Shown here: positions 1-64,000 of the stretch, in pieces | How the letters are laid out: each line of letters begins with the position of its first letter | Position numbering within the stretch: the first letter of the stretch is position 1 | DNA from: Paraburkholderia sp. ZP32-5 | GTDB taxonomy: Bacteria > Pseudomonadota > Gammaproteobacteria > Burkholderiales > Burkholderiaceae | Direction of reading: 5' to 3' | DNA: 64,000 nucleotides | NCBI RefSeq assembly: GCF_021390495.1 | Contig: NZ_JAJEJP010000001.1 | Location: 4,092,001 to 4,156,000 of the forward strand | Translations under genes and position numbers: made by a program | The notes under the pieces: model-generated | The model's input: the letters and a program-made list of their open reading frames with translations, nothing else | Databases searched by the model: none | Told to the model about the DNA's origin: nothing

Positions 1-1
1 C

Positions 2-532
2 GCGCTTGCCTTGCCGGCCGTGATCGCCGCGAAGTTCGGCAAACCCGATGCGATCTATGCGCCCGACCCGGGCCAGCAGAAAGACGACGGTGGCCATCGC
101 TACTATTACGTGCGTCCGCTCGCGACGATCGAGCCGACCGCGATTCAATTCCAGATGCCCGTGCAAACGCCGTATGGCTTCGAGCAGATCGATCAGCTCG
201 GCAAAGCGCTCGTCGATCCGGCTAACCGCGGCAAGCTGATCGTGATCGCGTGGGAGCACAGGCTGATCGAAAAGCTGTCGCGCCAGATGCTGAGCGCGCA
301 CGGCGGCAACGCGGCCGACATACCCAAATGGCGCAGCGGCGACTTCGACAGCATCTATATAGTTCGGCTCGATTGGCGCGACGGTACGCCTCGCGCGAGC
401 TTCAAACACGATCGTGAAGGGCTCGACGGGCGCGCGGCCGATTGCCCTTGCGCGGCGTTGCCGGGAGCGGCGGCTTCGACTTCAGTTTCGCCGGCTTCGA
501 TTTCAGCCGGGTCCGGGAGTTCGGCAGATTAA
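2..532 (+). CDS. Histidine-phosphatase-like protein, 3' part
   Basis: The reading frame is already open at the first base, so the true start lies upstream of the window. About 176 residues are visible. The segment with RPLATIEPTAI, then TPYGF and IAWEH, resembles small secreted or periplasmic proteins annotated in burkholderias as histidine phosphatase family, in which the WEH histidine sits in the second conserved block. The C-terminal 35 residues are a low-complexity Ala/Ser/Gly/Pro tail. The N-terminal RHG motif that would confirm the family is not in the window, so the assignment rests on remembered similarity to the C-terminal half only. No partner genes can be judged from this side. Confidence 0.5.
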   Translation, partial: ALALPAVIAAKFGKPDAIYAPDPGQQKDDGGHRYYYVRPLATIEPTAIQFQMPVQTPYGFEQIDQLGKALVDPANRGKLIVIAWEHRLIEKLSRQMLSAHGGNAADIPKWRSGDFDSIYIVRLDWRDGTPRASFKHDREGLDGRAADCPCAALPGAAASTSVSPASISAGSGSSAD

Positions 533-817
533 TCGGGTAATACAGATGTAAGCCACGATTACGCGCGTCACCGGTTAAATCGGATAGCGCGCGCGCATCG
601 GCGTTTGCCTGCCTCGTGCTGCTCTTCGGGATTGCCCATGCGGCGCGGCTTTCAGCGAAACGTTCCCGTTCGCCGCGACCACCGCGAGGCTTTTCCGTCC
701 CCCTTCGATTGCCTCGACGATGCTTGCAGTCCGTAACATCTCGTCGCAGTCCGCGTCGCCCCGAGTGCGTACATTGGTCCTGTGCGACAAACCTACGTCG
801 CGTCACAGGAGAGCAAC

Positions 818-1096
818 ATGAAACGCATCGTCACTCACTTGCTGGTAGCTGCCGGACTCGCGGCGGGCGCATGCGGTGTCGCCCAGGCGCACACGGATCT
901 TAGCGTCGGCCTGTCGCTCGGCGCGCCGGCTTATGCGGCACCGACGCCGGTGTACTACGGCTATAGCGGCTGGAATCATCGCTACGACCACGGCTACTAC
1001 GCCCGTGACTATCATCGCTACGACCGCGGCTGGGGTCACGACAACCGCCGCTGGGGCCACGATGACCGCGGTGGGCATCGCGGATGGCGCGACTGA
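818..1096 (+). CDS. Small secreted His/Tyr/Arg/Gly-rich protein
   Basis: This encodes a 92-residue protein. The ATG at 818 is preferred over an upstream in-frame ATG because AGGAG lies just before it and it opens directly on a signal peptide (MKRIVTHLLVAAGLAAGACG, cleavage likely after AQA near residue 26). The mature part is short and has repeated aromatic/basic patches such as YDHGYYARDYHRYDRGWGH. Proteins of this kind are common in Paraburkholderia and have no established function; the His-rich tail could bind metal, which is inference. It stands alone, with a strong terminator 130 bp downstream. Confidence 0.65.
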   Translation: MKRIVTHLLVAAGLAAGACGVAQAHTDLSVGLSLGAPAYAAPTPVYYGYSGWNHRYDHGYYARDYHRYDRGWGHDNRRWGHDDRGGHRGWRD

Positions 1097-1222
1097 CGGG
1101 CGTGGGTCGGCGGGAATCCATCTGATGCCGATCCGCCTTGGGCGCGGTGAATGACCGTTGATCGTGGCTGACGATCGACAATCGATGAGGCCGGTCGAAG
1201 CCACCTCACAGCACGAAGTGTG

Positions 1223-1260
1223 CGGCCCGCATCCGCTAGCGTGGATGCGGGCCGGTTTTA
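1223..1260 (+). terminator. Rho-independent terminator, probably bidirectional
   Basis: A 12-bp perfect stem (CGGCCCGCATCC, 1223-1234, with its complement at 1243-1254) has an 8-nt loop and is followed by GTTTTATT. It ends the small secreted-protein transcript. It lies just past the stop codon of the convergent HAD gene and could serve both strands. Confidence 0.8.
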
Positions 1261-1267
1261 TTCCGGC

Positions 1268-2089
1268 TCACGACGTCAGTTCGTCGTCGAGCGAAAAGAG
1301 CTTGCGCAGATGATGCGCGACGCCCGCCTCGAAATTGTTGCCGATGCGTGGCACGTGAGGCAGACGGGTGATCAGATCGGGATTGGCGTTGTTCATCATG
1401 AACGGATGACCGGCCGTCTCGAGCAAGTCGATGTCGTTCATGTTGTCGCCAAACGCGACGCAATGCGCCGCGTCGACACCGAGGCGCTCGAGCACGATCT
1501 GCAGTGCGCGTCCTTTCGACACGTTCGACGTCATCACTTCCAGACAGTCCGGCAGCGAATAGGTCACGTACAGATGCTCGCCGAATTCACGCTCGAGGTT
1601 CGCGGCCACCTGCGCGAGATCGGCGGGGTCTCCGATGTAAAGCGCCTTCGCGATATCGGCGCCATCGTGGGCCGGCAGGTCGGTTATTTGATAGGTAAAG
1701 CCCGAGTCCCGATGGAACTTCAGCAGATCGGGCGCATCGCGATCGATCAGCCACGCGTCGTCGGCAAACAGATTCACGATCACGCGGCCATGCGCGCCGA
1801 CGATTTCCGGTTGCACGAGACGCTGGACGATCGCGGGCGGCAGATCGTCGGCGTGGATGACCGTGTTGTCCGGCGCGTGAATGCGCGCACCGTTCGACGT
1901 AATCAGATAAGGCTTGATGCCGAGCAGATCGCGGATGCCGGCGACATCGCAATAATGCCGCCCGGTGGCGATCACGAATTGCAGCCCATCGCTTTCCAGC
2001 TTGCGCACCGTGGCAACCGTGAACGGGTCCACCTGGTGATCAGCGTTGAGTAGCGTGCCGTCGAGGTCTGTGGCGATGACTTTGTACAT
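1268..2089 (-). CDS. Cof-type HAD-IIB family hydrolase
   Basis: This is a 273-residue cytosolic phosphatase of the Cof/YbiV type (HAD superfamily, IIB cap), expected to dephosphorylate small phosphorylated metabolites such as sugar phosphates. Motif I is DLDGTLLN at residues 8-15, with the nucleophile and the acid Asp both present. Motif II is IATGRH. The C-terminal motif IV is FGDNMNDIDLL, preceded by the Lys of SKG. The start at 2089 (MYKVIATDLDG) is where family homology begins; the frame stays open 52 codons further upstream without any homology. It is followed on the same strand by nothing and preceded by the sugar kinase, so the two may be cotranscribed. Confidence 0.85.
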   Translation of the reverse strand: MYKVIATDLDGTLLNADHQVDPFTVATVRKLESDGLQFVIATGRHYCDVAGIRDLLGIKPYLITSNGARIHAPDNTVIHADDLPPAIVQRLVQPEIVGAHGRVIVNLFADDAWLIDRDAPDLLKFHRDSGFTYQITDLPAHDGADIAKALYIGDPADLAQVAANLEREFGEHLYVTYSLPDCLEVMTSNVSKGRALQIVLERLGVDAAHCVAFGDNMNDIDLLETAGHPFMMNNANPDLITRLPHVPRIGNNFEAGVAHHLRKLFSLDDELTS

Positions 2090-2241
2090 GGTGAGAGCCT
2101 GCGGCCGTGGGCCGTCGGGGCAGCGACAAAGTGCGTATTTTACCGTTGCTGGCTGGGGCGCTGGATCAGAGAGGAAGCGATTAGCGCTCGCGGCTCGCGC
2201 TCTGTGCGCTCGTTGCGTTCTTCCACTACTCCCCCACTCCG

Positions 2242-3123
2242 TCAACCGGCAAGCCGTTCCGCCTCTCGCCTTGCGAGCTGCAATCCGCCATGCGCGGAAT
2301 CCGCCATTGGCTCACGCAACCGTGCCTGATAAATATCCGGCACATAGTCGCGCAATGGCGCACCAAGCCCACCGCACAGAGCGACCGGCAACGTTCCCGT
2401 CGCATCCAGCGCCGCGATCATCTTGCCGACCTCGACGCCAGCCGCGTCGAGCAGTCGCGCCGCGAATGGATGCGCGCGGTGTTGAACAGCGATCGGGGCG
2501 AGCCGCGCGTAAGCGGTTTGATTGGCCTCGCACAACCACACGACCAGACTGTCGCGATCCTGCGCTCCCGTATGCGCAAGCAGCGCCTCGACGAGCTCAT
2601 CGCGCGGCACGCGACCATCAAGCGCCTGCTGCGCATGCACGATCAACCTGAGCCCAAGCCACGCGCCGCTCGCTTCGTCGCCCGACGGGAAGCCATAGCC
2701 GCTTGCCATACGAAATTCGCCGTCGCTCGCGAGCGACGCCGCCACGCTGCCTGTACCGAGCGCGACGATCACGCCAGGCGCGCCGCCATGCGCGCCGAGC
2801 AGCGTCGTGTAAGCGTCGGACTCAACGGCAAGCCCGGCCAGCCTGGGTGCCTGCGCGTAAAACGCCGCGAGCCAGTCGCGGTTATTCACGCCCGCGAGTC
2901 CGCAGCCGAGCACGCAGCGCGACCAGTCCGGCGTCACCCCGGCCCGCTCGAACGCTTCGCCGCAAGCCGCCTGAATGGACTGCCACGCGAGCGCGATGCC
3001 GAGCCCGAGCCCCGACGGTCCGCTCGCCGCCTGTGCCAGTTCGCGGCCCTGGGCGTCACCGAGCACAACACGCGTACCGGTACCGCCGCCGTCGACGCCA
3101 ATCAGAAAGTAGTCGTGAGTCAT
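2242..3123 (-). CDS. BadF/BadG/BcrA/BcrD-type ATPase, probable N-acetylglucosamine-like kinase
   Basis: This 293-residue protein has the ASKHA-fold signatures: the phosphate-1 loop GVDGGGTGTRVVLGD at residues 9-23, phosphate-2 ALGTGSVAAS near residue 122, and the C-terminal adenosine loop CGGLGAPL. Members of this group with single-subunit architecture are usually amino-sugar kinases (GlcNAc or glucosamine), whereas the benzoyl-CoA reductase activators are shorter and have Cys ligands not seen here. The exact substrate is not determinable. It lies upstream of the HAD phosphatase on the same strand with about 150 bp between coding regions. Confidence 0.8.
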   Translation of the reverse strand: MTHDYFLIGVDGGGTGTRVVLGDAQGRELAQAASGPSGLGLGIALAWQSIQAACGEAFERAGVTPDWSRCVLGCGLAGVNNRDWLAAFYAQAPRLAGLAVESDAYTTLLGAHGGAPGVIVALGTGSVAASLASDGEFRMASGYGFPSGDEASGAWLGLRLIVHAQQALDGRVPRDELVEALLAHTGAQDRDSLVVWLCEANQTAYARLAPIAVQHRAHPFAARLLDAAGVEVGKMIAALDATGTLPVALCGGLGAPLRDYVPDIYQARLREPMADSAHGGLQLARREAERLAG

Positions 3124-3263
3124 CGAATCGAATCAGTCCGTGGGTGAGTTAATGCGTAGCGTGGCAGGTCACGTGCGATCCGGCAATTAGCCGAACGGCC
3201 AGCTTGCGGCGCGCGCAGCTTCAGCTATGCTGGCGAACGAAATGGCCACGCGGGAGCGCGACA

Positions 3264-3860
3264 GTGACACAACGATGCAACTGGGTATCGAGCGAAGCGC
3301 TCGCACAGTACCACGACACCGAATGGGGGGTGCCCTCGCGCGACGATCAGCACCTGTTCGAAATGCTCGTGCTCGAAGGCGCGCAGGCGGGTCTGTCATG
3401 GTCGACGATACTCAACAAACGGGCGGGCTATCGGCGCGCATTTGCCGATTTCGACATCGACAAAGTGGCCCACTTCGCGCCAAAACACGTCGATGCGCTA
3501 GTCACCGACGAAAGCATCGTGCGCCATCGCGGCAAGATCGAGGCGGCGATTCTCAATGCGCGCGCCGTGCAACAGATTCAGGCCGAGCACGGCTCGCTCG
3601 CGAACTTCGTGTGGTCGTTCGTCGACGATACGCCGATCCAGAACGAATGGGCTTCGTACAAGCACGCGCCGGCGTCGACAGAAATATCGGACGCGCTGAG
3701 CAAGGCGCTCAAACGCTATGGCTGCAAATTCGTCGGCTCGACGATCTGCTATTCGTTCATGCAGGCGATCGGCATGGTGAACGATCACGAAACGACCTGT
3801 ATGTGTCGCGCGCGATGCGCGTCGCTGGGTAAGAAAGGGCGCCGCCGCAAGGCGGGTTGA
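3264..3860 (+). CDS. tag: DNA-3-methyladenine glycosylase I
   Basis: The enzyme removes 3-methyladenine from alkylated DNA as the first step of base excision repair. The 198-residue product starts at GTG 3264 (MTQRCNWV), which has GGGAG upstream and fits the Tag family N terminus with its zinc-binding Cys. The frame is open for 20 more codons without homology. Family hallmarks are YHDTEWGVPSRDDQHLFE, LEGAQAGLSWSTILNKR (the recognition Glu and Trp) and, near the C terminus, GSTICYSFMQAIGMVNDH followed by the CMC zinc-ligand cluster. The length matches the family. The last residues are a basic KKGRRRKAG tail. It is a single gene. Confidence 0.93.
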   Translation: MTQRCNWVSSEALAQYHDTEWGVPSRDDQHLFEMLVLEGAQAGLSWSTILNKRAGYRRAFADFDIDKVAHFAPKHVDALVTDESIVRHRGKIEAAILNARAVQQIQAEHGSLANFVWSFVDDTPIQNEWASYKHAPASTEISDALSKALKRYGCKFVGSTICYSFMQAIGMVNDHETTCMCRARCASLGKKGRRRKAG

Positions 3861-4296
3861 GGGCTCACCCCGGGGCGCTGTGCGGGGGCCGGGCGTCTTC
3901 GATGCTTAGTGCCGTGGGTCTAACAAACGTGTAGGGCCTGGGGAAATTCCCGAGCCGTTCGACTAACTCCCCAGCGCTAGCCGCGGAGCGCCGACTGGTG
4001 GGCTGCGGTCGTCCGCAGTCATGCCAACCGCGGATCCAATCCGCTTATCCGGTAAAGCCCTGCTGTGCTTCCGGCAGACGTCGGTCGTTATACGGTTATG
4101 AGCGGTGAGGATCAGGAAGCGATGGCGGACCAGCGAGCCTCAGTCGGGCCCCGCCCCAAAACCGGGGAATTGAAGCCTTTTCGCCACGTTAGTCCGCCCT
4201 TCGCCGAGCGACGCACGCTGGATACTAGCCTTCATCCGCTTGCATCAGGCACGCTCAATAACGAATAACCGCCGCCTCGGGCGCGGGAGACCAACC
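3861..4296 (+). other. Intergenic region, no feature recognised
   Basis: These 436 bp contain only a short open frame (4065-4268) with no plausible ribosome-binding site or recognisable product, and a few GC-rich short palindromes. Nothing is called here apart from GGGAG about 10 bp ahead of the gene at 4297. Confidence 0.4.
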
Positions 4297-4722
4297 ATGA
4301 AAACGCTGAGTTTCCTGACTCATCAGGACATTTTCGATCGGGCCGTGACACATTTGTTCGGCCAGAAACGCGCGGCGCTGCTACCAAAGGGAGGCGGCGC
4401 TTATCGTGGCTATTGCGGCGGCTGCCCGGTCGGCAGCTTCATCAAGCCGCGCGACTATATGACGGCAATGGAAGGCATCCCGGTGCGCTTTATCGGCAAG
4501 GCATCGGCGGAGGTCCCTGCTTATATGGACGTCGGCATATCTGCACTGAAAAAGGCGCTGCTTCGTGCACGCATCAATGTGTATGACCCGGCGACCATCG
4601 ATCTGCTGAGTTGCCTGCAGAATGTGCACGACGTTTTCGGCACATGGGAGTGGCGCGAGCGGCTGGGCTCGATCGCGCGGCAATTCGATCTGTCCGCCGA
4701 GCGGCTCAGAAGCGCGGCTTAA
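4297..4722 (+). CDS. Conserved hypothetical protein
   Basis: This encodes a 141-residue soluble protein with no signal peptide or membrane segment. The ATG at 4297 (MKTLSFLTHQ) has GGGAG in the expected position and is preferred to an in-frame ATG 57 bp upstream. Visible features are a Gly/Cys patch, YRGYCGGCPVGSFI, around residues 36-49 and two predicted C-terminal helices (LSCLQNVHDVF; RLGSIARQFDL). The paired cysteines might bind a metal, but only two are evident there. I do not recognise a characterised family. Confidence 0.6.
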   Translation: MKTLSFLTHQDIFDRAVTHLFGQKRAALLPKGGGAYRGYCGGCPVGSFIKPRDYMTAMEGIPVRFIGKASAEVPAYMDVGISALKKALLRARINVYDPATIDLLSCLQNVHDVFGTWEWRERLGSIARQFDLSAERLRSAA

Positions 4723-4849
4723 CCGGCAGTTCCGGCAGACGGCGGCCGCGACAGGAAACGCGACGCCCTCTGCCATATGAGCGCACGAAAGCCATCGCAT
4801 TCGGGTGTGCGACAGCTCGAACTCACCAGGATGAGATGTGCGTATCGGC

Positions 4850-4901
4850 CGCCCAAAAGCAAAACGGCGATGTGGCTTCTTTCGAAGCTCACACCGCCGT
4901 T
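4850..4901 (-). terminator. Rho-independent terminator of rpsU
   Basis: On the minus strand a long stem (AACGGCG-GTGTG-AGCTTC paired with GAAGC-CACAT-CGCCGTT, coordinates 4863-4901) closes on a GAAA-type loop. It is followed by TTTTGCTTTT. It lies 22 bp beyond the rpsU stop codon. Confidence 0.85.
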
Positions 4902-4923
4902 CGGCGTGTGCAAAAAAGCGTGC

Positions 4924-5136
4924 TTAATGCAGCTTTTTCGGCAGCATCTGGCTGCGCAGGCGCTTGTGCAGGCGCTTCACAGCAGCAGCCTTCTTGCGCT
5001 TACGAGCGGTCGTCGGCTTTTCGTACGCTTGGCGCTCACGCAGTTCTGCGATCAGGCCATTCTTTTCGATTGCGCGACGAAAGCGGCGAATTGCCACTTC
5101 GAACGGCTCGTTTTCCTTCAGAAGAATCGTCGTCAT
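4924..5136 (-). CDS. rpsU: 30S ribosomal protein S21
   Basis: This is the 70-residue bS21 protein, which promotes translation initiation on the 30S subunit. The sequence [20 protein letters not shown], the [10 protein letters not shown] block and the Lys/Arg-rich tail are diagnostic and the length is standard. AGGA lies 7 bp before the ATG. It is transcribed alone here, with its own terminator; no dnaG or rpoD follows, as is usual in burkholderias that carry several rpsU copies. Confidence 0.95.
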
Positions 5137-5577
5137 GTAATTCCTAACTCAATCACTAGATACGGGTTTAATTGCATGGCGGTAGCCGTTCAGGCAACCA
5201 CTCACGCGCCGGCCCTCCGGTCGCTTCGATTCATGGCCAGTAACAGGCAAACGCAGGGCAGAAAAGCAACCCCGGCCAAACCACAAATGAAGCGAGAGGC
5301 AAAGCGGCCACGGAGGCCGGAAAAGAGAGGTGGAGAATTCACCGCGGAACGCGGACAGACGTGAAACAAAAGCCGCGTCTGTTGCCGTTTCGCCAACCTT
5401 TCATCAATGAAAAACACTGACGAAACAGGCAAAGATCTCAATTCACTCGCGATGATAGCAGGAAACTCTCCATCCTACCAGGGGTTTGGCCGTTGCGCCA
5501 GGCTTTTCCCTGGCCTCCGACCGCGATGTAATCAACGCGCCTCGCCACCCGCAGTCCGCGCTTGCCGCCCCGTGTGA
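5137..5577 (-). other. Leader/intergenic region between rpsU and the aldo/keto reductase
   Basis: This 441-bp stretch must carry the rpsU promoter (minus strand) and the 3' end of the reductase transcript. I see no clear -35/-10 pair or terminator, and the short open frame at 5202-5441 has no convincing protein features. Confidence 0.35.
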
Positions 5578-6519
5578 TCAGGCGCTCGCCGCATTCAGTT
5601 CGCGGATGTCGTCGGCGGTCAGCGTAAGCTGGACTGCGGCTGCGAGGCTCTCAAGCTGGTCGACCGAAGTCGCGCTGGCAATTGGGGCGGTAACGCTCGG
5701 ACGCGCGATCAGCCAGGCCAGCGCAATCGCCGCCGGCGTGCTGCGGTGCCGTTCGGCGGCGTGATCGAGCACGCCGAGAATCCGCAGGCCGCGCTCGTTC
5801 AGATACTTCTCCACCCGGCTGCCCCGCACCTTGCCGGCCAGATCTGCCTGACTACGATACTTGCCCGACAGGAAACCGCTCGCGAGACTGTAATACACGA
5901 CCACACCGAGATGATTCGCGAGCGCCACCGGCTCGCTGTCGCGCTCGTATTGCGCGCGGTCATACAGGTTGTATTCGGGCTGCAGCAACTGGTATTCGGG
6001 CAAGCCGTGCTGGCGCGATACCGCGAGTGCTTCCTCCACGCGCGCGCCGCTGTAATTCGACGCACCGATTACACGCACCTTGCCGGCCTCGATCAGTTTC
6101 TGGTACGCGCCGAGCGTCTCGGTCAGCGGAGTCGCCGTATCGTCATCGTGAGAAAAATAGATGTCGATGTAATCGGTCTGCAGGCGTCGCAGCGAATCCT
6201 CGACCGCCGCCTGAATGTTCGCGGCCGACAGCCCCTTGCGTTGCGGATGCTTCGACACCTTGGTAGCGAGCACGATCCGCTCGCGCTTGCCGCTTTGCCG
6301 GAACCACTTGCCGAGGATCGTCTCCGACTCGCCGCCCTGGTTGCCGGGCACCCATGCGGAATAGACATCGGCGGTATCGATGAAGTCGAGCCCCGCGTCG
6401 ACGAACGCATCGAGTATCGAAAACGACGTCGCTTCATCGACGGTCCAGCCAAATACATTGCCGCCGAACATCAACGGCACGACCTGCAATTCGGAACGGC
6501 CAATCCTGCGTTTTTGCAT
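5578..6519 (-). CDS. Aldo/keto reductase
   Basis: This is a 313-residue NADPH-dependent oxidoreductase of the AKR superfamily (YajO/Tas-like subgroup). The N-terminal block MQKRRIGRSELQV, the catalytic-Asp/Tyr region FIDTADVYSAW, the catalytic-Lys region (LATKVSK), the SHDDDTATPL segment where the active-site His lies, and the cofactor-binding RPSVTAPIASATS segment are all in order. The start at 6519 has GGAG seven bases upstream. The frame is open for 75 more codons upstream without homology. The substrate is unknown. It is divergent from fliC and shares the 300-bp intergenic region with it. Confidence 0.88.
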   Translation of the reverse strand: MQKRRIGRSELQVVPLMFGGNVFGWTVDEATSFSILDAFVDAGLDFIDTADVYSAWVPGNQGGESETILGKWFRQSGKRERIVLATKVSKHPQRKGLSAANIQAAVEDSLRRLQTDYIDIYFSHDDDTATPLTETLGAYQKLIEAGKVRVIGASNYSGARVEEALAVSRQHGLPEYQLLQPEYNLYDRAQYERDSEPVALANHLGVVVYYSLASGFLSGKYRSQADLAGKVRGSRVEKYLNERGLRILGVLDHAAERHRSTPAAIALAWLIARPSVTAPIASATSVDQLESLAAAVQLTLTADDIRELNAASA

Positions 6520-6668
6520 GATTTCTCCGGAATCGATAACAGTGGGCGAACCAGAATACGCTCCCTTCCGATTCCCCGCAGCGCCCGCGTCAGGCAGGCT
6601 ACGTGCGGCTTTCGGCCCGCAAGCAATGTCAGGTAAATCTAACAATTTCGCAACATCTCGAAAATAAA

Positions 6669-6676
6669 TCCGATAA
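6669..6676 (+). promoter_or_regulatory. Candidate sigma-28 (FliA) -10 element for fliC
   Basis: TCCGATAA matches 7 of 8 positions of the sigma-28 -10 consensus GCCGATAA and lies 140 bp before the flagellin start, as is typical for a class 3 flagellar gene. No good TAAA -35 box is present at the standard 15-bp distance, so the call rests on the -10 and context. Confidence 0.45.
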
Positions 6677-6691
6677 GGAATTACGAAAAGC

Positions 6692-6716
6692 GCCCTCAAG
6701 TTTTTTTTTCGAGGGC
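6692..6716 (+). other. Stem-loop with T9 tract in the fliC 5' leader
   Basis: GCCCTC (6692-6697) pairs with GAGGGC (6711-6716). The loop contains a run of nine T residues. It sits between the putative promoter and the flagellin ribosome-binding site (GGGAG, 6806-6810), so it would be in the untranslated leader, where such hairpins can stabilise abundant mRNAs. Confidence 0.4.
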
Positions 6717-6816
6717 CGACATCCTGCTCAGAGGCGGCCAGCAACCAATCGAAATGCGTCCGCCCTTGTCAACGTGGCACAAGTCTTAAGGCTAAAACGC
6801 CTCTTGGGAGAAATTT

Positions 6817-8307
6817 ATGCTCAGCATCAATAGCAACATCTCGTCGCTGGTTGCTCAACAAAACCTGAACGGTTCCAGCAGCGCGCTGTCGCAAGCCATC
6901 ACCCGCCTGTCGTCGGGCAAGCGCATCAACAGCGCAGCGGACGACGCGGCTGGCCTCGCAATTTCCACCACGTTGCAAACCGCTATCACCGGTTTGACGC
7001 AAGGTGTGTCGAACGCCAACGACGGTACGTCGATGGTGCAAACGGCAAGCACGGGCCTGACGCAGATCACGCAAAGTCTGCAGCTGATCAGCCAGCTCGC
7101 GAACGAAGCAGCCGGCGGCTCGCTGTCGGGCAGCAACCAGGCAGCACTGCAACAGGAAGTCGCGCAGCAAGTCGCTGAAGTGAACCGTCTGGCTTCGCAA
7201 ACCAACTACAACGGTATCAACCTGCTGAACGGCACGGCTGGTAACGTCAGCGTGCAAGTCGGCGCAAACGTCGGTCAAACGATCACGATCAACCTGAGCC
7301 AAGGCGTGTCGGCAGCGTCGCTCGGTTCGGGTCCGGTCCAGGTCGGCAACACGGTCGGCTCGATCACGGGTCTCGACCTGACGTCGTCGGGCGCAGCGAA
7401 CTCGACAGGCGGCACGGGCGCGATCACCCAGATCAACATTCTGGCGAACGGCACGGGCGGCTTCACGTACACCGACCAGAACAACCAGGTCATCTCGAGC
7501 TCGGTGGCATCGAACCTGTTCACGGTGACGGGCTCGGCCAACGGTATCGACAGCATCACGCTGAACTCGGCCTCCGCGTCGAACGGTCTGTCGCTCGACA
7601 ACGAAATGACGGCGATCAACAACTACTTCGGCAGCACGGACTCGGCGGGCAACGCGGTTTCGTCCGCAAACTCGGGCACGGTCCTCGGCAAGCTGTCGGG
7701 CCTGAACATCGACCCGACGTCGGGCAGCACGGCTGCAGCTGGCACGGCTAACGTGATCACGTCGATCACCGTCGAAACGAACGGCGCAGGCGGCTTCGCG
7801 TACGTCGACCAGAACGGCCACCAGCTGTCCAGCTCGGTCGCGGCTTCGGTGTTCTCGACGACGGGCGGCACGCTGTCGTTCGCAAGCGGCACGCCGAAGA
7901 GCACGATCTACGGCGCAAGCAGCACGGCAGCTACGTCGAGCGCCAGCCCAACCGGCACCTCGCTGCAGCAGATCAACTACACGAACCAGCCGACTTCCGT
8001 CGCGCAGGTCGACGTCAGCACGACCGCTGGCGCGAACCTCGCAATGGAAACGGTCGCCAACGCACTGTCGACGATCAGCAACATTCAGGCAACGCTCGGC
8101 GCGGCACAAAACCGCCTGACCGGTATCGCCACGTCGCAGCAAGCTGAATCGACCGACCTGTCGAGCGCGCAATCGCAAATCACGGACGCGGACTTCGCAC
8201 AGGAAACCGCTAACCTGAGCAAGGCGCAGGTTCTGCAACAAGCTGGTATCTCGGTGCTCGCACAGGCCAACTCGCAGCCGCAGCAAGTGCTGAAGCTGCT
8301 GCAATAA
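6817..8307 (+). CDS. fliC: Flagellin
   Basis: This is the filament subunit, 496 residues, exported by the flagellar type III apparatus. The conserved N-terminal D0/D1 region (MLSINSNISSLVAQQNLNGS, RLSSGKRINSAADDAAGLAI) and the C-terminal D1/D0 region (ITDADFAQETANLSKAQVLQQAGI, ending QPQQVLKLLQ) are intact. The central hypervariable part (about residues 170-390) is Ser/Thr/Gly-rich and holds a duplicated motif, GGFTYTDQN.QVISSSVAS near residue 213 and GGFAYVDQNGHQLSSSVAA near residue 324. The many Ser/Thr residues and the glycosyltransferases downstream suggest O-glycosylation, which is inference. GGGAG precedes the ATG. fliD and fliT follow in the same direction. Confidence 0.96.
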   Translation: MLSINSNISSLVAQQNLNGSSSALSQAITRLSSGKRINSAADDAAGLAISTTLQTAITGLTQGVSNANDGTSMVQTASTGLTQITQSLQLISQLANEAAGGSLSGSNQAALQQEVAQQVAEVNRLASQTNYNGINLLNGTAGNVSVQVGANVGQTITINLSQGVSAASLGSGPVQVGNTVGSITGLDLTSSGAANSTGGTGAITQINILANGTGGFTYTDQNNQVISSSVASNLFTVTGSANGIDSITLNSASASNGLSLDNEMTAINNYFGSTDSAGNAVSSANSGTVLGKLSGLNIDPTSGSTAAAGTANVITSITVETNGAGGFAYVDQNGHQLSSSVAASVFSTTGGTLSFASGTPKSTIYGASSTAATSSASPTGTSLQQINYTNQPTSVAQVDVSTTAGANLAMETVANALSTISNIQATLGAAQNRLTGIATSQQAESTDLSSAQSQITDADFAQETANLSKAQVLQQAGISVLAQANSQPQQVLKLLQ

Positions 8308-8374
8308 GGTAGTCTTCGCAGTCGACGCAGGTGGGCCGTCAACGTAACGCGGTCCATCTGCGCAAGAATTTTCA

Positions 8375-8395
8375 ACGGGAGGCACGGCCTCCCGT
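8375..8395 (+). terminator. Short hairpin after fliC
   Basis: ACGGGAGG pairs with CCTCCCGT around a 5-nt loop, 68 bp after the fliC stop. There is no T tract, so it may only slow or partly end transcription, or protect the fliC 3' end, before fliD. Confidence 0.4.
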
Positions 8396-8465
8396 CAGCA
8401 CGTCCTGACCCAACACTTCAGATACGGCCACGGTCACGCGGTCGAGAGCACGCAGGGAGCTTTTC

Positions 8466-10304
8466 ATGTCGACTATCCCCGGTACTTCCAACGCAACGTC
8501 AGGGAGCCAATCGTCCGCACAGGCAGCGGCAGCCGCGGCCCAGGCCGCGCTACAGGCGGCGGCCCAGTCGATCATCGGCGGCTCCACGGGCAACTCTCTC
8601 GATGTCGGCTCGCTGGTGTCGGCCCTCGTCACTGCCAAGGTCGCCGGCCAGACGCAGGCATTGGCCACCCAGACCAGCACCGACAACGCCCAGATCTCGG
8701 CCCTCGGCCAGCTGCAGGCCTCGCTGGCGCAGTTGCAGGTGAATATCGCGCCGCTGTTCAACGGCTCGATGCTGACCGCCTTCACCGCCTCGGTGACCGG
8801 CACCGCCATCACCGCGAGCGCCGGCAGCGGCGCGGTAGCGGGCACGTACTCGCTGAACGTATCGCAGGTCGCCAGCGCGCAAAGCCTGACCTCGGGCGCC
8901 TTCAGCACCAGCGCGGCGCAGTCGCTCGGCACCGGCACGTTGAGCGTGTCGGTCGGCGGCAAGTCGATGGACGTCGATATCAACGCGTCGAACAACAGCC
9001 TGAGCGGCATCGCCGCCGCAATCAATTCGGCGAACGACAACCCCGGCGTATCGGCGACGGTCGTCACCGGTTCGGACGGCTCGCACCTCGTGCTGAGCTC
9101 CAAATCGACGGGCGCGGCCAACACGATCAACGTATCGGTGTCGAACGCAAGCTCCGGTTCCACGCTCGGCAACCTCGCCGTATCGACCAGCACGACGGTC
9201 AGCTCCAGCTCGCTGAGCTCCACGCAGGCCTCGGCGCTCGGCGCCGGCACGATGGCCGTCACGGTGGGCTCCCAGACGCTGAACGTCAGCGTCGGCGCAA
9301 CCGATAGCCTGACCGACCTCGCGAACTCGATCAATTCGGCGGCCACGGCCAAGGGCGCCGGCGTGACCGCGAGCGTCAGCACCGACGCAAGCGGCAACCA
9401 GACGCTCGTGCTGACACCGGCATCGTCCAGCATCTCGGTGTCCGCCACTGTGAGCGGCGCCACCTCCGGCAGCCCGCTCGCAGGCCTGACGATGGCCTCG
9501 CAGTCGCAGGTCAGCTCGTCGAGCGGCTGGGTCCAGGCATCGGCCGCAGCCGACGCCGTGTTCACGATCAACGGCACGCAAGCTACGAGTTCGACCAACG
9601 CGGTGACTACCGCGCTGCCCGGCGTCACGATCAACCTGACCGCCGCGGCGGTCGGCTCGGGCACGCAGACGCTGACCGTCGCACCGGACACGGCCACGGA
9701 AGCCACCGACATCAGCAATTTCGTCACCGCGTACAACGCAGTGATGAGCACGATCAGCTCGCTCACGTCGTACAACAAGTCCGCCGCGGCAGGCTCGCAA
9801 GGCGGCCCGCTGCTCGGCAATTCGATGGTCCAGAGCCTGCAGCTTTCGCTCGGCAATATCGTCAGCAGCAGCGTGTCGAGCTCCGGCGTGAGCGGTGCGC
9901 TCAGCTCGCTCGGCATCACGCTGAACCAGGACGGTACGCTGTCGCTGGATCCGAATGCGCTAAACAGCGCCGTGCAGACCGACCCGTCCCAGGTTGCGGC
10001 AGTCTTCAACCTGACCAACGGCATCGGGCAGCAGCTGAACGCGACCGTCAAGAATTACACGGCGACCTCGGACGAAGGCGGGCTGATCTCGCTGCAGACC
10101 GACGCACTGACGACCGACCTGAAGAACATCACCACGCAAACCACCGCGTTGACCGCGTACTCGAACCAGCTGACCACGCAATACAATGCTGAATTCACCG
10201 CGCTCAACACGTTGATGGCGAGCACGCAGAACGACACGCAGTATCTGACCGCACTGTTCGGCGGCTCGAACAGCTCGGGTGCGTTGTCCGACGCGAAGGG
10301 CTGA
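8466..10304 (+). CDS. fliD: Flagellar filament capping protein FliD (hook-associated protein 2)
   Basis: This 612-residue protein forms the pentameric filament cap under which flagellin folds. FliD_N features (SLDVGSLVSALVTAKVAGQTQALATQ at roughly residues 43-70, with the downstream coiled-coil ISALGQLQASLAQLQ) and FliD_C features (FVTAYNAVMSTISSLTSYNK; LSSLGITLNQDGTLSLD; QTDPSQVAAVFNL) are present. The middle carries two flagellin-IN-like segments (GTGTLSVSVGGKSMDVDI; GAGTMAVTVGSQTLNVSV). The N terminus has an unusual Ala/Gln-rich stretch (residues 17-35). The protein is very Ser/Thr-rich and slightly longer than enteric FliD. It lies between fliC and fliT. Confidence 0.93.
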   Translation: MSTIPGTSNATSGSQSSAQAAAAAAQAALQAAAQSIIGGSTGNSLDVGSLVSALVTAKVAGQTQALATQTSTDNAQISALGQLQASLAQLQVNIAPLFNGSMLTAFTASVTGTAITASAGSGAVAGTYSLNVSQVASAQSLTSGAFSTSAAQSLGTGTLSVSVGGKSMDVDINASNNSLSGIAAAINSANDNPGVSATVVTGSDGSHLVLSSKSTGAANTINVSVSNASSGSTLGNLAVSTSTTVSSSSLSSTQASALGAGTMAVTVGSQTLNVSVGATDSLTDLANSINSAATAKGAGVTASVSTDASGNQTLVLTPASSSISVSATVSGATSGSPLAGLTMASQSQVSSSSGWVQASAAADAVFTINGTQATSSTNAVTTALPGVTINLTAAAVGSGTQTLTVAPDTATEATDISNFVTAYNAVMSTISSLTSYNKSAAAGSQGGPLLGNSMVQSLQLSLGNIVSSSVSSSGVSGALSSLGITLNQDGTLSLDPNALNSAVQTDPSQVAAVFNLTNGIGQQLNATVKNYTATSDEGGLISLQTDALTTDLKNITTQTTALTAYSNQLTTQYNAEFTALNTLMASTQNDTQYLTALFGGSNSSGALSDAKG

Positions 10305-10341
10305 TTCCGCAAGCGCGGCACACATCGGCAAAGGATAGAAA

Positions 10342-10641
10342 ATGGAACAGGCACAACTGCTCGAACGCGTTCTGGCGCTGACCGAGGAAATCGACGAGGC
10401 AACTCGCATTGCCGACTGGCAGCGGGCAGCACAACTGTCCGAGCAGCGTTCCCCTCTGGTCCATTCGATCACCGCGCCGCAACCGCCGAGCGGACTCGCG
10501 CTCGTGCGCCGCATTCAGGCACTCGACCAGGCCACGCTGCAAAGCGCGAAGCTGGCGAGTACCGAACTCGCGACTGAATATCAGGCGGCAAGCCAGAATA
10601 TTCAGGCCGCCCGGCAGTATCAGCGCGTCGCGCGGTTCTGA
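10342..10641 (+). CDS. fliT: Flagellar export chaperone FliT
   Basis: This is a 99-residue, almost fully helical protein starting MEQAQLLERVLALTEEIDEA, with the size, position (37 bp after fliD) and amphipathic helix pattern of FliT, the chaperone of FliD that also restrains FlhDC in enterics. AAAGGATAG precedes the ATG. FliT sequences are poorly conserved, so gene order carries much of the weight. A perfect terminator follows at 10766. Confidence 0.8.
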   Translation: MEQAQLLERVLALTEEIDEATRIADWQRAAQLSEQRSPLVHSITAPQPPSGLALVRRIQALDQATLQSAKLASTELATEYQAASQNIQAARQYQRVARF

Positions 10642-10765
10642 ATTCTGAAGCGCGGCGCCGCCTCCCGCCGCGTCTTTAAGCAACCTCCGCCGGCAACTTC
10701 TTCACACGCTGCACGGTAGCGAGCAAACCAGCCGCCGATCCACGCGCGGCGCACTATCCCGCCCC

Positions 10766-10789
10766 AAGCCCGCCCGCCGCGGGCTTTTT
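10766..10789 (+). terminator. Rho-independent terminator closing the fliC-fliD-fliT cluster
   Basis: AAGCCCGC (10766-10773) pairs with GCGGGCTT (10779-10786) around a CCGCC loop and runs into a T tract. The 393 bp between fliT and the next gene contain no other gene I can support. Confidence 0.88.
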
Positions 10790-11034
10790 CACATCCGCTC
10801 CCGGCCCCGTGAAAAGCGGGTGAATCCGCCCTTTACTCCGCAAATTGGTGCTGGCGCGCGTCGCTAGACTATTGAAAGGACGGTGCGCCCAGCTACGGAC
10901 CATGCAAGCGGCCACACGAGCCGCGAGGCAAGCCATGCGCACGGGCGCTTGCGGCTTCGCCCGCGCGGGCGGCATCGTCATCCATGTCGCGCGGTTCGCC
11001 CTTACGAGCCCGGTCCGCGCATAAGAGGAAATGC

Positions 11035-13899
11035 ATGACTATCGACATCGAGCTCCAACGGGCCGTGGAACATCACCGCGCGGAGCGGTTTTCCGAGGCG
11101 GAGCAGCTTTACCGCTCGATCCTGCTCGCCGAACCCGATCACCCCGATGCGAACCACAACTTCGGCCTGCTCGCGCTGCAGATGGACCTGTTCGAGGAAG
11201 GCCTGCCGTACTTCCGCGCAGCCGTCGCGGCGGCGCCTGAGCGTCGTCAGTTCTGGGCGAGCTATATCGAAGCGCTGAGCCTGAACGGACGTCACGACGA
11301 AGCGCGTGAGGTCTGCGAATCGGGCCGCCGACACGGTTTCACTCTGCAGGTGACGGACAGCGCCAACGCGGCGCCCACCGCCGAAACCGCCCCCGCCGAC
11401 GAAGCCGAACTGCTCGCCAACGAATTCGCGCAGACCATCTCGACGCTGGTCGAGCAAGGCTCGTTCGAACAGGTAGAGACGCTCGCGCGGCAAATGACCG
11501 ACACGTTCCCGGCGCGCGCCGACGGCTGGAAGTTTCTGGCCCACGCGGCGCTGCGGCGCGGCGATCTGGCCGCGGCACTGGCACCGCTGGAAAAGCTCGT
11601 CGCGCTCGCACCGGACGACCAGCTGTCCAGCCAGCATCTGTACGCCGCGCGTGCGATGCGCGACGGTCTCGTGCTCGACAGCCGCGGCGAATACGCGGCA
11701 GCGGGCAAGCTGTTTCAGGCCGTTCTCGAAACCTTCCCCGACTATCCGGAGGCGAGCCACAAGCTCGCCACCATCGCGATCCGGCTGCATCAGCCGGACG
11801 CCGCGATTCCGCTGCTCGAAAAGGCCATCGGCGCCAATCCGAATCAGCTCCAGTACTGGGCGCACTACGTCGACGCGCTGTTCCAGGCCGGTCGGCTGAA
11901 AGCAGCCTGGGTCGCGCTCGAAATGGGCCAGCAACGCGGCCTCGCGGGTCCCGCGATCGATCAGCTGATCGCGATCATGACGAAGGTCTCTTCGCAGCCG
12001 ACCGTCAAGGTGCCGCGCCCGGTCTTCGCCGGCCCGCAGGAGGGCCTGCCGGTTCAGCCGGCAGACGCGCCGCGCGCCATCGAGAACGCGCCGGCCAAGC
12101 CCTCGCGCCCGCTTACCGCCGCCGAGGAAAAGCAGTGCAAGGCGATCGCCGATCTGTTCAATCGCGGCAAGGTCCAGGAAGCGATCGACGGCGCGCGCGA
12201 ACTGGTCGTGCGTCTGCCAGAGCATGGCTTCGGCTGGAAGGTGATCGGCATCTCGCTGCATCGCCTTGGCCGCTATGAGGACTCGCTCGAATACATCGAA
12301 AAAGCGCTCGAATTCTGGCCTACCGACATCGATCTGCTGATTCTGGCGGCCGGCATACTGCAGATGAAGAACCGCCTGCGCGAAGCGCACGTCTACTGCA
12401 GCCGCCTGCTGAAGCAGAAGCCCGATCACGCCGAAGGTCTGCGCGTGATGGGCGTGATCCTGATGGGCCAGGGACATCTGAAAGACGCCGAGGAAATCGG
12501 TCTGCGCGCGATCGAGGCCGCGCCCGACGCCGGCATGCCGGTGAACTCGCTGGGCGTCACGCTGATGAAGCAGGGCCGCCTCGACGAAGCGGCGGAGCTG
12601 TTCGCGCGCGGCGCGAGTCTGTCGCCCGACAACGACATGATGTACAGCAACCGCGCGTTCTGCGTCACGCACAGCGAAAACATGACGCCGGCCGACGTGT
12701 TTGCCGCGCATCGCGCGTTCGCCGACCAGTTCGAAGCGCCACTGAAGCCGCACTGGCCCAGGCACATGAACGGTAAGGACCCCGAGCGGCGTCTGCGAAT
12801 CGGCTTCACGTCGGGCGACTTCTGCCACCACGCGGTGGCGAGCTTCTTCGAGCCGATGCTGATCGCGCTGCTGCGCGACCCGAGTCTCGCCGTGTACGGC
12901 TACTCCAGCACGCCGGTGAACGACGACGTGACCGCGCGTCTGCGCGGCCTTTTCAGCAGCAACTGGCGCGACGTCGTCGGCATGAAGGACGGCGCGCTCG
13001 CCGACCTGATCGCGACCGACGGCATCGACATCCTGATCGACCTGTCGGGCCATACCGCGCTGAACCGTCTGCGAACCTTCGCTTATAAACCGGCGCCGCT
13101 GCAGGCGAGCTGGATCGGCTATCCCGGCACGACCGGGCTCGACGCGGTCGACTACTTCATCGCCGATCGCTTCTGGGTGCCGTCGGAGCAGTTCCGCGAC
13201 CAGTTCACCGAAAAGATCGCCTACCTGCCCGCGCTCGCGCCGTTCGAGGCCGACCGCATGTGTCCGCCGGTCAACGGCTTGCCGGCGTTGCACAACGGCT
13301 ATGTGACGTTCGGCAGCTTCAACCGGCTCGACAAGCTGCGCCGCGACGTGATCGCGCTGTGGGCGCGCGTGCTGCGCGAAGTGCCCAATTCGCGTCTGAT
13401 GATCGGCGCGATGCCGCGCGACGGCAACGGCGAGCTGGCCGAGTGGTTCGCCGAAGAAGGCATCGCGAGCGAGCGCATCGAATTCCGCGCGCGCTCGAGC
13501 GTGTCGGTTTATCTGCAGCAGCATCACCACGTCGACATCTGTCTGGACAGCTTCCCGTTCTCCGGCCTCACGACCGCGCTGCACTCGCTGTGGATGGGCG
13601 TGCCGACGCTGACGCTGCCCGCGCATACGGTGCCGGGACGTAGCGGCCTGACCGCGATGTCGCACGTCGGGCTCGAACAGTACATCGCCAGCGGCAAGGA
13701 CGACTACGTGAACAAGGCGGTCGCGCTCGCCGCGGACATTCCGGCGCTCGCGACGTTGCGCTCGGGTCTGCGCGAACGTTGCAGCCAATCGCCGATGTTC
13801 CGCCCCGATGTCGTGGCCGAAAGCATGAGCCGCGCGCTGCGTGTGATGTGGCGGCGCTGGTGCGAAGGCGCGCCGGCCGAATCGTTCGAGGTGTCCTGA
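11035..13899 (+). CDS. TPR-domain O-linked N-acetylglucosamine transferase (SPINDLY/GT41 type)
   Basis: This is a 954-residue cytosolic glycosyltransferase. Residues 1-575 are tetratricopeptide repeats (e.g. AERFSEAEQLYRSILLAEPDH; GRLDEAAELFARGASLSPDN). From about residue 583 the GT41 catalytic region begins: IGFTSGDFCHHAVASFFEP, IDILIDLSGHTALNRLR, APLQASWIGYPGTTGLDAVD, FGSFNRLDKLRRDV, then LDSFPFSGLTTALHSLWMG and PGRSGLTAMSHVGL. Enzymes of this type add a hexosamine to Ser/Thr of proteins, with flagellin as the usual target when the gene sits next to fliCD. The ATG at 11035 with AGAGGAA upstream is chosen over an in-frame ATG 51 bp earlier. The three TPR blocks are separated by Pro/Ala-rich linkers. 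Confidence 0.9.
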   Translation: MTIDIELQRAVEHHRAERFSEAEQLYRSILLAEPDHPDANHNFGLLALQMDLFEEGLPYFRAAVAAAPERRQFWASYIEALSLNGRHDEAREVCESGRRHGFTLQVTDSANAAPTAETAPADEAELLANEFAQTISTLVEQGSFEQVETLARQMTDTFPARADGWKFLAHAALRRGDLAAALAPLEKLVALAPDDQLSSQHLYAARAMRDGLVLDSRGEYAAAGKLFQAVLETFPDYPEASHKLATIAIRLHQPDAAIPLLEKAIGANPNQLQYWAHYVDALFQAGRLKAAWVALEMGQQRGLAGPAIDQLIAIMTKVSSQPTVKVPRPVFAGPQEGLPVQPADAPRAIENAPAKPSRPLTAAEEKQCKAIADLFNRGKVQEAIDGARELVVRLPEHGFGWKVIGISLHRLGRYEDSLEYIEKALEFWPTDIDLLILAAGILQMKNRLREAHVYCSRLLKQKPDHAEGLRVMGVILMGQGHLKDAEEIGLRAIEAAPDAGMPVNSLGVTLMKQGRLDEAAELFARGASLSPDNDMMYSNRAFCVTHSENMTPADVFAAHRAFADQFEAPLKPHWPRHMNGKDPERRLRIGFTSGDFCHHAVASFFEPMLIALLRDPSLAVYGYSSTPVNDDVTARLRGLFSSNWRDVVGMKDGALADLIATDGIDILIDLSGHTALNRLRTFAYKPAPLQASWIGYPGTTGLDAVDYFIADRFWVPSEQFRDQFTEKIAYLPALAPFEADRMCPPVNGLPALHNGYVTFGSFNRLDKLRRDVIALWARVLREVPNSRLMIGAMPRDGNGELAEWFAEEGIASERIEFRARSSVSVYLQQHHHVDICLDSFPFSGLTTALHSLWMGVPTLTLPAHTVPGRSGLTAMSHVGLEQYIASGKDDYVNKAVALAADIPALATLRSGLRERCSQSPMFRPDVVAESMSRALRVMWRRWCEGAPAESFEVS

Positions 13900-13908
13900 G
13901 CGGCGCCG

Positions 13909-13930
13909 ACGTGCTCGCTTGCGAGCACGT
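13909..13930 (+). terminator. Palindromic hairpin after the first OGT gene
   Basis: ACGTGCTCGC and its exact complement GCGAGCACGT are separated by only two bases, ten bases after the stop codon. There is no long T run, so termination may be partial and the following glycan genes could still be read through. Confidence 0.5.
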
Positions 13931-13977
13931 TCGACAGACCGTTCCAGGTTCCATTTTTTGCCTTACCGAGAATCACC

Positions 13978-15870
13978 ATGAATCAAGCACCGGCGCGACA
14001 TCGCCACGATTCGGACCTGCTGCAGCTCATCCCCGTCACGTCGCAATCGGTCATCGAGATCGACTGCGGCAGCGGCGCGCTCGCGCATGAATTCAAGAAG
14101 CTGAATCCGTCCTGCGACTACTTCGGCGTCGATGCCGATCCGGCGGCCGTCGCGTTGGCGAGAATGCAGTGCGACGGTGTGGAAGTCGTCGATCTCGACT
14201 CGGCCAGCGAGCAGTTTTACGAGCAGCATCGCTCGCGCGAATGCTGGGTGCTCGGCGCCGCACTCGCGCGTGCGCGCGATCCGTGGGGCATCCTCGCGAA
14301 AATCGGCGACGTGCTGCCGGAAAACGGCTCGATCGTAGTCAGCATCCCCAACGCGCAGCATTGGTCGATTCAGGCGAGGCTCGCGATCGGCGACTTGCGC
14401 TATGAACGCGGCTATCTCGACAAAAAGCAGCTGCGCTGGTTCACCCGCACCACGATGATCGAGCTGTTCGACAAGGCCGGCTTCGACATGACCGACGGCT
14501 GGCCGAAGGTCGGCGACGAGCCTTTCGGCGAACCGTTTCTGCGCCAGGTCGGCGAGATGGCGAAACTCGCGGGCAGCGATCCGGATACCGCCATCGACGA
14601 TGCGAAGCCGCGCCGCTACGTGGTCCGGATCACCGCGAAGCCGGACCGGCAGCGCGCGCGTCCGGTCGCCGAACGGCCGGTGCAGCTTCACGGCAACGGC
14701 CTGCTCGACGATGAGGCGTTCCGCGCCGAAGATCTGAAGGTGCCGAAAGACGACTACTGCTGGGCGTTTCCGGTGTGTGCGTTCGATCATTCGCTGGGCG
14801 GCAACGATCGCGCGGTGTTCGAAGTGGTCAAAAACGATCCGCGCATTCGCAAGATCATTCTGACGCGCAGCAAGGCGGTTCACGTCGACGGCGTGAACGT
14901 CGAGATCCTGCCGCTCGCGAGCCGCGCCGCGCAGGATGCGCTGATGCGCGCGCGCTATATCTTCGTCAAGCACGCGCCGCGTATCAACGTACCGTTTCCG
15001 CTCGACGCGAAGCAGCATCGCTTCATCAATCTGTGGCACGGCATTCCGCTGAAGCGGGTGGGCTACGCGTCGATCGATACCGCATCGCATCGCGACCATC
15101 TGGAAGCGGAGCACGTGTACAACCACGCGATCATCGCCTCGTCGAAGATGGACCAGCTGGCGATGACCGCGTCGTTTTACCCGCTGACGTTCCACGATAT
15201 CTGGGTCACCGGCCTGCCGCGCAACGATCACATCACGCGTGAAGAAACCCGCTTGCCGACCGACTTCCAGGCGCAGCTCGCGCAGCTTCGCAAGGTGCTC
15301 GACGGCCGCCGGCTGGTGCTGTTCGCGCCGACTTTCCGTAGCGCCCAGGCGCAAAGCTACTACGCGTTCAGCGACGCGGAGCGCCAGGCGCTCGCCGATT
15401 GCCTGAATGCGCACGGCGCGGTGCTCGGCATTCGCGAGCATATGGCCGACAACGCGCACAGCTATTCGCAGAAGCTCTGCGTATGGGGCATGCCGACGGT
15501 GAGTCTCGATCGCGGCGGCTATCCGGAAATCGAACTGCTGTATCGCGAAGCGGCGGCGCTGATCACCGACTATTCGAGCTGCTTCATTGACTTCATGTTG
15601 ACGGGCCGTCCGCAGATCAGTTTTGCGTACGATCTCGAACGCTACTCGACCAGCGAGCGCGGCCTCTTCTACAACCTCGACGAAGTGTTCCCGGGCCCGG
15701 TCTGCACCGACTTCAAGGCGCTGCTGACGTCGCTCGATAACGTGCTGCGCGAAGACCGTCGCGAGCCCGACGAGATCTACAAGCTCAAACGCAAGATGTT
15801 CTTCGAATATCTCGACGACCAGAGCGGTGCGCGCGTCGTCGAGCGGGTGAAACAGGAAATCGGGGGATGA
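13978..15870 (+). CDS. Fusion: methyltransferase-like domain plus CDP-glycerol glycerophosphotransferase (TagF-like)
   Basis: This 630-residue protein has two domains. Residues 1-215 have a SAM-methyltransferase fold signature (VIEIDCGSGALAHEF; GSIVVSIPNAQHWSIQARL; LRWFTRTTMIELFDKAGF). The usual GDVLEH motif reads GAALAR here, so activity is doubtful. Residues 240-630 match the TagF family that transfers glycerol-phosphate from CDP-glycerol: INLWHGIPLKRVGY, VTGLPRNDHI, LFAPTFRSAQ, ITDYSSCFIDFMLTGRPQISFA. The start ATG 13978 follows the first OGT gene by 78 bp. The stop is four bases before the TagD-like gene, which would supply CDP-glycerol, so the two almost certainly act together on a surface or flagellin glycan. 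Confidence 0.87.
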   Translation: MNQAPARHRHDSDLLQLIPVTSQSVIEIDCGSGALAHEFKKLNPSCDYFGVDADPAAVALARMQCDGVEVVDLDSASEQFYEQHRSRECWVLGAALARARDPWGILAKIGDVLPENGSIVVSIPNAQHWSIQARLAIGDLRYERGYLDKKQLRWFTRTTMIELFDKAGFDMTDGWPKVGDEPFGEPFLRQVGEMAKLAGSDPDTAIDDAKPRRYVVRITAKPDRQRARPVAERPVQLHGNGLLDDEAFRAEDLKVPKDDYCWAFPVCAFDHSLGGNDRAVFEVVKNDPRIRKIILTRSKAVHVDGVNVEILPLASRAAQDALMRARYIFVKHAPRINVPFPLDAKQHRFINLWHGIPLKRVGYASIDTASHRDHLEAEHVYNHAIIASSKMDQLAMTASFYPLTFHDIWVTGLPRNDHITREETRLPTDFQAQLAQLRKVLDGRRLVLFAPTFRSAQAQSYYAFSDAERQALADCLNAHGAVLGIREHMADNAHSYSQKLCVWGMPTVSLDRGGYPEIELLYREAAALITDYSSCFIDFMLTGRPQISFAYDLERYSTSERGLFYNLDEVFPGPVCTDFKALLTSLDNVLREDRREPDEIYKLKRKMFFEYLDDQSGARVVERVKQEIGG

Positions 15871-15874
15871 CGTG

Positions 15875-16300
15875 ATGAAAACGGCGATGAAAACCGTGAT
15901 TACGTATGGCACGTTCGACGTGCTGCATGCCGGTCACATCCGCTTGCTGTCGCGCGCGAAGGCACTAGGCGATCGGCTGATCGTCGGTCTGTCCAACGAC
16001 GAGTTCAACGCGCTGAAGAAGAAAAGCGCGATGCTCGATTTCGCGAACCGCAAGGCGGTGCTGGAAGCGTGTCGTTACGTCGATCTGGTAATCGAAGAAA
16101 AGAACTGGGAACAGAAGGTCGGCGACGTGCAGGCCTATGGCGCCGACATCTTCGTAATGGGCGACGACTGGCTAGGCAAATTCGACTTTCTGAAGCCGTA
16201 TTGCGAAGTGGTCTATCTGCCGCGCACCGAGGGCATTTCTTCGACGGAGATCCGCGACGAGCTGCGCGGTGAGCCGGTGCTGGAGGCTGGGCGTTACTGA
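15875..16300 (+). CDS. tagD: Glycerol-3-phosphate cytidylyltransferase (TagD-like)
   Basis: This 141-residue nucleotidyltransferase makes CDP-glycerol from CTP and glycerol-3-phosphate. The HxGH signature is in TYGTFDVLHAGHIRLLSRAK, followed by the second motif in the RTEGISSTEIRDEL segment, and the size equals Bacillus TagD. ATG 15875 (with GGGGGA upstream) is used. An internal ATG at 15887 gives MKTVITYGTFD, exactly the TagD N terminus, and is an alternative. It is tightly coupled to the TagF fusion upstream. In Gram-positives the pair builds wall teichoic acid; here no other teichoic acid gene is visible. Confidence 0.9.
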   Translation: MKTAMKTVITYGTFDVLHAGHIRLLSRAKALGDRLIVGLSNDEFNALKKKSAMLDFANRKAVLEACRYVDLVIEEKNWEQKVGDVQAYGADIFVMGDDWLGKFDFLKPYCEVVYLPRTEGISSTEIRDELRGEPVLEAGRY

Positions 16301-16429
16301 ACCTGATGCAGATGCGGAAGCCGATGCTGATGCAACCCCGGAGCCAACCGGAGCAGCATTCGAACTCGGGCAAGAAGCGCTGCTAGCCAGGAACGCCCCG
16401 CCGCCTCAAAGCAGGGTGCCACGCGAAAC

Positions 16430-17245
16430 CTACTCCGGGACAGCTCCGTTCCCGTACACATCACGCCAGTTGAATTTCGGCTCGACGGACAGCTCCGACT
16501 TGCCATCGTCGAAATGCAGCTGCGACGCGTCGATATGAAGAATGTTGCGGTTCTTCTTCATGTTCTCGTAGTGGAAATTCGCGTTGCCGCGGCGCAGGTC
16601 CGCGCGATCCTTATCGAGACGTTTAGCCGCCTGCTCCGCGCTGCGCATCGGATAGTGACGCAGATTGAAGCGCACCGGCACCGGTTTGCCTTCCGGCGGA
16701 TTGTGATTGAACCAGCGGACATTGGTCGACGACGCGCGCCATGAGCGAATGCGCGGCGCGCAATCCGGCACGATCGAGTAATGGCGGATTCGTTGCGTGG
16801 GCAACGCGATGCGCGCATCGTCTTCGTCGGTGAACCAGAAGTTCTGGTTGTTGAACTGAATCCAGTCGTACGGCGAATTGAACACGTCGACCAGATGATC
16901 GTAGTAGGACTTGCTGCGATCGGGGCCTTCGAGCAGTTCATCCTGGTCGGGCCAGGAAATCCAGTCATAGCGCGCGATGTATTGCGACATCAGGTGACGG
17001 GACATCGTCTCGTAGAGCTTGTAGAAGTCGAAATCGCGCGGCAGGAAAATTCTTTCCACCAGCCGATGCCGGTATTTGTCGAGTACCGCGGCCGTGCCGT
17101 CGTCCGAGCCGTGATCCAGTGCGATCACGTCATGCCGGTTCAGCAACAGCCAGTCGATCGCCTCCGACAGCATTTCGGCGTCGTTGTAGCACAGCAGTAC
17201 GCCAAGCGCTTTCGGGAGTGCCTGCCCGCTGGAAGATTGATTCAT
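16430..17245 (-). CDS. Glycosyltransferase family 2-like protein
   Basis: This is a 271-residue cytosolic enzyme of the GT2-like group with the N-terminal block ALGVLLCYNDAEMLSEAIDW, a nucleotide-binding DHGSDDGT segment and a DQDE metal-binding motif in WISWPDQDELLEGPD. This arrangement (N-terminal Asn-Asp-Glu, WPDQDE) matches the Glyco_tranf_2_4 type. The C-terminal half contains several Trp/His residues (FNHNPPEG, LRHYPMRS) typical of sugar-binding regions. It is convergent with the TagD gene and divergent from the unknown gene at 17516. The donor and acceptor are unknown; context suggests glycan assembly on flagellin or another surface protein. Confidence 0.8.
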   Translation of the reverse strand: MNQSSSGQALPKALGVLLCYNDAEMLSEAIDWLLLNRHDVIALDHGSDDGTAAVLDKYRHRLVERIFLPRDFDFYKLYETMSRHLMSQYIARYDWISWPDQDELLEGPDRSKSYYDHLVDVFNSPYDWIQFNNQNFWFTDEDDARIALPTQRIRHYSIVPDCAPRIRSWRASSTNVRWFNHNPPEGKPVPVRFNLRHYPMRSAEQAAKRLDKDRADLRRGNANFHYENMKKNRNILHIDASQLHFDDGKSELSVEPKFNWRDVYGNGAVPE

Positions 17246-17515
17246 GAACGCGCATCCTGCTCAGTGCGAAGTAAACGTTTTATAGTGCAGCCCGCGCTCG
17301 CGGCATTTCTCGCGTAAAACTCGAATGAGACATCGCGAGAAAAGAACGAATCGACGGGATCCTATTCAGTCTACTGATTTCGCCTCTGCTGGATCGCTGA
17401 AGAAAAGCCGGAAACGCCCTTCTTATTGCCGAATCGGCCAACGGCCGGCACTCGGAACATAGCGTGCGATGCACACGTATCGAAACGCGGAGCCTTGGAG
17501 CCCTGTTTTCAACGC

Positions 17516-18343
17516 ATGAACCACGCCGTCCACCAGATCTACTACTCGTCGCAAACCCGGGCGATGCTCGACCCCGGCTTCATTCCGCTGGATAACTCCG
17601 GACAACGTCCGGACTGGTATGAATACGGGCCGATCCGCCGCTTTTTGCTGACGCACCCGCTGGCGCCCGATACGCGCTATGGCTTCCTGTCGCCGAAATT
17701 CGCCGAGAAGACCGGCTTGACTTCCGCGCAGGTCAACGCGTTCCTGGACAGCACGCCCGACGACGTGGACGTCGTCACGTTCTCGCCGTATTTCAGCAAC
17801 GCGGCCTTCTTCAAGAATGTGTTCGAGCAGGCGGAGTTCTGGCATCCCGGCATCATGCACACGATCGGCGACGCGATCGCGATGGTCGCGCCGGGCATGA
17901 ATGCGAACACGCTGACGCACGGCATGCTGATGAGTTCGATGCAGACGGTGTACTGCAACTACTTCGTCGCGAAGCCGCGCTTCTGGCGGCGCTGGTTCGA
18001 ACTGTGCGAGGTGATTTTCCGCTGCGCGGAATCGGGCCGCGGCGAGCTGGCGCAGCGGCTCAATGCGCCGACCCAATACGTGCCGCCGACGCCGGCGAAA
18101 ATCTTCGTAATCGAGCGGATCGTTTCGCTGCTGCTGAGCCTGGAGCCGTCGAACTGGAAGGTGCGCAACTACAACCCGATCAAATTGCCGGCGGACAACA
18201 ACCTGCTGAACGGCAAATTCCGCGATGAGATGGTCACGCTGGATGCGTTGAAACAGGCCGCGCTCAGTACCACGTTCCACGACTACTACGTGAAGTACAT
18301 CGACCTGCGAGGCCAGATGATCGAGCGCTTGCAGCAGGCGTAG
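17516..18343 (+). CDS. Uncharacterised protein of the glycosylation island
   Basis: This encodes 275 residues from ATG 17516 (MNHAVHQIYYSSQTRAM). An in-frame upstream ATG adds 30 residues with no obvious role. There is no signal peptide or clear membrane helix. The sequence has motifs rich in aromatic residues (LDNSGQRPDWYEYGPIRRFL; YGFLSPKFAEKTGL; DVVTFSPYFSNAAFFKNVFEQAEFWHPG). The blocks IYYSSQT, DWYEYGPIR and GFLSPKF recur in proteins I recall near bacterial glycosyltransferases, which suggests a sugar-modifying role, but no nucleotide- or metal-binding motif is evident. It lies between a GT2 gene and the second OGT. Function unknown. Confidence 0.6.
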   Translation: MNHAVHQIYYSSQTRAMLDPGFIPLDNSGQRPDWYEYGPIRRFLLTHPLAPDTRYGFLSPKFAEKTGLTSAQVNAFLDSTPDDVDVVTFSPYFSNAAFFKNVFEQAEFWHPGIMHTIGDAIAMVAPGMNANTLTHGMLMSSMQTVYCNYFVAKPRFWRRWFELCEVIFRCAESGRGELAQRLNAPTQYVPPTPAKIFVIERIVSLLLSLEPSNWKVRNYNPIKLPADNNLLNGKFRDEMVTLDALKQAALSTTFHDYYVKYIDLRGQMIERLQQA

Positions 18344-18445
18344 GTCGCCGCTGCTGCCGTTTTTACCGGGCCACGAGCGTGGCCCAGCATCGTTACTCTT
18401 CGCCGCCCGTCGCCGCATTAGCGATGAATGGCGGCGATGCCCGCC

Positions 18446-20272
18446 TCACCCCAGCGCGCTGACCAGCTCGCCAAAGCGCTGCTCCAGATTGCGAACGAAT
18501 TTGGGCGTATCGAACAGCGCGCCGCTTTCCTTCGTCTCGGCCAGTACCGCGCGCAAGCGCTGCCGCTCGTCGGCAGACTGCGCGAGCGCCACGGCCTTCT
18601 CCTCGTAGCTACGCAGATCGGTCGAGATCAGCTCGCTGAGTCCGGCCGCGGTCAACAGCGCACCGGCCATGCGCGCGGCAAACGAGCGGCCGGAGCACGT
18701 GACCAGCGGCAAGCCGGCCCACAACGCGTCGTTGGCCGTGGTGCCGGCATTGAACGGGAACGAATCGAGGAACAGATCGGCGATGCTCATGCGCGCGAGG
18801 AACATCTCCGGCCACGTGCGCGTCGCAAACACCAGACGGCTGCCGTCGATACCACGCGCTTCAGCCTCCTTGCGCAGATTCGCTTCGGCCCAGCGATTGT
18901 CCGACAGCAGCCACAGCACGCTGTCCGGCACGCGCCGCAGAATGTTCATCCATACCTCAAACATTTGCGGCGTGAACTTGTAGTTGTTGTTGAACGAACA
19001 GAACACCAGGCCTTCCGCCGGCAAGCCGAGACTTTCGCGCGTCGGCGCTTCGGCGATCACGCGCTTGCGGTCGCTCACCTGATAGATGTCCGGCATATAC
19101 AGCGGCTTCTCGCTGTAGTACGGCGCGAATTGCGGCGGAATCAGGTATTCGTCGGCGATCACGTAGTCGATGAACGGGAAGCCGGTAGTGGCCGGCAAGC
19201 CCAGATACGTGATCTGCACCGGCGCGGGCCGGGCCGACAGAATGTCGGGACGGGCACCGAAGGTCTGCCCTTGCAGATCGACGAGGATGTCGATTTCCTG
19301 CTCGCGGATCAGGCGCGCCACGTCCGCGTCGCTCATCTGATCGATACGCTGGAAATGGTCCATCGCGGCAATCACGCGCTGGCGCAGCGCCGAACCGTCC
19401 TCGGGCGACCAGCAATAGCCGTACACCTCGAAATGCTCGCGATCGTGCAGCTCGAATAGCTGCACCATCAGCATCGACACCGGATGCAGGCTGAAATCCG
19501 ACGACAGATAGCCGACGCGCAGCTTCTTGTGCCCATAGGCATGTCCGTTCGACAGCGCCGGCAGCGTCAGATTGACCTTGTTGGTGACATAGTGGCGCGC
19601 GGCCACCAGTTGCGCCTCGGGGTCGTCGGACTGCGAAATCATCGCGAGCGCCGAGGTGGACTGGATCATCAACGCGGGGTCGACGTTCGGCGGCACCGCG
19701 TAGACCGGCCATTCGCACATCTTCGCGCGCAGGAACACCCAGTGATGCAGCACGTCGGTCTGGTTCGGATTGACTTCCAGACTCTTGCGCAGCCAGTCGA
19801 GCGCATCGCCGTACTGGCGCTCGTTCTCGAACAGGCGCGCGAGGTTGTTCATCGCCATCAACCGGTGCGCCGCGCCTTCCTGGTCGTGCATCGAGACCGT
19901 GTTGGCGACCCATTGCCATTCGGCCAGCGCGGCCTGCGGCTGCTTCAGACGCTCATACACCAGCCCCAGGTTGAAGTGCGGCTGGACGAACGAAGGAGAC
20001 AGATCGATCGCGCTGCGATACACGCGCTTCGCGTCTTCGAGGCGGCCCATCCGGTCGTAGGCGGCGCCCAGATTGAACAGCGCGAAATGGTTGAACGCCG
20101 TGTTGTTGTGCTCGACCCAGGTCTGATAGAGCACCACCGACAACTCATGCAAGCCCTCGTTCGTCAGCCGGTTGCCGTAGTCGATCAGCTCGGCCAGCGA
20201 CAACGTACCCCGCCACGCGGCCAGGATTCTGCTCGAAAACTCGGATTCAACGAAGGCGATAGATTGGTTCAT
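18446..20272 (-). CDS. Second TPR-domain O-GlcNAc-transferase-like protein (SPINDLY/GT41 type)
   Basis: This 608-residue protein is shorter than the paralogue at 11035. Residues 30-190 hold four or five TPR-like repeats (FALFNLGAAYDRMGRLEDAK; PHFNLGLVYERLKQPQAALAE). The GT41 region starts near residue 250: KLRVGYLSSDFSLHPVSMLM, IDILVDLQGQTFGARPDIL, APVQITYLGLPATTGFPFID, FCSFNNNYKFTPQMF, then LDSFPFNAGTTANDALWAGL and CSGRSFAARMAGALL. It should transfer a sugar from a nucleotide donor to protein Ser/Thr. It lies 62 bp downstream of the octad-repeat genes on the same strand, so those Ser/Thr-rich proteins are its nearest candidate acceptors (inference). Confidence 0.88.
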   Translation of the reverse strand: MNQSIAFVESEFSSRILAAWRGTLSLAELIDYGNRLTNEGLHELSVVLYQTWVEHNNTAFNHFALFNLGAAYDRMGRLEDAKRVYRSAIDLSPSFVQPHFNLGLVYERLKQPQAALAEWQWVANTVSMHDQEGAAHRLMAMNNLARLFENERQYGDALDWLRKSLEVNPNQTDVLHHWVFLRAKMCEWPVYAVPPNVDPALMIQSTSALAMISQSDDPEAQLVAARHYVTNKVNLTLPALSNGHAYGHKKLRVGYLSSDFSLHPVSMLMVQLFELHDREHFEVYGYCWSPEDGSALRQRVIAAMDHFQRIDQMSDADVARLIREQEIDILVDLQGQTFGARPDILSARPAPVQITYLGLPATTGFPFIDYVIADEYLIPPQFAPYYSEKPLYMPDIYQVSDRKRVIAEAPTRESLGLPAEGLVFCSFNNNYKFTPQMFEVWMNILRRVPDSVLWLLSDNRWAEANLRKEAEARGIDGSRLVFATRTWPEMFLARMSIADLFLDSFPFNAGTTANDALWAGLPLVTCSGRSFAARMAGALLTAAGLSELISTDLRSYEEKAVALAQSADERQRLRAVLAETKESGALFDTPKFVRNLEQRFGELVSALG

Positions 20273-20288
20273 GATGCGGTCGAAAGCG

Positions 20289-20328
20289 CCTGCCGGCCCG
20301 TGATCCCGTCATTTCACGGGCCGGCAGG
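20289..20328 (-). terminator. Perfect 15-bp hairpin between octad gene B and the second OGT
   Basis: CCTGCCGGCCCGTGA (20289-20303) and its exact complement (20314-20328) enclose a 10-nt loop. It begins 7 bp after the octad gene stop and ends 17 bp before the OGT start on the minus strand. No U tract follows, so it may be an mRNA-stability element or attenuator that sets OGT expression below that of the repeat protein. Confidence 0.6.
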
Positions 20329-20334
20329 ATGTGG

Positions 20335-23300
20335 CTAGAGATTCAACGCCTGGATTTGCGCCGAGGTCAGCCCCGTCGTATTCAGGCTCGCCTGCTGCTG
20401 CGAGCTCAATGCGGCTATGTCATCGGTCGAGAATGCCAGGATCTGCGACGAACTCAGTGCGGCCAGTTCGGTCGTCGTCAGAGATTGTATCTGCGTCGAG
20501 CTCAGCGCCTGAATTCCCGACGAACTGATCGCCTGGATCTGCGCGGTGCTCAGCGCCGGAAGCTGCGTCAGCGACAGCCCTTGCATCTGCGACGAGGTCA
20601 GATTCGCTACCTGCGAGGTCTTCAGCGCGGCCAGTTGCGTGAGGCTCAGGTTGCCGATGTCATCGGTCGACAGCGCCTGCACCTGAGTAGACGTCAGCGC
20701 GCCCACCGCGGTCGTGCTCAGCCCTTGCATCTGCGCCGAGGTCAGCGCGGCGATGCCGTTCGAACCGAGCGCCGCGATCTGCGCGGTACTCAGCGACTGA
20801 ATCTGGCTGGTGCTCAACGTCTGCACTTGCGTCGACGACAGATTCGCCAGTTCCGTGTTGCTCAAGCCGCCAAGCTGCGCGGTGCCGAGCGCCGCGATCT
20901 GGTCGGTCGTCAGCGACGACACGCCGTTCGAGCCGAGCGCGGTGATCTGCGCGGTGCTCAGCATCGCGATGCCCGCCGAGCCCAGCGCCTGTACCTGCGT
21001 CGAGGTCAGGTTCGCGACTTGCGAGGTCTTCAGACCCGCCAGCTGCGTACTGCTGAGTTCGCCGATTTCGTCGGTCGTCAGAGCCTGCAACTGGGTCGAC
21101 GTGAATGCGTTCAGCGCCGCGGTGCTCAGGCCGGCGATCTGCGTCGAAGTCAGCGCCACCACGCCGGCCGAACCGAGCGCCACGACCTGCGCGGTCTTCA
21201 GCGCGTTCAACTGGGTCGAGCTCAGGGTCTGGATCTGCGTCGCGCTCAGGCTGGTCAGCTGCGTCGAGCTGAGGCCCGCGATCTGCGTGGTCGTCAACGC
21301 CGCCACGTCATCGGTGCTCAGATACGTGACCTGCGCGGACGTCAGCGCGTTCAGCGCGGCAGTGCCGAGCGACTGGATCTGATCGGTGCTCAGCGCGTTG
21401 ATGCCGTTCGAGCCGAGCGCCACCACCTGGGCGGTCTTCAGCGCGGCCACGTCGGCCGTCGACAACGACTGCACCTGGCTGCTCGTCAGACCGGACATTT
21501 CGTCGGTGGTCAGGTTGGCAACCTGCGTGGTGCTGAGCGCCTGGATCTGGTCGCTGCTGAGCGCGGTAATGCCGCTCGAACCGAGCGCCGCGAGCTGCGT
21601 GTTGCTCAGGATGCTGATGTCGGCCGTGCCGAGCGCGGCGAGCTGGTCGGCGCTCAGCGCGGCGATCTGCGCGGTGCTCAGGCCGGAAACCTGCGAGGTC
21701 GTCAACGCGCCGATCGCATCGGTGCCCAGATACGAGACCTGGGTCGACGTCAGCGCGTTCAGGCTCGCGGTGGACAGCGACTGGATCTGGTCGGTGGTCA
21801 GCGCGGCGGCGCCGTTCGAGCCGAGCGCGACGATCTGCTGGGTCTTCAACGCGGCGATCGCGGCGTTCGACAGCACCTGCACCTGGTCGGTACTCAGCGC
21901 GGACAGCTCGGCGGTGGTCAGGCCGGTCACCTGTGCGGTGCCCAACGCCTGGATTTCGCCGCTCGTCATCGCGGCCACGTTGGCCGAGCCCAGCGCGCCG
22001 ACTTGCGTCGCGCTCAGTGCCGGAATATCGGCGCTCATCGCGACGACCTGAGCCGAGCTGAGGCTCGCGATCTGACGCGTGCCGAGCGCGGCAACCTGGG
22101 TCGTGCTCAGCGCGGCGATCGCGTCGGTGCTCAGCGCCTGCACTTCGCTCGCGGTCAGGCCGTTCAGCGCGGCGGTACCGAGCGACTGCACCTGATCGGT
22201 GGTCAGCGCGGCGGTGCCCGCCGAGCCCAGCGCGACCATCTGCGCAGCGCTCAGCACGCTGATGCCGGTCGTGCCCAACGCGCCGATCTGGTCGCTCGTC
22301 AGCGAGGCGATCTGTTTGGTGCTCAGCGCCTTGATCTGCGAGGTCAGCAATTCGGAGACGCCGGTCGTGCCCAGCGCGCCGATCTGCGACGAACTCATCG
22401 CGTTCAACTGGCTGGCGCTCAACGTCGTCACCTGGGTCGAGCTCAGCGCGCCCACGCCGGCCGAGCCGAGCGCGATCACTTGCGCGGTGTTCAGCTTCTG
22501 CACGTCGGCAGTGGACAGCGCGCCGACCTGATCGGTCGTCAGGCTGGAAATCTGCGCGGTGTTCAGACCGGAAATCTGATTGGTCTTCAACGCGGCGATA
22601 TCGTCGGTCGACAGCGTCTGAAGCTGCGCGGTCGTCAACGAATTGAGCGTCGCCGCGCTCAGGCCTTGTACTTCGCTGCTGGTCAACGCGGCGATGCCCT
22701 TCGTGCCCAGCGCCGCGACTTGCGCGGTCTTCAGCGCGGCGACATCGGCGGTCGTCAGCGCCTGCAACTGGTCGGTCGTCATCGCCGACAATTCGGCCGC
22801 GTTCAGGCCGGCGATCTGGTTGGTCTTCAGCGCCTCGATCTGGTCGGTCGTCAGCTTGGCGACGTTCGCCGCGCCGAGCGCGCCGATCTGCGCGGTGTTC
22901 AGACTCTGGATGCCGGCGCTGCCCAGCGCCACGGCTTGCGAGGTCGTCAGATGCGAGACCTGCGCGGTGGCGAGACCCGCGATCTGCTTCGCGGTCAGCG
23001 CGGCGATATCGTCGCTCGACAACGTCTGCAACTGCGTCGAGCTCATCGCGTTCAGGCTCGCGGTGTTCAGCGCGCGGACTTGCGTCGACGACATCGCGGC
23101 GATGCCGGCCGTGCCCAGCGCACCCATCTGCGCGGTCTTCAGCGCGGCGACGTCGGTGGTCGACAATGCCTGGATTTGCGTCGTGCTCAGGTTGGCGACG
23201 CTCGCCGTGCTCAAGCCGGCGATCTGGTTCGTCTTCAGCGCCTGCACCTGATCGCTGCTCAGGTTGGACAGGGCCGATGCACTCAGCGCGTTCAGTTGCG

Positions 23301-24930
23301 CGGTGCTCAGCGCCTGGACATCCGAGGTGCTCAGCGCCGCGGCTTGCGACGAGTTCAGATAGCTGACGTGAGCGGTGTTCAGACTCGCGATCTGTTTGGT
23401 GCCCAGCGCGGCGATGTCATCCGTCGACAGCATCTGCATCTGCGACGAGCTCAGCGCGTTCAGCGTCGCGGTGCCCAGCGACTGCACTTGCGCCGACGTC
23501 AACGCGGCGACATCCAGCCCGGCCACCTGCGCGGTTTTCAGTACCGCGAGATCGCTGTTGAGCAGCGACTGGATCTGCGTCGTCGACAGATTCACCAGCT
23601 GCGACGTGGTCAAGCCGACGATCTGGCTGGTCTTCAGCGCCTGCAGCTGATCGGTGCTCAGATTCGCGACGGCCGCCGTGTTCAGCGCGCCGATCTGCGC
23701 GGCGCTCAGCAATTGCAGGCCGCCGGTGCCGAGCGCCTGGACCTGCGCGGAGGTCAGATTCGCAATGTGCGCGGTATTGAGGCTCGCGATCTGCACGGTC
23801 CGCAGCGCCGCGACGTCAGCGGTCGAGAACGCCTGCAACTGTGCCGCGCCCAGCGCGTTCAGCTGCGTCGCGGTGAACGCCTGCGCCTGGCTCGACGTGA
23901 ACGCCGCGATGCTGGTCGTGCTCAGCGCCGCGATCTGCGCGGTCTTCAACACGGCAAGCGCCGCCGTCGACAGCGCCTGGATCTGCGTCGTGCTCAGGTT
24001 AGCCAGTTGCGCGGTACTCAAGCCGGAGATCTGGCGAGTCAGCAGCGCCTGGATTTGCGTGGTGCTCAGGTTGGCGACGCTCGCCGTGCTCAACGAGCCG
24101 AGTTGCGCGGCGCTGAGCGTATCGAGGTCGGACGTGTTGAGCGCCTGCACCTGAGTCGAAGTCAGGTGCGAGAGCTGCGCGGTCGCAAGGTTCAACACCT
24201 GCGCGGTGCGCAGCACCGAAATATCGGTGGTCGACAGCGCTTGCAGCTGCGCGGTGCCGAGCGCGTTCAGCTGCGCGGCGGTCAGCGCCTGCACTTGCGC
24301 GGTCGTCAGCGCGGCCACTTGCGCGGTGCCGAGCGCGGAGATCTGCGCGGTGTTCAATGCGGCGATATAGGCAGTCGACAGCGCCTGCACCTCGGCCGTG
24401 CCGAGGTTGGACATGACGGCCTTCAGGCCTGCGATCTGCGATGTTTTCAGTGCCTGCAGCTGGTCCGTGGTCAGCGCGTTCACGCCGGCCGAACCCAGTG
24501 CGGCCAATTGCGCGGTGCTCAGCACCGCGACGCCCGTCGCGCCCAACGCCTGGATCTGCGTGGACGTGAGGTTCTGGATCTGTGTCGTGCCGAGACCCTT
24601 CAACTGCGCGGTGCCCAACGCAGCGATGTCGGCATAAGACAGGCTTTGAAACGACGCGCTGTTCAACGCATTCAATTGCGAGGTTTTCAGCGCCTGGACT
24701 TCAGCGGTCGAAAAACCGCTCAACTGCTCGGAGCTGAGCAAGGCCATTGCCGCGGTGCTCAGTGTCACGACCGACGATGGCGCGAGCGCGCCGAGCTGGT
24801 TGCTGCTCAGAAGCACGACATCCGCCGTGGTCAGAGCCGCCACGTCGGCGGTCGACATCTGCGCAAACTGCGTGGTCGTCATGACGCTGACTTGAGCAGC
24901 GGTGAGCGATGAAATGATCGATGAAGTCAT
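20335..24930 (-). CDS. Giant octapeptide-repeat protein B (1531 aa)
   Basis: The protein is about 190 consecutive eight-residue units of the form L-[S/T/G/K]-[T/S]-x-[Q/D/G/E]-[I/V/L]-x-[A/G/S/N], e.g. LSTAQIAA, LTSTQVQA, LGSNGIAA, LSTDDIAA. The N terminus (MTSSIISSLTAAQVSVMTTT) aligns without gaps after residue 4 to that of its larger neighbour, so the pair are paralogues. It ends LTSAQIQALNL. I see no signal peptide, lipobox, transmembrane segment, RTX nonapeptide, Cys or Trp; Ser/Thr fill about a third of positions. The octads here have drifted, with little 56-residue order left. The ATG has only a weak GAAG upstream. I do not recognise a named family. A fibrous or solenoid surface or secreted protein, possibly O-glycosylated by the OGT gene just downstream, is inference. 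Confidence 0.75.
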   Translation of the reverse strand: MTSSIISSLTAAQVSVMTTTQFAQMSTADVAALTTADVVLLSSNQLGALAPSSVVTLSTAAMALLSSEQLSGFSTAEVQALKTSQLNALNSASFQSLSYADIAALGTAQLKGLGTTQIQNLTSTQIQALGATGVAVLSTAQLAALGSAGVNALTTDQLQALKTSQIAGLKAVMSNLGTAEVQALSTAYIAALNTAQISALGTAQVAALTTAQVQALTAAQLNALGTAQLQALSTTDISVLRTAQVLNLATAQLSHLTSTQVQALNTSDLDTLSAAQLGSLSTASVANLSTTQIQALLTRQISGLSTAQLANLSTTQIQALSTAALAVLKTAQIAALSTTSIAAFTSSQAQAFTATQLNALGAAQLQAFSTADVAALRTVQIASLNTAHIANLTSAQVQALGTGGLQLLSAAQIGALNTAAVANLSTDQLQALKTSQIVGLTTSQLVNLSTTQIQSLLNSDLAVLKTAQVAGLDVAALTSAQVQSLGTATLNALSSSQMQMLSTDDIAALGTKQIASLNTAHVSYLNSSQAAALSTSDVQALSTAQLNALSASALSNLSSDQVQALKTNQIAGLSTASVANLSTTQIQALSTTDVAALKTAQMGALGTAGIAAMSSTQVRALNTASLNAMSSTQLQTLSSDDIAALTAKQIAGLATAQVSHLTTSQAVALGSAGIQSLNTAQIGALGAANVAKLTTDQIEALKTNQIAGLNAAELSAMTTDQLQALTTADVAALKTAQVAALGTKGIAALTSSEVQGLSAATLNSLTTAQLQTLSTDDIAALKTNQISGLNTAQISSLTTDQVGALSTADVQKLNTAQVIALGSAGVGALSSTQVTTLSASQLNAMSSSQIGALGTTGVSELLTSQIKALSTKQIASLTSDQIGALGTTGISVLSAAQMVALGSAGTAALTTDQVQSLGTAALNGLTASEVQALSTDAIAALSTTQVAALGTRQIASLSSAQVVAMSADIPALSATQVGALGSANVAAMTSGEIQALGTAQVTGLTTAELSALSTDQVQVLSNAAIAALKTQQIVALGSNGAAALTTDQIQSLSTASLNALTSTQVSYLGTDAIGALTTSQVSGLSTAQIAALSADQLAALGTADISILSNTQLAALGSSGITALSSDQIQALSTTQVANLTTDEMSGLTSSQVQSLSTADVAALKTAQVVALGSNGINALSTDQIQSLGTAALNALTSAQVTYLSTDDVAALTTTQIAGLSSTQLTSLSATQIQTLSSTQLNALKTAQVVALGSAGVVALTSTQIAGLSTAALNAFTSTQLQALTTDEIGELSSTQLAGLKTSQVANLTSTQVQALGSAGIAMLSTAQITALGSNGVSSLTTDQIAALGTAQLGGLSNTELANLSSTQVQTLSTSQIQSLSTAQIAALGSNGIAALTSAQMQGLSTTAVGALTSTQVQALSTDDIGNLSLTQLAALKTSQVANLTSSQMQGLSLTQLPALSTAQIQAISSSGIQALSSTQIQSLTTTELAALSSSQILAFSTDDIAALSSQQQASLNTTGLTSAQIQALNL

Positions 24931-24963
24931 AGTTTGAAGGCTTCGCTAGTCACCAGATAACTT

Positions 24964-25016
24964 CGCCCCGGCGCGCCAGACGAGTATTGCTACGCTCGTC
25001 TGGCGACACCGGGGCG
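24964..25016 (-). terminator. Long GC-rich hairpin between the two octad genes
   Basis: CGCCCCGG (24964-24971) and GCCAGACGAG (24975-24984) pair with CTCGTCTGGC (24995-25004) and CCGGGGCG (25009-25016), leaving a 10-nt loop and a small internal bulge. It occupies most of the 103-bp gap after gene A. No T run follows on either strand. Confidence 0.6.
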
Positions 25017-25033
25017 ATCACTGCTTGGAACGC

Positions 25034-28000
25034 TTAGGCGATGTTCAGGTACTTGATGTCATCGGTACCCAGCGCATTGAGCTGAGCCGACGTCAACGAA
25101 TTAACCTGAGCGGTCGTCAGAGCCGACAGCTGATCCGTGGTCAGGGACGTGAACTGCGTCGTGCTCAGACCCGCCACCTGGCTGGTCTTCAACTCAGCAA
25201 TACCCGTCGTGCCCAGGGCCTGCAGGTTCGTCGTGCCGAGACCGTTCAACTGCGCGGTCGTCAGCGCGGCGATGTCAGCCGTCGAGGTCGCCAACTGCGC
25301 GATCTGATCGGTCGACAGAGCCTGCAGCGTCGCGGTGCTCAGACCGGCCACCTGGTTCGTCTTCAGCACCGAGACACCAGCGGTGCCGAGGGCTACCAGG
25401 TTGGTCGTGCCGAGGCCCGCCAGCTGCGCGGTCGTCAGCGCACCCATGTCAGCCGTCGACGATGCCAGCTGCGCGACCTGGTCGGTCGTCAGAGCCTGCA
25501 GCGCGGCGGTGTTCAGGCCGGCGATCTGGCTCGTCTTCAGCTCCGAGATACCGGTCGTGCCGAGGGCTTGCAGGTTCGTCGTACCGAGACCGTTCAGCTG
25601 CGCGGTCGTCAGCGCGCCCACATCGTTCGCGTTCAACGCGCCGATCTGGTCGGTCGACAGGCCTTGCAGGCTAGCCGTGTTCAGACCCGCTGCCTGACCC
25701 GTCGTCAGTGCCGCGATACCGGTCGTGCCGAGAGCCTGCAGGTTGGTCGTGCCCAGACCGTTCAGCTGTGCCGTGGTCAGTGCGCCAACATCCGTCGTGC
25801 TCAGAGCGCCGATCTGGTCAGTGCTCAGACCTTGCAGCGCTGCCGTGCTCAGACCCGCGACCTGTGCCGTCGTCAGAGCCGAGACGCCGGTCGTGCCGAG
25901 AGCTTGCAGGTTCGCCGAACCCAGCGCGTTCAGTTGCGCCGTCGTCAGGCTGGCGACTTCCGTCGTGCTCAGCGCGGCGAGGTTCGTCGTGCCCAGACCC
26001 GCCAGTTGCGCGGTCGTCAGAGCCCGCACGCCTGCCGTACCCAGCGCGCCGATCTGATCCGTCGTCAGGCCTTGCAGGCTGGCCGTGCTCAGGCCCGCCA
26101 CCTGGTTCGTCTTCAGCTCGGAGATACCGGTCGTGCCGAGGGCTTGCAGGTTGGTCGTACCGAGACCGTTCAGCTGTGCCGTCGTCAGCGCAGCCACGTC
26201 AGCCGAACCCAGCGAGCCGATCTGATCGGTCGTCAGGTTCTGCAGCGTTGCCGTGCTCAGACCCGCCACCTGGTTCGTCTTCAGAGCCGACACACCGGTC
26301 GTGCCCAGAGCTTGCAGGTTGGTCGTGCCGAGGCCGTTCAGCTGTGCCGTGGTCAGCGCGCCGACATCCGTCGTGCTGAGCGAACCGATCTGATCGGTGG
26401 TCAGGCCTTGCAGGCTAGCCGTGTTCAGGCCAGCGACCTGTGCCGTCGTCAGTGCCGAGACGCCCGTCGTACCCAGTGCTTGCAGGTTCGTCGTGCCGAG
26501 GCCGTTCAGCTGTGCCGTCGTCAGTGCCGCGACGTCCGTCGTGCTCAGTGCGCCGATCTGGTCGGTGCTCAGACCTTGCAGCGCCGCGGTGTTCAGACCC
26601 GCGACCTGGCTCGTCGTCAGCGCCGAGATGCCGGTCGTGCCCAGAGCTTGCAGGTTCGCCGAACCCAGCGCGTTCAGTTGCGCCGTCGTCAGGCTGGCGA
26701 CTTCATCCGTCGTCAGCGCGGCGAGGTTCGTCGTGCCCAGACCCGCCAGTTGCGCGGTCGTCAGGGCGCGGACGTCAGCCGAGCCCAGCGCGCCGATCTG
26801 GTCGGTCGTCAGGCTTTGCAGGCTGGCCGTGTTCAGACCCGTCACCTGGCTCGTCTTCAGCTCGGAGATACCGGTCGTGCCGAGGGCTTGCAGGTTCGTC
26901 GTGCCAAGGCCGTTCAGCTGTGCCGTCGTCAACGCACCCACGTCAGCCGAGTTCAGCGCGCCGATCTGATCCGTCGTCAGGCCTTGCAGGCTTGCCGTGT
27001 TCAGGCCAGCGACCTGGCTCGTCTTCAGCTCGGAGATACCGGTCGTGCCGAGAGCTTGCAGGTTCGTCGTGTTCAGGCCGTTCAGCTGTGCCGTCGTCAA
27101 CGCGCCTACGTCGGTCGAGCTCAACGCGCCGATCTGGTCGGTCGTCAGGCCCTGCAGCGTGGCGGTGCTCAGACCCGCGACCTGTGCCGTCGTCAGTGCC
27201 GCGACACCCGTCGTGCCCAGAGCTTGCAGGTTCGTCGTGCCCAGACCGTTCAGCTGCGCCGTGGTCAGTGCGGCGACGTCCGTCGTGCTCAGTGCGCCGA
27301 CCTGGTCGGTGCTCAGACCTTGCAGGCTAGCCGTGCTCAGACCCGCGACCTGTGCCGTCGTCAGTGCCGAGACGCCGGTCGTGCCGAGAGCTTGCAGGTT
27401 CGCCGAACCCAGCGCGTTCAACTGCGCGGTCGTCAGGCTGGCGACTTCCGTCGTCGTCAGCGCGGCGAGGTTCGTCGTACCCAGACCTGCCAGTTGCGCG
27501 GTCGTCAGGGCGCGGACGTCAGCCGATCCCAACGCGCCGATCTGGTCGGTCGTCAGTGCTTGCAGGCTAGCCGTGTTCAGGCCAGAGACCTGGTTCGTCT
27601 TCAGCTCCGAGATACCGGTCGTGCCGAGGGCTTGCAGGTTCGTCGTGCCGAGGCCGTTCAGCTGTGCCGTCGTCAGTGCGCCGACGTCGCCCGAGTTCAG
27701 CGCGCCGATCTGGTCGGTCGTCAGGCCTTGCAGCGTAGCCGTGCTCAGGCCAGCGACCTGCGCCGTCTTCAGTGCCGAGACGCCGGCCGTGCCGAGGGCT
27801 TGCAGGTTGGTCGTGCCGAGGCCGTTCAGCTGTGCCGTCGTCAGTGCGCCGACGTCGGTCGTGCTCAGTGCGCCGATCTGGTCAGTCGACAGGCCTTGCA
27901 GGCTTGCCGTGCTCAGACCCGCGACCTGTGCAGTCGTCAGTGCCGAGACGCCCGACGTGCCCAGAGCTTGCAGGTTGGTCGTGCCCAGACCGTTCAGCTG

Positions 28001-31000
28001 TGCCGTGGTCAGTGCGGCGACGTCCGTCGTGCTCAGTGCGCCGATCTGGTCAGTCGACAGGCCTTGCAGGCTTGCCGTGCTCAGACCTGCGACCTGTGCC
28101 GTCGTCAGAGCCGAGATACCGGTCGTGCCGAGCGCTTGCAGGTTGGCCGAGCCGAGCGAGTTCAGCTGCGCGGTCGTCAGGCTGGACACTTCGGTCGTCG
28201 TCAGTGCGGCGAGGTTCGTCGTGCCGAGGCCGGCCAGTTGCGCCGTCGTCAGTGCACGCACGTCCGCGCTGCTCAGCGAATCGATCTGGTCAGTCGTCAG
28301 GCCCTGCAGCGTCGCCGTGTTCAGGCCAGCGACCTGGTTCGTCTTCAGCTCCGAGATACCTGCCGTGCCGAGCGCTTGCAGGTTCGTCGTGCCGAGGCCG
28401 TTCAACTGTGCCGTCGTCAACGCGCCGATGTCGGCCGTCGAGGTCGCCAGTTGCGCGATCTGGTCGGTCGTCAGTGCTTGCAGCGTCGTCGTGTTCAGGC
28501 CGGCGAGCTGGCCCGTCTTCAGTTCCGAGATGCCGGTCGTGCCGAGCGCTTGCAGGTTGGTCGTGCCGAGGCCGTTCAGCTGTGCCGTCGTCAGTGCGCC
28601 AACGTCGTTCGAGTTCAGCGCGCCGACCTGGTCGGTCGTCAACGCTTGCAGGCTAGCCGTGTTCAGGCCGGCCGTCTGAGCCGTCGTCAGAGCCGATACG
28701 CCGGTCGTGCCCAGAGCTTGCAGGTTCGTCGTGCCCAGACCGTTCAGCTGTGCCGTGGTCAGTGCGGCGACGTCCGTCGTGCTCAGTGCGCCGATCTGGT
28801 CGGTCGACAGGCCTTGCAGCGCGGCCGTGTTCAGACCTGCCACCTGTGCCGTCGTCAGTGCCGACACGCCGGCCGTGCCCAGAGCTTGCAGGTTGGTCGT
28901 GCCGAGGCCATTCAGTTGAGCGGTCGTCAGTGCTGCGACATCCGTCGTGCTCAGTGCGCCGATCTGGTCGGTCGACAGGCCTTGCAGGCTTGCCGTGCTC
29001 AGACCTGCGACCTGTGCCGTCGTCAGTGCCGAGATACCGGTCGTGCCGAGCGCTTGCAGGTTGGCCGAGCCGAGCGAGTTCAGCTGCGCGGTCGTCAGTG
29101 CGGCGACTTCCGTCGTCGTCAGCGACGACAGGTTCGTCGTGCCCAGACCAGCCAGTTGAGCGGTCGTCAGGGCGCGGACATCAGCCGTGCTCAACGAATC
29201 GATCTGGTCGGTCGTCAGGCCTTGCAGCGTCGCGGTGTTCAGGCCGGCGATCTGGTTCGTCTTCAGTTCCGAGATACCGGTCGTGCCGAGCGCTTGCAGG
29301 TTCGTCGTGCCGAGGCCGTTCAACTGTGCCGTCGTCAGTGCGCCAACGTCGCCCGAGTTCAGCGCGCCGATCTGGTCGGTCGTCAGGCCTTGCAGCGTAG
29401 CCGTGCTCAGGCCAGCGACCTGTGCCGTCTTCAGTGCCGAGACACCAGCCGTGCCGAGTGCTTGCAGGTTCGTCGTGCCGAGGCCGTTCAGCTGTGCCGT
29501 CGTCAGTGCGCCGACGTCGGTCGTGCTCAGTGCGCCGACCTGGTCGGTCGACAGGCCTTGCAGGCTAGCCGTGCTCAGACCCGCGACCTGTGCCGTCGTC
29601 AGTGCCGATACGCCGGCCGTGCCGAGTGCTTGCAGGTTGGTCGTGCCGAGGCCGTTCAGTTGCGCGGTCGTCAGTGCGGCGACATCCGTCGTGCTCAGTG
29701 CGCCGATCTGGTCGGTCGACAGGCCTTGCAGGCTTGCCGTGCTCAGACCTGCCACTTGAGCCGTCGTCAGTGCCGAGATACCGGTCGTGCCGAGCGCTTG
29801 CAGGTTGGCCGAACCGAGCGAGTTCAGTTGCGCGGTCGTCAGCGCGGCGACTTCCGTCGTTGTCAGCGACGACAGGTTCGTCGTGCCGAGGCCAGCCAGT
29901 TGAGCGGTCGTCAGTGCACGCACATCAGCGGTGCCCAGCGAATCGATCTGGTCGGTCGTCAGGCCTTGCAGCGTGGCCGTGCTCAGACCCGCGACCTGGT
30001 TCGTCTTCAGCTCGGAGATACCTGCGGTGCCGAGCGCTTGCAGGTTGGTCGTGCCGAGGCCGTTCAGCTGCGCGGTCGTCAACGAGGCGATGTCGACCGT
30101 CGACGTTGCCAGTTGCGCGATCTGGTCAGTCGTCAGGCCTTGCAGCGTGGCCGTGTTCAGACCGGCGATCTGGTTCGTCTTCAGTTCGGAGACGCCCGTC
30201 GTGCCGAGTGCTTGCAGGTTGGTCGTGCCGAGGCCGTTCAGTTGCGCCGTCGTCAGTGCGCCGACATCGGTCGAGCTCAGTGCGCCGATCTGGTCGGTGC
30301 TCAGGCCTTGCAGGCTAGCCGTGTTCAGGCCGGCCGTCTGTGCCGTCGTCAGTGCCGACACGCCGGTCGTGCCGAGCGCTTGCAGGTTGGTCGTGCCGAG
30401 GCCGTTCAGCTGTGCGGTCGTCAGTGCGGCGACGTCGAGCGTGCTCAGTGCGCCGATCTGGTCGGTGCTCAGGCCTTGCAGCGCGGCCGTGTTCAGACCC
30501 GCAACTTGTGCCGTCGTCAGCGCCGACACGCCGGTCGTGCCGAGTGCGCGCAGGTTGGTCGTGCCGAGGCCGTTCAGTTGCGCCGTGGTCAGCGCGTCGA
30601 CGTCGGTCGTGCTCAGTGCGCCGATCTGGTCGGTGCTCAGGCCTTGCAGGCTAGCCGTGCTCAGACCCGCGACCTGTGCCGTCGTCAGTGCCGACACGCC
30701 GGCCGTGCCGAGGGCTTGCAGGTTCGCCGAACCCAGCGCGTTCAGCTGCGCGGTCGTCAGCGCGGCGACTTCCGTCGTCGTCAGCGACGACAGGTTGGTC
30801 GTGCCGAGGCCCGCCAATTGGGCGCTCGTCAGCGCGCGCACGTCAGCCGTGCTCAGCGAGCCGATTTGATCCGTCGTCAGGCCTTGCAGCGTGGCCGTGT
30901 TCAGGCCGGCGACCTGGTTCGTCTTCAGTGCCGAGATGCCGGTCGTGCCGAGCGCTTGCAGGTTCGTCGTGCCGAGACCGTTCAGTTGCGCGGTCGTCAG

Positions 31001-32329
31001 CGCGGCGACGTCGAGCGTGCTCAGTGCGCCGATCTGGTCGGTGCTCAGGCCTTGCAGCGCGGCCGTGTTCAGACCCGCGACCTGTGCCGTCGTCAGCGCC
31101 GACACGCCGGTCGTGCCGAGGGCGCGCAGGTTGGTCGTGCCGAGGCCGTTCAGTTGTGCCGTCGTCAGTGCGGCGACATCGGTCGTGCTCAGCGCGCCGA
31201 TCTGGTCGGTCGACAGGCCTTGCAGGCTGGCCGTGCTCAGGCCAGCGACCTGTGCCGTCGTCAGCGCGGCGACGCCCGCCGTGCCGAGCGCTTGCAGGTT
31301 AGCCGAGCCCAGTGCGTTCAGTTGCGCGGTGGTCAGCGCGGCGACTTCCGTCGTCGTCAGTGACGACAGGTTGGTCGTGCCCAGACCAGCCAGTTGCGCG
31401 GTCGTCAGGGCGCGTACGTCGGCGGTGCCCAGCGAGTCGATCTGGTCGGTCGTCAGGGCCTGCAGCGTGGCCGTATTCAGACCCGAGACCTGGTTCGTCT
31501 TCAGTGCCGACACGCCGGCCGTGCCGAGTGCTTGCAGGTTGGTCGTGCCGAGGCCGTTCAGTTGCGCCGTCGTCAGCGCGCCGATGTCGCCGGTCGAGGC
31601 TGCGAGCTGGGCGATCTGGTCGGTCGTCAGGCCTTGCAGGCTGGCCGTGTTCAGGCCCGCCACCTGGTTCGTCTTCAGTTCGGAGATACCGAGCGTGCCG
31701 AGCGCCTGCAGGTTCGCGGTGCCCATGCCGTTCAGCTGCGCGGTCGTCAGCGCGGCGACGTCGCCCGAATTCATCGCGCCGACCTGGTCGGTCGACAGGC
31801 CTTGCAGGCTCGCCGTATTCAGGCCAGCCACCTGAGCCGTCGTCAGCGACGACACGCCCGAGGTGCCGAGTGCCTGCAGGCTGCTGGTGTTCAAGCCGTT
31901 CAGTTGCGCGGTCGTCAGTGCCTGGACGTCCGATTGCAGCGCCCCGAGCGCTTGCAGGTTCGTCGTGCCGAGGTTGTTCAGTTGCGCCGTGGTCAGAACC
32001 TTGAGCTGGACCGTTTGCAGGATCCCGATCTGGTTCGTGGTCAGGCCGACCAGCGCAGAGGTGCCGAGTGCGGCAACCTGCGAGGTCGACAGGTCCTTGA
32101 TCTGGGTCGTCGACAAGCCCCCCAGCTGAGCGCTGGACAGCGCCGCAATAGCCGCGGCGCTGAGGTTGACGACGTAGGAGGCGTTGATCGCCGAGAGCTG
32201 GTCGGTTGAAAGCTGCTGGATGTCCGCGGTAGTCAGTGCCGCAATGTCGGCGCTGCCTAGCTGCTGGAACTGCGTCGTGGACATTGCCGCGACTTTGTCC
32301 GGACTCATCAGCGAGATGATAGATGTCAT
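25034..32329 (-). CDS. Giant octapeptide-repeat protein A (2431 aa)
   Basis: The whole protein is about 304 octads with the same consensus as its neighbour. After roughly 140 less regular N-terminal residues, sets of seven octads form a 56-residue super-repeat whose octad cores read AQL, TNL, TGV/TGI, AQV, ASL/ATL, DQI and TDV/ADV. Eight copies of a three-octad insert (cores AQL, TNL, TEV, preceded by VRA) punctuate these into blocks of about 190-250 residues, and four units carry a two-residue expansion (LA.ST.DI). The N terminus is MTSIISLMSPDKVAAMSTTQ and the end is DDIKYLNIA. No signal peptide, Cys, Trp or membrane segment is seen. Near-identity of many units implies recent expansion or gene conversion. 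No characterised family is recognised. The 560-bp region upstream should hold the promoter for this gene, protein B and possibly the OGT. Confidence 0.78.
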   Translation of the reverse strand: MTSIISLMSPDKVAAMSTTQFQQLGSADIAALTTADIQQLSTDQLSAINASYVVNLSAAAIAALSSAQLGGLSTTQIKDLSTSQVAALGTSALVGLTTNQIGILQTVQLKVLTTAQLNNLGTTNLQALGALQSDVQALTTAQLNGLNTSSLQALGTSGVSSLTTAQVAGLNTASLQGLSTDQVGAMNSGDVAALTTAQLNGMGTANLQALGTLGISELKTNQVAGLNTASLQGLTTDQIAQLAASTGDIGALTTAQLNGLGTTNLQALGTAGVSALKTNQVSGLNTATLQALTTDQIDSLGTADVRALTTAQLAGLGTTNLSSLTTTEVAALTTAQLNALGSANLQALGTAGVAALTTAQVAGLSTASLQGLSTDQIGALSTTDVAALTTAQLNGLGTTNLRALGTTGVSALTTAQVAGLNTAALQGLSTDQIGALSTLDVAALTTAQLNGLGTTNLQALGTTGISALKTNQVAGLNTATLQGLTTDQIGSLSTADVRALTSAQLAGLGTTNLSSLTTTEVAALTTAQLNALGSANLQALGTAGVSALTTAQVAGLSTASLQGLSTDQIGALSTTDVDALTTAQLNGLGTTNLRALGTTGVSALTTAQVAGLNTAALQGLSTDQIGALSTLDVAALTTAQLNGLGTTNLQALGTTGVSALTTAQTAGLNTASLQGLSTDQIGALSSTDVGALTTAQLNGLGTTNLQALGTTGVSELKTNQIAGLNTATLQGLTTDQIAQLATSTVDIASLTTAQLNGLGTTNLQALGTAGISELKTNQVAGLSTATLQGLTTDQIDSLGTADVRALTTAQLAGLGTTNLSSLTTTEVAALTTAQLNSLGSANLQALGTTGISALTTAQVAGLSTASLQGLSTDQIGALSTTDVAALTTAQLNGLGTTNLQALGTAGVSALTTAQVAGLSTASLQGLSTDQVGALSTTDVGALTTAQLNGLGTTNLQALGTAGVSALKTAQVAGLSTATLQGLTTDQIGALNSGDVGALTTAQLNGLGTTNLQALGTTGISELKTNQIAGLNTATLQGLTTDQIDSLSTADVRALTTAQLAGLGTTNLSSLTTTEVAALTTAQLNSLGSANLQALGTTGISALTTAQVAGLSTASLQGLSTDQIGALSTTDVAALTTAQLNGLGTTNLQALGTAGVSALTTAQVAGLNTAALQGLSTDQIGALSTTDVAALTTAQLNGLGTTNLQALGTTGVSALTTAQTAGLNTASLQALTTDQVGALNSNDVGALTTAQLNGLGTTNLQALGTTGISELKTGQLAGLNTTTLQALTTDQIAQLATSTADIGALTTAQLNGLGTTNLQALGTAGISELKTNQVAGLNTATLQGLTTDQIDSLSSADVRALTTAQLAGLGTTNLAALTTTEVSSLTTAQLNSLGSANLQALGTTGISALTTAQVAGLSTASLQGLSTDQIGALSTTDVAALTTAQLNGLGTTNLQALGTSGVSALTTAQVAGLSTASLQGLSTDQIGALSTTDVGALTTAQLNGLGTTNLQALGTAGVSALKTAQVAGLSTATLQGLTTDQIGALNSGDVGALTTAQLNGLGTTNLQALGTTGISELKTNQVSGLNTASLQALTTDQIGALGSADVRALTTAQLAGLGTTNLAALTTTEVASLTTAQLNALGSANLQALGTTGVSALTTAQVAGLSTASLQGLSTDQVGALSTTDVAALTTAQLNGLGTTNLQALGTTGVAALTTAQVAGLSTATLQGLTTDQIGALSSTDVGALTTAQLNGLNTTNLQALGTTGISELKTSQVAGLNTASLQGLTTDQIGALNSADVGALTTAQLNGLGTTNLQALGTTGISELKTSQVTGLNTASLQSLTTDQIGALGSADVRALTTAQLAGLGTTNLAALTTDEVASLTTAQLNALGSANLQALGTTGISALTTSQVAGLNTAALQGLSTDQIGALSTTDVAALTTAQLNGLGTTNLQALGTTGVSALTTAQVAGLNTASLQGLTTDQIGSLSTTDVGALTTAQLNGLGTTNLQALGTTGVSALKTNQVAGLSTATLQNLTTDQIGSLGSADVAALTTAQLNGLGTTNLQALGTTGISELKTNQVAGLSTASLQGLTTDQIGALGTAGVRALTTAQLAGLGTTNLAALSTTEVASLTTAQLNALGSANLQALGTTGVSALTTAQVAGLSTAALQGLSTDQIGALSTTDVGALTTAQLNGLGTTNLQALGTTGIAALTTGQAAGLNTASLQGLSTDQIGALNANDVGALTTAQLNGLGTTNLQALGTTGISELKTSQIAGLNTAALQALTTDQVAQLASSTADMGALTTAQLAGLGTTNLVALGTAGVSVLKTNQVAGLSTATLQALSTDQIAQLATSTADIAALTTAQLNGLGTTNLQALGTTGIAELKTSQVAGLSTTQFTSLTTDQLSALTTAQVNSLTSAQLNALGTDDIKYLNIA
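25190..31990 (-). repeat. Nested tandem repeat array: 24 bp, 168 bp and about 576-bp-plus orders
   Basis: At DNA level the octads form 24-bp units and the 56-residue sets form 168-bp units that recur in tandem with high nucleotide similarity. Punctuating 72-bp inserts (three octads) define a third order: one insert plus three 168-bp units is 576 bp, and some blocks hold four. The array boundaries are approximate because the ends are degenerate. Confidence 0.85.
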
Positions 32330-32892
32330 GACTTTTTAATCTTCAAATTTTGATCACCGGCCACCGCAGATCTCTTCCCGCCGCGCCATCACGCGAAAGA
32401 TCGTGGCCAACATGCGAGAAACGTCCTCGCCCGCAGTGCTACCCGTAGTGCTATCAATCCGTTTCCAGCCAGTACCGGAAGGTGCTAACCCGAACGCTTC
32501 GACGCCTGGTTCCTTCTCTGAACCCATGCATTGGTGATATCGGCGGCGTTTACGAAACCTTTAGAGATGTCCGGTAAGGAAAAATGGCCGGCGTGAAAAG
32601 CCGTCGTGAAGTGACCCAGGCGGCGCCGGCCGGGCGTCGCCAATCGGCCGGAAAGCCGCACCAGGCCTGGAGTTTGACGTGGTGATGTCAAGTCACCGCG
32701 AATTCATCGTCGCAGTTGCGGCACTGCCGCACGACCGTTCGGCGATCGGGTGACAGCTATATGAAAAAGGTAATTTCTGCCGAACCGCCGAAGCGGCTCA
32801 AATCGCGCCGCGCGCGGCCGATATACAGGCCGGGTGCCTTGCCGCATGGCGGGGGGCGCCGTTAAAGTGCTCATTTCCAACACGGAGCGAAG
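32330..32892. other. Divergent intergenic region upstream of the octad genes
   Basis: These 563 bp separate the minus-strand octad gene A from the plus-strand GT2 gene and are less GC-rich than the flanks near 32330-32360. They must contain both promoters. A TTGACA hexamer occurs on the minus strand near 32690, but no matching -10 box follows at 16-18 bp. Short open frames here look random. Confidence 0.4.
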
Positions 32893-33696
32893 ATGCAATC
32901 CGCAGCGCCCTTTTTCTCGGTCATTATTCCGACCCATAAGCGGCCGGTATTATTGGAGCGCGCACTTAAATCGGTGAAGTCGCAGGACCCTTCGCTTCCG
33001 TGCGAAATCATTGTGGTGGCCGACGTCGCCAATCCCGCCGATGACGAGGTATGCAACCGCTTGCTAGGCGCCGGCGACATCCATATCCGCCGCAACGGGC
33101 CGCCGGGGCCGTCCCAAAGCAGAAATCTCGCGATCGGCCTGGCGTCGGGCCGCTACATCCTGTTTCTCGACGACGACGACGCGTGGCAGCCCGGTTTTCT
33201 CGCCCAGCTCGCGCAGCAGCAGGCGATCCAGGAAGACCGGCTGGTGTATTTCGACTGCATGATCGCGACCGAAAGCCGTGCCGAATCGCCGCCTCGCCGC
33301 CTTTCCGAAGAGCCGCTCGATCTATCGGGCCGCCTGAACGAGCTGATCTACGTGCGCAATCAGTTGCCGAATTCCAGCCTCGCGATTCCGCGCCGCCTGC
33401 TGACCAGCATCCGCTTCGATACCCATATGCGCGCGTACGAGGACTGGGATTTTCTGCTGAGCCTGTGCGAGAAGGAAATGGCGCGGCACGTGCCGGTGCA
33501 AGGCGTGATGATCTTTCAGGCCAAGGACGAATCGACCGATCATCGCGGCAAAAGCGATGGCGCGCGCGACCTCAATGCGTTGCTCGACTATCTGTATGTG
33601 TATCGCCGTCACCCGGCGCCGAGCGACGAAGCCCGCCAACACCGGGTTAATTTTCTGCAACAGATGGGCGTGAGTGTCGCTGGCGACCTGGTCTAG
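32893..33696 (+). CDS. Glycosyltransferase family 2, copy 1
   Basis: This is a 267-residue GT-A fold enzyme beginning PFFSVIIPTHKRPVLLERAL. The nucleotide-binding Asp region (IIVVADVANPADDEV), the SRNLAIGLASGRYILFLDDDDAW segment with the DXD metal site, and the YEDWDFLLSLCEKE acceptor-side motif are all present. It acts in the cytosol on a nucleotide sugar; the substrate is unknown. GGAGCGAAG precedes the ATG. It is followed by a close paralogue 100 bp away, and both run divergently from the octad genes. Confidence 0.88.
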   Translation: MQSAAPFFSVIIPTHKRPVLLERALKSVKSQDPSLPCEIIVVADVANPADDEVCNRLLGAGDIHIRRNGPPGPSQSRNLAIGLASGRYILFLDDDDAWQPGFLAQLAQQQAIQEDRLVYFDCMIATESRAESPPRRLSEEPLDLSGRLNELIYVRNQLPNSSLAIPRRLLTSIRFDTHMRAYEDWDFLLSLCEKEMARHVPVQGVMIFQAKDESTDHRGKSDGARDLNALLDYLYVYRRHPAPSDEARQHRVNFLQQMGVSVAGDLV

Positions 33697-33795
33697 CTTT
33701 TCCGCTGCCGTCCTCGACGACACAACCCGCCCCGCTGAACAACCTTATCCGCCGCATCAACCGGCCGCCGATAATCCGCTCGAACCGTGAACGAC

Positions 33796-34605
33796 ATGAC
33801 GACGCGAACCGCCATCCCCTTTCTTTCCATCATCATTCCCACCCATAAGCGCCCGGTTCTGCTGGAACGCGCGCTGTCATCGATCAAGTCGCAAACGAGC
33901 CCGTTCGCCTACGAGATCATCGTGATTTCCGACGAGGTCGATCCGGCCACCGACGAGGTTTGCCAACGCCTGCTCGGCCCGGACGATATGAAGATCCGGC
34001 GCAGCGGCGCGCCGGGCCCGGCATTGAGCAGAAATCTCGGCCTCGATCTCGCCTCCGGGCGCTACGTGATGTTTCTGGACGACGACGATGCGTGGCAGCC
34101 CGATCTGATGTCGCGGCTCGCGAGCCAGCAGGAAGTCATCGAAGGCCGCTTCGTTTATTTCGACTGCCTCGTCGTGACGGAAAACCGCGCCGGGCCGCAG
34201 CCTCAATTCATTTCCGAACGTCGGCTCGACGCGGCCGGCCGGCTCAACGAAATGGTGTTCGTGCAGAACCAGGTTCACATGTCGTGCCTGATGTTCCCGC
34301 GCGCGCTGATCGGCTCGACGCGCTTCGACCCGTTCATGCGGGCTTACGAAGACTGGGACTTCATGCTGGCGATCTATCGCAAGGAGATGGCGTCGCACGT
34401 TGCGCTGCCGTGCTCGATCGTCCACGAAATCACCGACGATTCGTCCGATCGGCGCGGCGACAGCAGCAACGCGACCAACGCGCACGCGATCATGGACTAT
34501 CTGTATGTGTATCGCCGTCACCCGGCGCCGAACGATGCGTTGCGCCAGCAACGCGCGGCGCTGATGCAGCGGGTCGGGCTGGGGCTGCCCGCCGAGCTGC
34601 TGTGA
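33796..34605 (+). CDS. Glycosyltransferase family 2, copy 2
   Basis: This 269-residue paralogue of the preceding gene has identical architecture: IIIPTHKRPVLLERALSSIK, the LASGRYVMFLDDDDAWQPDL DXD site, and YEDWDFMLAIYRKEM. ATG 33796 is used; a GTG nine bases earlier is also possible, and neither has a strong ribosome-binding site. A 37-bp stretch near the 3' end (34495-34531) is identical to 33586-33622 in copy 1, consistent with recent duplication or gene conversion. Central substrate-binding residues differ (NQLPNSSLAIP versus NQVHMSCLMFP), so the two may use different sugars. Confidence 0.88.
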   Translation: MTTRTAIPFLSIIIPTHKRPVLLERALSSIKSQTSPFAYEIIVISDEVDPATDEVCQRLLGPDDMKIRRSGAPGPALSRNLGLDLASGRYVMFLDDDDAWQPDLMSRLASQQEVIEGRFVYFDCLVVTENRAGPQPQFISERRLDAAGRLNEMVFVQNQVHMSCLMFPRALIGSTRFDPFMRAYEDWDFMLAIYRKEMASHVALPCSIVHEITDDSSDRRGDSSNATNAHAIMDYLYVYRRHPAPNDALRQQRAALMQRVGLGLPAELL

Positions 34606-34640
34606 GGTTGTGATGCGGTTGCAGTGAAGCCGCTGTAATT

Positions 34641-34672
34641 CCGCGTCCGCCATGACGACATGGCGGACGCGG
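34641..34672. terminator. Bidirectional hairpin between convergent genes
   Basis: CCGCGTCCGCCATG pairs perfectly with CATGGCGGACGCGG around an ACGA tetraloop. It lies between the convergent GT2 copy 2 and the methyltransferase-TPR-GT9 gene and could serve both. No T tract is present. Confidence 0.6.
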
Positions 34673-34690
34673 GTCGCGCGAGCCGGGGCT

Positions 34691-36859
34691 TTACCCGCGC
34701 GCGCGATGCTTCTTCGTCGACGCCGCCTTCTTTGACTTCTGTCCCTTGGCTTTGGGCAACGCCGGCGCCGGCACCGGCGCGCTTTCCGGCACCGCCGCGC
34801 TTTCCGCCGCCGGCTTCGCGCGCGCCACAATCCACTGCGCGAGATGCACCGACACACTCGCCAATACCTGCGCCCAGTCGCCCGCGCGGGCCTGACGGAA
34901 CAGCGTCAGATTCGGATACCACGGACTGTCCACACGCTCGTCGAGCCAGACCCATTCGGCGTCGAAGCGGCTCAGCAGCCAGACCGGCGTGCCGAGCGCG
35001 CCGGCAAGATGCGCAATCGCGGAATCGACGGTGATCACCAGGTCCAGGTTGGCTATCAGCGCGGCCGTGTCGGCGAGGTCGTTCAGTTCGCTCGACCAGT
35101 CGATCAACGCGGGCACCGGCGTTTCCAGCCCCTGGCGCAACGTGAAGTAGTTCGCGCCCGGCAGCGCGGGCAACGTCAGCATCTGCTCGACCGTCACCGA
35201 GCGGCGCAGATCCCGCCAGTGTTTCGGATGGTCGTCCCAGTACAGGCCGACGCGCAATCCGGTGTGCGGCTCCAGACGTTCGCGCCAGCGGGCCACATCG
35301 GCCGCGTCGATATGCACATAAGGCACATCGGCCGGAATGCGCGACAGCGTCGTGCGGAACGCGCCGATCAGGTTATGCATCGGCACGCGGGCGTCAACCG
35401 TCGCGGGCAGTTGCCCGATGCCGACCACTTCATCTACACCGTCGATACCTCGCAGCACCCGCGCGAGTTCATCCGGGCATTCGAGAATCACGCGCGCGCC
35501 CTGCTCGTTGAGCAATTTCGCGTAGCGTGCGAATTGCAGCGTGTCGCCGGCACCGCCGTCGGCGGTCAACACGATCGTGCGTCCATCCTGGCGAATCGGC
35601 TCACCGGCCGCATCGGTGAACAGGCCGGTCTGCTCGCGCAACTCCGGTGCATGCGCATGCCAGACCCAGCGGATTTCGCTCGCGCCGCTCTCATAGTCGC
35701 CCTTCTTCCACAACAGACGACCCCGGAGAATATGTGCCTCGATGTGCTCAGGGTTCAGCACCAACGCATGCGACAGATAGGCAAGCGCGTCATCGATACG
35801 ATTAGCGGCCTGGCAGTATTTGCCGAGCAGGCAATAGACCTGGTCCTGCGTCGAGAACAGCGCCGCCTTGCTTTCCAGCAGCGAGATCGCCGCATCCAGT
35901 TCGTCCAGCACCACATAGACATCGCACAGCGCCGACACGACCCGCGAGTCGTCGGGCAGCACCTGCAGCGCGCGCTCGTACATGTCCTTCGCTTCGCCGA
36001 AGCGACCGCTTTCGGCCAGCAGCATCGCCAGGTTCTGCAGCGTGCCCGGATCGTCCTGCTTGATCGACAGCGCTTGCCGCAGCAGACGTTCGCGCTTCTC
36101 GCTCGATAGCAGCAACGCGAGATTGTTCAACGCGGGCAGATGTTCGGGCTGATGCTGCAGCACCGCCTTGTAACCTTCGAGCGCTTCGTCGGTTTGGCCA
36201 GCCTGATGATGAATCGTGGCGAGCGCGAACGTGGCCTCGACGCTATCCACGGCGCTCCCGGCCTCTGCCGCGCGCTCGCGCTTTCGCAACACCAGTTCGA
36301 TTGCCGATTCGGCGAGACCGTACGACGACTGATCGAAACGCGCCTCGCCCTGCTTGAACGCGGCATCCAGCTTTTCGATCTTCAGCACTTCGACTTCGTC
36401 CTGAAAATGCATCGACAGCTTCAACAGGCTGATCGAACGCGGCGACCAGCTTGCCGGCTTATGGATCGTGAACGACCACTTGTGGTCAGTATTGAACGTC
36501 GACGGCCAGACGCCCTGCTCGTACAGGTCTTCGTCGGGCGCGGTGATGATCAGATGGCCGCCCGGTTTGCAGATGCGAATCCAGTTGCCGAGTGCCTGCA
36601 GCGGATCGTCCATCCGCGCCAGATAGTGGCTCGCGTGCACGAAGTCGTACGTGTCGTCCGCGACGCTTCCCATCAACATCGCGTCGCCATCGGACTGCTG
36701 CCAGTTGCGCAGCGACTTCACCAGCGGAAAGAAAGAGGACAAGCTCGACAACGATCCGGGTTCCGTACTGATATCGATGCCGTCACCCGACAGCCAACGC
36801 GTAAAGAAGCGTTGGTCGTTGCCACGACGAAGCATTTGCTTGGCTATTTCGTTCGCCAT
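34691..36859 (-). CDS. Fusion: methyltransferase-like, TPR and GT9 (heptosyltransferase-like) domains
   Basis: This is a 722-residue cytosolic protein. Residues 1-185 resemble a SAM methyltransferase (GDGIDIS in the motif I position, DTYDFVHASHYLARMDDP, ICKPGGHLIITAPDEDLYEQ). Residues 200-400 are TPR repeats (ATIHHQAGQTDEALEGYKAV; AESGRFGEAKDMYERALQVL). From about residue 420 the sequence matches the heptosyltransferase-like GT9 fold (IVLTADGGAGDTLQFARYA; VPYVHIDAADVARWRERL; VITVDSAIAHLAGALGTPVW). The last 50 residues are a Lys/Ala/Pro-rich tail ending KKAASTKKHRARG. Such fusions occur in flagellin-glycan loci. The start ATG at 36859 has AGGCACC upstream. The specific sugar is unknown. Confidence 0.83.
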   Translation of the reverse strand: MANEIAKQMLRRGNDQRFFTRWLSGDGIDISTEPGSLSSLSSFFPLVKSLRNWQQSDGDAMLMGSVADDTYDFVHASHYLARMDDPLQALGNWIRICKPGGHLIITAPDEDLYEQGVWPSTFNTDHKWSFTIHKPASWSPRSISLLKLSMHFQDEVEVLKIEKLDAAFKQGEARFDQSSYGLAESAIELVLRKRERAAEAGSAVDSVEATFALATIHHQAGQTDEALEGYKAVLQHQPEHLPALNNLALLLSSEKRERLLRQALSIKQDDPGTLQNLAMLLAESGRFGEAKDMYERALQVLPDDSRVVSALCDVYVVLDELDAAISLLESKAALFSTQDQVYCLLGKYCQAANRIDDALAYLSHALVLNPEHIEAHILRGRLLWKKGDYESGASEIRWVWHAHAPELREQTGLFTDAAGEPIRQDGRTIVLTADGGAGDTLQFARYAKLLNEQGARVILECPDELARVLRGIDGVDEVVGIGQLPATVDARVPMHNLIGAFRTTLSRIPADVPYVHIDAADVARWRERLEPHTGLRVGLYWDDHPKHWRDLRRSVTVEQMLTLPALPGANYFTLRQGLETPVPALIDWSSELNDLADTAALIANLDLVITVDSAIAHLAGALGTPVWLLSRFDAEWVWLDERVDSPWYPNLTLFRQARAGDWAQVLASVSVHLAQWIVARAKPAAESAAVPESAPVPAPALPKAKGQKSKKAASTKKHRARG

Positions 36860-36967
36860 ATCTGGTGCCTTTTAAATTTGGCTTTTTAAATTTGCTTTGA
36901 ATTTGCTTTTTAGTTTGCTAACCGCGCGCCGGCTCGCTGGGTCTGTCAAGCCGCTGTCAAACCGCTA

Positions 36968-38692
36968 TCAAATCAGAACCACCCACTTCGGATCGAGTAC
37001 TTCCCATTCGATCCGCTGTATCAATCTTTCGTACGCCTGCGACAGGAAACCCCAGATGATCTGGCATTCCGGTTGGGCCAGCCGCCATGTGGTTTCGTAG
37101 ACTTCGTCGAGCAAGGGTTTGACGGATGCGACGTTTCGATAGCCGATCAGCCCTGTATTCATGATGCGGTTCGACATCGACAGACCTCGGGCCGCGATCT
37201 CACGCTCCAGCCATGCGACCGTCTGCGGCATCGTGCTCGCGTAGCGTTCCCACTCCATCGCCTGATCGATTTCGTCCTGGATCGACAGCTTGACGCGCGG
37301 CGTATTGCGGATCAACACCGCTTTGCCTTCCTCGAAATTGCCGACGATGTACTCGACGTGGCGTTTATCGAGCGCGAACTTGTGATCGCAGTAAATGATC
37401 AGCTCTTCCGCCGCGTATTGCGGAAACGCGTCGAAGAACTGCAGATACTTGATGTACTTCGACTGCAGCGACGCAAACCGGTAATCGTCCGTCATCGGGT
37501 GCGTCTTCACGAACTCGAAGATCCAGCCTTTCGCTTCGGCGGCTTTTTTCAGGTTGCGGTTATTGGAGAAGAACACGCAGCGCATGCCCGGAATGGCGTC
37601 GTGAACCTCGCTGAAAATCGCGCCGAACAGGCAACTGATGATCAACGGTCCGTTGCCGCGAACCGGTGCCGGCATCGCGTTATCCGCGCGCTGCGGATGA
37701 CGTGCTTCGAGTGCGGCGATCTTTTGATCTCTGCCGGCCACGGCCTGCTTGAAGATCTCCAGATGCTGGTTCAGTTGCGCGATCGCGGCATTGCGCTCGG
37801 CGATGTGGTGATAGACCCGCGCTTCGTAGCGCAGCATCGGCGCGACGTCGGTCAGGAACTGTTGCGCGTCGTCGAGCGCGGTATCGAGCGCCGGGGCGCC
37901 GCTTGCGCCGTCGCGGCACACGGCATCGAGCGCGCCGTAAAGTTGTCTGAGCGCGCGCGGCGCCGCGCGAACCAGATTCAGATCCTGCGGCTGGAAGCGC
38001 GTGTGGCGCAGGCCGTCTTCCAGAAACGTCGCGCGATATTCGTCGAAGCGTTGCGGGTCGAGCGGCAGCGACAGTTGCGCGGCGATCCGCTCCAGTTCGG
38101 CGGCGGGCTGGTCGAGCAGGCAGTCGTAGTCGACGATCACGCGCTCACGGTCGCGGGTTTCGACGAGCGACGGCACCACATGTTCGAGCCACAGATGCAG
38201 CGCCTTTTCTTCGGCCATACCGTCGCGCTTGGCCAGCGAGCGCGCAACGCTGAGCGGATGCCGCACCGACAGCACGTACTTGACCGGCACGCCGACGCAG
38301 TCGAACACCGGTTTCCAGAATTTGATCAGCCGCGACAGGCGCGGGTCCTTCATCGCGAAGACCTTGCCGGCGCATTTGCCGCGCAGCGTCATCAGCGCCT
38401 CGGTCTGAAATGCGTCGAGCCGCTCCGGCGGGATCCGGGACAGGTCCAGTTCGCCCAGCGTGTGCCAGTCCATGCCGGCTGCCGCCATCAGTTCGACGTT
38501 GAGCTTGACGATGTCGTAGTCTTCGAAGAAGCCCTTGTCGTTGTTGCCGTCGGCGGCCGGCAGCAGGCGATTGCCCAGATCGGCGCCCAGCGCCGTCATC
38601 GCGCGAGCCGTCGCACTGGTCCCGCTTCTGTGCATACCGAGCACGACGAGCAGCATGCCCGTCTGGGTCGTCGCACCGCTGCCTTCAGTCAT
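36968..38692 (-). CDS. Fusion: sulfotransferase family domain plus DUF616-like glycosyltransferase domain
   Basis: This is 574 residues from ATG 38692. Residues 14-290 have the PAPS-dependent sulfotransferase signature: the P-loop GMHRSGTSATARAM, the KDPRLSRLIKFWKPVF 3'-phosphate loop and SVRHPLSVARSLAKRDGM. A helical or coiled segment (about residues 290-350, including AIAQLNQHLEIFKQ) leads to a C-terminal domain of about 200 residues (IISCLFGAIFSEVHDAIPG, YIKYLQFFDAFPQY, IIYCDHKFAL) that resembles the DUF616/TOD1-type glycosyltransferase group, a less certain call. The product could sulfate and extend a glycan. It is 108 bp downstream of the methyltransferase-TPR-GT9 gene's start region on the same strand, so it is transcribed first of the two. 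Confidence 0.75.
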   Translation of the reverse strand: MTEGSGATTQTGMLLVVLGMHRSGTSATARAMTALGADLGNRLLPAADGNNDKGFFEDYDIVKLNVELMAAAGMDWHTLGELDLSRIPPERLDAFQTEALMTLRGKCAGKVFAMKDPRLSRLIKFWKPVFDCVGVPVKYVLSVRHPLSVARSLAKRDGMAEEKALHLWLEHVVPSLVETRDRERVIVDYDCLLDQPAAELERIAAQLSLPLDPQRFDEYRATFLEDGLRHTRFQPQDLNLVRAAPRALRQLYGALDAVCRDGASGAPALDTALDDAQQFLTDVAPMLRYEARVYHHIAERNAAIAQLNQHLEIFKQAVAGRDQKIAALEARHPQRADNAMPAPVRGNGPLIISCLFGAIFSEVHDAIPGMRCVFFSNNRNLKKAAEAKGWIFEFVKTHPMTDDYRFASLQSKYIKYLQFFDAFPQYAAEELIIYCDHKFALDKRHVEYIVGNFEEGKAVLIRNTPRVKLSIQDEIDQAMEWERYASTMPQTVAWLEREIAARGLSMSNRIMNTGLIGYRNVASVKPLLDEVYETTWRLAQPECQIIWGFLSQAYERLIQRIEWEVLDPKWVVLI

Positions 38693-39149
38693 TGAATGAA
38701 TTTCCCGAATCGATCCTGGATAACAGCGCTCGTCCTGCCGGACGACAAACCGTCTGCCGCTCTGATGTGGCCGCCCGGGCGATCGGCGGGATGCCGGCGG
38801 CGGCCATCCGGATTGCCTTTGCGCGCGCGTGACGGGGGTTCGCCCGCGTTCATCACAAGCGCTTTGCGCCGACACTTCCGGATGCTCAGCGGATTATGAC
38901 AAGCCTGTCACGCGCGCAAATCACGAATTAGAGCCCGAAACCTGTGGCTGTTTGCCGGGTGACGGGTCGGGCGGCGGCTTGCGTGGGAATGGGGGGCGGA
39001 ACTGAGTGACGAGCGAGCGCCGCTTTGTCGGTACATCGCGGCGCGCTGGCGACTGGTCGTGATTGGTCGCGGTCGGATCGGGAAAGCGCGGAGTGGTGAA
39101 GGAGACCGGCGCTGCCGCGCTCGGTCCCTTCGCGTTGCGACTGCGGCGC
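38693..39149 (-). other. Intergenic region without a supported gene
   Basis: These 457 bp lie between two minus-strand glycan genes. Overlapping open frames exist on both strands but are Arg/Ala/Ser-rich shadows without ribosome-binding sites. No terminator with a T tract is visible. Confidence 0.4.
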
Positions 39150-40502
39150 TCAGGCCGCTTCGAAGCGCATCACGTACTGCATCGGCAGTGCATCGGCTTC
39201 GGCCTGCTCGGGATCGACGCCGAGCGCCTGGGCCAAGCCCTTGATCCACGGCAGTGCGGCGGCGCGCTGCGGTTCGTCGAAGATGCGCGGATGGCCAGCC
39301 ACCAGCCGATAACCGCAGCCGTCAAACATTTCGAGGATGGTCTGGCGGGTAAACCAACGCAAGTGCGTGCGGTCCAGCAAGCCGCCCTCTTCGTAGCGCA
39401 GCGCGCCGATCGCGAGCCTCGCCTGCACGCTCCAGTGCTGCATGTTGGGCAGGCACACCGCCACGCTGCCGCCGGGCGGCAGCACGGCGCGGATACGCTT
39501 GAGCACCTTCCACGGATCGGTCAGGTGCTCCAGCACGTCGCCGAATACCCAGCACTGGCGATCGGAGAACTGCTGGAACGCGGTCTCGGGGATCGCCTCG
39601 ACGTCCAGCGCGTAGACCGCATCGCAGTGCTGCATCGCCGAGCGCGCCGCTTCCTCGCGGATTTCAATCCCAACCACGTGACACTGCGCGTTGCGCCGCT
39701 TCAGCGCGGCCGCGAGGCCACCGACGTTACATCCGACCTCGATAACGCGCTGCGTCTCCGGCTGGATCACGTTCAGCAGATCGGCATTGAACGGGATGCC
39801 GGTCGTGTCGTATTGCCCGCTCTTGCGGATGTCGCGATCGGGACTATCGAGGTTGTAGCTACCCGAGCGCTGCACCGTGCCTTGCCACGGGTGCGAAATA
39901 AACACCGGCTCAACAGGATTGGCAAAATCGTGCTCGACCCACCGCACGTCGCCGAGCAGCTCGGCCGACTTGCCCGCATCGTGGATGGCCTGCATCGCCG
40001 CCAGCATCGGCGCGCCGTGCTTGAACGGCAACGGCCATTGCAGCATCACCGCCGGATGACACAGCATGCAGGCCGGATGCAGGTACAGCAGGCTGGGATC
40101 GGCAGGCTCGCCTTCGCGCACGTTGATGCCGTCGGGGCGCACCGACATCACGCAGCCGACGCCGTACATGCCGGGCTGCAGCTTCGCCAGCAGATCTTCG
40201 AGCATGCCGGGCTTGAGCAGCGTCACGTCGCTGTCGAGAAACAGGCAGCGTTCGCCGAGCGGCAGGTTTTGCAGCGCCCAGGCGATGCCCGGGCCGTGAT
40301 GAATATTGAAGCCATGCGCGTGCAGTTCCACGCCGGGGATACCTTGCAGTCCTTCGCGCAGCGCGTCCACTTGCGCGCTATCCGAGCCATCCACGATATG
40401 AATGGGGTTGGCCGGATAGAAAGCGCGTATCGAGCGCACGAGGTTGCAGACCAGATCCGGCGTGTTGTACGAGACGGTGACGATCGGGACGTTGTTTGGC
40501 AT
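39150..40502 (-). CDS. Fusion: GT2-like glycosyltransferase plus SAM methyltransferase
   Basis: This is 450 residues from ATG 40502 (MPNNVPIVTVSYNTPDLVCN). Residues 1-200 are a GT2-like fold with IHIVDGSDS, GIAWALQNLPLGERCLFLDSDV (DSD metal site) and MYGVGCVMSVRPDG. Residues 240-450 are a SAM methyltransferase: VIEVGCNVGGLAAAL (motif I), CWVFGDVLEHLTDPW (motif II intact), LPPGGSVAVCLPNMQHWSVQ, LLDRTHLRWFTRQTILEMF. This half is clearly paralogous to the N-terminal half of the TagF fusion at 13978. It probably adds and O-methylates a sugar on the surface glycan. The frame stays open 25 codons upstream without homology. Confidence 0.83.
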   Translation of the reverse strand: MPNNVPIVTVSYNTPDLVCNLVRSIRAFYPANPIHIVDGSDSAQVDALREGLQGIPGVELHAHGFNIHHGPGIAWALQNLPLGERCLFLDSDVTLLKPGMLEDLLAKLQPGMYGVGCVMSVRPDGINVREGEPADPSLLYLHPACMLCHPAVMLQWPLPFKHGAPMLAAMQAIHDAGKSAELLGDVRWVEHDFANPVEPVFISHPWQGTVQRSGSYNLDSPDRDIRKSGQYDTTGIPFNADLLNVIQPETQRVIEVGCNVGGLAAALKRRNAQCHVVGIEIREEAARSAMQHCDAVYALDVEAIPETAFQQFSDRQCWVFGDVLEHLTDPWKVLKRIRAVLPPGGSVAVCLPNMQHWSVQARLAIGALRYEEGGLLDRTHLRWFTRQTILEMFDGCGYRLVAGHPRIFDEPQRAAALPWIKGLAQALGVDPEQAEADALPMQYVMRFEAA

Positions 40503-40698
40503 GGGTAGGGATTGCGCCGGCACGATAAGCCGGCGCGTTTTCCGGTTGCGGCGATTTTGCGGATTGACTTCGTCCAACCGTGGTCGGGTCTGTCTTAGCG
40601 TCTGTCCTGTGTGGGCCCCGGCCGTGGCGGCGGTCCTCTATGGCGTCGCACTGTATCACGAGTTTGCGGCACTCGAAAAAGCGCGGCGGGGCCCGGCA

Positions 40699-41709
40699 CT
40701 AACGCGTCAACGTGATCGACAGATAGGTCACGTAGAGCACGCCACACACCAGCAGCGCGCCGACACGCAAGCCTTGCTCGCGTACGTTGATACGCAGCCA
40801 TGCGGCGGAGGCAAGCGTGATCGCGACACCGGTCAGCACTTCGATGCGCGGCGTCCACGGCGTCAGCAGAATGCCGATCGCAGGCAGCAGCGTGCCCTGA
40901 AACACCATCGCGCCGGTGATGTTGCCGAACGCGAGCGTGTCCTTGCCGCGCCGGATCCATAGAATGCTGTTGACCTTCTCCGGCAATTCCGTCGCGATCG
41001 GAATGATCAACAGCGACAGCAGCAGCGGCGATACACCCACCGCTTCGGACACGCCGCGCACGCCGTGAATGAAGCCTTCCGCGCCCCAAACCAGCAACGC
41101 GACCGCGAGCGCCAGTTGCAGCGCGATCGTCGCGAGATTGGTCGGCAATCCGATACGCGCGAGCAGCATCTTGCCCGGCGCCTCGGTGCCGTGCCCGGCG
41201 TCGACGAGCTGACTCGACGCACGGAACGTCATCACCACATAGACGACGTAGACGCCCACCAGCGCCACGCTGAACAGCGCGCGCACGATCAGTTGCTCAT
41301 GCGGCACGTACATCGCCACGGCCGCCAGCGCGAACGCGCACAGGAAGTAGTTCAGATCGCGCGTGAAGCCGGTGCGCTCGGGCGCGACCCAGCCCTGCAC
41401 GCCGCGTGAGCGCAGCACCGCGAGTGTCATCAGAAACGTCGACAGCGTGGAGAGCATCAGCGGCGCGCCGAGAATCGCGCCGACACCGATCTCCTCGTTG
41501 ACCGTGCCGCCGGCCTTGCTGCCGGCGATCGCGAGCAACGGCACCAGCGTTTCGGGCAGCGCGGTGCCGACCGCCGCGAATAGCGAGCCGGTCACGCCTT
41601 CCGATATTTTCAGACGTTCGCCCAGATGTTCGAGCGCATTGGTGAAGAGTTCGGCCGCCACGAGGATGACGACCAGCATGATCGCGAGTTCGAAGACGAG
41701 ACCGGTCAT
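40699..41709 (-). CDS. Sodium/calcium-exchanger-family cation transporter, probable Mn2+/Ca2+ efflux
   Basis: This is a 336-residue inner-membrane protein with about ten hydrophobic segments and the two CaCA alpha repeats: first GSLFAAVGTALPETLVPLLA, second SLLIIPIATELPEKVNSILW. Both repeats keep the acidic Glu after Pro that binds the cation. The start at 41709 (MTGLVFELAIML) has GGGAG upstream. The 5' leader contains a yybP-ykoY type riboswitch, an element that senses Mn2+, so manganese export is a better guess than calcium homeostasis. It is a monocistronic unit, with PhoD upstream separated by a terminator. Confidence 0.85.
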   Translation of the reverse strand: MTGLVFELAIMLVVILVAAELFTNALEHLGERLKISEGVTGSLFAAVGTALPETLVPLLAIAGSKAGGTVNEEIGVGAILGAPLMLSTLSTFLMTLAVLRSRGVQGWVAPERTGFTRDLNYFLCAFALAAVAMYVPHEQLIVRALFSVALVGVYVVYVVMTFRASSQLVDAGHGTEAPGKMLLARIGLPTNLATIALQLALAVALLVWGAEGFIHGVRGVSEAVGVSPLLLSLLIIPIATELPEKVNSILWIRRGKDTLAFGNITGAMVFQGTLLPAIGILLTPWTPRIEVLTGVAITLASAAWLRINVREQGLRVGALLVCGVLYVTYLSITLTR

Positions 41710-41784
41710 GCGGCACTCCCGGCGCATGCCTGATGAGCACGGCTGGCTGGACGGAAAACACACGAGGGGACTGCCGGCGGGCAA

Positions 41785-41985
41785 CGATGATTCACAGGGC
41801 AACTCCGTGGTCGGACGCAGGTAACGAACCATGACGCACCGCCACTCGTCCGACCAGAACGAGGCAGTGCGTCAATAGTCTCGCCAAACCGACCTGGTCG
41901 AACGCGCCATGGCCTGCAGGCCAAGTATGTTGACGCGCTCTCCTTCATGCGATGAAGGAAGGCTACTCCCTAGTGACCGGGGGAT
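41785..41985 (-). promoter_or_regulatory. yybP-ykoY (Mn2+) riboswitch with visible alternative stems
   Basis: Read on the minus strand, the leader contains the two signature loops of the class: AGGGAGTAGCC (41960-41971) and GCGTCAACATACTTGG (41921-41936), then GGCGAGAC. The aptamer leg GCGTCAA (41930-41936) pairs with TTGACGC (41869-41875). TGACGCAC (41867-41874) can instead pair with GTGCGTCA (41832-41839) in a long downstream stem, so the two folds exclude each other as in a transcription or translation switch. The outer limits are approximate. Confidence 0.82.
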
Positions 41986-42128
41986 TCTATCGGCAAGGGG
42001 CGGCTTTCAGCAAGCTTGTAGGCGTCTGTGGGCTGCGTCGGCAATGCAGGCGGTGTTGGCGATGTTGGCGCCGTGAAGTAATTCGCAACCTGTCGCTAGT
42101 CGCGTGACAGCGGCTGCCGACCAAATGC

Positions 42129-42147
42129 AAAAAAGCCGCATTGCGGC
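42129..42147 (-). terminator. Rho-independent terminator of the PhoD-like gene
   Basis: GCCGC-AAT-GCGGC on the minus strand (42135-42147) is followed by six T residues. It lies 90 bp past the stop codon and isolates the riboswitch-controlled transporter from upstream transcription. Confidence 0.85.
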
Positions 42148-42237
42148 ACCGCGAAAGCATCCACGGCAACCGCAAGCGGCCATCTATTCGGGCACGCAAT
42201 GCGCGTTCGCATCGCCCGCCCGCTGCACAACAGCGGC

Positions 42238-44283
42238 TTACGTCGGCGCCGCCACCACCGTCACTGCCGGCGTATTCACCGCCACCGTCACCACCTGGGT
42301 GCTGGCGATCGCAGTCGCCGCCGTCGGCACCACACCCGCCGGGCTCACCGGAGCAAGCTTGCGGAAGTTGCAGGTCAGCAGCGTCGGCGTCAGCGTGATC
42401 ACGCTGTAACCCTGCGCGTTGGTGTTCGCGTAGGTCAGCCAGCTGTTGTTCGACGTCAGCGTCGTGTCGAGGCTGTTGAAGGTGCCGTTGGTCGCCAACT
42501 CATTCAGCCAGCCCGTGTTGTTCGCGGGGTTGTTCACGAAGCCCACGTACGAGGTGAACAGCGACGTGCTCGAGATACCGGCCGTCACCAGATCGACCAT
42601 CACGGGCTTCGGTGTAGCGGCGTCGAAGTCGTCCATCACGGTACCGGCGGCGAACGCATTCAGGTCGCCGGTCAGCGCCACCACGTTGTTGATGCTGTTG
42701 TCCGCGAGGAACGCCATCAAATTCAGACGCTCGGCGTTGTAACCGTCCCACTGGTCGGCGTTCATCAGCATCGTGGTCAGCGTCGAGTACGGCGGCAGCA
42801 TCGCGTTCAGCGCGGCGATCGTGTCCTGAACGTCGGCTGTCGGGAAACCGAGGCCCCCCGGCCCCGGCCCCGCGAACGCGCTCAGATTCGCGAACGGCGC
42901 GGGGATCAGGTTGCCGGCCACTGCGGCGGCCAGGTCCGCCTGGATCGCCGTATGGAACCCCGCCTCGAACGGCGTGAGGCCGCTTGTGGTTTGCAGAACG
43001 GCCTGGGTCAGCGCGTTCGTCAGCGCGGCCATCAGATCCACTTCCATGCGCAGCAGCGACACGTCGTTGCCCCACAGCTTCCACGTGGTCTTCGCCGCGC
43101 TCATCTGGCTCTGCCACCATTGACGCTGCGTGTCGCCCAGCATCGTCACCGGCGTCAGCGCGCCGCCGCTAGTGGTCAGGCGCGCCTGTTCGGCCGCGGC
43201 CACCGTGGCCTTCGGCACGAAGTAACGGGCACCGATCGGATTGCCCGAGGTCGTCTCGGCCACTTCGTGAGCGGCGCGGTACAGACGCTCGTCGGTCATC
43301 ACCAGCGTGGCCAGATCGCCGAACGTGAACGAACGATAGATCTGGATGTTCTGGAACGACGGATTGTCGGCCGTGAACGTGACGTCGGCCGGCATGAATT
43401 CGAACCACGCCTGGTTCGCGCTGCGGCGGCGCGCGGTCTGCTCGGCTTCGGCGGACGTGTAGGTCTCGTGATCCTGCCAGCAATCGTCGGAAAACTCGTG
43501 GTCGTTCCAGATCGCGATCATCGGCCAGTTCGCGTGCAGACGCTGCAGGCGCGGGTCGCTGCGGTACGTCATGTACAGCGTGCGGTAGTCGGCGAGCGTG
43601 GTCGCGTAGGTCGAACCGTCGGGCAGCGCGGTGCCGTTGGGCAGCTTGATGGGCGGATGCTGCGGGTCGGTTGCCGGCGTAACCGGCAGCGTGATGCCCA
43701 GTTGCTCGTACACATAGTTGCCCACGTGCACGATGAAACTGATGTCTTCGTTCTGCATCGCGTCGAATGCAGCCCAGTGATTCACGCTCCAGTCCTGGCA
43801 GTTGATCACCGCGAAATTCAGCTTCGCGAGCGACTGGCCCGCCGCCGGCAGCGTCCACGTGCGGCCCGTCGTGCTGGTCACGCTGCCTACCGTGAAGCGA
43901 TAGTAGTAAATCGTGTTCGCGCTCAGGCCGGTGACCTTGTGGCGCAGCGTGTAATCCCAATCCGGCGTCGCCGACACCGTCGTATTGACGACCAGCGCGC
44001 TGAAGTCGGCGGTGGTCGATACCTGCACGCCGACGTTGACCGGGTTGGTGCCGTCGGCGCCGTCGACGCGCGTCCACAGCACGACGCTATCCGGTTGCGG
44101 ATCGCCGGAGGCCACGCCCAGCGAAAACGACATGGGTTTCGCCGTGCCGCCGGTACCGCCGCCGCCGGCGTTGTTCGTGGTGCTCGTCGAGACGTCGCTG
44201 CCACCACATGCGCTCAATAGCGTGGTGCTCGCGACCGACATCGTCATGAAGCTGCCCCACTTGATAAATTTACGGCGATCCAT
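42238..44283 (-). CDS. PhoD-like phosphodiesterase/alkaline phosphatase D family protein, altered metal site
   Basis: This is 681 residues from ATG 44283. The N terminus MDRRKFIKWGSFMTM has the twin-arginine motif, and LLSAC is a lipobox-like sequence, so a Tat-exported lipoprotein is likely. The PhoD N-terminal beta domain (SLGVASGDPQPDSVVLWTRV) and metallophosphoesterase core (NCQDWSVNHWAAFDAMQ; WNDHEFSDDCW; MLGDTQRQWW) follow. Two expected ligands are changed: the usual HLGDY motif reads HVGNY (Asn189) and the usual GDxH reads GDLN (Asn542). Long Ala/Asn-rich insertions occur around residues 390-480 and the C-terminal 35 residues are Ala/Val/Thr-rich. Activity on phosphate esters is therefore uncertain. 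It is transcribed alone. Confidence 0.8.
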   Translation of the reverse strand: MDRRKFIKWGSFMTMSVASTTLLSACGGSDVSTSTTNNAGGGGTGGTAKPMSFSLGVASGDPQPDSVVLWTRVDGADGTNPVNVGVQVSTTADFSALVVNTTVSATPDWDYTLRHKVTGLSANTIYYYRFTVGSVTSTTGRTWTLPAAGQSLAKLNFAVINCQDWSVNHWAAFDAMQNEDISFIVHVGNYVYEQLGITLPVTPATDPQHPPIKLPNGTALPDGSTYATTLADYRTLYMTYRSDPRLQRLHANWPMIAIWNDHEFSDDCWQDHETYTSAEAEQTARRRSANQAWFEFMPADVTFTADNPSFQNIQIYRSFTFGDLATLVMTDERLYRAAHEVAETTSGNPIGARYFVPKATVAAAEQARLTTSGGALTPVTMLGDTQRQWWQSQMSAAKTTWKLWGNDVSLLRMEVDLMAALTNALTQAVLQTTSGLTPFEAGFHTAIQADLAAAVAGNLIPAPFANLSAFAGPGPGGLGFPTADVQDTIAALNAMLPPYSTLTTMLMNADQWDGYNAERLNLMAFLADNSINNVVALTGDLNAFAAGTVMDDFDAATPKPVMVDLVTAGISSTSLFTSYVGFVNNPANNTGWLNELATNGTFNSLDTTLTSNNSWLTYANTNAQGYSVITLTPTLLTCNFRKLAPVSPAGVVPTAATAIASTQVVTVAVNTPAVTVVAAPT

Positions 44284-44823
44284 TTTCAACCCGTCAATAA
44301 GTCAGTTTTCGAAGAGAACTCGTCGGCTCACAATCGGGTTCAAAAACAATTCAATCCCCGGCCCGAAAGCGATTCGTGCGGCATTAAGACATTGGCGTAT
44401 GTCTCCTTAATGACAGCTTTCGTGCCTTACCTAGCCCTATTTCATTTCACTGAAATGCCTTCATTTAGCCATACCTATTAATTTATTGAATAAACCTAAT
44501 ATGTTTTTTTATAAATCGATCATTTGAATTGAAAATCGCAGGCTTTCGTCATCGATCTGACACGCATGAATGATGCAAGGTGCGACAAGGCTTTCGTCAT
44601 CTAGCTGAAATCCGGGCTGAATACCATCCGTCGCACCGCTAGCAAGCTCCAATTGCGCGGCGCCCTGACACGAATCTGTAAAAGAGCGCGTAAAAATTCG
44701 TAATCGTTAGCCTGACCGATTGATAACGATTTCAATATTTTTTCTCGCCATTGTCATTATTTCGCCGTGAACCGCCGCTTTCTCATTGCGGTTCAATTCC
44801 GATAACTCACATTTAAAATCGAG
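44284..44823. other. AT-rich divergent promoter region
   Basis: These 540 bp separate the PhoD-like gene from the GH31 gene. The central part (about 44440-44530 and 44690-44760) is strikingly AT-rich for this genome, with runs such as TTTTTTTATAAAT, as expected of promoter DNA. I cannot identify specific boxes with confidence, and the GH31 ATG lacks a strong ribosome-binding site. Confidence 0.45.
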
Positions 44824-47037
44824 ATGCGCGCCCGCCGACTCCATGCGCTGCTAGTCAGCCTGACTTTCGCGATTGCCGCCTGTAGCGGCTCAAAAGATTC
44901 AACCACTCAGACACAAAATGGCAACGGAAATAGTGGCGGCAATACCGGCAGCACCAGCAATGCGCTGAAAGTCAGCGAAACGCCCACGCAATTCGTCGTC
45001 AGTAACGCTCAAACGAGTTTCACGCTGAGCCGCTCGGGCTGGCATCTGCAATGGACCACCGCCGCCGGCAACACGCTGATGCAGGACGCCGCGACGAGCG
45101 GCCCGGTGGCCCAGGTCAATCCCGACTACGCGAAATTCAACGATCTGCTCAACGGCATCGACGAGGCGTATCCGGGCCTGCCGCAGGTCAGCTATCGGCC
45201 GCTGTCGTATCTGACCGGGTCGCAGTGGCACTACGCGACCGGCGCGCAATCGGTACAGGTATCGGGCGATACCGCGACAGTGGCGGTCACGACCGATGAC
45301 GGCCTCGGCGCGGCACTGACACTGACGTTCGCGAGCGACGGTACGGTCAAGGTCCACTACGCACCGGCGGCACCGAACGTCACCGCTGTTTCGACATCGT
45401 GGGATAGCCCCGCAAGCCAGGCGTATTTCGGCGGCGGCCAACGGTTCTCGTCGGTCAACATGCGCAACACCGCACTGCCGCTGTGGATCAGTCATGGTCC
45501 CGGTTCGAACCGGCAGACGTCGACCAATGAAATCGTGTCGCCGTTCTTCTGGTGTCCGTGCGGCTGGGGCGCGGCGATCAATTCGGATGCGCGCGGTGAA
45601 ATCGTGTTTGCGCGCAGCGACCAGCGCCCCGACGCGGTACGCGCGACGATCGAGAACAACGCGCTCGATCTGGTCTACTACGACGGCACGCCGGCACAAA
45701 TGCTATCGGCGTACATCGGCCGCGTCGGCGGTCCGCAATGGACTCCGCCCGACTGGATGTGGAAGCCGATGGTCTGGCAGGACGGCGACACCAGCACGCA
45801 ATCGGTCAATGATCTGGTCGACGGCATGCAGAGCCGCAATATCCCGCTCGGCGCGGTATGGCTCGACAATCCGTGGGACAACGGTCAAGGCAGCTTCGAC
45901 TTCAACCCGACCCAGTTTGCCGACCCGGACGCGCTGATCTCGCAGATCCACGGCAAGGGCGTGCGCCTGATGGTGTGGCTGTCGCCGTATGTGAACGGCA
46001 CCTACCAGACCAGTTACGAGAGCAAAGCCTGGACCATCACCGGCACCCGCTCCGATAACAACGAAGAGACCTATTACCCGCCGCGCGGACTGAGCGTGCA
46101 CGTCGACTTCACCAACCCGGCGACCTATTCGACGTGGCGCGACAGCCTGCAGGCGCTGATCCGTCGCGGTGTCGATGGCGTCAAGGTCGATCGCGGCGAG
46201 GAAGATCTTTCCGACACGTCGGTCTGGGAAAACGGCTTGCCGAACCGGCTCAATCACAACGCGTATATCGACGATTATCACCACGCGATTTTCGACGCGT
46301 TCCATGCCGAACGTCCGAACGACGATTTCGTGATTCTCGCGCGCGGCGGCTGGAACGGTTCGGCGCGCTGGGCCGGACATTGGGAGGCGGACAATCAGAG
46401 CCAGCCTGGTGAACAAGGCTTGACGCAGGCGCTGCGCGCGTTGCTGTCGCTATCGATGAGCGGCTTTGCGTTCACCGGCGGCGACGTCGGCGGCTATGTC
46501 GGTGATCGGCAGAACACCGGTGTCGCGGGCTTCAACAATCCCGATCTGACGCCGACGGAAGGCACGTATATCCGCTGGACGGAACTGGGCGCGCTGTCAC
46601 CGGTGATGCAGACGCCGGTGCCGCCGTGGTGGGTCACCGATCACGCGATCACCGTGTATCGCCGCTATGCGACGCTGCATGATCGTCTGGTGCCGTATAT
46701 CGCTGCCGCCGCGCGTCAGACGATTGCCGATGGCACGCCGATCGTGCGGCCGCTGCCGTATGCGTATCCGAGCGACGCCAATGCGGTTGCCGCCGACGAC
46801 GAATATCTGTTCGGCCCGGACCTGCTGGTCGCGCCGGTGACGTCGACGCTGTCCACCGTCGGGATCGGCACGCGGCACGTCTATCTGCCGGCGGGCACGT
46901 GGCACGACTTCTGGACCGGTGCCGTGTATCAGGGGCCGCAGTCGCGCACGATCCTTCCGGATGTGGATACGTTGCCGCTCTATGTTCGTGATGGCGCGAC
47001 GTTGCCGGCGGGCGTGAGCGCGGCGGAGTTGCCGTAA
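44824..47037 (+). CDS. Glycoside hydrolase family 31 lipoprotein
   Basis: This is a 737-residue alpha-glycosidase-type enzyme. The signal peptide ends in the lipobox IAAC (Cys20), followed by a flexible Asn/Gly/Ser linker to residue 47, so it is anchored to a membrane facing the periplasm or surface. The GH31 beta-sandwich includes FGGGQRFSSVNMRN. The barrel includes WMWKPMVWQDGD, IPLGAVWLDNPWDN and the nucleophile-strand GVDGVKVDRGEE; the acid/base region is likely RWAGHWEADNQSQPG. FTGGDVGGY and EYLFGPDLLVAPV complete the family pattern. The precise substrate (alpha-xyloside, alpha-glucoside or sulfoquinovoside) cannot be read from sequence. The downstream MFS permease and porin suggest it releases a sugar for uptake. 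Confidence 0.87.
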   Translation: MRARRLHALLVSLTFAIAACSGSKDSTTQTQNGNGNSGGNTGSTSNALKVSETPTQFVVSNAQTSFTLSRSGWHLQWTTAAGNTLMQDAATSGPVAQVNPDYAKFNDLLNGIDEAYPGLPQVSYRPLSYLTGSQWHYATGAQSVQVSGDTATVAVTTDDGLGAALTLTFASDGTVKVHYAPAAPNVTAVSTSWDSPASQAYFGGGQRFSSVNMRNTALPLWISHGPGSNRQTSTNEIVSPFFWCPCGWGAAINSDARGEIVFARSDQRPDAVRATIENNALDLVYYDGTPAQMLSAYIGRVGGPQWTPPDWMWKPMVWQDGDTSTQSVNDLVDGMQSRNIPLGAVWLDNPWDNGQGSFDFNPTQFADPDALISQIHGKGVRLMVWLSPYVNGTYQTSYESKAWTITGTRSDNNEETYYPPRGLSVHVDFTNPATYSTWRDSLQALIRRGVDGVKVDRGEEDLSDTSVWENGLPNRLNHNAYIDDYHHAIFDAFHAERPNDDFVILARGGWNGSARWAGHWEADNQSQPGEQGLTQALRALLSLSMSGFAFTGGDVGGYVGDRQNTGVAGFNNPDLTPTEGTYIRWTELGALSPVMQTPVPPWWVTDHAITVYRRYATLHDRLVPYIAAAARQTIADGTPIVRPLPYAYPSDANAVAADDEYLFGPDLLVAPVTSTLSTVGIGTRHVYLPAGTWHDFWTGAVYQGPQSRTILPDVDTLPLYVRDGATLPAGVSAAELP

Positions 47038-47045
47038 CAGCGAGC

Positions 47046-47076
47046 GCGGGGAGCGTTGTTTCCGGGCGCTCCCCGC
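47046..47076 (+). terminator. GC-rich hairpin after the GH31 gene
   Basis: GCGGGGAGCG pairs with CGCTCCCCGC around an 11-nt loop, 9 bp after the stop codon. It is followed by GGCCCGATTT, with only a short T run, so termination may be incomplete. Confidence 0.55.
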
Positions 47077-47223
47077 GGCCCGATTTCATCCCGGCAGCCA
47101 TACCAAAGCGGCATGGCTTCCGATCACCCAAAGGTTTTTTACAAAAGCGGGGCATTGACGCACAGTTCTGACCATCGACCGTATTGCACAACGCATAAAA
47201 GGAACATCGATGGAGACACGTCA

Positions 47224-48519
47224 ATGAAAGCGGGCCGGATCGTTATTTACCTGTTGCTGTTTTCCGGATGCTCGATCAACTACATCGATCGCGTCGTGCT
47301 GTCGGTGGCGGCTCATCCGATTGCGCAGGAGTTCGGATTGTCGACGGTCCAACTGGGCTATCTCTTTTCGGCATTCCTGTGGACCTATCTGATCTTCGTG
47401 TTGCCTTGGGGCATGTTGGTCGACCGCATCGGCACGAAGCGCTCCACCGCGTGGGGCATGGCAATCTGGTCGTTCGCGACCGTGCTGACCGGCGTCAGCG
47501 GCGGCTTCGGTTCGGCGATCCTGTCGCGACTGCTGATGGGTTTCGGCGAAGCCTCGACCTATCCGGCCGGTGCCCGCACGATTCGCGAATGGATGCCGGC
47601 TCGCGAACGCGGCTTCGCGACGACGGTGTTCAACTGCGGCGGCTACGCGGGACCGGCGATCGGCTCGATCCTGATGGGCACGCTGGTCAGCGCAATGGGT
47701 TGGCGCGGCGGCTTTTTCGTGTCCGCGGCAATCGGCTTCGGCTGGATGCTGATCTGGCTGATCGCATATCGCTCGCCTGAGAAAGCGCGTTATATCGGCG
47801 ACGAAGAACGGGCGATGATCCTCGCCGAGCGCGGCGGCAGCGCGCAAGCATCGGCGAGCGCGCCGTTGTCCGCGCTGCTGCGCTGCACGAGCCTGTGGGG
47901 GCTCTTTATCGTGCAGGGCTGCGCGGTCTACACCGTCTATCTGTTTCTGAGCTGGCTGCCGAGCTATCTGCAAAGCGCTCACGGATTGTCGGTGCTGAAG
48001 ACCGGTTTCTACACGGCCGTGCCGTATGCGGTCGCGGTGCCGGGCACGATTTTCATGGGCTGGCTCAGTGACCGCCTGCTGCGCAACGCACCCGTCAATT
48101 CAGGACGCCGCCGCAACATGGTCGCGCTGCTGTTGCTGTGCTCGGCCTGCATTCTGGTGACGCCGCTGGTCCACAACACCTTCGTCGTGCTCGCGCTGTT
48201 CTCGTTCTCGCTGACGAGCATCGGCAGCACGGTCGGGCTGAATATCGCGCTGCTCAGCGATCTGCTGCCCAATCCGGCCAACACCGGGCGCGCGCATGGT
48301 TTCCTCGTGACCGGCGGCAACCTGTTCGGCGTGCTCGCGCCGATCGCGACCGGCTACGTGGTGTCCTTCACAGGCAGCTATAGCGCGGCGTTCGTGATCG
48401 CCGGCATCCTGCTGGTGGTGGGCGCGACCGTGTGTCTGACGATGACCCGCAAGCCGATTGCACCTGCTACCGCATCCGGCGACGTGCAGATCAGCACGAC
48501 TTCAGGAGCGAACGTATGA
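47224..48519 (+). CDS. MFS transporter, anion:cation symporter-like
   Basis: This is a 431-residue inner-membrane permease with 12 predicted helices. The start ATG 47224 (MKAGRIVIYLLLFSGCSINY) has GGAG at proper spacing. Signature elements are NYIDRVVLSVA in helix 1, the loop 2-3 motif GMLVDRIGTKRS and ANTGRAHGFLVTGGNLFG in the C-terminal half, typical of the ACS subfamily that carries hexuronates, glucarate, tartrate or aromatic acids. Its stop overlaps the start of the SnoaL-like gene (ATGA), so the two are translationally coupled. Confidence 0.85.
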   Translation: MKAGRIVIYLLLFSGCSINYIDRVVLSVAAHPIAQEFGLSTVQLGYLFSAFLWTYLIFVLPWGMLVDRIGTKRSTAWGMAIWSFATVLTGVSGGFGSAILSRLLMGFGEASTYPAGARTIREWMPARERGFATTVFNCGGYAGPAIGSILMGTLVSAMGWRGGFFVSAAIGFGWMLIWLIAYRSPEKARYIGDEERAMILAERGGSAQASASAPLSALLRCTSLWGLFIVQGCAVYTVYLFLSWLPSYLQSAHGLSVLKTGFYTAVPYAVAVPGTIFMGWLSDRLLRNAPVNSGRRRNMVALLLLCSACILVTPLVHNTFVVLALFSFSLTSIGSTVGLNIALLSDLLPNPANTGRAHGFLVTGGNLFGVLAPIATGYVVSFTGSYSAAFVIAGILLVVGATVCLTMTRKPIAPATASGDVQISTTSGANV

Positions 48520-48959
48520 GCGCGGCCGACGACAAGGACAGCATCAGGGAACTGTTGGCCCGCTACTGCTTCCTGCTCGACGATTATCGATTGAGCGAAT
48601 TCGCCGCACTGTTCGCCGCGGATGGCACATGGAGTTCGCGCAACGGCACGGCCACCGGCCCGCGTGCGATCGAACAATTGCTGACGTCGCTGGTTCCGGT
48701 GCCGGGACCCGGCACGCGCCGCCGGCACCTGACGACCAACATCCTGATCGATCTGCGCGGCGATACAGCGACGGTCCGCTCGTATTTCATGGTGGTTCGC
48801 GACAGTGCGAACGGACCCGCGATCGCGGTGGCCGGCCGCTATGAAGACGAAGTCGTGCGAGTCGATGGGCAGTGGTTTTTCCAGTCGCGCCGGCTGTCTC
48901 ACGACATCGCCGGCGAGAGCGGTCTGCTACCCGCCGGCGGGCCAAGTCCCACGAGCTGA
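48516..48959 (+). CDS. SnoaL-like / NTF2-fold protein
   Basis: This is a 147-residue protein with the alpha+beta barrel pattern of the SnoaL_4 group: DSIRELLARYCFLLDDYRLSEFAALFAADGTW, then HLTTNILIDLRGDTATVRSYF and AGRYEDEVVRVDGQWFFQSRRL. Members act as small isomerases, hydratases or dioxygenase beta-like subunits. CAGGAG precedes the ATG, which overlaps the MFS stop. The coupling suggests it acts on the compound imported by the permease. No catalytic residues can be assigned with certainty. Confidence 0.75.
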   Translation: MSAADDKDSIRELLARYCFLLDDYRLSEFAALFAADGTWSSRNGTATGPRAIEQLLTSLVPVPGPGTRRRHLTTNILIDLRGDTATVRSYFMVVRDSANGPAIAVAGRYEDEVVRVDGQWFFQSRRLSHDIAGESGLLPAGGPSPTS

Positions 48960-49170
48960 CAGCGCGGCCATAACCGGCCGCTAGCTAGTGAGTCCGCGCA
49001 AAGCAGGACTCCTCTCACGCCCAATTTTTTCAACCTCGACAGGCTGCGTGTGCGCGCACCGCCGGCCGGGGCGCGCTCGTGCCAGCTCATCCGTCAGCAG
49101 GCCGCGCACTCGCCCTTGCCGTTTGGCACCGTCGCCACACGGCCAATTCAAATCAAAGGAGACATGGAAC

Positions 49171-50415
49171 GTGCGAACCACTTTTCGCATCCGCTCGATC
49201 GGCCTGCTGCTCGGCACCACCTGCGGCCTGGCCGTTCACGGCGCAGCCTTCGCGCAAGGCTCGGTCACGCTGTACGGCATCCTCGATAACGGCATCACGT
49301 ACACGAACAACGCGGGCGGCCACTCGACGATCATGCAACAGGACGGCAACAACACCGGCGCGAACGGCAGCCGCTTCGGCCTGCGTGGCACCGAGTCGCT
49401 TGGCGGCGGCCTGAGCAGCCTGTTCGTGCTCGAAAACGGTTATACGCTGCCGAACGGCGGGCTTCAGCAAGGCGGCCTGCTGTTCGGGCGTCAGGCTTAC
49501 GTGGGGCTCAGCAACAGCGTCGGCACGTTGACGTTGGGCCGCCAGTACGACTCGCTGGCCGACTACGTGCAGCCGCTGTCGGCCGCCGCGCAGTGGGGCG
49601 GCTACATGATGGGTCACGCGGATGAGGTCGATAACATCGTCGACACGAACCGCCTCAACAATGCGATCAAGTTCAATACGCAACGGTTCGGCGGCGTGCG
49701 CTTCGGCGGCGTTTATAGCCTCGGCGGCGTGGCCGGCGATGTGACGCGCAATCAGGTATTCGCGCTCGGCGCCGATTATGCGAACGGTCCGCTCGCGTTG
49801 GCCACTGCGTACCTGAACGCGCGGGACCCGAATTACGGTTTCTTCGGCGGCAACGGCAATGCATTGACGCCGAGTTCCGTCACCAGCTCCGGTGCGCCGA
49901 ATACCAACAACATCGGCAGCACGCGGCCAGCATTTTCAGGGTTTGCCTCGGCGGGCACCGAGCAGATTGCCGCGGCAGCGGGAGCCTATGCGTTTGGCGC
50001 AGCCCGCGTCGGCTTGATCTACTCGAACGTGCGTTTCAGCAATCTCGGTGCACTGGCGGTATCGGGCACGCCGACGTTCTCGCCCGGCAGTTCGACGTCG
50101 TTCAACAGCGTCGAGCTCAACTTCAAGTATCAACTGACGACGTCCGTGCTGCTCGGTGCTGCGTATAACTGGGTCAAGGGCGGATCGGTGACGACGGCGA
50201 GCGGCAAGGAACTCGGCGCGACTTACAACCAGATCGCGGCCGGCGCCGATTATTTCTTCAGCAAGCGCACCGATGTCTATGCGGTCGGTGTCTATCAGCA
50301 TGCGAGTGGGACGGATTCGACGGGGCAGCAGGCGCATGCATCGATCGATGGGTTAACGCCGTCGTCGACGAGTAACCAGCTGGCGCTGCGTGTTGCATTG
50401 CGCACGCGCTTCTGA
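49171..50415 (+). CDS. Gram-negative porin (OmpC/Omp38-like)
   Basis: This is a 414-residue outer-membrane trimeric porin. The start is GTG 49171 (MRTTFRIRSIGLLL), with AAAGGAG upstream. The signal peptide is cleaved after AAFA, and the mature protein begins QGSVTLYGILDNGITYTNN, the standard porin start. Alternating beta-strand patterns (FGLRGTESLGGGLSSLFVLENGY; GRQAYVGLSNSVGTLTLGRQYDS, the loop 3 region) and the terminal Phe in RVALRTRF, the BAM signal, are present. It lies downstream of the permease gene and ends in its own strong terminator. Pore specificity is not predictable. Confidence 0.92.
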   Translation: MRTTFRIRSIGLLLGTTCGLAVHGAAFAQGSVTLYGILDNGITYTNNAGGHSTIMQQDGNNTGANGSRFGLRGTESLGGGLSSLFVLENGYTLPNGGLQQGGLLFGRQAYVGLSNSVGTLTLGRQYDSLADYVQPLSAAAQWGGYMMGHADEVDNIVDTNRLNNAIKFNTQRFGGVRFGGVYSLGGVAGDVTRNQVFALGADYANGPLALATAYLNARDPNYGFFGGNGNALTPSSVTSSGAPNTNNIGSTRPAFSGFASAGTEQIAAAAGAYAFGAARVGLIYSNVRFSNLGALAVSGTPTFSPGSSTSFNSVELNFKYQLTTSVLLGAAYNWVKGGSVTTASGKELGATYNQIAAGADYFFSKRTDVYAVGVYQHASGTDSTGQQAHASIDGLTPSSTSNQLALRVALRTRF

Positions 50416-50466
50416 CGAGCGAGGCTTTGCGTTTGTTGCCAGTCGGTTGATGTAGGCGAATATCGG

Positions 50467-50515
50467 CGAAGGCCCGGCGAAACAGATGTTTCGCCGGGCC
50501 TTCGTGGTTTTGCCT
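50467..50515 (+). terminator. Strong rho-independent terminator of the porin gene
   Basis: CGAAGGCCCGGCGAAA (50467-50482) pairs perfectly with TTTCGCCGGGCCTTCG (50489-50504) around a six-base loop and is followed by TGGTTTTGCC. Confidence 0.85.
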
Positions 50516-50632
50516 GTGGTTGTGGTGGTTGGCGTTATTAGTACGGCGTTGGCGGATTTTCGATCAGTACGCAGTGCGGGTGAGTGTCGTGCGAGGGGCC
50601 ATTGTCACGAGCAGGATCGCGTGCATGCAGGC

Positions 50633-51502
50633 TCAAGTGGACGATGAAACAGCGGACGACACCACGTCATGCTCACCACTCCGCTTCGCCTCGCAGCGCC
50701 GCACGAAATCCGCGATGCCGCTCGCAAGCGGCAACGGCGCCTGCACGGACGCGAGATGCGCGCAGTCCAGCTCGGCAAATTCAATCGCAGCGCGACTGCC
50801 CCAGCGTGCCGCGAACTCGGCGACATGCGCGGGCGGACGCAGCGGATCGTGCGTGCCGGCCAGCATCAGACACGGTGCGCTACAGCCCGCGAGCGTGTCG
50901 AGCAGTTGCGCATCGCCGAGCGCGCGGTTGGCGAGCCCATACGAGACCGGATCGTTGGCGAGAAAGCGCGAGCGATACGCGGCGAAGATCGCCGGATCTT
51001 CGCGCCGACGAATCACGGGCGGATAAGAGCGCTCGAGCGTCGCATCGACGATCGCGCGCATTCCGTGCGCCGCCGCCAGTTCGGAGCGTTGTTCCAGATA
51101 GCGCCGCCGTTCGGCATCGGCACCCAGCGCCGGCGCGCACATCACGAGGCCCGCAACCCGTTGCGGATGACGCGCGGCATACACGAGCGAGATCACCGCG
51201 CCGGCCGCGGTGCTGACGAGCCAATAGGGACCGGGCAGCGCGGCGGCATCGATCACGGTTTCGAGATCGTCGGCCAGTTGTTCGACGCTCACCGCGTCGC
51301 GCACCTTCTCCGACGCGCCGTGGCCGCGCTGATCGAAACGCAGCAGCGTGAAGTCACTCGCGAGAGGATCGATGACGGCGTCCCAGCTCGCAAGACTGCC
51401 GCCGAGCTCGTGAAGCAGGATCATGCTGCGCGGACCATGCCCGTCGATGGCATAGCGCAAACTGATAGAAGCGTGATGGGTCCAGCGGAACTTGAAGGTC
51501 AT
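50633..51502 (-). CDS. Alpha/beta hydrolase, 3-oxoadipate enol-lactonase-like, Ala in nucleophile position
   Basis: This is a 289-residue alpha/beta-hydrolase fold protein. The start at 51502 (MTFKFRWTHHASISLRYAID) is the first ATG before homology. The oxyanion-hole region LLHELGGSLASWD, the strand FTLLRFDQRGHGAS and the C-terminal acid (AGTHDPLRPP) and His (CAHLASVQAP) are all present. The nucleophile elbow, normally G-x-S-x-G, reads S-T-A-A-G, placing Ala99 where the catalytic Ser should be; the neighbouring residues align cleanly with PcaD-type sequences. It may be a pseudoenzyme or use another residue. It is divergent from the LysR gene, the usual arrangement for a regulator and its target. 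Confidence 0.8.
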   Translation of the reverse strand: MTFKFRWTHHASISLRYAIDGHGPRSMILLHELGGSLASWDAVIDPLASDFTLLRFDQRGHGASEKVRDAVSVEQLADDLETVIDAAALPGPYWLVSTAAGAVISLVYAARHPQRVAGLVMCAPALGADAERRRYLEQRSELAAAHGMRAIVDATLERSYPPVIRRREDPAIFAAYRSRFLANDPVSYGLANRALGDAQLLDTLAGCSAPCLMLAGTHDPLRPPAHVAEFAARWGSRAAIEFAELDCAHLASVQAPLPLASGIADFVRRCEAKRSGEHDVVSSAVSSST

Positions 51503-51587
51503 TGCACTCGAAGGAAACGGGCCTGTTTGCACGATACTGTGCACCGCGCCCCGCGCATTGACAAAAACCGTTTTGCGATGACAACCT

Positions 51588-52616
51588 ATGCCGCTTCAGC
51601 ATGGGTCGCAGCCGGCCACCTTGGGAGAGAACAGCATCGACATCCGCGAATTACGCTACTTCCTGCAGATTGCGCGGGCCGGCAGTTTCAGCCGCGCCGC
51701 CGCCGAACTGTATATCGCGCAGCCGGCGCTGAGCCGGCAGATCACCAAGCTCGAACAGGAACTGGGCGTCGAGCTGTTCGTGCGGCACGGCCGCGGAATC
51801 AAGCTGACGACAGCGGGCGCGATGCTGCTGGAACGCGCGGAAATGATCACGCATTACGTGCGGCAGACGCACGAGCAGGTCCGTGCCGCCGGCGACGGCC
51901 TAAGCGGCCATATCACGATCGGCATGCCGCCCGCGATTGGCGTGCCGCTGCTGCCACGTGTGATCGAGTCGTATGCGGCGCGCTGGCCCAATGTGTCGAT
52001 TCACGTGCGCGAGGGTTTGAGCACGTCGTTGCAGGAATGGCTGCTCGATCGCCGCGTGGACGTCGCGATCGTCTACAACCAGCCGCCGCTCGACGCGCTG
52101 GAGATCGCGCCGATGTTCAGCGAGCCGATGGTCGCGGTCGGACCGCCGGAATCCCGGGCGATCCTGCCGGAAGGTCCGCTGCGCATCCGCGATCTGGCCG
52201 ATCTGCCGCTGATTCTGCCCGGCCTGCCTCACGCGAATCGCCGCGTGATCGAGCGGGCGGCGGTCCAGCACGACGTCAATCTGCGCATTGCGTTCGAAGT
52301 CGATAGCGTGCCGTTGACGAAGGCGCTGGTCGCGAACGGCTTCGGCTATTCGCTGCTGACCTACACCGCCGTGCAGGAGGACGTGGTTCAGGGGCGTCTG
52401 TGGGCGGCGCCGATCGAGCGTCCGGCGATCCGCTCGACGGTGTCGGTGGCGGCATTGAAAGACCTGCGCAAGTCGCCGATCGTCGACGCGATGTTCGAGG
52501 TTATCGCCGACAAGCTCGGCGAACTGGTGCGCAGCGATGGCTGGCAGGGGCAGGTTGCGTGGCTGGGGAGCGAGGCGGGGGAGTCGGAGGCGGTGGAGGG
52601 GGAGGAAGGGGTGTGA
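51588..52616 (+). CDS. LysR-type transcriptional regulator
   Basis: This 342-residue protein has an N-terminal winged helix-turn-helix (IRELRYFLQIARAGSFSRAAAELYIAQPALSRQITKLEQELGVELF) at about residues 19-62 and a periplasmic-binding-protein-like effector domain (GHITIGMPPAIGVPLLPRVI; VDVAIVYNQPP; ANRRVIERAAVQ). It resembles Nac/CbbR-type regulators with the IxELRYF start. ATG 51588 is used, since the codons nearer the homology start are not ATG. The Glu/Gly-rich tail (ESEAVEGEEGV) is unusual. It likely controls the divergent hydrolase gene 85 bp away and possibly itself. Confidence 0.88.
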   Translation: MPLQHGSQPATLGENSIDIRELRYFLQIARAGSFSRAAAELYIAQPALSRQITKLEQELGVELFVRHGRGIKLTTAGAMLLERAEMITHYVRQTHEQVRAAGDGLSGHITIGMPPAIGVPLLPRVIESYAARWPNVSIHVREGLSTSLQEWLLDRRVDVAIVYNQPPLDALEIAPMFSEPMVAVGPPESRAILPEGPLRIRDLADLPLILPGLPHANRRVIERAAVQHDVNLRIAFEVDSVPLTKALVANGFGYSLLTYTAVQEDVVQGRLWAAPIERPAIRSTVSVAALKDLRKSPIVDAMFEVIADKLGELVRSDGWQGQVAWLGSEAGESEAVEGEEGV

Positions 52617-52620
52617 TCAG

Positions 52621-52646
52621 GGCGCCACTCAAAAAAAGGTGGCGCC
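52621..52646. terminator. Hairpin between LysR gene and Imm52-like gene
   Basis: GGCGCCAC pairs with GTGGCGCC, and the loop contains seven A residues. It starts 4 bp after the LysR stop. Without a 3' T run it is a weak terminator on the plus strand. Confidence 0.5.
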
Positions 52647-52695
52647 GCTGTTGGCGCGATTTGGAATTCCGTCCGTCTACCAACCGTAAAGCGAC

Positions 52696-53421
52696 ATGGA
52701 AATCAACGCACTATTTCGGGACCCTTTGCTGACGAGCCAGGATTTTCACGAAATGCTGATTCGTGAGTCGGCCATAGTCGACATGCTCGCAAAGGCCAGC
52801 CCGCTTATGGACCGCGCAAATTGGCGTCTCAAAGGCGACACCCTGAACGAGGCATTGCTTTACCCGGCCTTCGACAGTAGCGGCGCGCCATCACAGCCGG
52901 CGCTCGCCGTGCTCACAGAGGAAACGAAAGGCCGGAAAAAGGGGATATCACATACGGCGATCTGGAATGGCAAGACGGGGCAGGATGAAGGCGGTTCGAT
53001 GTCATGCCAGACCTCCGATGCAAAGGTACTTCCAGACTCCTTTTCCGCCCGCGTGGGCGTTCCCGCCTGTTATGCCACGGCCGACGAAATGATCAATGTA
53101 GTCACGGCTGTCATCGCAACTTTTCGGCCGCTAGTCGTCGAAACCTCTCCAACTGGTTATTTTGAGAAGCAGGTCTTCGATGACAAACCCGGTGTTGGCT
53201 GGATGCTCTATCTGCCTCAGATCATCACAGTGCAACAGGTTCCGGAAGCTCGTGCATTGATTCCGGTTCCCGCCGCAGGCAAGCAGCAGACCGGAACGAT
53301 CATCGTCAGCGTAATGGATGCCGTGTTCTCAGTAGACAATCCGGAGCATGTAGAGATCGCGAACCGCATTGAAATCCGTCTCGTCGATCAGGATCTATTG
53401 CCGGCCTATTCAGAACTATAG
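52696..53421 (+). CDS. Immunity protein 52 (Imm52)-like, orphan
   Basis: This is a 241-residue soluble protein. The C-terminal third, with GWMLYLPQIITVQQVPEARA, IIVSVMDAVFSVDNPEHVEI and RLVDQDLLPAYSEL, matches what I know of the Imm52 family, whose members protect against polymorphic toxins delivered mostly by type VI secretion. The N terminus (MEINALFRDPLLTSQDFHEM) fits too. The gene is visibly less GC-rich than its neighbours. No toxin, VgrG or PAAR gene is beside it, so it appears to be an orphan immunity gene. The ATG lacks a clear ribosome-binding site. Confidence 0.7.
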   Translation: MEINALFRDPLLTSQDFHEMLIRESAIVDMLAKASPLMDRANWRLKGDTLNEALLYPAFDSSGAPSQPALAVLTEETKGRKKGISHTAIWNGKTGQDEGGSMSCQTSDAKVLPDSFSARVGVPACYATADEMINVVTAVIATFRPLVVETSPTGYFEKQVFDDKPGVGWMLYLPQIITVQQVPEARALIPVPAAGKQQTGTIIVSVMDAVFSVDNPEHVEIANRIEIRLVDQDLLPAYSEL

Positions 53422-53562
53422 GCGTCGCTAACGCGCCTCCTCGCGTCCTGGCTGTTGGACACAGCCATCGTCGTACTGCGGCGGCAGCTCGCGAGGAAGC
53501 GTGAGCCGGCGTTTGCCGATAGCGTGTTCGTCTACCGCGGCCGCCTGTCTCACAGACGGTAA
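53422..53562 (+). pseudogene. Tyrosine-recombinase (phage integrase) relic
   Basis: Directly after the Imm52-like stop and in the same frame, 46 codons read LLDTAIVVLRRQLARKREPA, then FVYRGRLS. This resembles the stretch just before the catalytic HxLRH motif of phage-type integrases (TAV.VLRRQ.GKH...FTYRGKP). The frame stops at 53560 before the catalytic motif and has no start of its own. The match is short, so this is a tentative relic call. Confidence 0.4.
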
Positions 53563-53685
53563 CGGCCGCGTGACGCACGAGATTTCAGACGGCGGATATG
53601 AAACGTCGCTTGAACCTGAAGCGCGGGACGACCCGACCAGTTCGCAGCATCGAACTCATTTCAGGAAAGGAGGCAATTAGCAAGC

Positions 53686-53729
53686 GAAGCGTTGCATTAG
53701 AATGCGTTTCCATTTGTTTCTAACGCTTC
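53686..53729. promoter_or_regulatory. Nested inverted repeats upstream of the acyltransferase gene
   Basis: GAAGCGTT (53686-53693) is the complement of AACGCTTC (53722-53729). Inside it is the near-palindrome GCATTAGAATGC (53694-53705). The pair lies 30-75 bp before the acyltransferase start and might be an operator or a terminator for the upstream gene. Confidence 0.3.
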
Positions 53730-53759
53730 CGGTTTGCATACACAGAAATAACTAGAAAA

Positions 53760-54830
53760 ATGACCAACGCGCCAGCAACACGGTTTCCCCACTTTGACAC
53801 CCTTCGCCTGACCCTCGCCATTCTGGTCATTCTGTCGCACAGTTTCGACCTGCTGCGATATCCCGAACCCTTGTTGCGACTCGGCGCGCAGTCATCTTTG
53901 GGCAGCTTCAGTGTCGCCGGATTTTTCCTGATTAGCGGATACCTCATTACCCGTAGCTGGATCGCCGACCCATCTATCGGCCGCTTTCTACGTCGCCGTG
54001 TGTTGCGGCTTTATCCGGCATTTATCGTCGCATCGCTCGTATCGGTTCTGATCGTCGGCCCACTCGGCGCCAACGCGGCGCAGTACTTCGCCCAGCTGGA
54101 CCTATTGAAGTCGCTGCGCGAGTTGCTCACGCTTCGCGATCCACAGACACCGCGCGTTTTCGCCGGCACGTTCGCCGAATTCGTGAACGGCTCGATGTGG
54201 ACAATCTCATTCGAGTTTCGCTGCTATCTACTGTTGATCGTGATTGCGCTGCTAGGCGTATTCAAGCGCCGCATGGCGTTACTTTGCCTGACCATCGCGA
54301 CCGGCTTCATCGCCTGCTATTCAGGCGCTCATGCGCTGCATAACGTAGCGCTCGGCCTGCCCGCGCTGCGCGTGTCCGATTCGATGATCTGGTTTGCAGC
54401 GTTGTTTCTCACCGGAAGTTGTGCCTATGTGTTCCGCGAGAAAATCCGCTATGGCGTCGTGCCCTGCCTGATCGCATTGGCGACGCTGGTAGCTTGCGCT
54501 TCCAATCCGCTACTGTTCCGCCCCGCCGTTCTGATCGCAGGCGCTTACGTGGTCTTCGGCGCATGTACGTCGTCGGCTTTGCATCGCTATGCGCCGACCC
54601 GCGTCGACCTTTCATACGGCGTCTATCTGTACGGTTTCCCGGTTCAAAAACTGTTGAGCTGGTACGTGCCGGGTATCACGCCCATCGTGCTGTTTGTCGC
54701 GACACTGGCGATCTGTTTGCCGCTGGCCGCATTGAGCTGGCGCTTTATCGAATCGCCGGCTTTACGGCTTAAGCCGCGCTCAACTCAACGAACGTCGCCG
54801 CTTGATAGTCTGGCGAGCCAAACCGGCTGA
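53760..54830 (+). CDS. Acyltransferase 3 (OafA/YrhL-type) membrane protein
   Basis: This is a 356-residue inner-membrane protein with about ten hydrophobic helices. It has the family start HFDTLRLTLAILVILSHSFD, with the conserved His at the end of helix 1, then VAGFFLISGYLITRSW, the RRRVLRLYPAF arginine-rich motif and the GSMWTISFEFRCY segment. These enzymes acetylate or acylate extracellular sugars such as O-antigen or exopolysaccharide. The ribosome-binding site is weak. It is somewhat lower in GC than the core genes and follows the integrase relic, suggesting acquisition. Confidence 0.87.
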   Translation: MTNAPATRFPHFDTLRLTLAILVILSHSFDLLRYPEPLLRLGAQSSLGSFSVAGFFLISGYLITRSWIADPSIGRFLRRRVLRLYPAFIVASLVSVLIVGPLGANAAQYFAQLDLLKSLRELLTLRDPQTPRVFAGTFAEFVNGSMWTISFEFRCYLLLIVIALLGVFKRRMALLCLTIATGFIACYSGAHALHNVALGLPALRVSDSMIWFAALFLTGSCAYVFREKIRYGVVPCLIALATLVACASNPLLFRPAVLIAGAYVVFGACTSSALHRYAPTRVDLSYGVYLYGFPVQKLLSWYVPGITPIVLFVATLAICLPLAALSWRFIESPALRLKPRSTQRTSPLDSLASQTG

Positions 54831-55328
54831 ACGTATACCGGTCCCCGTCCGCTTCGCTACGCCCTACAAAACTTCGCATCGCCCAAAGAAATAAAACAAC
54901 TGGGCGATGAGACTCTCTGCTCGGCCACCTCGTAAGGAGAACGTTCGCCGACCGCGCCATTGCGGTGCATCAGGCTGTTTTGTCGGCGAATGGAAAGCTC
55001 AATTTCATATGCGAGACACATGGCCGCACCGTTTTGAGGCATCGCAAATTAATTTAGGGTAACAAGGGTTTACACCTACCTAAATTTAACACTTCGCGCC
55101 GTTATCCCGGCAGACGCCAAATAAGGGTCATCCCCTAGTTGAGCACGAAAACGTTTGCGACCCTCCCTCACAAAAGGGCGGGGGCCGGCGGATGCGGTTA
55201 TCGAAAAAGCGCGCGGATGTCCGGCTGGTTTGTCCGGCACTCGTGCGTCGTATGACACGGGATGGGCTGTCCTGTCAGGACGGCCTTAATACAACGAAAC
55301 GCAGAACGCAAAACTGGGGAAACTCAAC
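54831..55328 (+). other. Regulatory/intergenic region before the giant secreted enzyme gene
   Basis: This region holds an imperfect terminator-like stem-loop after the acyltransferase gene (CATCGCCCA at 54877-54885 with its complement at 54901-54909, A-rich loop). It also has an 8-bp inverted repeat AATTTAGG/CCTAAATT (55051-55058 and 55079-55086) in AT-rich sequence about 250 bp before the next gene, a candidate operator. No gene is supported. Confidence 0.4.
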
Positions 55329-58300
55329 ATGCGCAAGAATGTTAGGCATCCAGCCTGGCAGGGTGCGGGCTTGCTGCTCCTTTTATGGGGGCTCTTCCTG
55401 CTTTCCGCGGTGCATGCGCGAGCGGCCGTGCAGTTGCCGCCGAGCAATCACATCCGGATCAACCTGGGAGCAACGCCCTGGAGATACATCAAGGACGTCG
55501 ACGCTCCGAATTCGCAGTGCCCGACGGCCGGCGACCCGACCATCGGGTGTCCGGCTTTCGACGATTCCAGCTGGCAATCGATCGGCGTGCCGCAAACACC
55601 GGCCGATAACGACACCTTCATCAACATGGAGTCAGGCGGTGGCCAGGGTCAACTGACCGGCAATACGAACTGGTATCGCAAGCACTTCACGCTCGATCAA
55701 TCGTTCGAACCCGACCAGCTCAATCGCAAGATCCTGGTTGAGTTCGAGGGCGCGCATACGGGCGTGCAGGTGTACATCAACGGCCACTTCATCCCCGGCA
55801 ACAGCCAGGTGACGGCCGACGCGCAGGCGACGCACGTGATCGGCTTCATTCCGTTCATCGTCGACATCACGCCCTACGTGAAATTCAAGGACGCGAACGG
55901 TCGGCCGTACGACAACGTTCTGGCGGTGAAGGTCTCGCGCGGCGACAAGTTCTTCGAATCGCCGAGCTTCTCCGGGGCGTTCCGCTTCGGGCAGGACGAT
56001 ACGGGCCTGTTCCGTCCGGTGTGGATGCACATCACGGACCGCGTGCATATTCCCGAGAACATCTACGCGGTGCTGAACACCTGGGGCACGTACGTGTCGA
56101 CGGTGTCGGCGAACGACTCGTCGGCGACGATCCGCGTGCAGACCAACGTCCTCAACGAATACTCGACGAGCCAGCCGGTCACGCTGACGACGCAGATCGT
56201 CGACGCGTCCGGCAAGGTCGTCGCGACCGCGCAGGATTCGAAGACGATTCCGGCCAACAGCAGCGGGCCGCTGAATCCGACACTGTTCGACCAGATCCTG
56301 ACGGTCAACAATCCGACGCTCTGGTATCCGAACAACAGCATCTATGGTCACCCGTACATGTACCGTGTGATTCACTCGGTCAGCATGAACGGCGTGGTGG
56401 TCGATACGAAGGAGAGCCCGCTCGGCATCCGCACCATCACGTGGGACAGCAACTTCCCGATCATCAACGGCCATCCGCACTACCTCTGGGGTGCGTCGGG
56501 CCGTTATGACTATCCGGCGCTCGGCTCGGCCGTGCCGCCGGACCTGCAATGGCAGGACCTGTCCCTGCTCGCGCAGGCAGGCGGCAGCTCGTATCGCCCC
56601 GGCCATTCGAGCCAGGGCCGCGAGTGGCTCGACGCCGCCGACGAGTACGGGATCATGATGATCCAGCCGAGCGGCGACGGCGAGAACGGTTTCAGCGCGG
56701 TCTGCGGCACCGCCGCGGCCGCCGCGGCTCAGGGCAACTGTGTGACGCAGGACAACGTCACGCTGAAGGAAGAGCTGCATCGCGACATGATCATTCACGA
56801 TCGCAACCATCCGTCGGTGCTCGCGTGGGAAGCGGACAACGGCTCGACGGACGAGAACGTCGCGAAGCAGCTCAAGCAGATCTCGCAGCAGTGGGACTTC
56901 GTCAACACGCGCGCGCAGGCCGACCGCACGCCGGACCCGGCCAACGGCGACATCCTCGGCTGTAGTGGCCAGGGCTGCGACGTCAACGTCAAAAAGACCT
57001 ACCCCAATTCGCCGGCCTACGGCTCGGAGTACTGGGGTGACGGTCTCGGACGCTGGAAGTACGACTTCGAGATCCAGTTCGCAGCCTCGTACATCCGCGA
57101 CTGGGTGCATAGCGTGGCCGGCAAGTCGTTCGGCATCGCGCACTGGTATCTCGCGGATACACCGGGTGAAATCAACACGCAGACGGACGGCACGCTGAAC
57201 AGCGAAGTGCGTTCGAACGGCGCGTCGATGATGGACTGGAACCGCCTGCCCCGCCTGCTTTACTACATCTACGAGGCGGTCTGGACGCCGTACCAGATCA
57301 AGCCGGTGGTCAAGCTCGCCAACACCTGGAACCGCTCGGGCAGCGTGCGCGTGAATGCGTTCAGTAACTGCCCGTCGGTGCAACTGCGCCTGAACGGCCA
57401 ACTGATCGGCGGCGCGCAGGCGCCGAACCCGATGAACGCCGACCCGAGCGCGGACATCACGCAGAACACGACGCTGCTGCCGGGCCAGGTGCACTGGGAC
57501 AACATCGCGTTCCAGCCGGGCACGCTCGTCGCCGAGTGTCTGAACGACAACCTGCAGGTTGCTGCCACCGACACGCTGACGACGGCCGGCCCGGCGGACC
57601 ACCTCGAACTGACGGTCGATCCGCAAATCATCAAGCCGGACGGCGAGCAGTTCCAGCTGACGGCAAACGGAACGGACGCGGCCACGCTGACGGCGAAGGT
57701 CGTCGACGTGAACGGCAACCTCGTGCCGGACGCGAGCCAGACACTGACGTTCAGCGTCAGCGGTCCCGGCACCTATCGCGGCGGCTCGGACCACTACGTC
57801 GTCGATAACCAGCCGCAGGGTTATCACGCGCCGGGCGATCCGAACCTGTCCGCGGAAGGCGGGATGGCGAAGATCGCGGTTCGCACGCAGTTCACGACCG
57901 GCACCGTGACGGTGACGGTCACGTCGCCGAACCTCGGCAGCAAATCGGCTTCGTTCAACGTGGTGCCGGCGCTCAACGCACAGGGCTTCAACGGCACCGG
58001 CACGGTCATCGGCCAGCAGGACCAGACCGCGCCGCAGATCGTCACGCAGCCCGCCGACCAGATCGTCACGCTCGGCCAGAGCGGTACGTTCTCGGTGCTG
58101 ACGGCCGGCGCATCGCCGATCGGCTATCAGTGGTTCAAGAACGGTCAGCCGATCGCGGGCGCAAACGGCTACATCTACACGACGCCGGCGTTGCAGCAGG
58201 GCGACAACGGCGCGACCTTCAGCGTCGAAGTCAGCAACGCGATCGGCAACGTGGCCTCGCGCAATGCGGTGGTCACGCTGGTGCAGCCGGCCGCGCCGCA

Positions 58301-61300
58301 GATCGTTACGCAGCCGCTCGCGAAAAACATCACCGCGGGCCAGAGCGCCGAGTTCACGGTGACTGCATCGGGTTCGCCGGTGTTGAGCTACCAGTGGCTG
58401 AAGAACAACGCGCCGATCGACGGCGCCACGTCGCCGGTCTACGACACGCCGGTCATGGCGGTGAGCGACAACGGCACGCTGTACAGCGTCGTCGTCACGA
58501 ACAGCGCGGGCACCATCACGTCGCAGGCGGTCCCGCTGAGCGTCGCGGTCGCGACACCGCCGGTCATCGTCTCCGATCTCACCGATCAGAGCGTGCCGTT
58601 CGGTCAGAGCGTGACGTTCAGCATCAGCGTGACGGGCTCGAATCCGCTCACCTATCAGTGGACCCACAACGGTCTGCCGGTCGGCGACAACTCGGCCAGC
58701 TTCCTGATCTCGGAGGCACAGTCGAGCGATGCGGGCAGCTACGCGGTGACCGTCACGAACAGCGCGGGCTCGATCACGAGTCGGACCGCGACGCTCAACG
58801 TCAGCGGCACCGACGCGTCCAACCTCGCCCTCGGCGGCATTGCGAAGTCGAGCAGTGACCAGAACGGCGGCCTCGTCGCAGCCTATGCGATCGACGGTTC
58901 GATCGGCACGCGCTGGTCGTCGGCGCCGTCGATCGATCCGTCGTGGCTCGAAGTCGATCTGGGCTCGGTCAAGACTTTCGACAAGGTCGTGCTGGACTGG
59001 GAAAACGCGTACGCGACGCAGTACGACATTCAGGTGTCGAACGACGAGAAGACCTGGACCACGGTGTTCCCGAACGGCCAGCCCGATGGAGCCGGCAATA
59101 CGACGGCCCCGGTCGATGGCGTGGGCGGCACCGAGACGCGCTTCTTCGCGAGCACGTCGGCGCGCTACATCCGCATGCTGGGTCTGAAGCGCGCGACGCA
59201 GTACGGCTACTCGCTGTTCGAGTTCCAGGTGCTCGACGCACCGCAGTGCGGCCCCGAAACCGAGCGCTACACACCGATCGCCGCGAAGCCGGGCATCTGG
59301 CAATCGACGATTCCGGGGCTGCCGAACGGTCCGTTCATCCCGACCGTCAAGGACAACGTCAGCGGCCTGACCTGGCAGCAGACGTACACGACGTTCGCGG
59401 CCGACGGCGCGCAGTTCACGCAGCAGATCGCCGACCAGTATTGCAAGTCGATCGGCATGCGGGTCCCGACGCTGAACGAGGCGTTGACGATCGCGCGGGC
59501 GAATTATTCGTCGTGCGCGTTCCCGTCGCCGTGGCGCACCTGGACCACGACGCCGGTGCCGAACCTCGACAACAACGCGTGGCTCGTCGACTCGTCGGGC
59601 AAGTCGTGGCCTGGCATCATCAACAACACGCCGGCCTGGGTGATGTGCGTGTCCGGCCCGACGGTTCCGGCACCCGTGATCAGCGCGCAGCCGGCGGCTT
59701 CGACGGCAAGCGAAGGTCAAAGCGTGACGCTCGCGGTCGGTGTGACCGGTACGGGTCCGCTCGACTTCGAGTGGAAGCGTAACGGCCAACTGGTCGCGAT
59801 CACGACGATTCCGTCGTACACGACGCCGGCTCTGACGGTCGCGGGCGATAACGGTGCGATCTACACCGTCGATATCAGCAACGCGGGCGGCACGGTCACG
59901 AGTGCACCGGCGGCGCTGACGGTGGTCGCGGCGGGTACGGGTGGCAACAGCGGTGGCAACGGCGGCGGCAACGGCAACACCGGCGGTACGGGTAACAACG
60001 GTGGCGGTACGCCGCCACCGCCTCCTCCGCCGCAGACCCCGAGCGCGAACCTGGCGCTCGGCAAGCCGACCACGTCGAGCGGTAACGAAAGCGACGGCTT
60101 CGGTCCGGCCAATGCGACGGACGGCAGCACGAATTCGCGCTGGTCGTCGGCATTCTCCGATCCGCAGTGGCTCGAAGTCGATCTCGGTTCGGCTCAGACC
60201 GTCGATCGGGTGGTGCTGCGCTGGCAGGATTCGTTCGGCGTGGATTACAAGATCCAGACCTCGACCGACAACCAGTTGTGGACCGACGCGGTCACCAAGA
60301 CGGGTGACACCGGGGGCACCGAGGACTTGCATTTCGGCGCACCGGTCCAGGCACGCTACGTCCGCATGTATGGGACCAAACGGGCCACGCAGTACGGTTA
60401 TTCGCTGTTCGAGTTCGAGGTGTACAACACCGCGAACACGCCGCAGTTCCCGATCACGGCGACCTCGACGGGCGGCGGCGCGCTGACGCCGGCTGGCAAC
60501 GCGTCGGTGTATCAGGGTGGCGTACAGGCGTACCAGTTCGTGCCGGCCGCGGGTAACGCGGTGACGGGTGTGCAGGTGGACGGCCAGGACGTCGGCATCG
60601 TCAATCAGTACACGTTCGATGACGTGCTCGCCGCGCACACGCTGAACGTCACGTTCGGCTCGGCCGCGGGTGCGGTGAACCTCGCGCTGGGCTCGAAGGC
60701 CACCGCGAGCGGGGTCGAGAACGACGGCTATCCGGCGTCGAACGCGATCGACGGCAACACCACCACGCGCTGGTCGTCGGACTTCGACGACAACGCGTGG
60801 ATCACGCTCGACCTCGGCAAGGAAACAGCCTTCAACCGCGTCGTGCTCAACTGGGAGAACGCCTACGGCAAGCAGTACCTGATCCAGACCTCGCACGATA
60901 ACGTCGACTGGTCGAACACCGCCTATACCCAGAGCAACGGCGTGGGCGGTGTCGAGGATCTGCCGCTGCCCAATACGACCGCACGCTATATCCGTATGCA
61001 AGGGGTGCAGCGGGCAACGGGCTACGGCTATTCGCTGTTCGAGTTCGGGGTCTACAACGACCCGGCGAGAGCGGCGACGGGTGGCGGAACGACGACAGGT
61101 GGCGGAACGACGACAGGCGGCGGAACGACAACCGGTGGCGGAACGACAACCGGCGGCGGAACGACAACCGGCGGTGGAACGACAACCGGCGGCGGAACAA
61201 CGACAGGCGGCGGAACGACAACGGGCGGCGGAACGACAACCGGCGGCGGCAGCACGCAGCCGCAGCAGCCGGCCAGCCCGTTCGTGCTGCAACCGGCGAC

Positions 61301-62672
61301 GCAGACCGTACCGGTGGGCCAGAACGGCCACTTCGCGGTGGTGATGTCGGGTACGGGGCCGTACACGTATCAGTGGCAACTCGGCGGCCAGCCGATCGCC
61401 GGTGCGACGAACCGGACCTACGACACGGCGGCCACCGTCGCCGCCGACAGCGGCAAGGTGTACAGCGTGGCGGTGACCGGCCCGGACGGAACAGTGGTCA
61501 CGTCGGCCAACGCGACGCTGACGGTCAACACGACGGTACCGACGTACACCGTCAAGCCGGGCCTGATCGGCGTCGATCTGGTGAACAACACGCAGGGCGC
61601 GTATACCGACGACCAGGTCTACGTCGCGGTCATCGCGCGTGACCCGGCGACGGGCAACTTCGCGTGGCTCAAGCCGGACGGCACGATCACGGCGGCGCAG
61701 GTCGCCGACAACGACGCGCCGAACCACCTGAGCACGGGCGGGCAGAACTACAGCAACTACTTCTTCTCGCTCGCGCAGAGCAAGACGCTGCAGTTGCCGC
61801 CGCTGTTCTCGGGCCGGATCTTCGTGTCGCTGGGCAGTCCGCTGTTCATCAAGATCAATACGGACGCGAACGGCAACGTCGGCTTTGCGGGCCCGGATCC
61901 GAACAACACGTCGGACCCGAACATGGCCATCACCTTCGACTGGTACGAGTTTGCCTACGGCAGCAACGGTCTGTGGATCAACACCACGCAGGTCGACGAG
62001 TTCGGCTTCCCGCTCACGGAAGACGTCTACTCGGCGAACGGCACGGTGCATCAGCAGAGCGGCATCACGCAGCGTCGCGCCGATCTGTTCCAGGCGTACA
62101 CGCGTGAAGTATCGGCGCAGTTCCAGCCGGTGCCGTCCTCGAGCTTCCGGATCATGGCGCCGGCTCACGGCTCGTTCGCGGCGGGGCAACCCAACGGGAA
62201 CTACTTCGATGGCTATGTGAACGACATGTGGACGTACTACGGATCGAACGATCTGCCGGTTGTGGTGGGCGCGCGTTCGTTCGTCGGCCGCTCGCAGGGT
62301 ACGCAGATTCTGTTCACCGAAATCGATCAGCACAACGGCGCGTACGTCGGCAACACCTATGCCGTCGACAAGCCGAGCACGCAGGACGTGCTGCTCTGCA
62401 ACGGCGTGTTCCTCGAAGGTGACGGTACGCAGCAGCAGATCGAGGCGCAGATTTGCGCGTCGATCAACCGCCACGTGATGGGCGACGTGACCAGGTGGAA
62501 TGTCCCGTCTGCCTATTACGCGACCGAGCCGTACAACGAGTACGCCCGCTTCTGGCACGACCACGGCATCAGCGGCTTCGACTACGGTTTCGCGTTCGAC
62601 GACGTCAACAACCAGAGCTCGACGGTGAATGTGCCGAATCCGGAGCACATCGTGCTCGGCATCGGTTTCTGA
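55329..62672 (+). CDS. Giant secreted multidomain glycosidase: GH2-like head, Ig and discoidin modules, GH64 beta-1,3-glucanase tail
   Basis: This is a 2447-residue protein. Approximate order: signal peptide 1-33 (ending HARA); GH2 sugar-binding and sandwich domains 37-360; GH2-like TIM barrel 368-680 (HDRNHPSVLAWEADNG; YGSEYWGDG); beta domain 755-885; three Ig-like domains 897-1160 (PQIVTQPADQIVTLGQSGTF type); F5/8-type-C domain 1161-1304; DUF1566-like Cys-containing domain 1306-1444; Ig 1447-1534; Gly/Asn/Pro linker; F5/8-C 1571-1703; spacer; F5/8-C 1783-1912; GGGTTT repeat linker; Ig 1983-2065; GH64 2075-2447. In the GH64 part the catalytic pair is visible as Glu2207 (DWYEF) and Asp2223 (TQVDEFGF), 16 residues apart as in laminaripentaose-producing glucanase. 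The GH2 acid/base Glu appears replaced by Gly. It is probably exported by Sec and then type II secretion, whose genes follow, to bind and degrade beta-1,3-glucan such as fungal wall. Confidence 0.85.
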   Translation: MRKNVRHPAWQGAGLLLLLWGLFLLSAVHARAAVQLPPSNHIRINLGATPWRYIKDVDAPNSQCPTAGDPTIGCPAFDDSSWQSIGVPQTPADNDTFINMESGGGQGQLTGNTNWYRKHFTLDQSFEPDQLNRKILVEFEGAHTGVQVYINGHFIPGNSQVTADAQATHVIGFIPFIVDITPYVKFKDANGRPYDNVLAVKVSRGDKFFESPSFSGAFRFGQDDTGLFRPVWMHITDRVHIPENIYAVLNTWGTYVSTVSANDSSATIRVQTNVLNEYSTSQPVTLTTQIVDASGKVVATAQDSKTIPANSSGPLNPTLFDQILTVNNPTLWYPNNSIYGHPYMYRVIHSVSMNGVVVDTKESPLGIRTITWDSNFPIINGHPHYLWGASGRYDYPALGSAVPPDLQWQDLSLLAQAGGSSYRPGHSSQGREWLDAADEYGIMMIQPSGDGENGFSAVCGTAAAAAAQGNCVTQDNVTLKEELHRDMIIHDRNHPSVLAWEADNGSTDENVAKQLKQISQQWDFVNTRAQADRTPDPANGDILGCSGQGCDVNVKKTYPNSPAYGSEYWGDGLGRWKYDFEIQFAASYIRDWVHSVAGKSFGIAHWYLADTPGEINTQTDGTLNSEVRSNGASMMDWNRLPRLLYYIYEAVWTPYQIKPVVKLANTWNRSGSVRVNAFSNCPSVQLRLNGQLIGGAQAPNPMNADPSADITQNTTLLPGQVHWDNIAFQPGTLVAECLNDNLQVAATDTLTTAGPADHLELTVDPQIIKPDGEQFQLTANGTDAATLTAKVVDVNGNLVPDASQTLTFSVSGPGTYRGGSDHYVVDNQPQGYHAPGDPNLSAEGGMAKIAVRTQFTTGTVTVTVTSPNLGSKSASFNVVPALNAQGFNGTGTVIGQQDQTAPQIVTQPADQIVTLGQSGTFSVLTAGASPIGYQWFKNGQPIAGANGYIYTTPALQQGDNGATFSVEVSNAIGNVASRNAVVTLVQPAAPQIVTQPLAKNITAGQSAEFTVTASGSPVLSYQWLKNNAPIDGATSPVYDTPVMAVSDNGTLYSVVVTNSAGTITSQAVPLSVAVATPPVIVSDLTDQSVPFGQSVTFSISVTGSNPLTYQWTHNGLPVGDNSASFLISEAQSSDAGSYAVTVTNSAGSITSRTATLNVSGTDASNLALGGIAKSSSDQNGGLVAAYAIDGSIGTRWSSAPSIDPSWLEVDLGSVKTFDKVVLDWENAYATQYDIQVSNDEKTWTTVFPNGQPDGAGNTTAPVDGVGGTETRFFASTSARYIRMLGLKRATQYGYSLFEFQVLDAPQCGPETERYTPIAAKPGIWQSTIPGLPNGPFIPTVKDNVSGLTWQQTYTTFAADGAQFTQQIADQYCKSIGMRVPTLNEALTIARANYSSCAFPSPWRTWTTTPVPNLDNNAWLVDSSGKSWPGIINNTPAWVMCVSGPTVPAPVISAQPAASTASEGQSVTLAVGVTGTGPLDFEWKRNGQLVAITTIPSYTTPALTVAGDNGAIYTVDISNAGGTVTSAPAALTVVAAGTGGNSGGNGGGNGNTGGTGNNGGGTPPPPPPPQTPSANLALGKPTTSSGNESDGFGPANATDGSTNSRWSSAFSDPQWLEVDLGSAQTVDRVVLRWQDSFGVDYKIQTSTDNQLWTDAVTKTGDTGGTEDLHFGAPVQARYVRMYGTKRATQYGYSLFEFEVYNTANTPQFPITATSTGGGALTPAGNASVYQGGVQAYQFVPAAGNAVTGVQVDGQDVGIVNQYTFDDVLAAHTLNVTFGSAAGAVNLALGSKATASGVENDGYPASNAIDGNTTTRWSSDFDDNAWITLDLGKETAFNRVVLNWENAYGKQYLIQTSHDNVDWSNTAYTQSNGVGGVEDLPLPNTTARYIRMQGVQRATGYGYSLFEFGVYNDPARAATGGGTTTGGGTTTGGGTTTGGGTTTGGGTTTGGGTTTGGGTTTGGGTTTGGGTTTGGGSTQPQQPASPFVLQPATQTVPVGQNGHFAVVMSGTGPYTYQWQLGGQPIAGATNRTYDTAATVAADSGKVYSVAVTGPDGTVVTSANATLTVNTTVPTYTVKPGLIGVDLVNNTQGAYTDDQVYVAVIARDPATGNFAWLKPDGTITAAQVADNDAPNHLSTGGQNYSNYFFSLAQSKTLQLPPLFSGRIFVSLGSPLFIKINTDANGNVGFAGPDPNNTSDPNMAITFDWYEFAYGSNGLWINTTQVDEFGFPLTEDVYSANGTVHQQSGITQRRADLFQAYTREVSAQFQPVPSSSFRIMAPAHGSFAAGQPNGNYFDGYVNDMWTYYGSNDLPVVVGARSFVGRSQGTQILFTEIDQHNGAYVGNTYAVDKPSTQDVLLCNGVFLEGDGTQQQIEAQICASINRHVMGDVTRWNVPSAYYATEPYNEYARFWHDHGISGFDYGFAFDDVNNQSSTVNVPNPEHIVLGIGF
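61080..61241 (+). repeat. Nine 18-bp tandem repeats encoding Gly-Gly-Gly-Thr-Thr-Thr
   Basis: Nine consecutive copies of GGCGGCGGAACGACAACC and close variants encode a GGGTTT linker between the third discoidin domain and the last Ig domain of the giant glycosidase. A degenerate tenth unit (GGGSTQ) ends it. Copy number is likely to vary between strains. Confidence 0.92.
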
Positions 62673-62715
62673 TGCCACGGCACTGATGCCGTAACCGGCA
62701 TTGGCAATGCAACAA

Positions 62716-62748
62716 GGGCGCCCGCGGCTGGGCGCCCCCTAATTTTTT
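62716..62748 (+). terminator. Rho-independent terminator after the giant glycosidase gene
   Basis: GGGCGCCC (62716-62723) pairs with GGGCGCCC (62730-62737), a self-complementary stem, and is followed by CCTAATTTTTT. It separates the substrate gene from gspG, whose ATG is only 15 bp further on, so gspG needs read-through or a promoter overlapping this element. Confidence 0.82.
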
Positions 62749-62762
62749 GAGAAGGATGATCG

Positions 62763-63224
62763 ATGAGTAACGGGACGGCTGTCCGCATCATGGACAAGCG
62801 CGAGCGGCGGTCGGCGCCGCGCCGGGCGAAGGGTTTCACCCTGCTCGAACTGCTGGTGGTGCTGGTGATCATCGGCATGCTCGCGGCAATCGTCGGGCCG
62901 CGCTATTTCGCCCAGCTGGGCAAGTCGCAGGTGACGGTCGCGCGCGCGCAGATCGACGTCCTGAGCAAGTCGGTCGACAACTTCCGGATCGACGTCGGCC
63001 GTTTTCCGACGGCCGAGGAAGGGCTTCAGGCACTGGTGGTGCGTCCGCCCAGCGCGGACAAATGGAATGGTCCGTATCTGAAGAAGGAAGTGCCGCTCGA
63101 TCCGTGGGGGCATCCGTACGTCTACCAGGTGCCGGGCACCAAGGGTGACTACGCGATCATCTCGTACGGCCGCGACGGGCAGCCGGGCGGTTCCGGCGAG
63201 GATGCCGATCTCAGCAGCGAATAA
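62763..63224 (+). CDS. gspG: Type II secretion system major pseudopilin GspG
   Basis: This is a 153-residue pseudopilin that forms the T2SS endopilus. The prepilin-peptidase site is K-G^FTLLELLVVLVIIGMLAAI, with cleavage after Gly24 and Glu at +5. The C-terminal GspG core (RIDVGRFPTAEEGLQALVV, WNGPYLKKEVPLDPWGHPYVY, YGRDGQPGGSGEDADLSS) is complete, including the Ca2+-site Asp residues. The leader is long; an internal ATG (Met10) would give a more usual length. AGAAGGA precedes the ATG. gspF follows. Confidence 0.95.
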   Translation: MSNGTAVRIMDKRERRSAPRRAKGFTLLELLVVLVIIGMLAAIVGPRYFAQLGKSQVTVARAQIDVLSKSVDNFRIDVGRFPTAEEGLQALVVRPPSADKWNGPYLKKEVPLDPWGHPYVYQVPGTKGDYAIISYGRDGQPGGSGEDADLSSE

Positions 63225-63234
63225 GCATGTCAGC

Positions 63235-63291
63235 GGTCCGCCGACGGCGGACCCTGCATGGCGGTGCGCCTCGCGAGACGCAGCGCCATGC
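63235..63291 (+). other. Two consecutive stem-loops between gspG and gspF
   Basis: GGTCCGCC/GGCGGACC (63235-63253) is followed by GCATGGCG/CGCCATGC (63256-63291). Neither has a T tract. They may set the expression ratio of the abundant pseudopilin to the inner-membrane protein. Confidence 0.45.
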
Positions 63292-63325
63292 GGCAGACGG
63301 TTTTGACCAAAGGTAACGCAGCACC

Positions 63326-64000
63326 ATGCAATTTGAAGTAAGAGCGCTTTCTCCGGAGAACCGGATCATCGCCCTTGTCGTCGACGCACAGGACGAAGCG
63401 GGCGCGCGTGCCCACGCCGAGGCGCGCGGCCTGCACGTGACGCGGGTCGCGCCGGTGCGTGCGCTGCGCCGGCCGGCCGGCTCGCGCGGCAGGATCTCGC
63501 TGGTGCTGTTCAGCCAGGAACTGCTCGCGCTGCTGAAGGCGGGTTTGTCGATCGTCGAGGGGCTGGAGGCGCTGCTCGAACGCGAGGGCGGCGCGCGGCT
63601 GCGCGGCGTGCTGGAACGCCTGCTCGCCGGGCTGCGCGAGGGCAAGCGCTTTTCGAGCCTGCTCGGCGAGCAGCCCGATGTGTTTCCGCCGCTCTACGTC
63701 GGCATCGTGCGCGCAGCCGAGGGCACCAGCGACCTGCCGCGCGCGCTGCAACGCTATGTCGATTATCAGGAGCGGATCGATACGGTGCGCAACAAGCTCG
63801 TCAGCGCGGCGATCTATCCGAGCATCCTGCTGGTGGTCGGCGGCGGCGTGTCGGCGTTTCTGATTTCCTACGTGGTGCCGCGCTTCGCGACGATCTACGA
63901 GGGCACCGGGCGCGCGCTGCCGTGGATGTCGCAGATGCTGCTCGACTGGGGCAAGTTCGCGTCGGCCCACGGGCTGCCGCTGCTGATCGCCGTGCTCAGC
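63326..64000 (+). CDS. gspF: Type II secretion inner-membrane platform protein GspF, 5' part
   Basis: The first 225 codons are inside the window and the gene runs off the end. The product begins MQFEVRALSPENRIIALVVD. It contains the first T2SSF domain (LFSQELLALLKAGLSIVEGLEALLE; YVGIVRAAEGTSDLPRALQRYVDYQE) and the first transmembrane segment (YPSILLVVGGGVSAFLISYVV), in the order expected for GspF/PilC proteins. Neighbouring gspG makes a T2SS rather than type IV pilus role more likely. Gene order gspG-gspF directly after a giant exported enzyme differs from the canonical gspCDEFG order. Confidence 0.92.
   Translation, partial: MQFEVRALSPENRIIALVVDAQDEAGARAHAEARGLHVTRVAPVRALRRPAGSRGRISLVLFSQELLALLKAGLSIVEGLEALLEREGGARLRGVLERLLAGLREGKRFSSLLGEQPDVFPPLYVGIVRAAEGTSDLPRALQRYVDYQERIDTVRNKLVSAAIYPSILLVVGGGVSAFLISYVVPRFATIYEGTGRALPWMSQMLLDWGKFASAHGLPLLIAVLS

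Follow-up and report, generated by a model that had tools for sequence, protein, structure and literature searches.

Two adjacent genes on the minus strand of Paraburkholderia sp. ZP32-5 encode giant proteins of the ALTTAQ repeat family, ALT1 and ALT2; a gene for a GT41-type glycosyltransferase (GT41b) follows them and a sequence resembling a flagellar sigma28 (FliA) promoter precedes them. The pairing of such arrays with GT41 enzymes and the flagellar-type promoter are the new observations of this work; the preliminary description had tied neither the glycosyltransferase nor the promoter nor the nearby flagellin gene to the repeats. Both observations are backed by two sets of loci, and the promoter is absent in alphaproteobacteria. 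We propose, with the case for and against evenly balanced in our judgement, that ALT1 and ALT2 are giant glycoproteins of the flagellar regulon, that is, helical rods that would be transcribed by FliA, glycosylated by GT41b and exported as a coat. This would give a family of giant repeat proteins, so far lacking any described function, a definite position in the late flagellar regulon and beside a dedicated cytoplasmic glycosyltransferase.

Two repeat proteins under purifying selection

Within the window (the whole 64,000-nucleotide stretch that was analysed), ALT1 occupies 20335..24930 (−) and ALT2 occupies 25034..32329 (−), and their open frames of 1531 and 2431 residues are as the preliminary description had read them. 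Profile segmentation places 98.2% of ALT1 residues in 188 octads and 99.1% of ALT2 residues in 301, together about 490 eight-residue repeats, with the last octad ending at residue 1528 of 1531 in ALT1 and at residue 2427 of 2431 in ALT2. The repeat had been described as about 190 and 304 uninterrupted octads; its existence and extent hold up, and "uninterrupted" is slightly too strong, as the segmentation has four register breaks in ALT1 and six in ALT2. Because shuffled versions of ALT1 and ALT2 still hold a mean of 119 and 193 weak octads, respectively (20 shuffles each), the octad count alone is no proof of repetition. The proof lies in self-match, which at a lag of 8 residues is 0.32 in ALT1 and 0.36 in ALT2, and at a lag of 56 residues 0.36 and 0.61, versus 0.12–0.13 expected. 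The lag of 56 in ALT2 is a higher-order period of seven octads, which appears in its DNA as a 168-nt period.

The composition of the two chains is also distinctive. Ser and Thr account for 27.2% of the residues of each protein (~1080 of 3962 in both chains), and at least one Ser or Thr stands at octad positions 2–3 in 182 of the 188 octads of ALT1 and 298 of the 301 of ALT2. Neither protein contains any Cys or Trp (0% in both) and RTX repeats are missing from their Pfam matches up to E 10, both as anticipated; the N terminus that the two proteins had been said to share is real and is conserved within the genus. No signal peptide or membrane segment was seen on reading the two sequences, and flagellar axial protein domains (flagellin, FlgE, FlgK, FliD) are likewise missing from the Pfam matches up to E 10.

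The initial view that no characterised family has this consensus was wrong in name and close in substance. ALT1 and ALT2 match Pfam PF20080 (ALTTAQ repeat), which describes the consensus, with 946 and 1526.7 bits at a curated cut-off of 26.4 (E 2.3e-293 and 0; 62 and 90 significant stretches); PF20080 is a model of the repeat only. A search of 5.39 million openly available papers, with subscription papers and preprints outside its scope, found no functional work on PF20080 or the ALTTAQ repeat, and we saw no description there of a GT41 pairing or a promoter of ALTTAQ arrays. Other sequence matches were set aside, by judgement, as products of leucine spacing or composition: those to leucine-rich repeat and Toll-like receptor entries of the PDB (E 3.6e-5 and worse) and those to Pfam LRR_EndoS, CAAP1, Phage_TAC_7 and DUF4351, some of which were over the cut-off.

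Comparison with the orthologues in genome G011 gave dN/dS values of 0.36 for ALT1 and 0.32 for ALT2; their antisense frames gave 0.76 and 0.95, so both genes are selected as minus-strand proteins and are under purifying selection. Long open frames do lie opposite the arrays, at 20329-24912 (+) with 1527 codons and at 25025-31363 (+) with 2112 codons; their in-register dN/dS suggests that they are shadows of the repeat's codon usage.

In two models, one of ALT1 and one of a piece of ALT2, AlphaFold2 confidently predicts (pLDDT values of 90.4 and 93.7) a solenoid of short helices with about one helix per octad. The two models agree with the short-helix solenoid that had been guessed from the sequence, and the predicted shape of ALT1 and ALT2 is a long rod made of such helices. 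Those of the ALT1 model span octad positions 3 to 7; the residue preceding the helix is Ser or Thr in 16 of 29 cases, and position N3 is Gln, Asp or Glu in 22 of 29. This comes close to the N-cap pattern, though not in every repeat as first claimed. The best Foldseek match of both models is mesothelin (E 1.6e-4 and 1.5e-4), with query-normalised TM-scores of 0.21–0.37 among the rows with E up to 0.001. Mesothelin too arranges short helices in a superhelix, a resemblance of arrangement only; it is a human surface protein, unlike ALT1 and ALT2. Past such mesothelin- and armadillo-like arrangements, neither Foldseek nor VIA-align returned a clear fold family.

The GT41 partner of the arrays

GT41b lies at 18446..20272 (−), 62 bp downstream of ALT1, and combines N-terminal TPR families with a match of 291 bits to PF13844 (Glyco_transf_41), the domain content of a GT41/OGT-type enzyme. 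Its dN/dS against the G011 orthologue is 0.15. Within the genus, 15 of 144 genomes, our own included, carry PF20080 at E 1e-6; G023, with a 28% match that is not PF20080 at this threshold, was left out. In all 15, the next downstream gene on the same strand encodes a GT41 enzyme (four assemblies, G133, G132, G077 and G145, split the array over contigs, and there the GT41 gene comes after the 3' part of the array). Close copies of GT41b itself (62–100% identity, >850 bits) occur in 10 of the 144 genomes, all of them PF20080-positive (Fisher p 4e-12). The next best match to GT41b in the genus scores 355 bits, and in 103 of the 144 genomes no GT41 reaches E 1e-60. A different GT41, 37–46% identical to GT41b, stands beside the array in G138, G145, G114, G090 and G116.

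Outside the genus, we examined 75 loci with the N-terminal profile, taken from the best 80 matches of a scan. The C end of the array was cut in 17 of these, and 20 of the other 58 had less than 2.5 kb of sequence on one or both sides. Among these best 80 matches, and as raw counts, a GT41 gene lies within 5 kb of 18 of 21 arrays whose repeat runs to the C terminus (with at least 2.5 kb on both sides) and within 1 kb of 15 of 21; three of the 21 have none within 5 kb. For arrays with a C-terminal tail, the corresponding counts among the best 80 matches are 6 and 5 of 17 informative loci. GT41 is the commonest Pfam family beside the pure-repeat arrays, with 14 of 105 neighbours scanned, and accounts for 3 of the 68 that were scanned beside tailed arrays. 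The 105 were taken from 118 listed neighbours and the 68 from 74. Four loci (L134, L087, L093 and L097) dropped out of these lists, and from the 118 we omitted, as redundant or short, one short L140 frame and every neighbour of L112 and L128; only L112 proved to be a near-copy. The second set of loci, drawn from the order, has 10 arrays with the C end in view: a GT41 lies at most 1 kb away from five of them, and at ~3 and ~7 kb from two more.

The relationships among the enzymes point the same way. In a GT41 tree of 73 rows, to which distant GT41s were admitted only if they lay at most 1.5 kb from an array and had at least 400 residues, 31 array-adjacent GT41s fall in one group that holds none of the genus's 13 non-adjacent GT41s. 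Members of this group come from alpha-, beta- and gammaproteobacteria, plus one bin labelled Bacteroidota. Another 12 GT41s form two more groups with array-adjacent members only; one row of the tree, L070_1690_4059, is a misassigned distant protein. The Bacteroidota case (L090) is a 3-kb contig, assigned to an Emticicia bin, that carries an array and a GT41; the enzyme groups with one from Limnohabitans, which suggests a binning error or transfer. Elsewhere, an ALTTAQ open frame with a GT41 downstream (L174 and L175, in G323) is reported at 9542 residues. Draft contigs end inside the arrays at L060/L061, L062/L072, L063/L064 and L057/L059, which makes the array lengths at such loci unreliable and means that some arrays may escape notice.

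Flagellar surroundings and a sigma28-like promoter

The window also holds the flagellin gene fliC (6817..8307, +) and the gene for the flagellar cap FliD (8466..10304, +), and the gene for FliA itself, the flagellar sigma factor, lies ~26 kb before the window. Adjoining FliD is GT41a (10984..13899, +), a second TPR and OGT-like glycosyltransferase that is possibly the flagellin enzyme. It is followed in the flagellin region, at 13978-16300, by a gene that joins a methyltransferase and a CDP-glycerol:polyglycerophosphate transferase domain in one protein, and then by a cytidylyltransferase gene; the two may hint at glycerol-phosphate on a flagellar glycan. On the minus strand, the order is ALT2, ALT1, GT41b, a gene that matches no Pfam or NCBIfam family but recurs, as relatives, at several loci in the genus (17423..18418, −), and a GT2 glycosyltransferase (16430..17245, −). 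Two further GT2 glycosyltransferases, both conserved in G011, diverge from ALT2 (32893-33696 and 33787-34605, +). Beyond them lie a methyltransferase, TPR and GT9-like protein (34691..36859, −; conserved in G011 and G053), a protein with a sub-threshold sulfotransferase match (36968..38875, −; conserved in G011, with a partial match in G050) and another methyltransferase gene. Farther off, the window encodes an Imm52-family immunity protein (52696-53421, +) and a 2447-residue protein with GH2 domains, three F5/8 type C stretches, Ig domains, a TTTGGG-type linker and a C-end GH64 beta-1,3-glucanase (55329-62672, +). FliC was present in the examined stretches of 12 of the 15 PF20080-positive genus genomes, the exceptions being G138, G145 and G050.

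A sigma28-like sequence, TAAAGGTT-N11-GCCGATAT, lies upstream of ALT2 at 32537..32563 (−), its −10 element lying 215 bp before the start codon; the flagellin gene has a counterpart, TCAAGTTT-N11-GCCGACAT, at 6696..6722 (+). In a first test, we scored 12 bases of a FliA consensus of the TAAA/GCCGATAA type upstream of the arrays; PMC2859248 prints this consensus as TAAAGTTT-n11-GCCGATAA. All 12 bases matched in G138, G145 and G053, the first two of which have a full site though no FliC in the examined stretches; ALT2 matched at 11 of 12, and the best sites of the others were weaker. At a threshold of 10 of 12, in the loci outside the genus, sites were found at 9/35 betaproteobacterial arrays versus 1/196 control genes, 0/3 versus 1/11 in gammaproteobacteria, 0/21 versus 3/146 in alphaproteobacteria and 1/3 versus 1/6 in other groups.

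For a more independent measure, a sigma28 matrix was built only from 12 flagellin gene promoters of the genus, to avoid fitting it to the arrays, and its threshold was set at the 99th percentile (12.9) of 359 control genes. The matrix passes 10 of 14 genus arrays (G050 has no start in view), which were compared with the betaproteobacterial controls, as well as 15/35 betaproteobacterial arrays (controls 2/196), 3/3 gammaproteobacterial (0/11), 2/3 other (0/6) and 0/21 alphaproteobacterial (2/146). Applied with the same threshold to the second set, it passes 8 of 15 arrays versus 2 of 117 controls (p 1.4e-7), L176 with a printed score of 12.9 being counted as a miss. This second set comes from 15 other genomes out of 399 searched in the order, with no locus 90% alike to the earlier ones; four of its arrays had no start in view, L180 (G394) held no array by our rule, and one G510 stretch was left out.

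The arrays below the matrix threshold number 4 of 14 in the genus (G133, G132, G077 and G083), 20 of 35 in the betaproteobacteria, 1 of 3 in the other groups and 7 of 15 in the second set. The promoter test covered the 75 loci except 13 without a usable start, and distant starts were set by rule, at the last Met preceding the first octad; wrong starts may therefore account for some of these misses. With many arrays below the threshold and none of the 21 alphaproteobacterial arrays above it, the flagellar link is not universal. Alphaproteobacteria largely do without FliA, which would fit the failure of their arrays. The ALT2 site scores 19.1 against the threshold of 12.9, a FliA-type promoter as far as its bases can tell, and only two sites in the window score at least 13, one upstream of FliC and the other upstream of ALT2. 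Since shuffled windows yield a mean of 0.85 sites of that score per 64 kb, the ALT2 site alone would prove little. Based on the sites of the arrays as well, we propose that a FliA (sigma28) promoter likely drives ALT2 and ALT1 at the time when the late flagellar genes are transcribed.

A proposed pathway, its alternatives and known systems

Our proposal is that FliA would switch on ALT2, ALT1 and GT41b late in flagellar assembly. GT41b is then likely to O-glycosylate ALT1 and ALT2 in the cytoplasm, at the Ser and Thr residues of octad positions 2 and 3. Export would follow, probably by the flagellar type III apparatus; the secretion of non-flagellar proteins by flagella is the subject of a review (PMC8306008). 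The chains would leave unfolded and may regain their fold outside, as a glycosylated rod or coat; the result would be a layer of glycoprotein that sits on the flagellum or the cell or surrounds it. A fusion of an ALTTAQ array to FlgE_D2 and FlgD_ig domains (P0007) was given no weight as proof of flagellar export. It is the sole ALTTAQ case among 58 proteins with its flagellar part and lies on one 8-kb contig, so it may be an assembly chimera.

The export step is where the proposal meets its main rival. Among the best 80 matches, at least 60 residues follow the last octad in 32 of the 58 arrays with the C end in view; many of these tails carry DxDGDG-like motifs, which are typical of type I-secreted proteins, and three relatives (P0005, P0009 and P0014) carry RTX (PF00353) domains. 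Because such tailed relatives look like type I cargo, the arrays could instead be stalks of giant surface adhesins secreted by the type I route, merely timed with motility, glycosylated by GT41 in the cytoplasm and exported by an ABC exporter encoded elsewhere in the genome. We consider this possible but rather doubtful for ALT1 and ALT2, which have neither an RTX match nor a C-terminal tail past the octads. The neighbours of the arrays also speak against it: ABC_membrane and HlyD_3 (2/105 each) and ABC_tran (4/105) are rare beside pure-repeat arrays, none of the three is among the 25 listed families (of 60) for the 68 neighbours of tailed arrays, and no dedicated exporter recurs among the 105 and 68 neighbours.

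In a different division of labour, flagellin would be the substrate of GT41b, and the array would stay in the cytoplasm for good, as a scaffold, a chaperone or a sink for sugars. This would account for the lack of a signal peptide on reading, for the nearby FliC and glycosyltransferase genes and for the sigma28-like promoter sequence. We regard it as unlikely, since close copies of GT41b are confined, among the 144 genomes of the genus, to array-bearing ones, the pair of array and GT41 is not beside FliC in G138 and G145, and another GT41, GT41a, is already placed beside FliD. It is highly improbable, finally, that the ALT frames arose as artefacts of repeat expansion and yield no working product. 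Their low-complexity, GC-rich repeats and long antisense frames would suit such an origin, but the gap in dN/dS between the genes (0.32–0.36) and the antisense frames (0.76–0.95), frames intact over 2431 codons, the conserved N terminus, the partner gene and the promoter sequence all argue for functional proteins.

If the flagellar reading of ALT1 and ALT2 is right, it may extend beyond this locus. We suggest, tentatively and with less conviction, that ALTTAQ proteins and their GT41 enzymes could be an unrecognised late component of the flagella of many beta- and gammaproteobacteria, in which kilo-residue glycosylated rods of short helices would pass through the flagellum and form a sugar sheath round the filament or the cell, a kind of coat distinct from flagellins, RTX adhesins and capsules. 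The flagellar apparatus would then handle very long cargo, with the ~1080 Ser and Thr residues of two chains.

The nearest enzymatic parallel is FlmG, a soluble TPR and glycosyltransferase protein that glycosylates flagellins in the cytoplasm of Caulobacter, as described in PMC7591256. Like GT41b, FlmG joins TPRs to a glycosyltransferase, and it is a soluble cytoplasmic enzyme of a flagellar pathway. In the same account, its substrate is flagellin and its sugar is pseudaminic acid, whereas GT41b is paired with giant predicted solenoids that have no flagellin domain. The pair HMW1C and HMW1 resembles GT41b and its ALT proteins in another respect, namely that a GT41-type enzyme serves its own giant exported substrate, export being our proposal in the case of ALT. 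However, HMW1C-like enzymes glycosylate asparagine and HMW1 leaves by two-partner secretion, and GT41b is nearer to human OGT (E 3.8e-91) than to the HMW1C-like 3q3e (E 3.8e-6).

For the rods themselves, the closest likeness is to HeliScrew4 (PDB 9zem), the top match of a PDB sequence search with ALT1 (E 9.3e-14), ALT2 (E 8.9e-12) and the folded piece of ALT2 (E 3.7e-12). We found no paper on HeliScrew in the open literature, and the accessible part of a paper on designed solenoids (PMC12775518) mentions neither 9ZEM nor a screw; from its name, HeliScrew4 reads like a designed protein. It is a chain of 120 residues, unlike the giant ALT1 and ALT2, and it is built from octads of the same kind (ALTPEQIAALS...), a likeness known from sequence alone; the rows listed from the structure searches with the two models do not include 9zem, which their library may lack. 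If the predicted fold is right, the ALT rods would be the natural equivalent of the octad screw in the HeliScrew4 entry.
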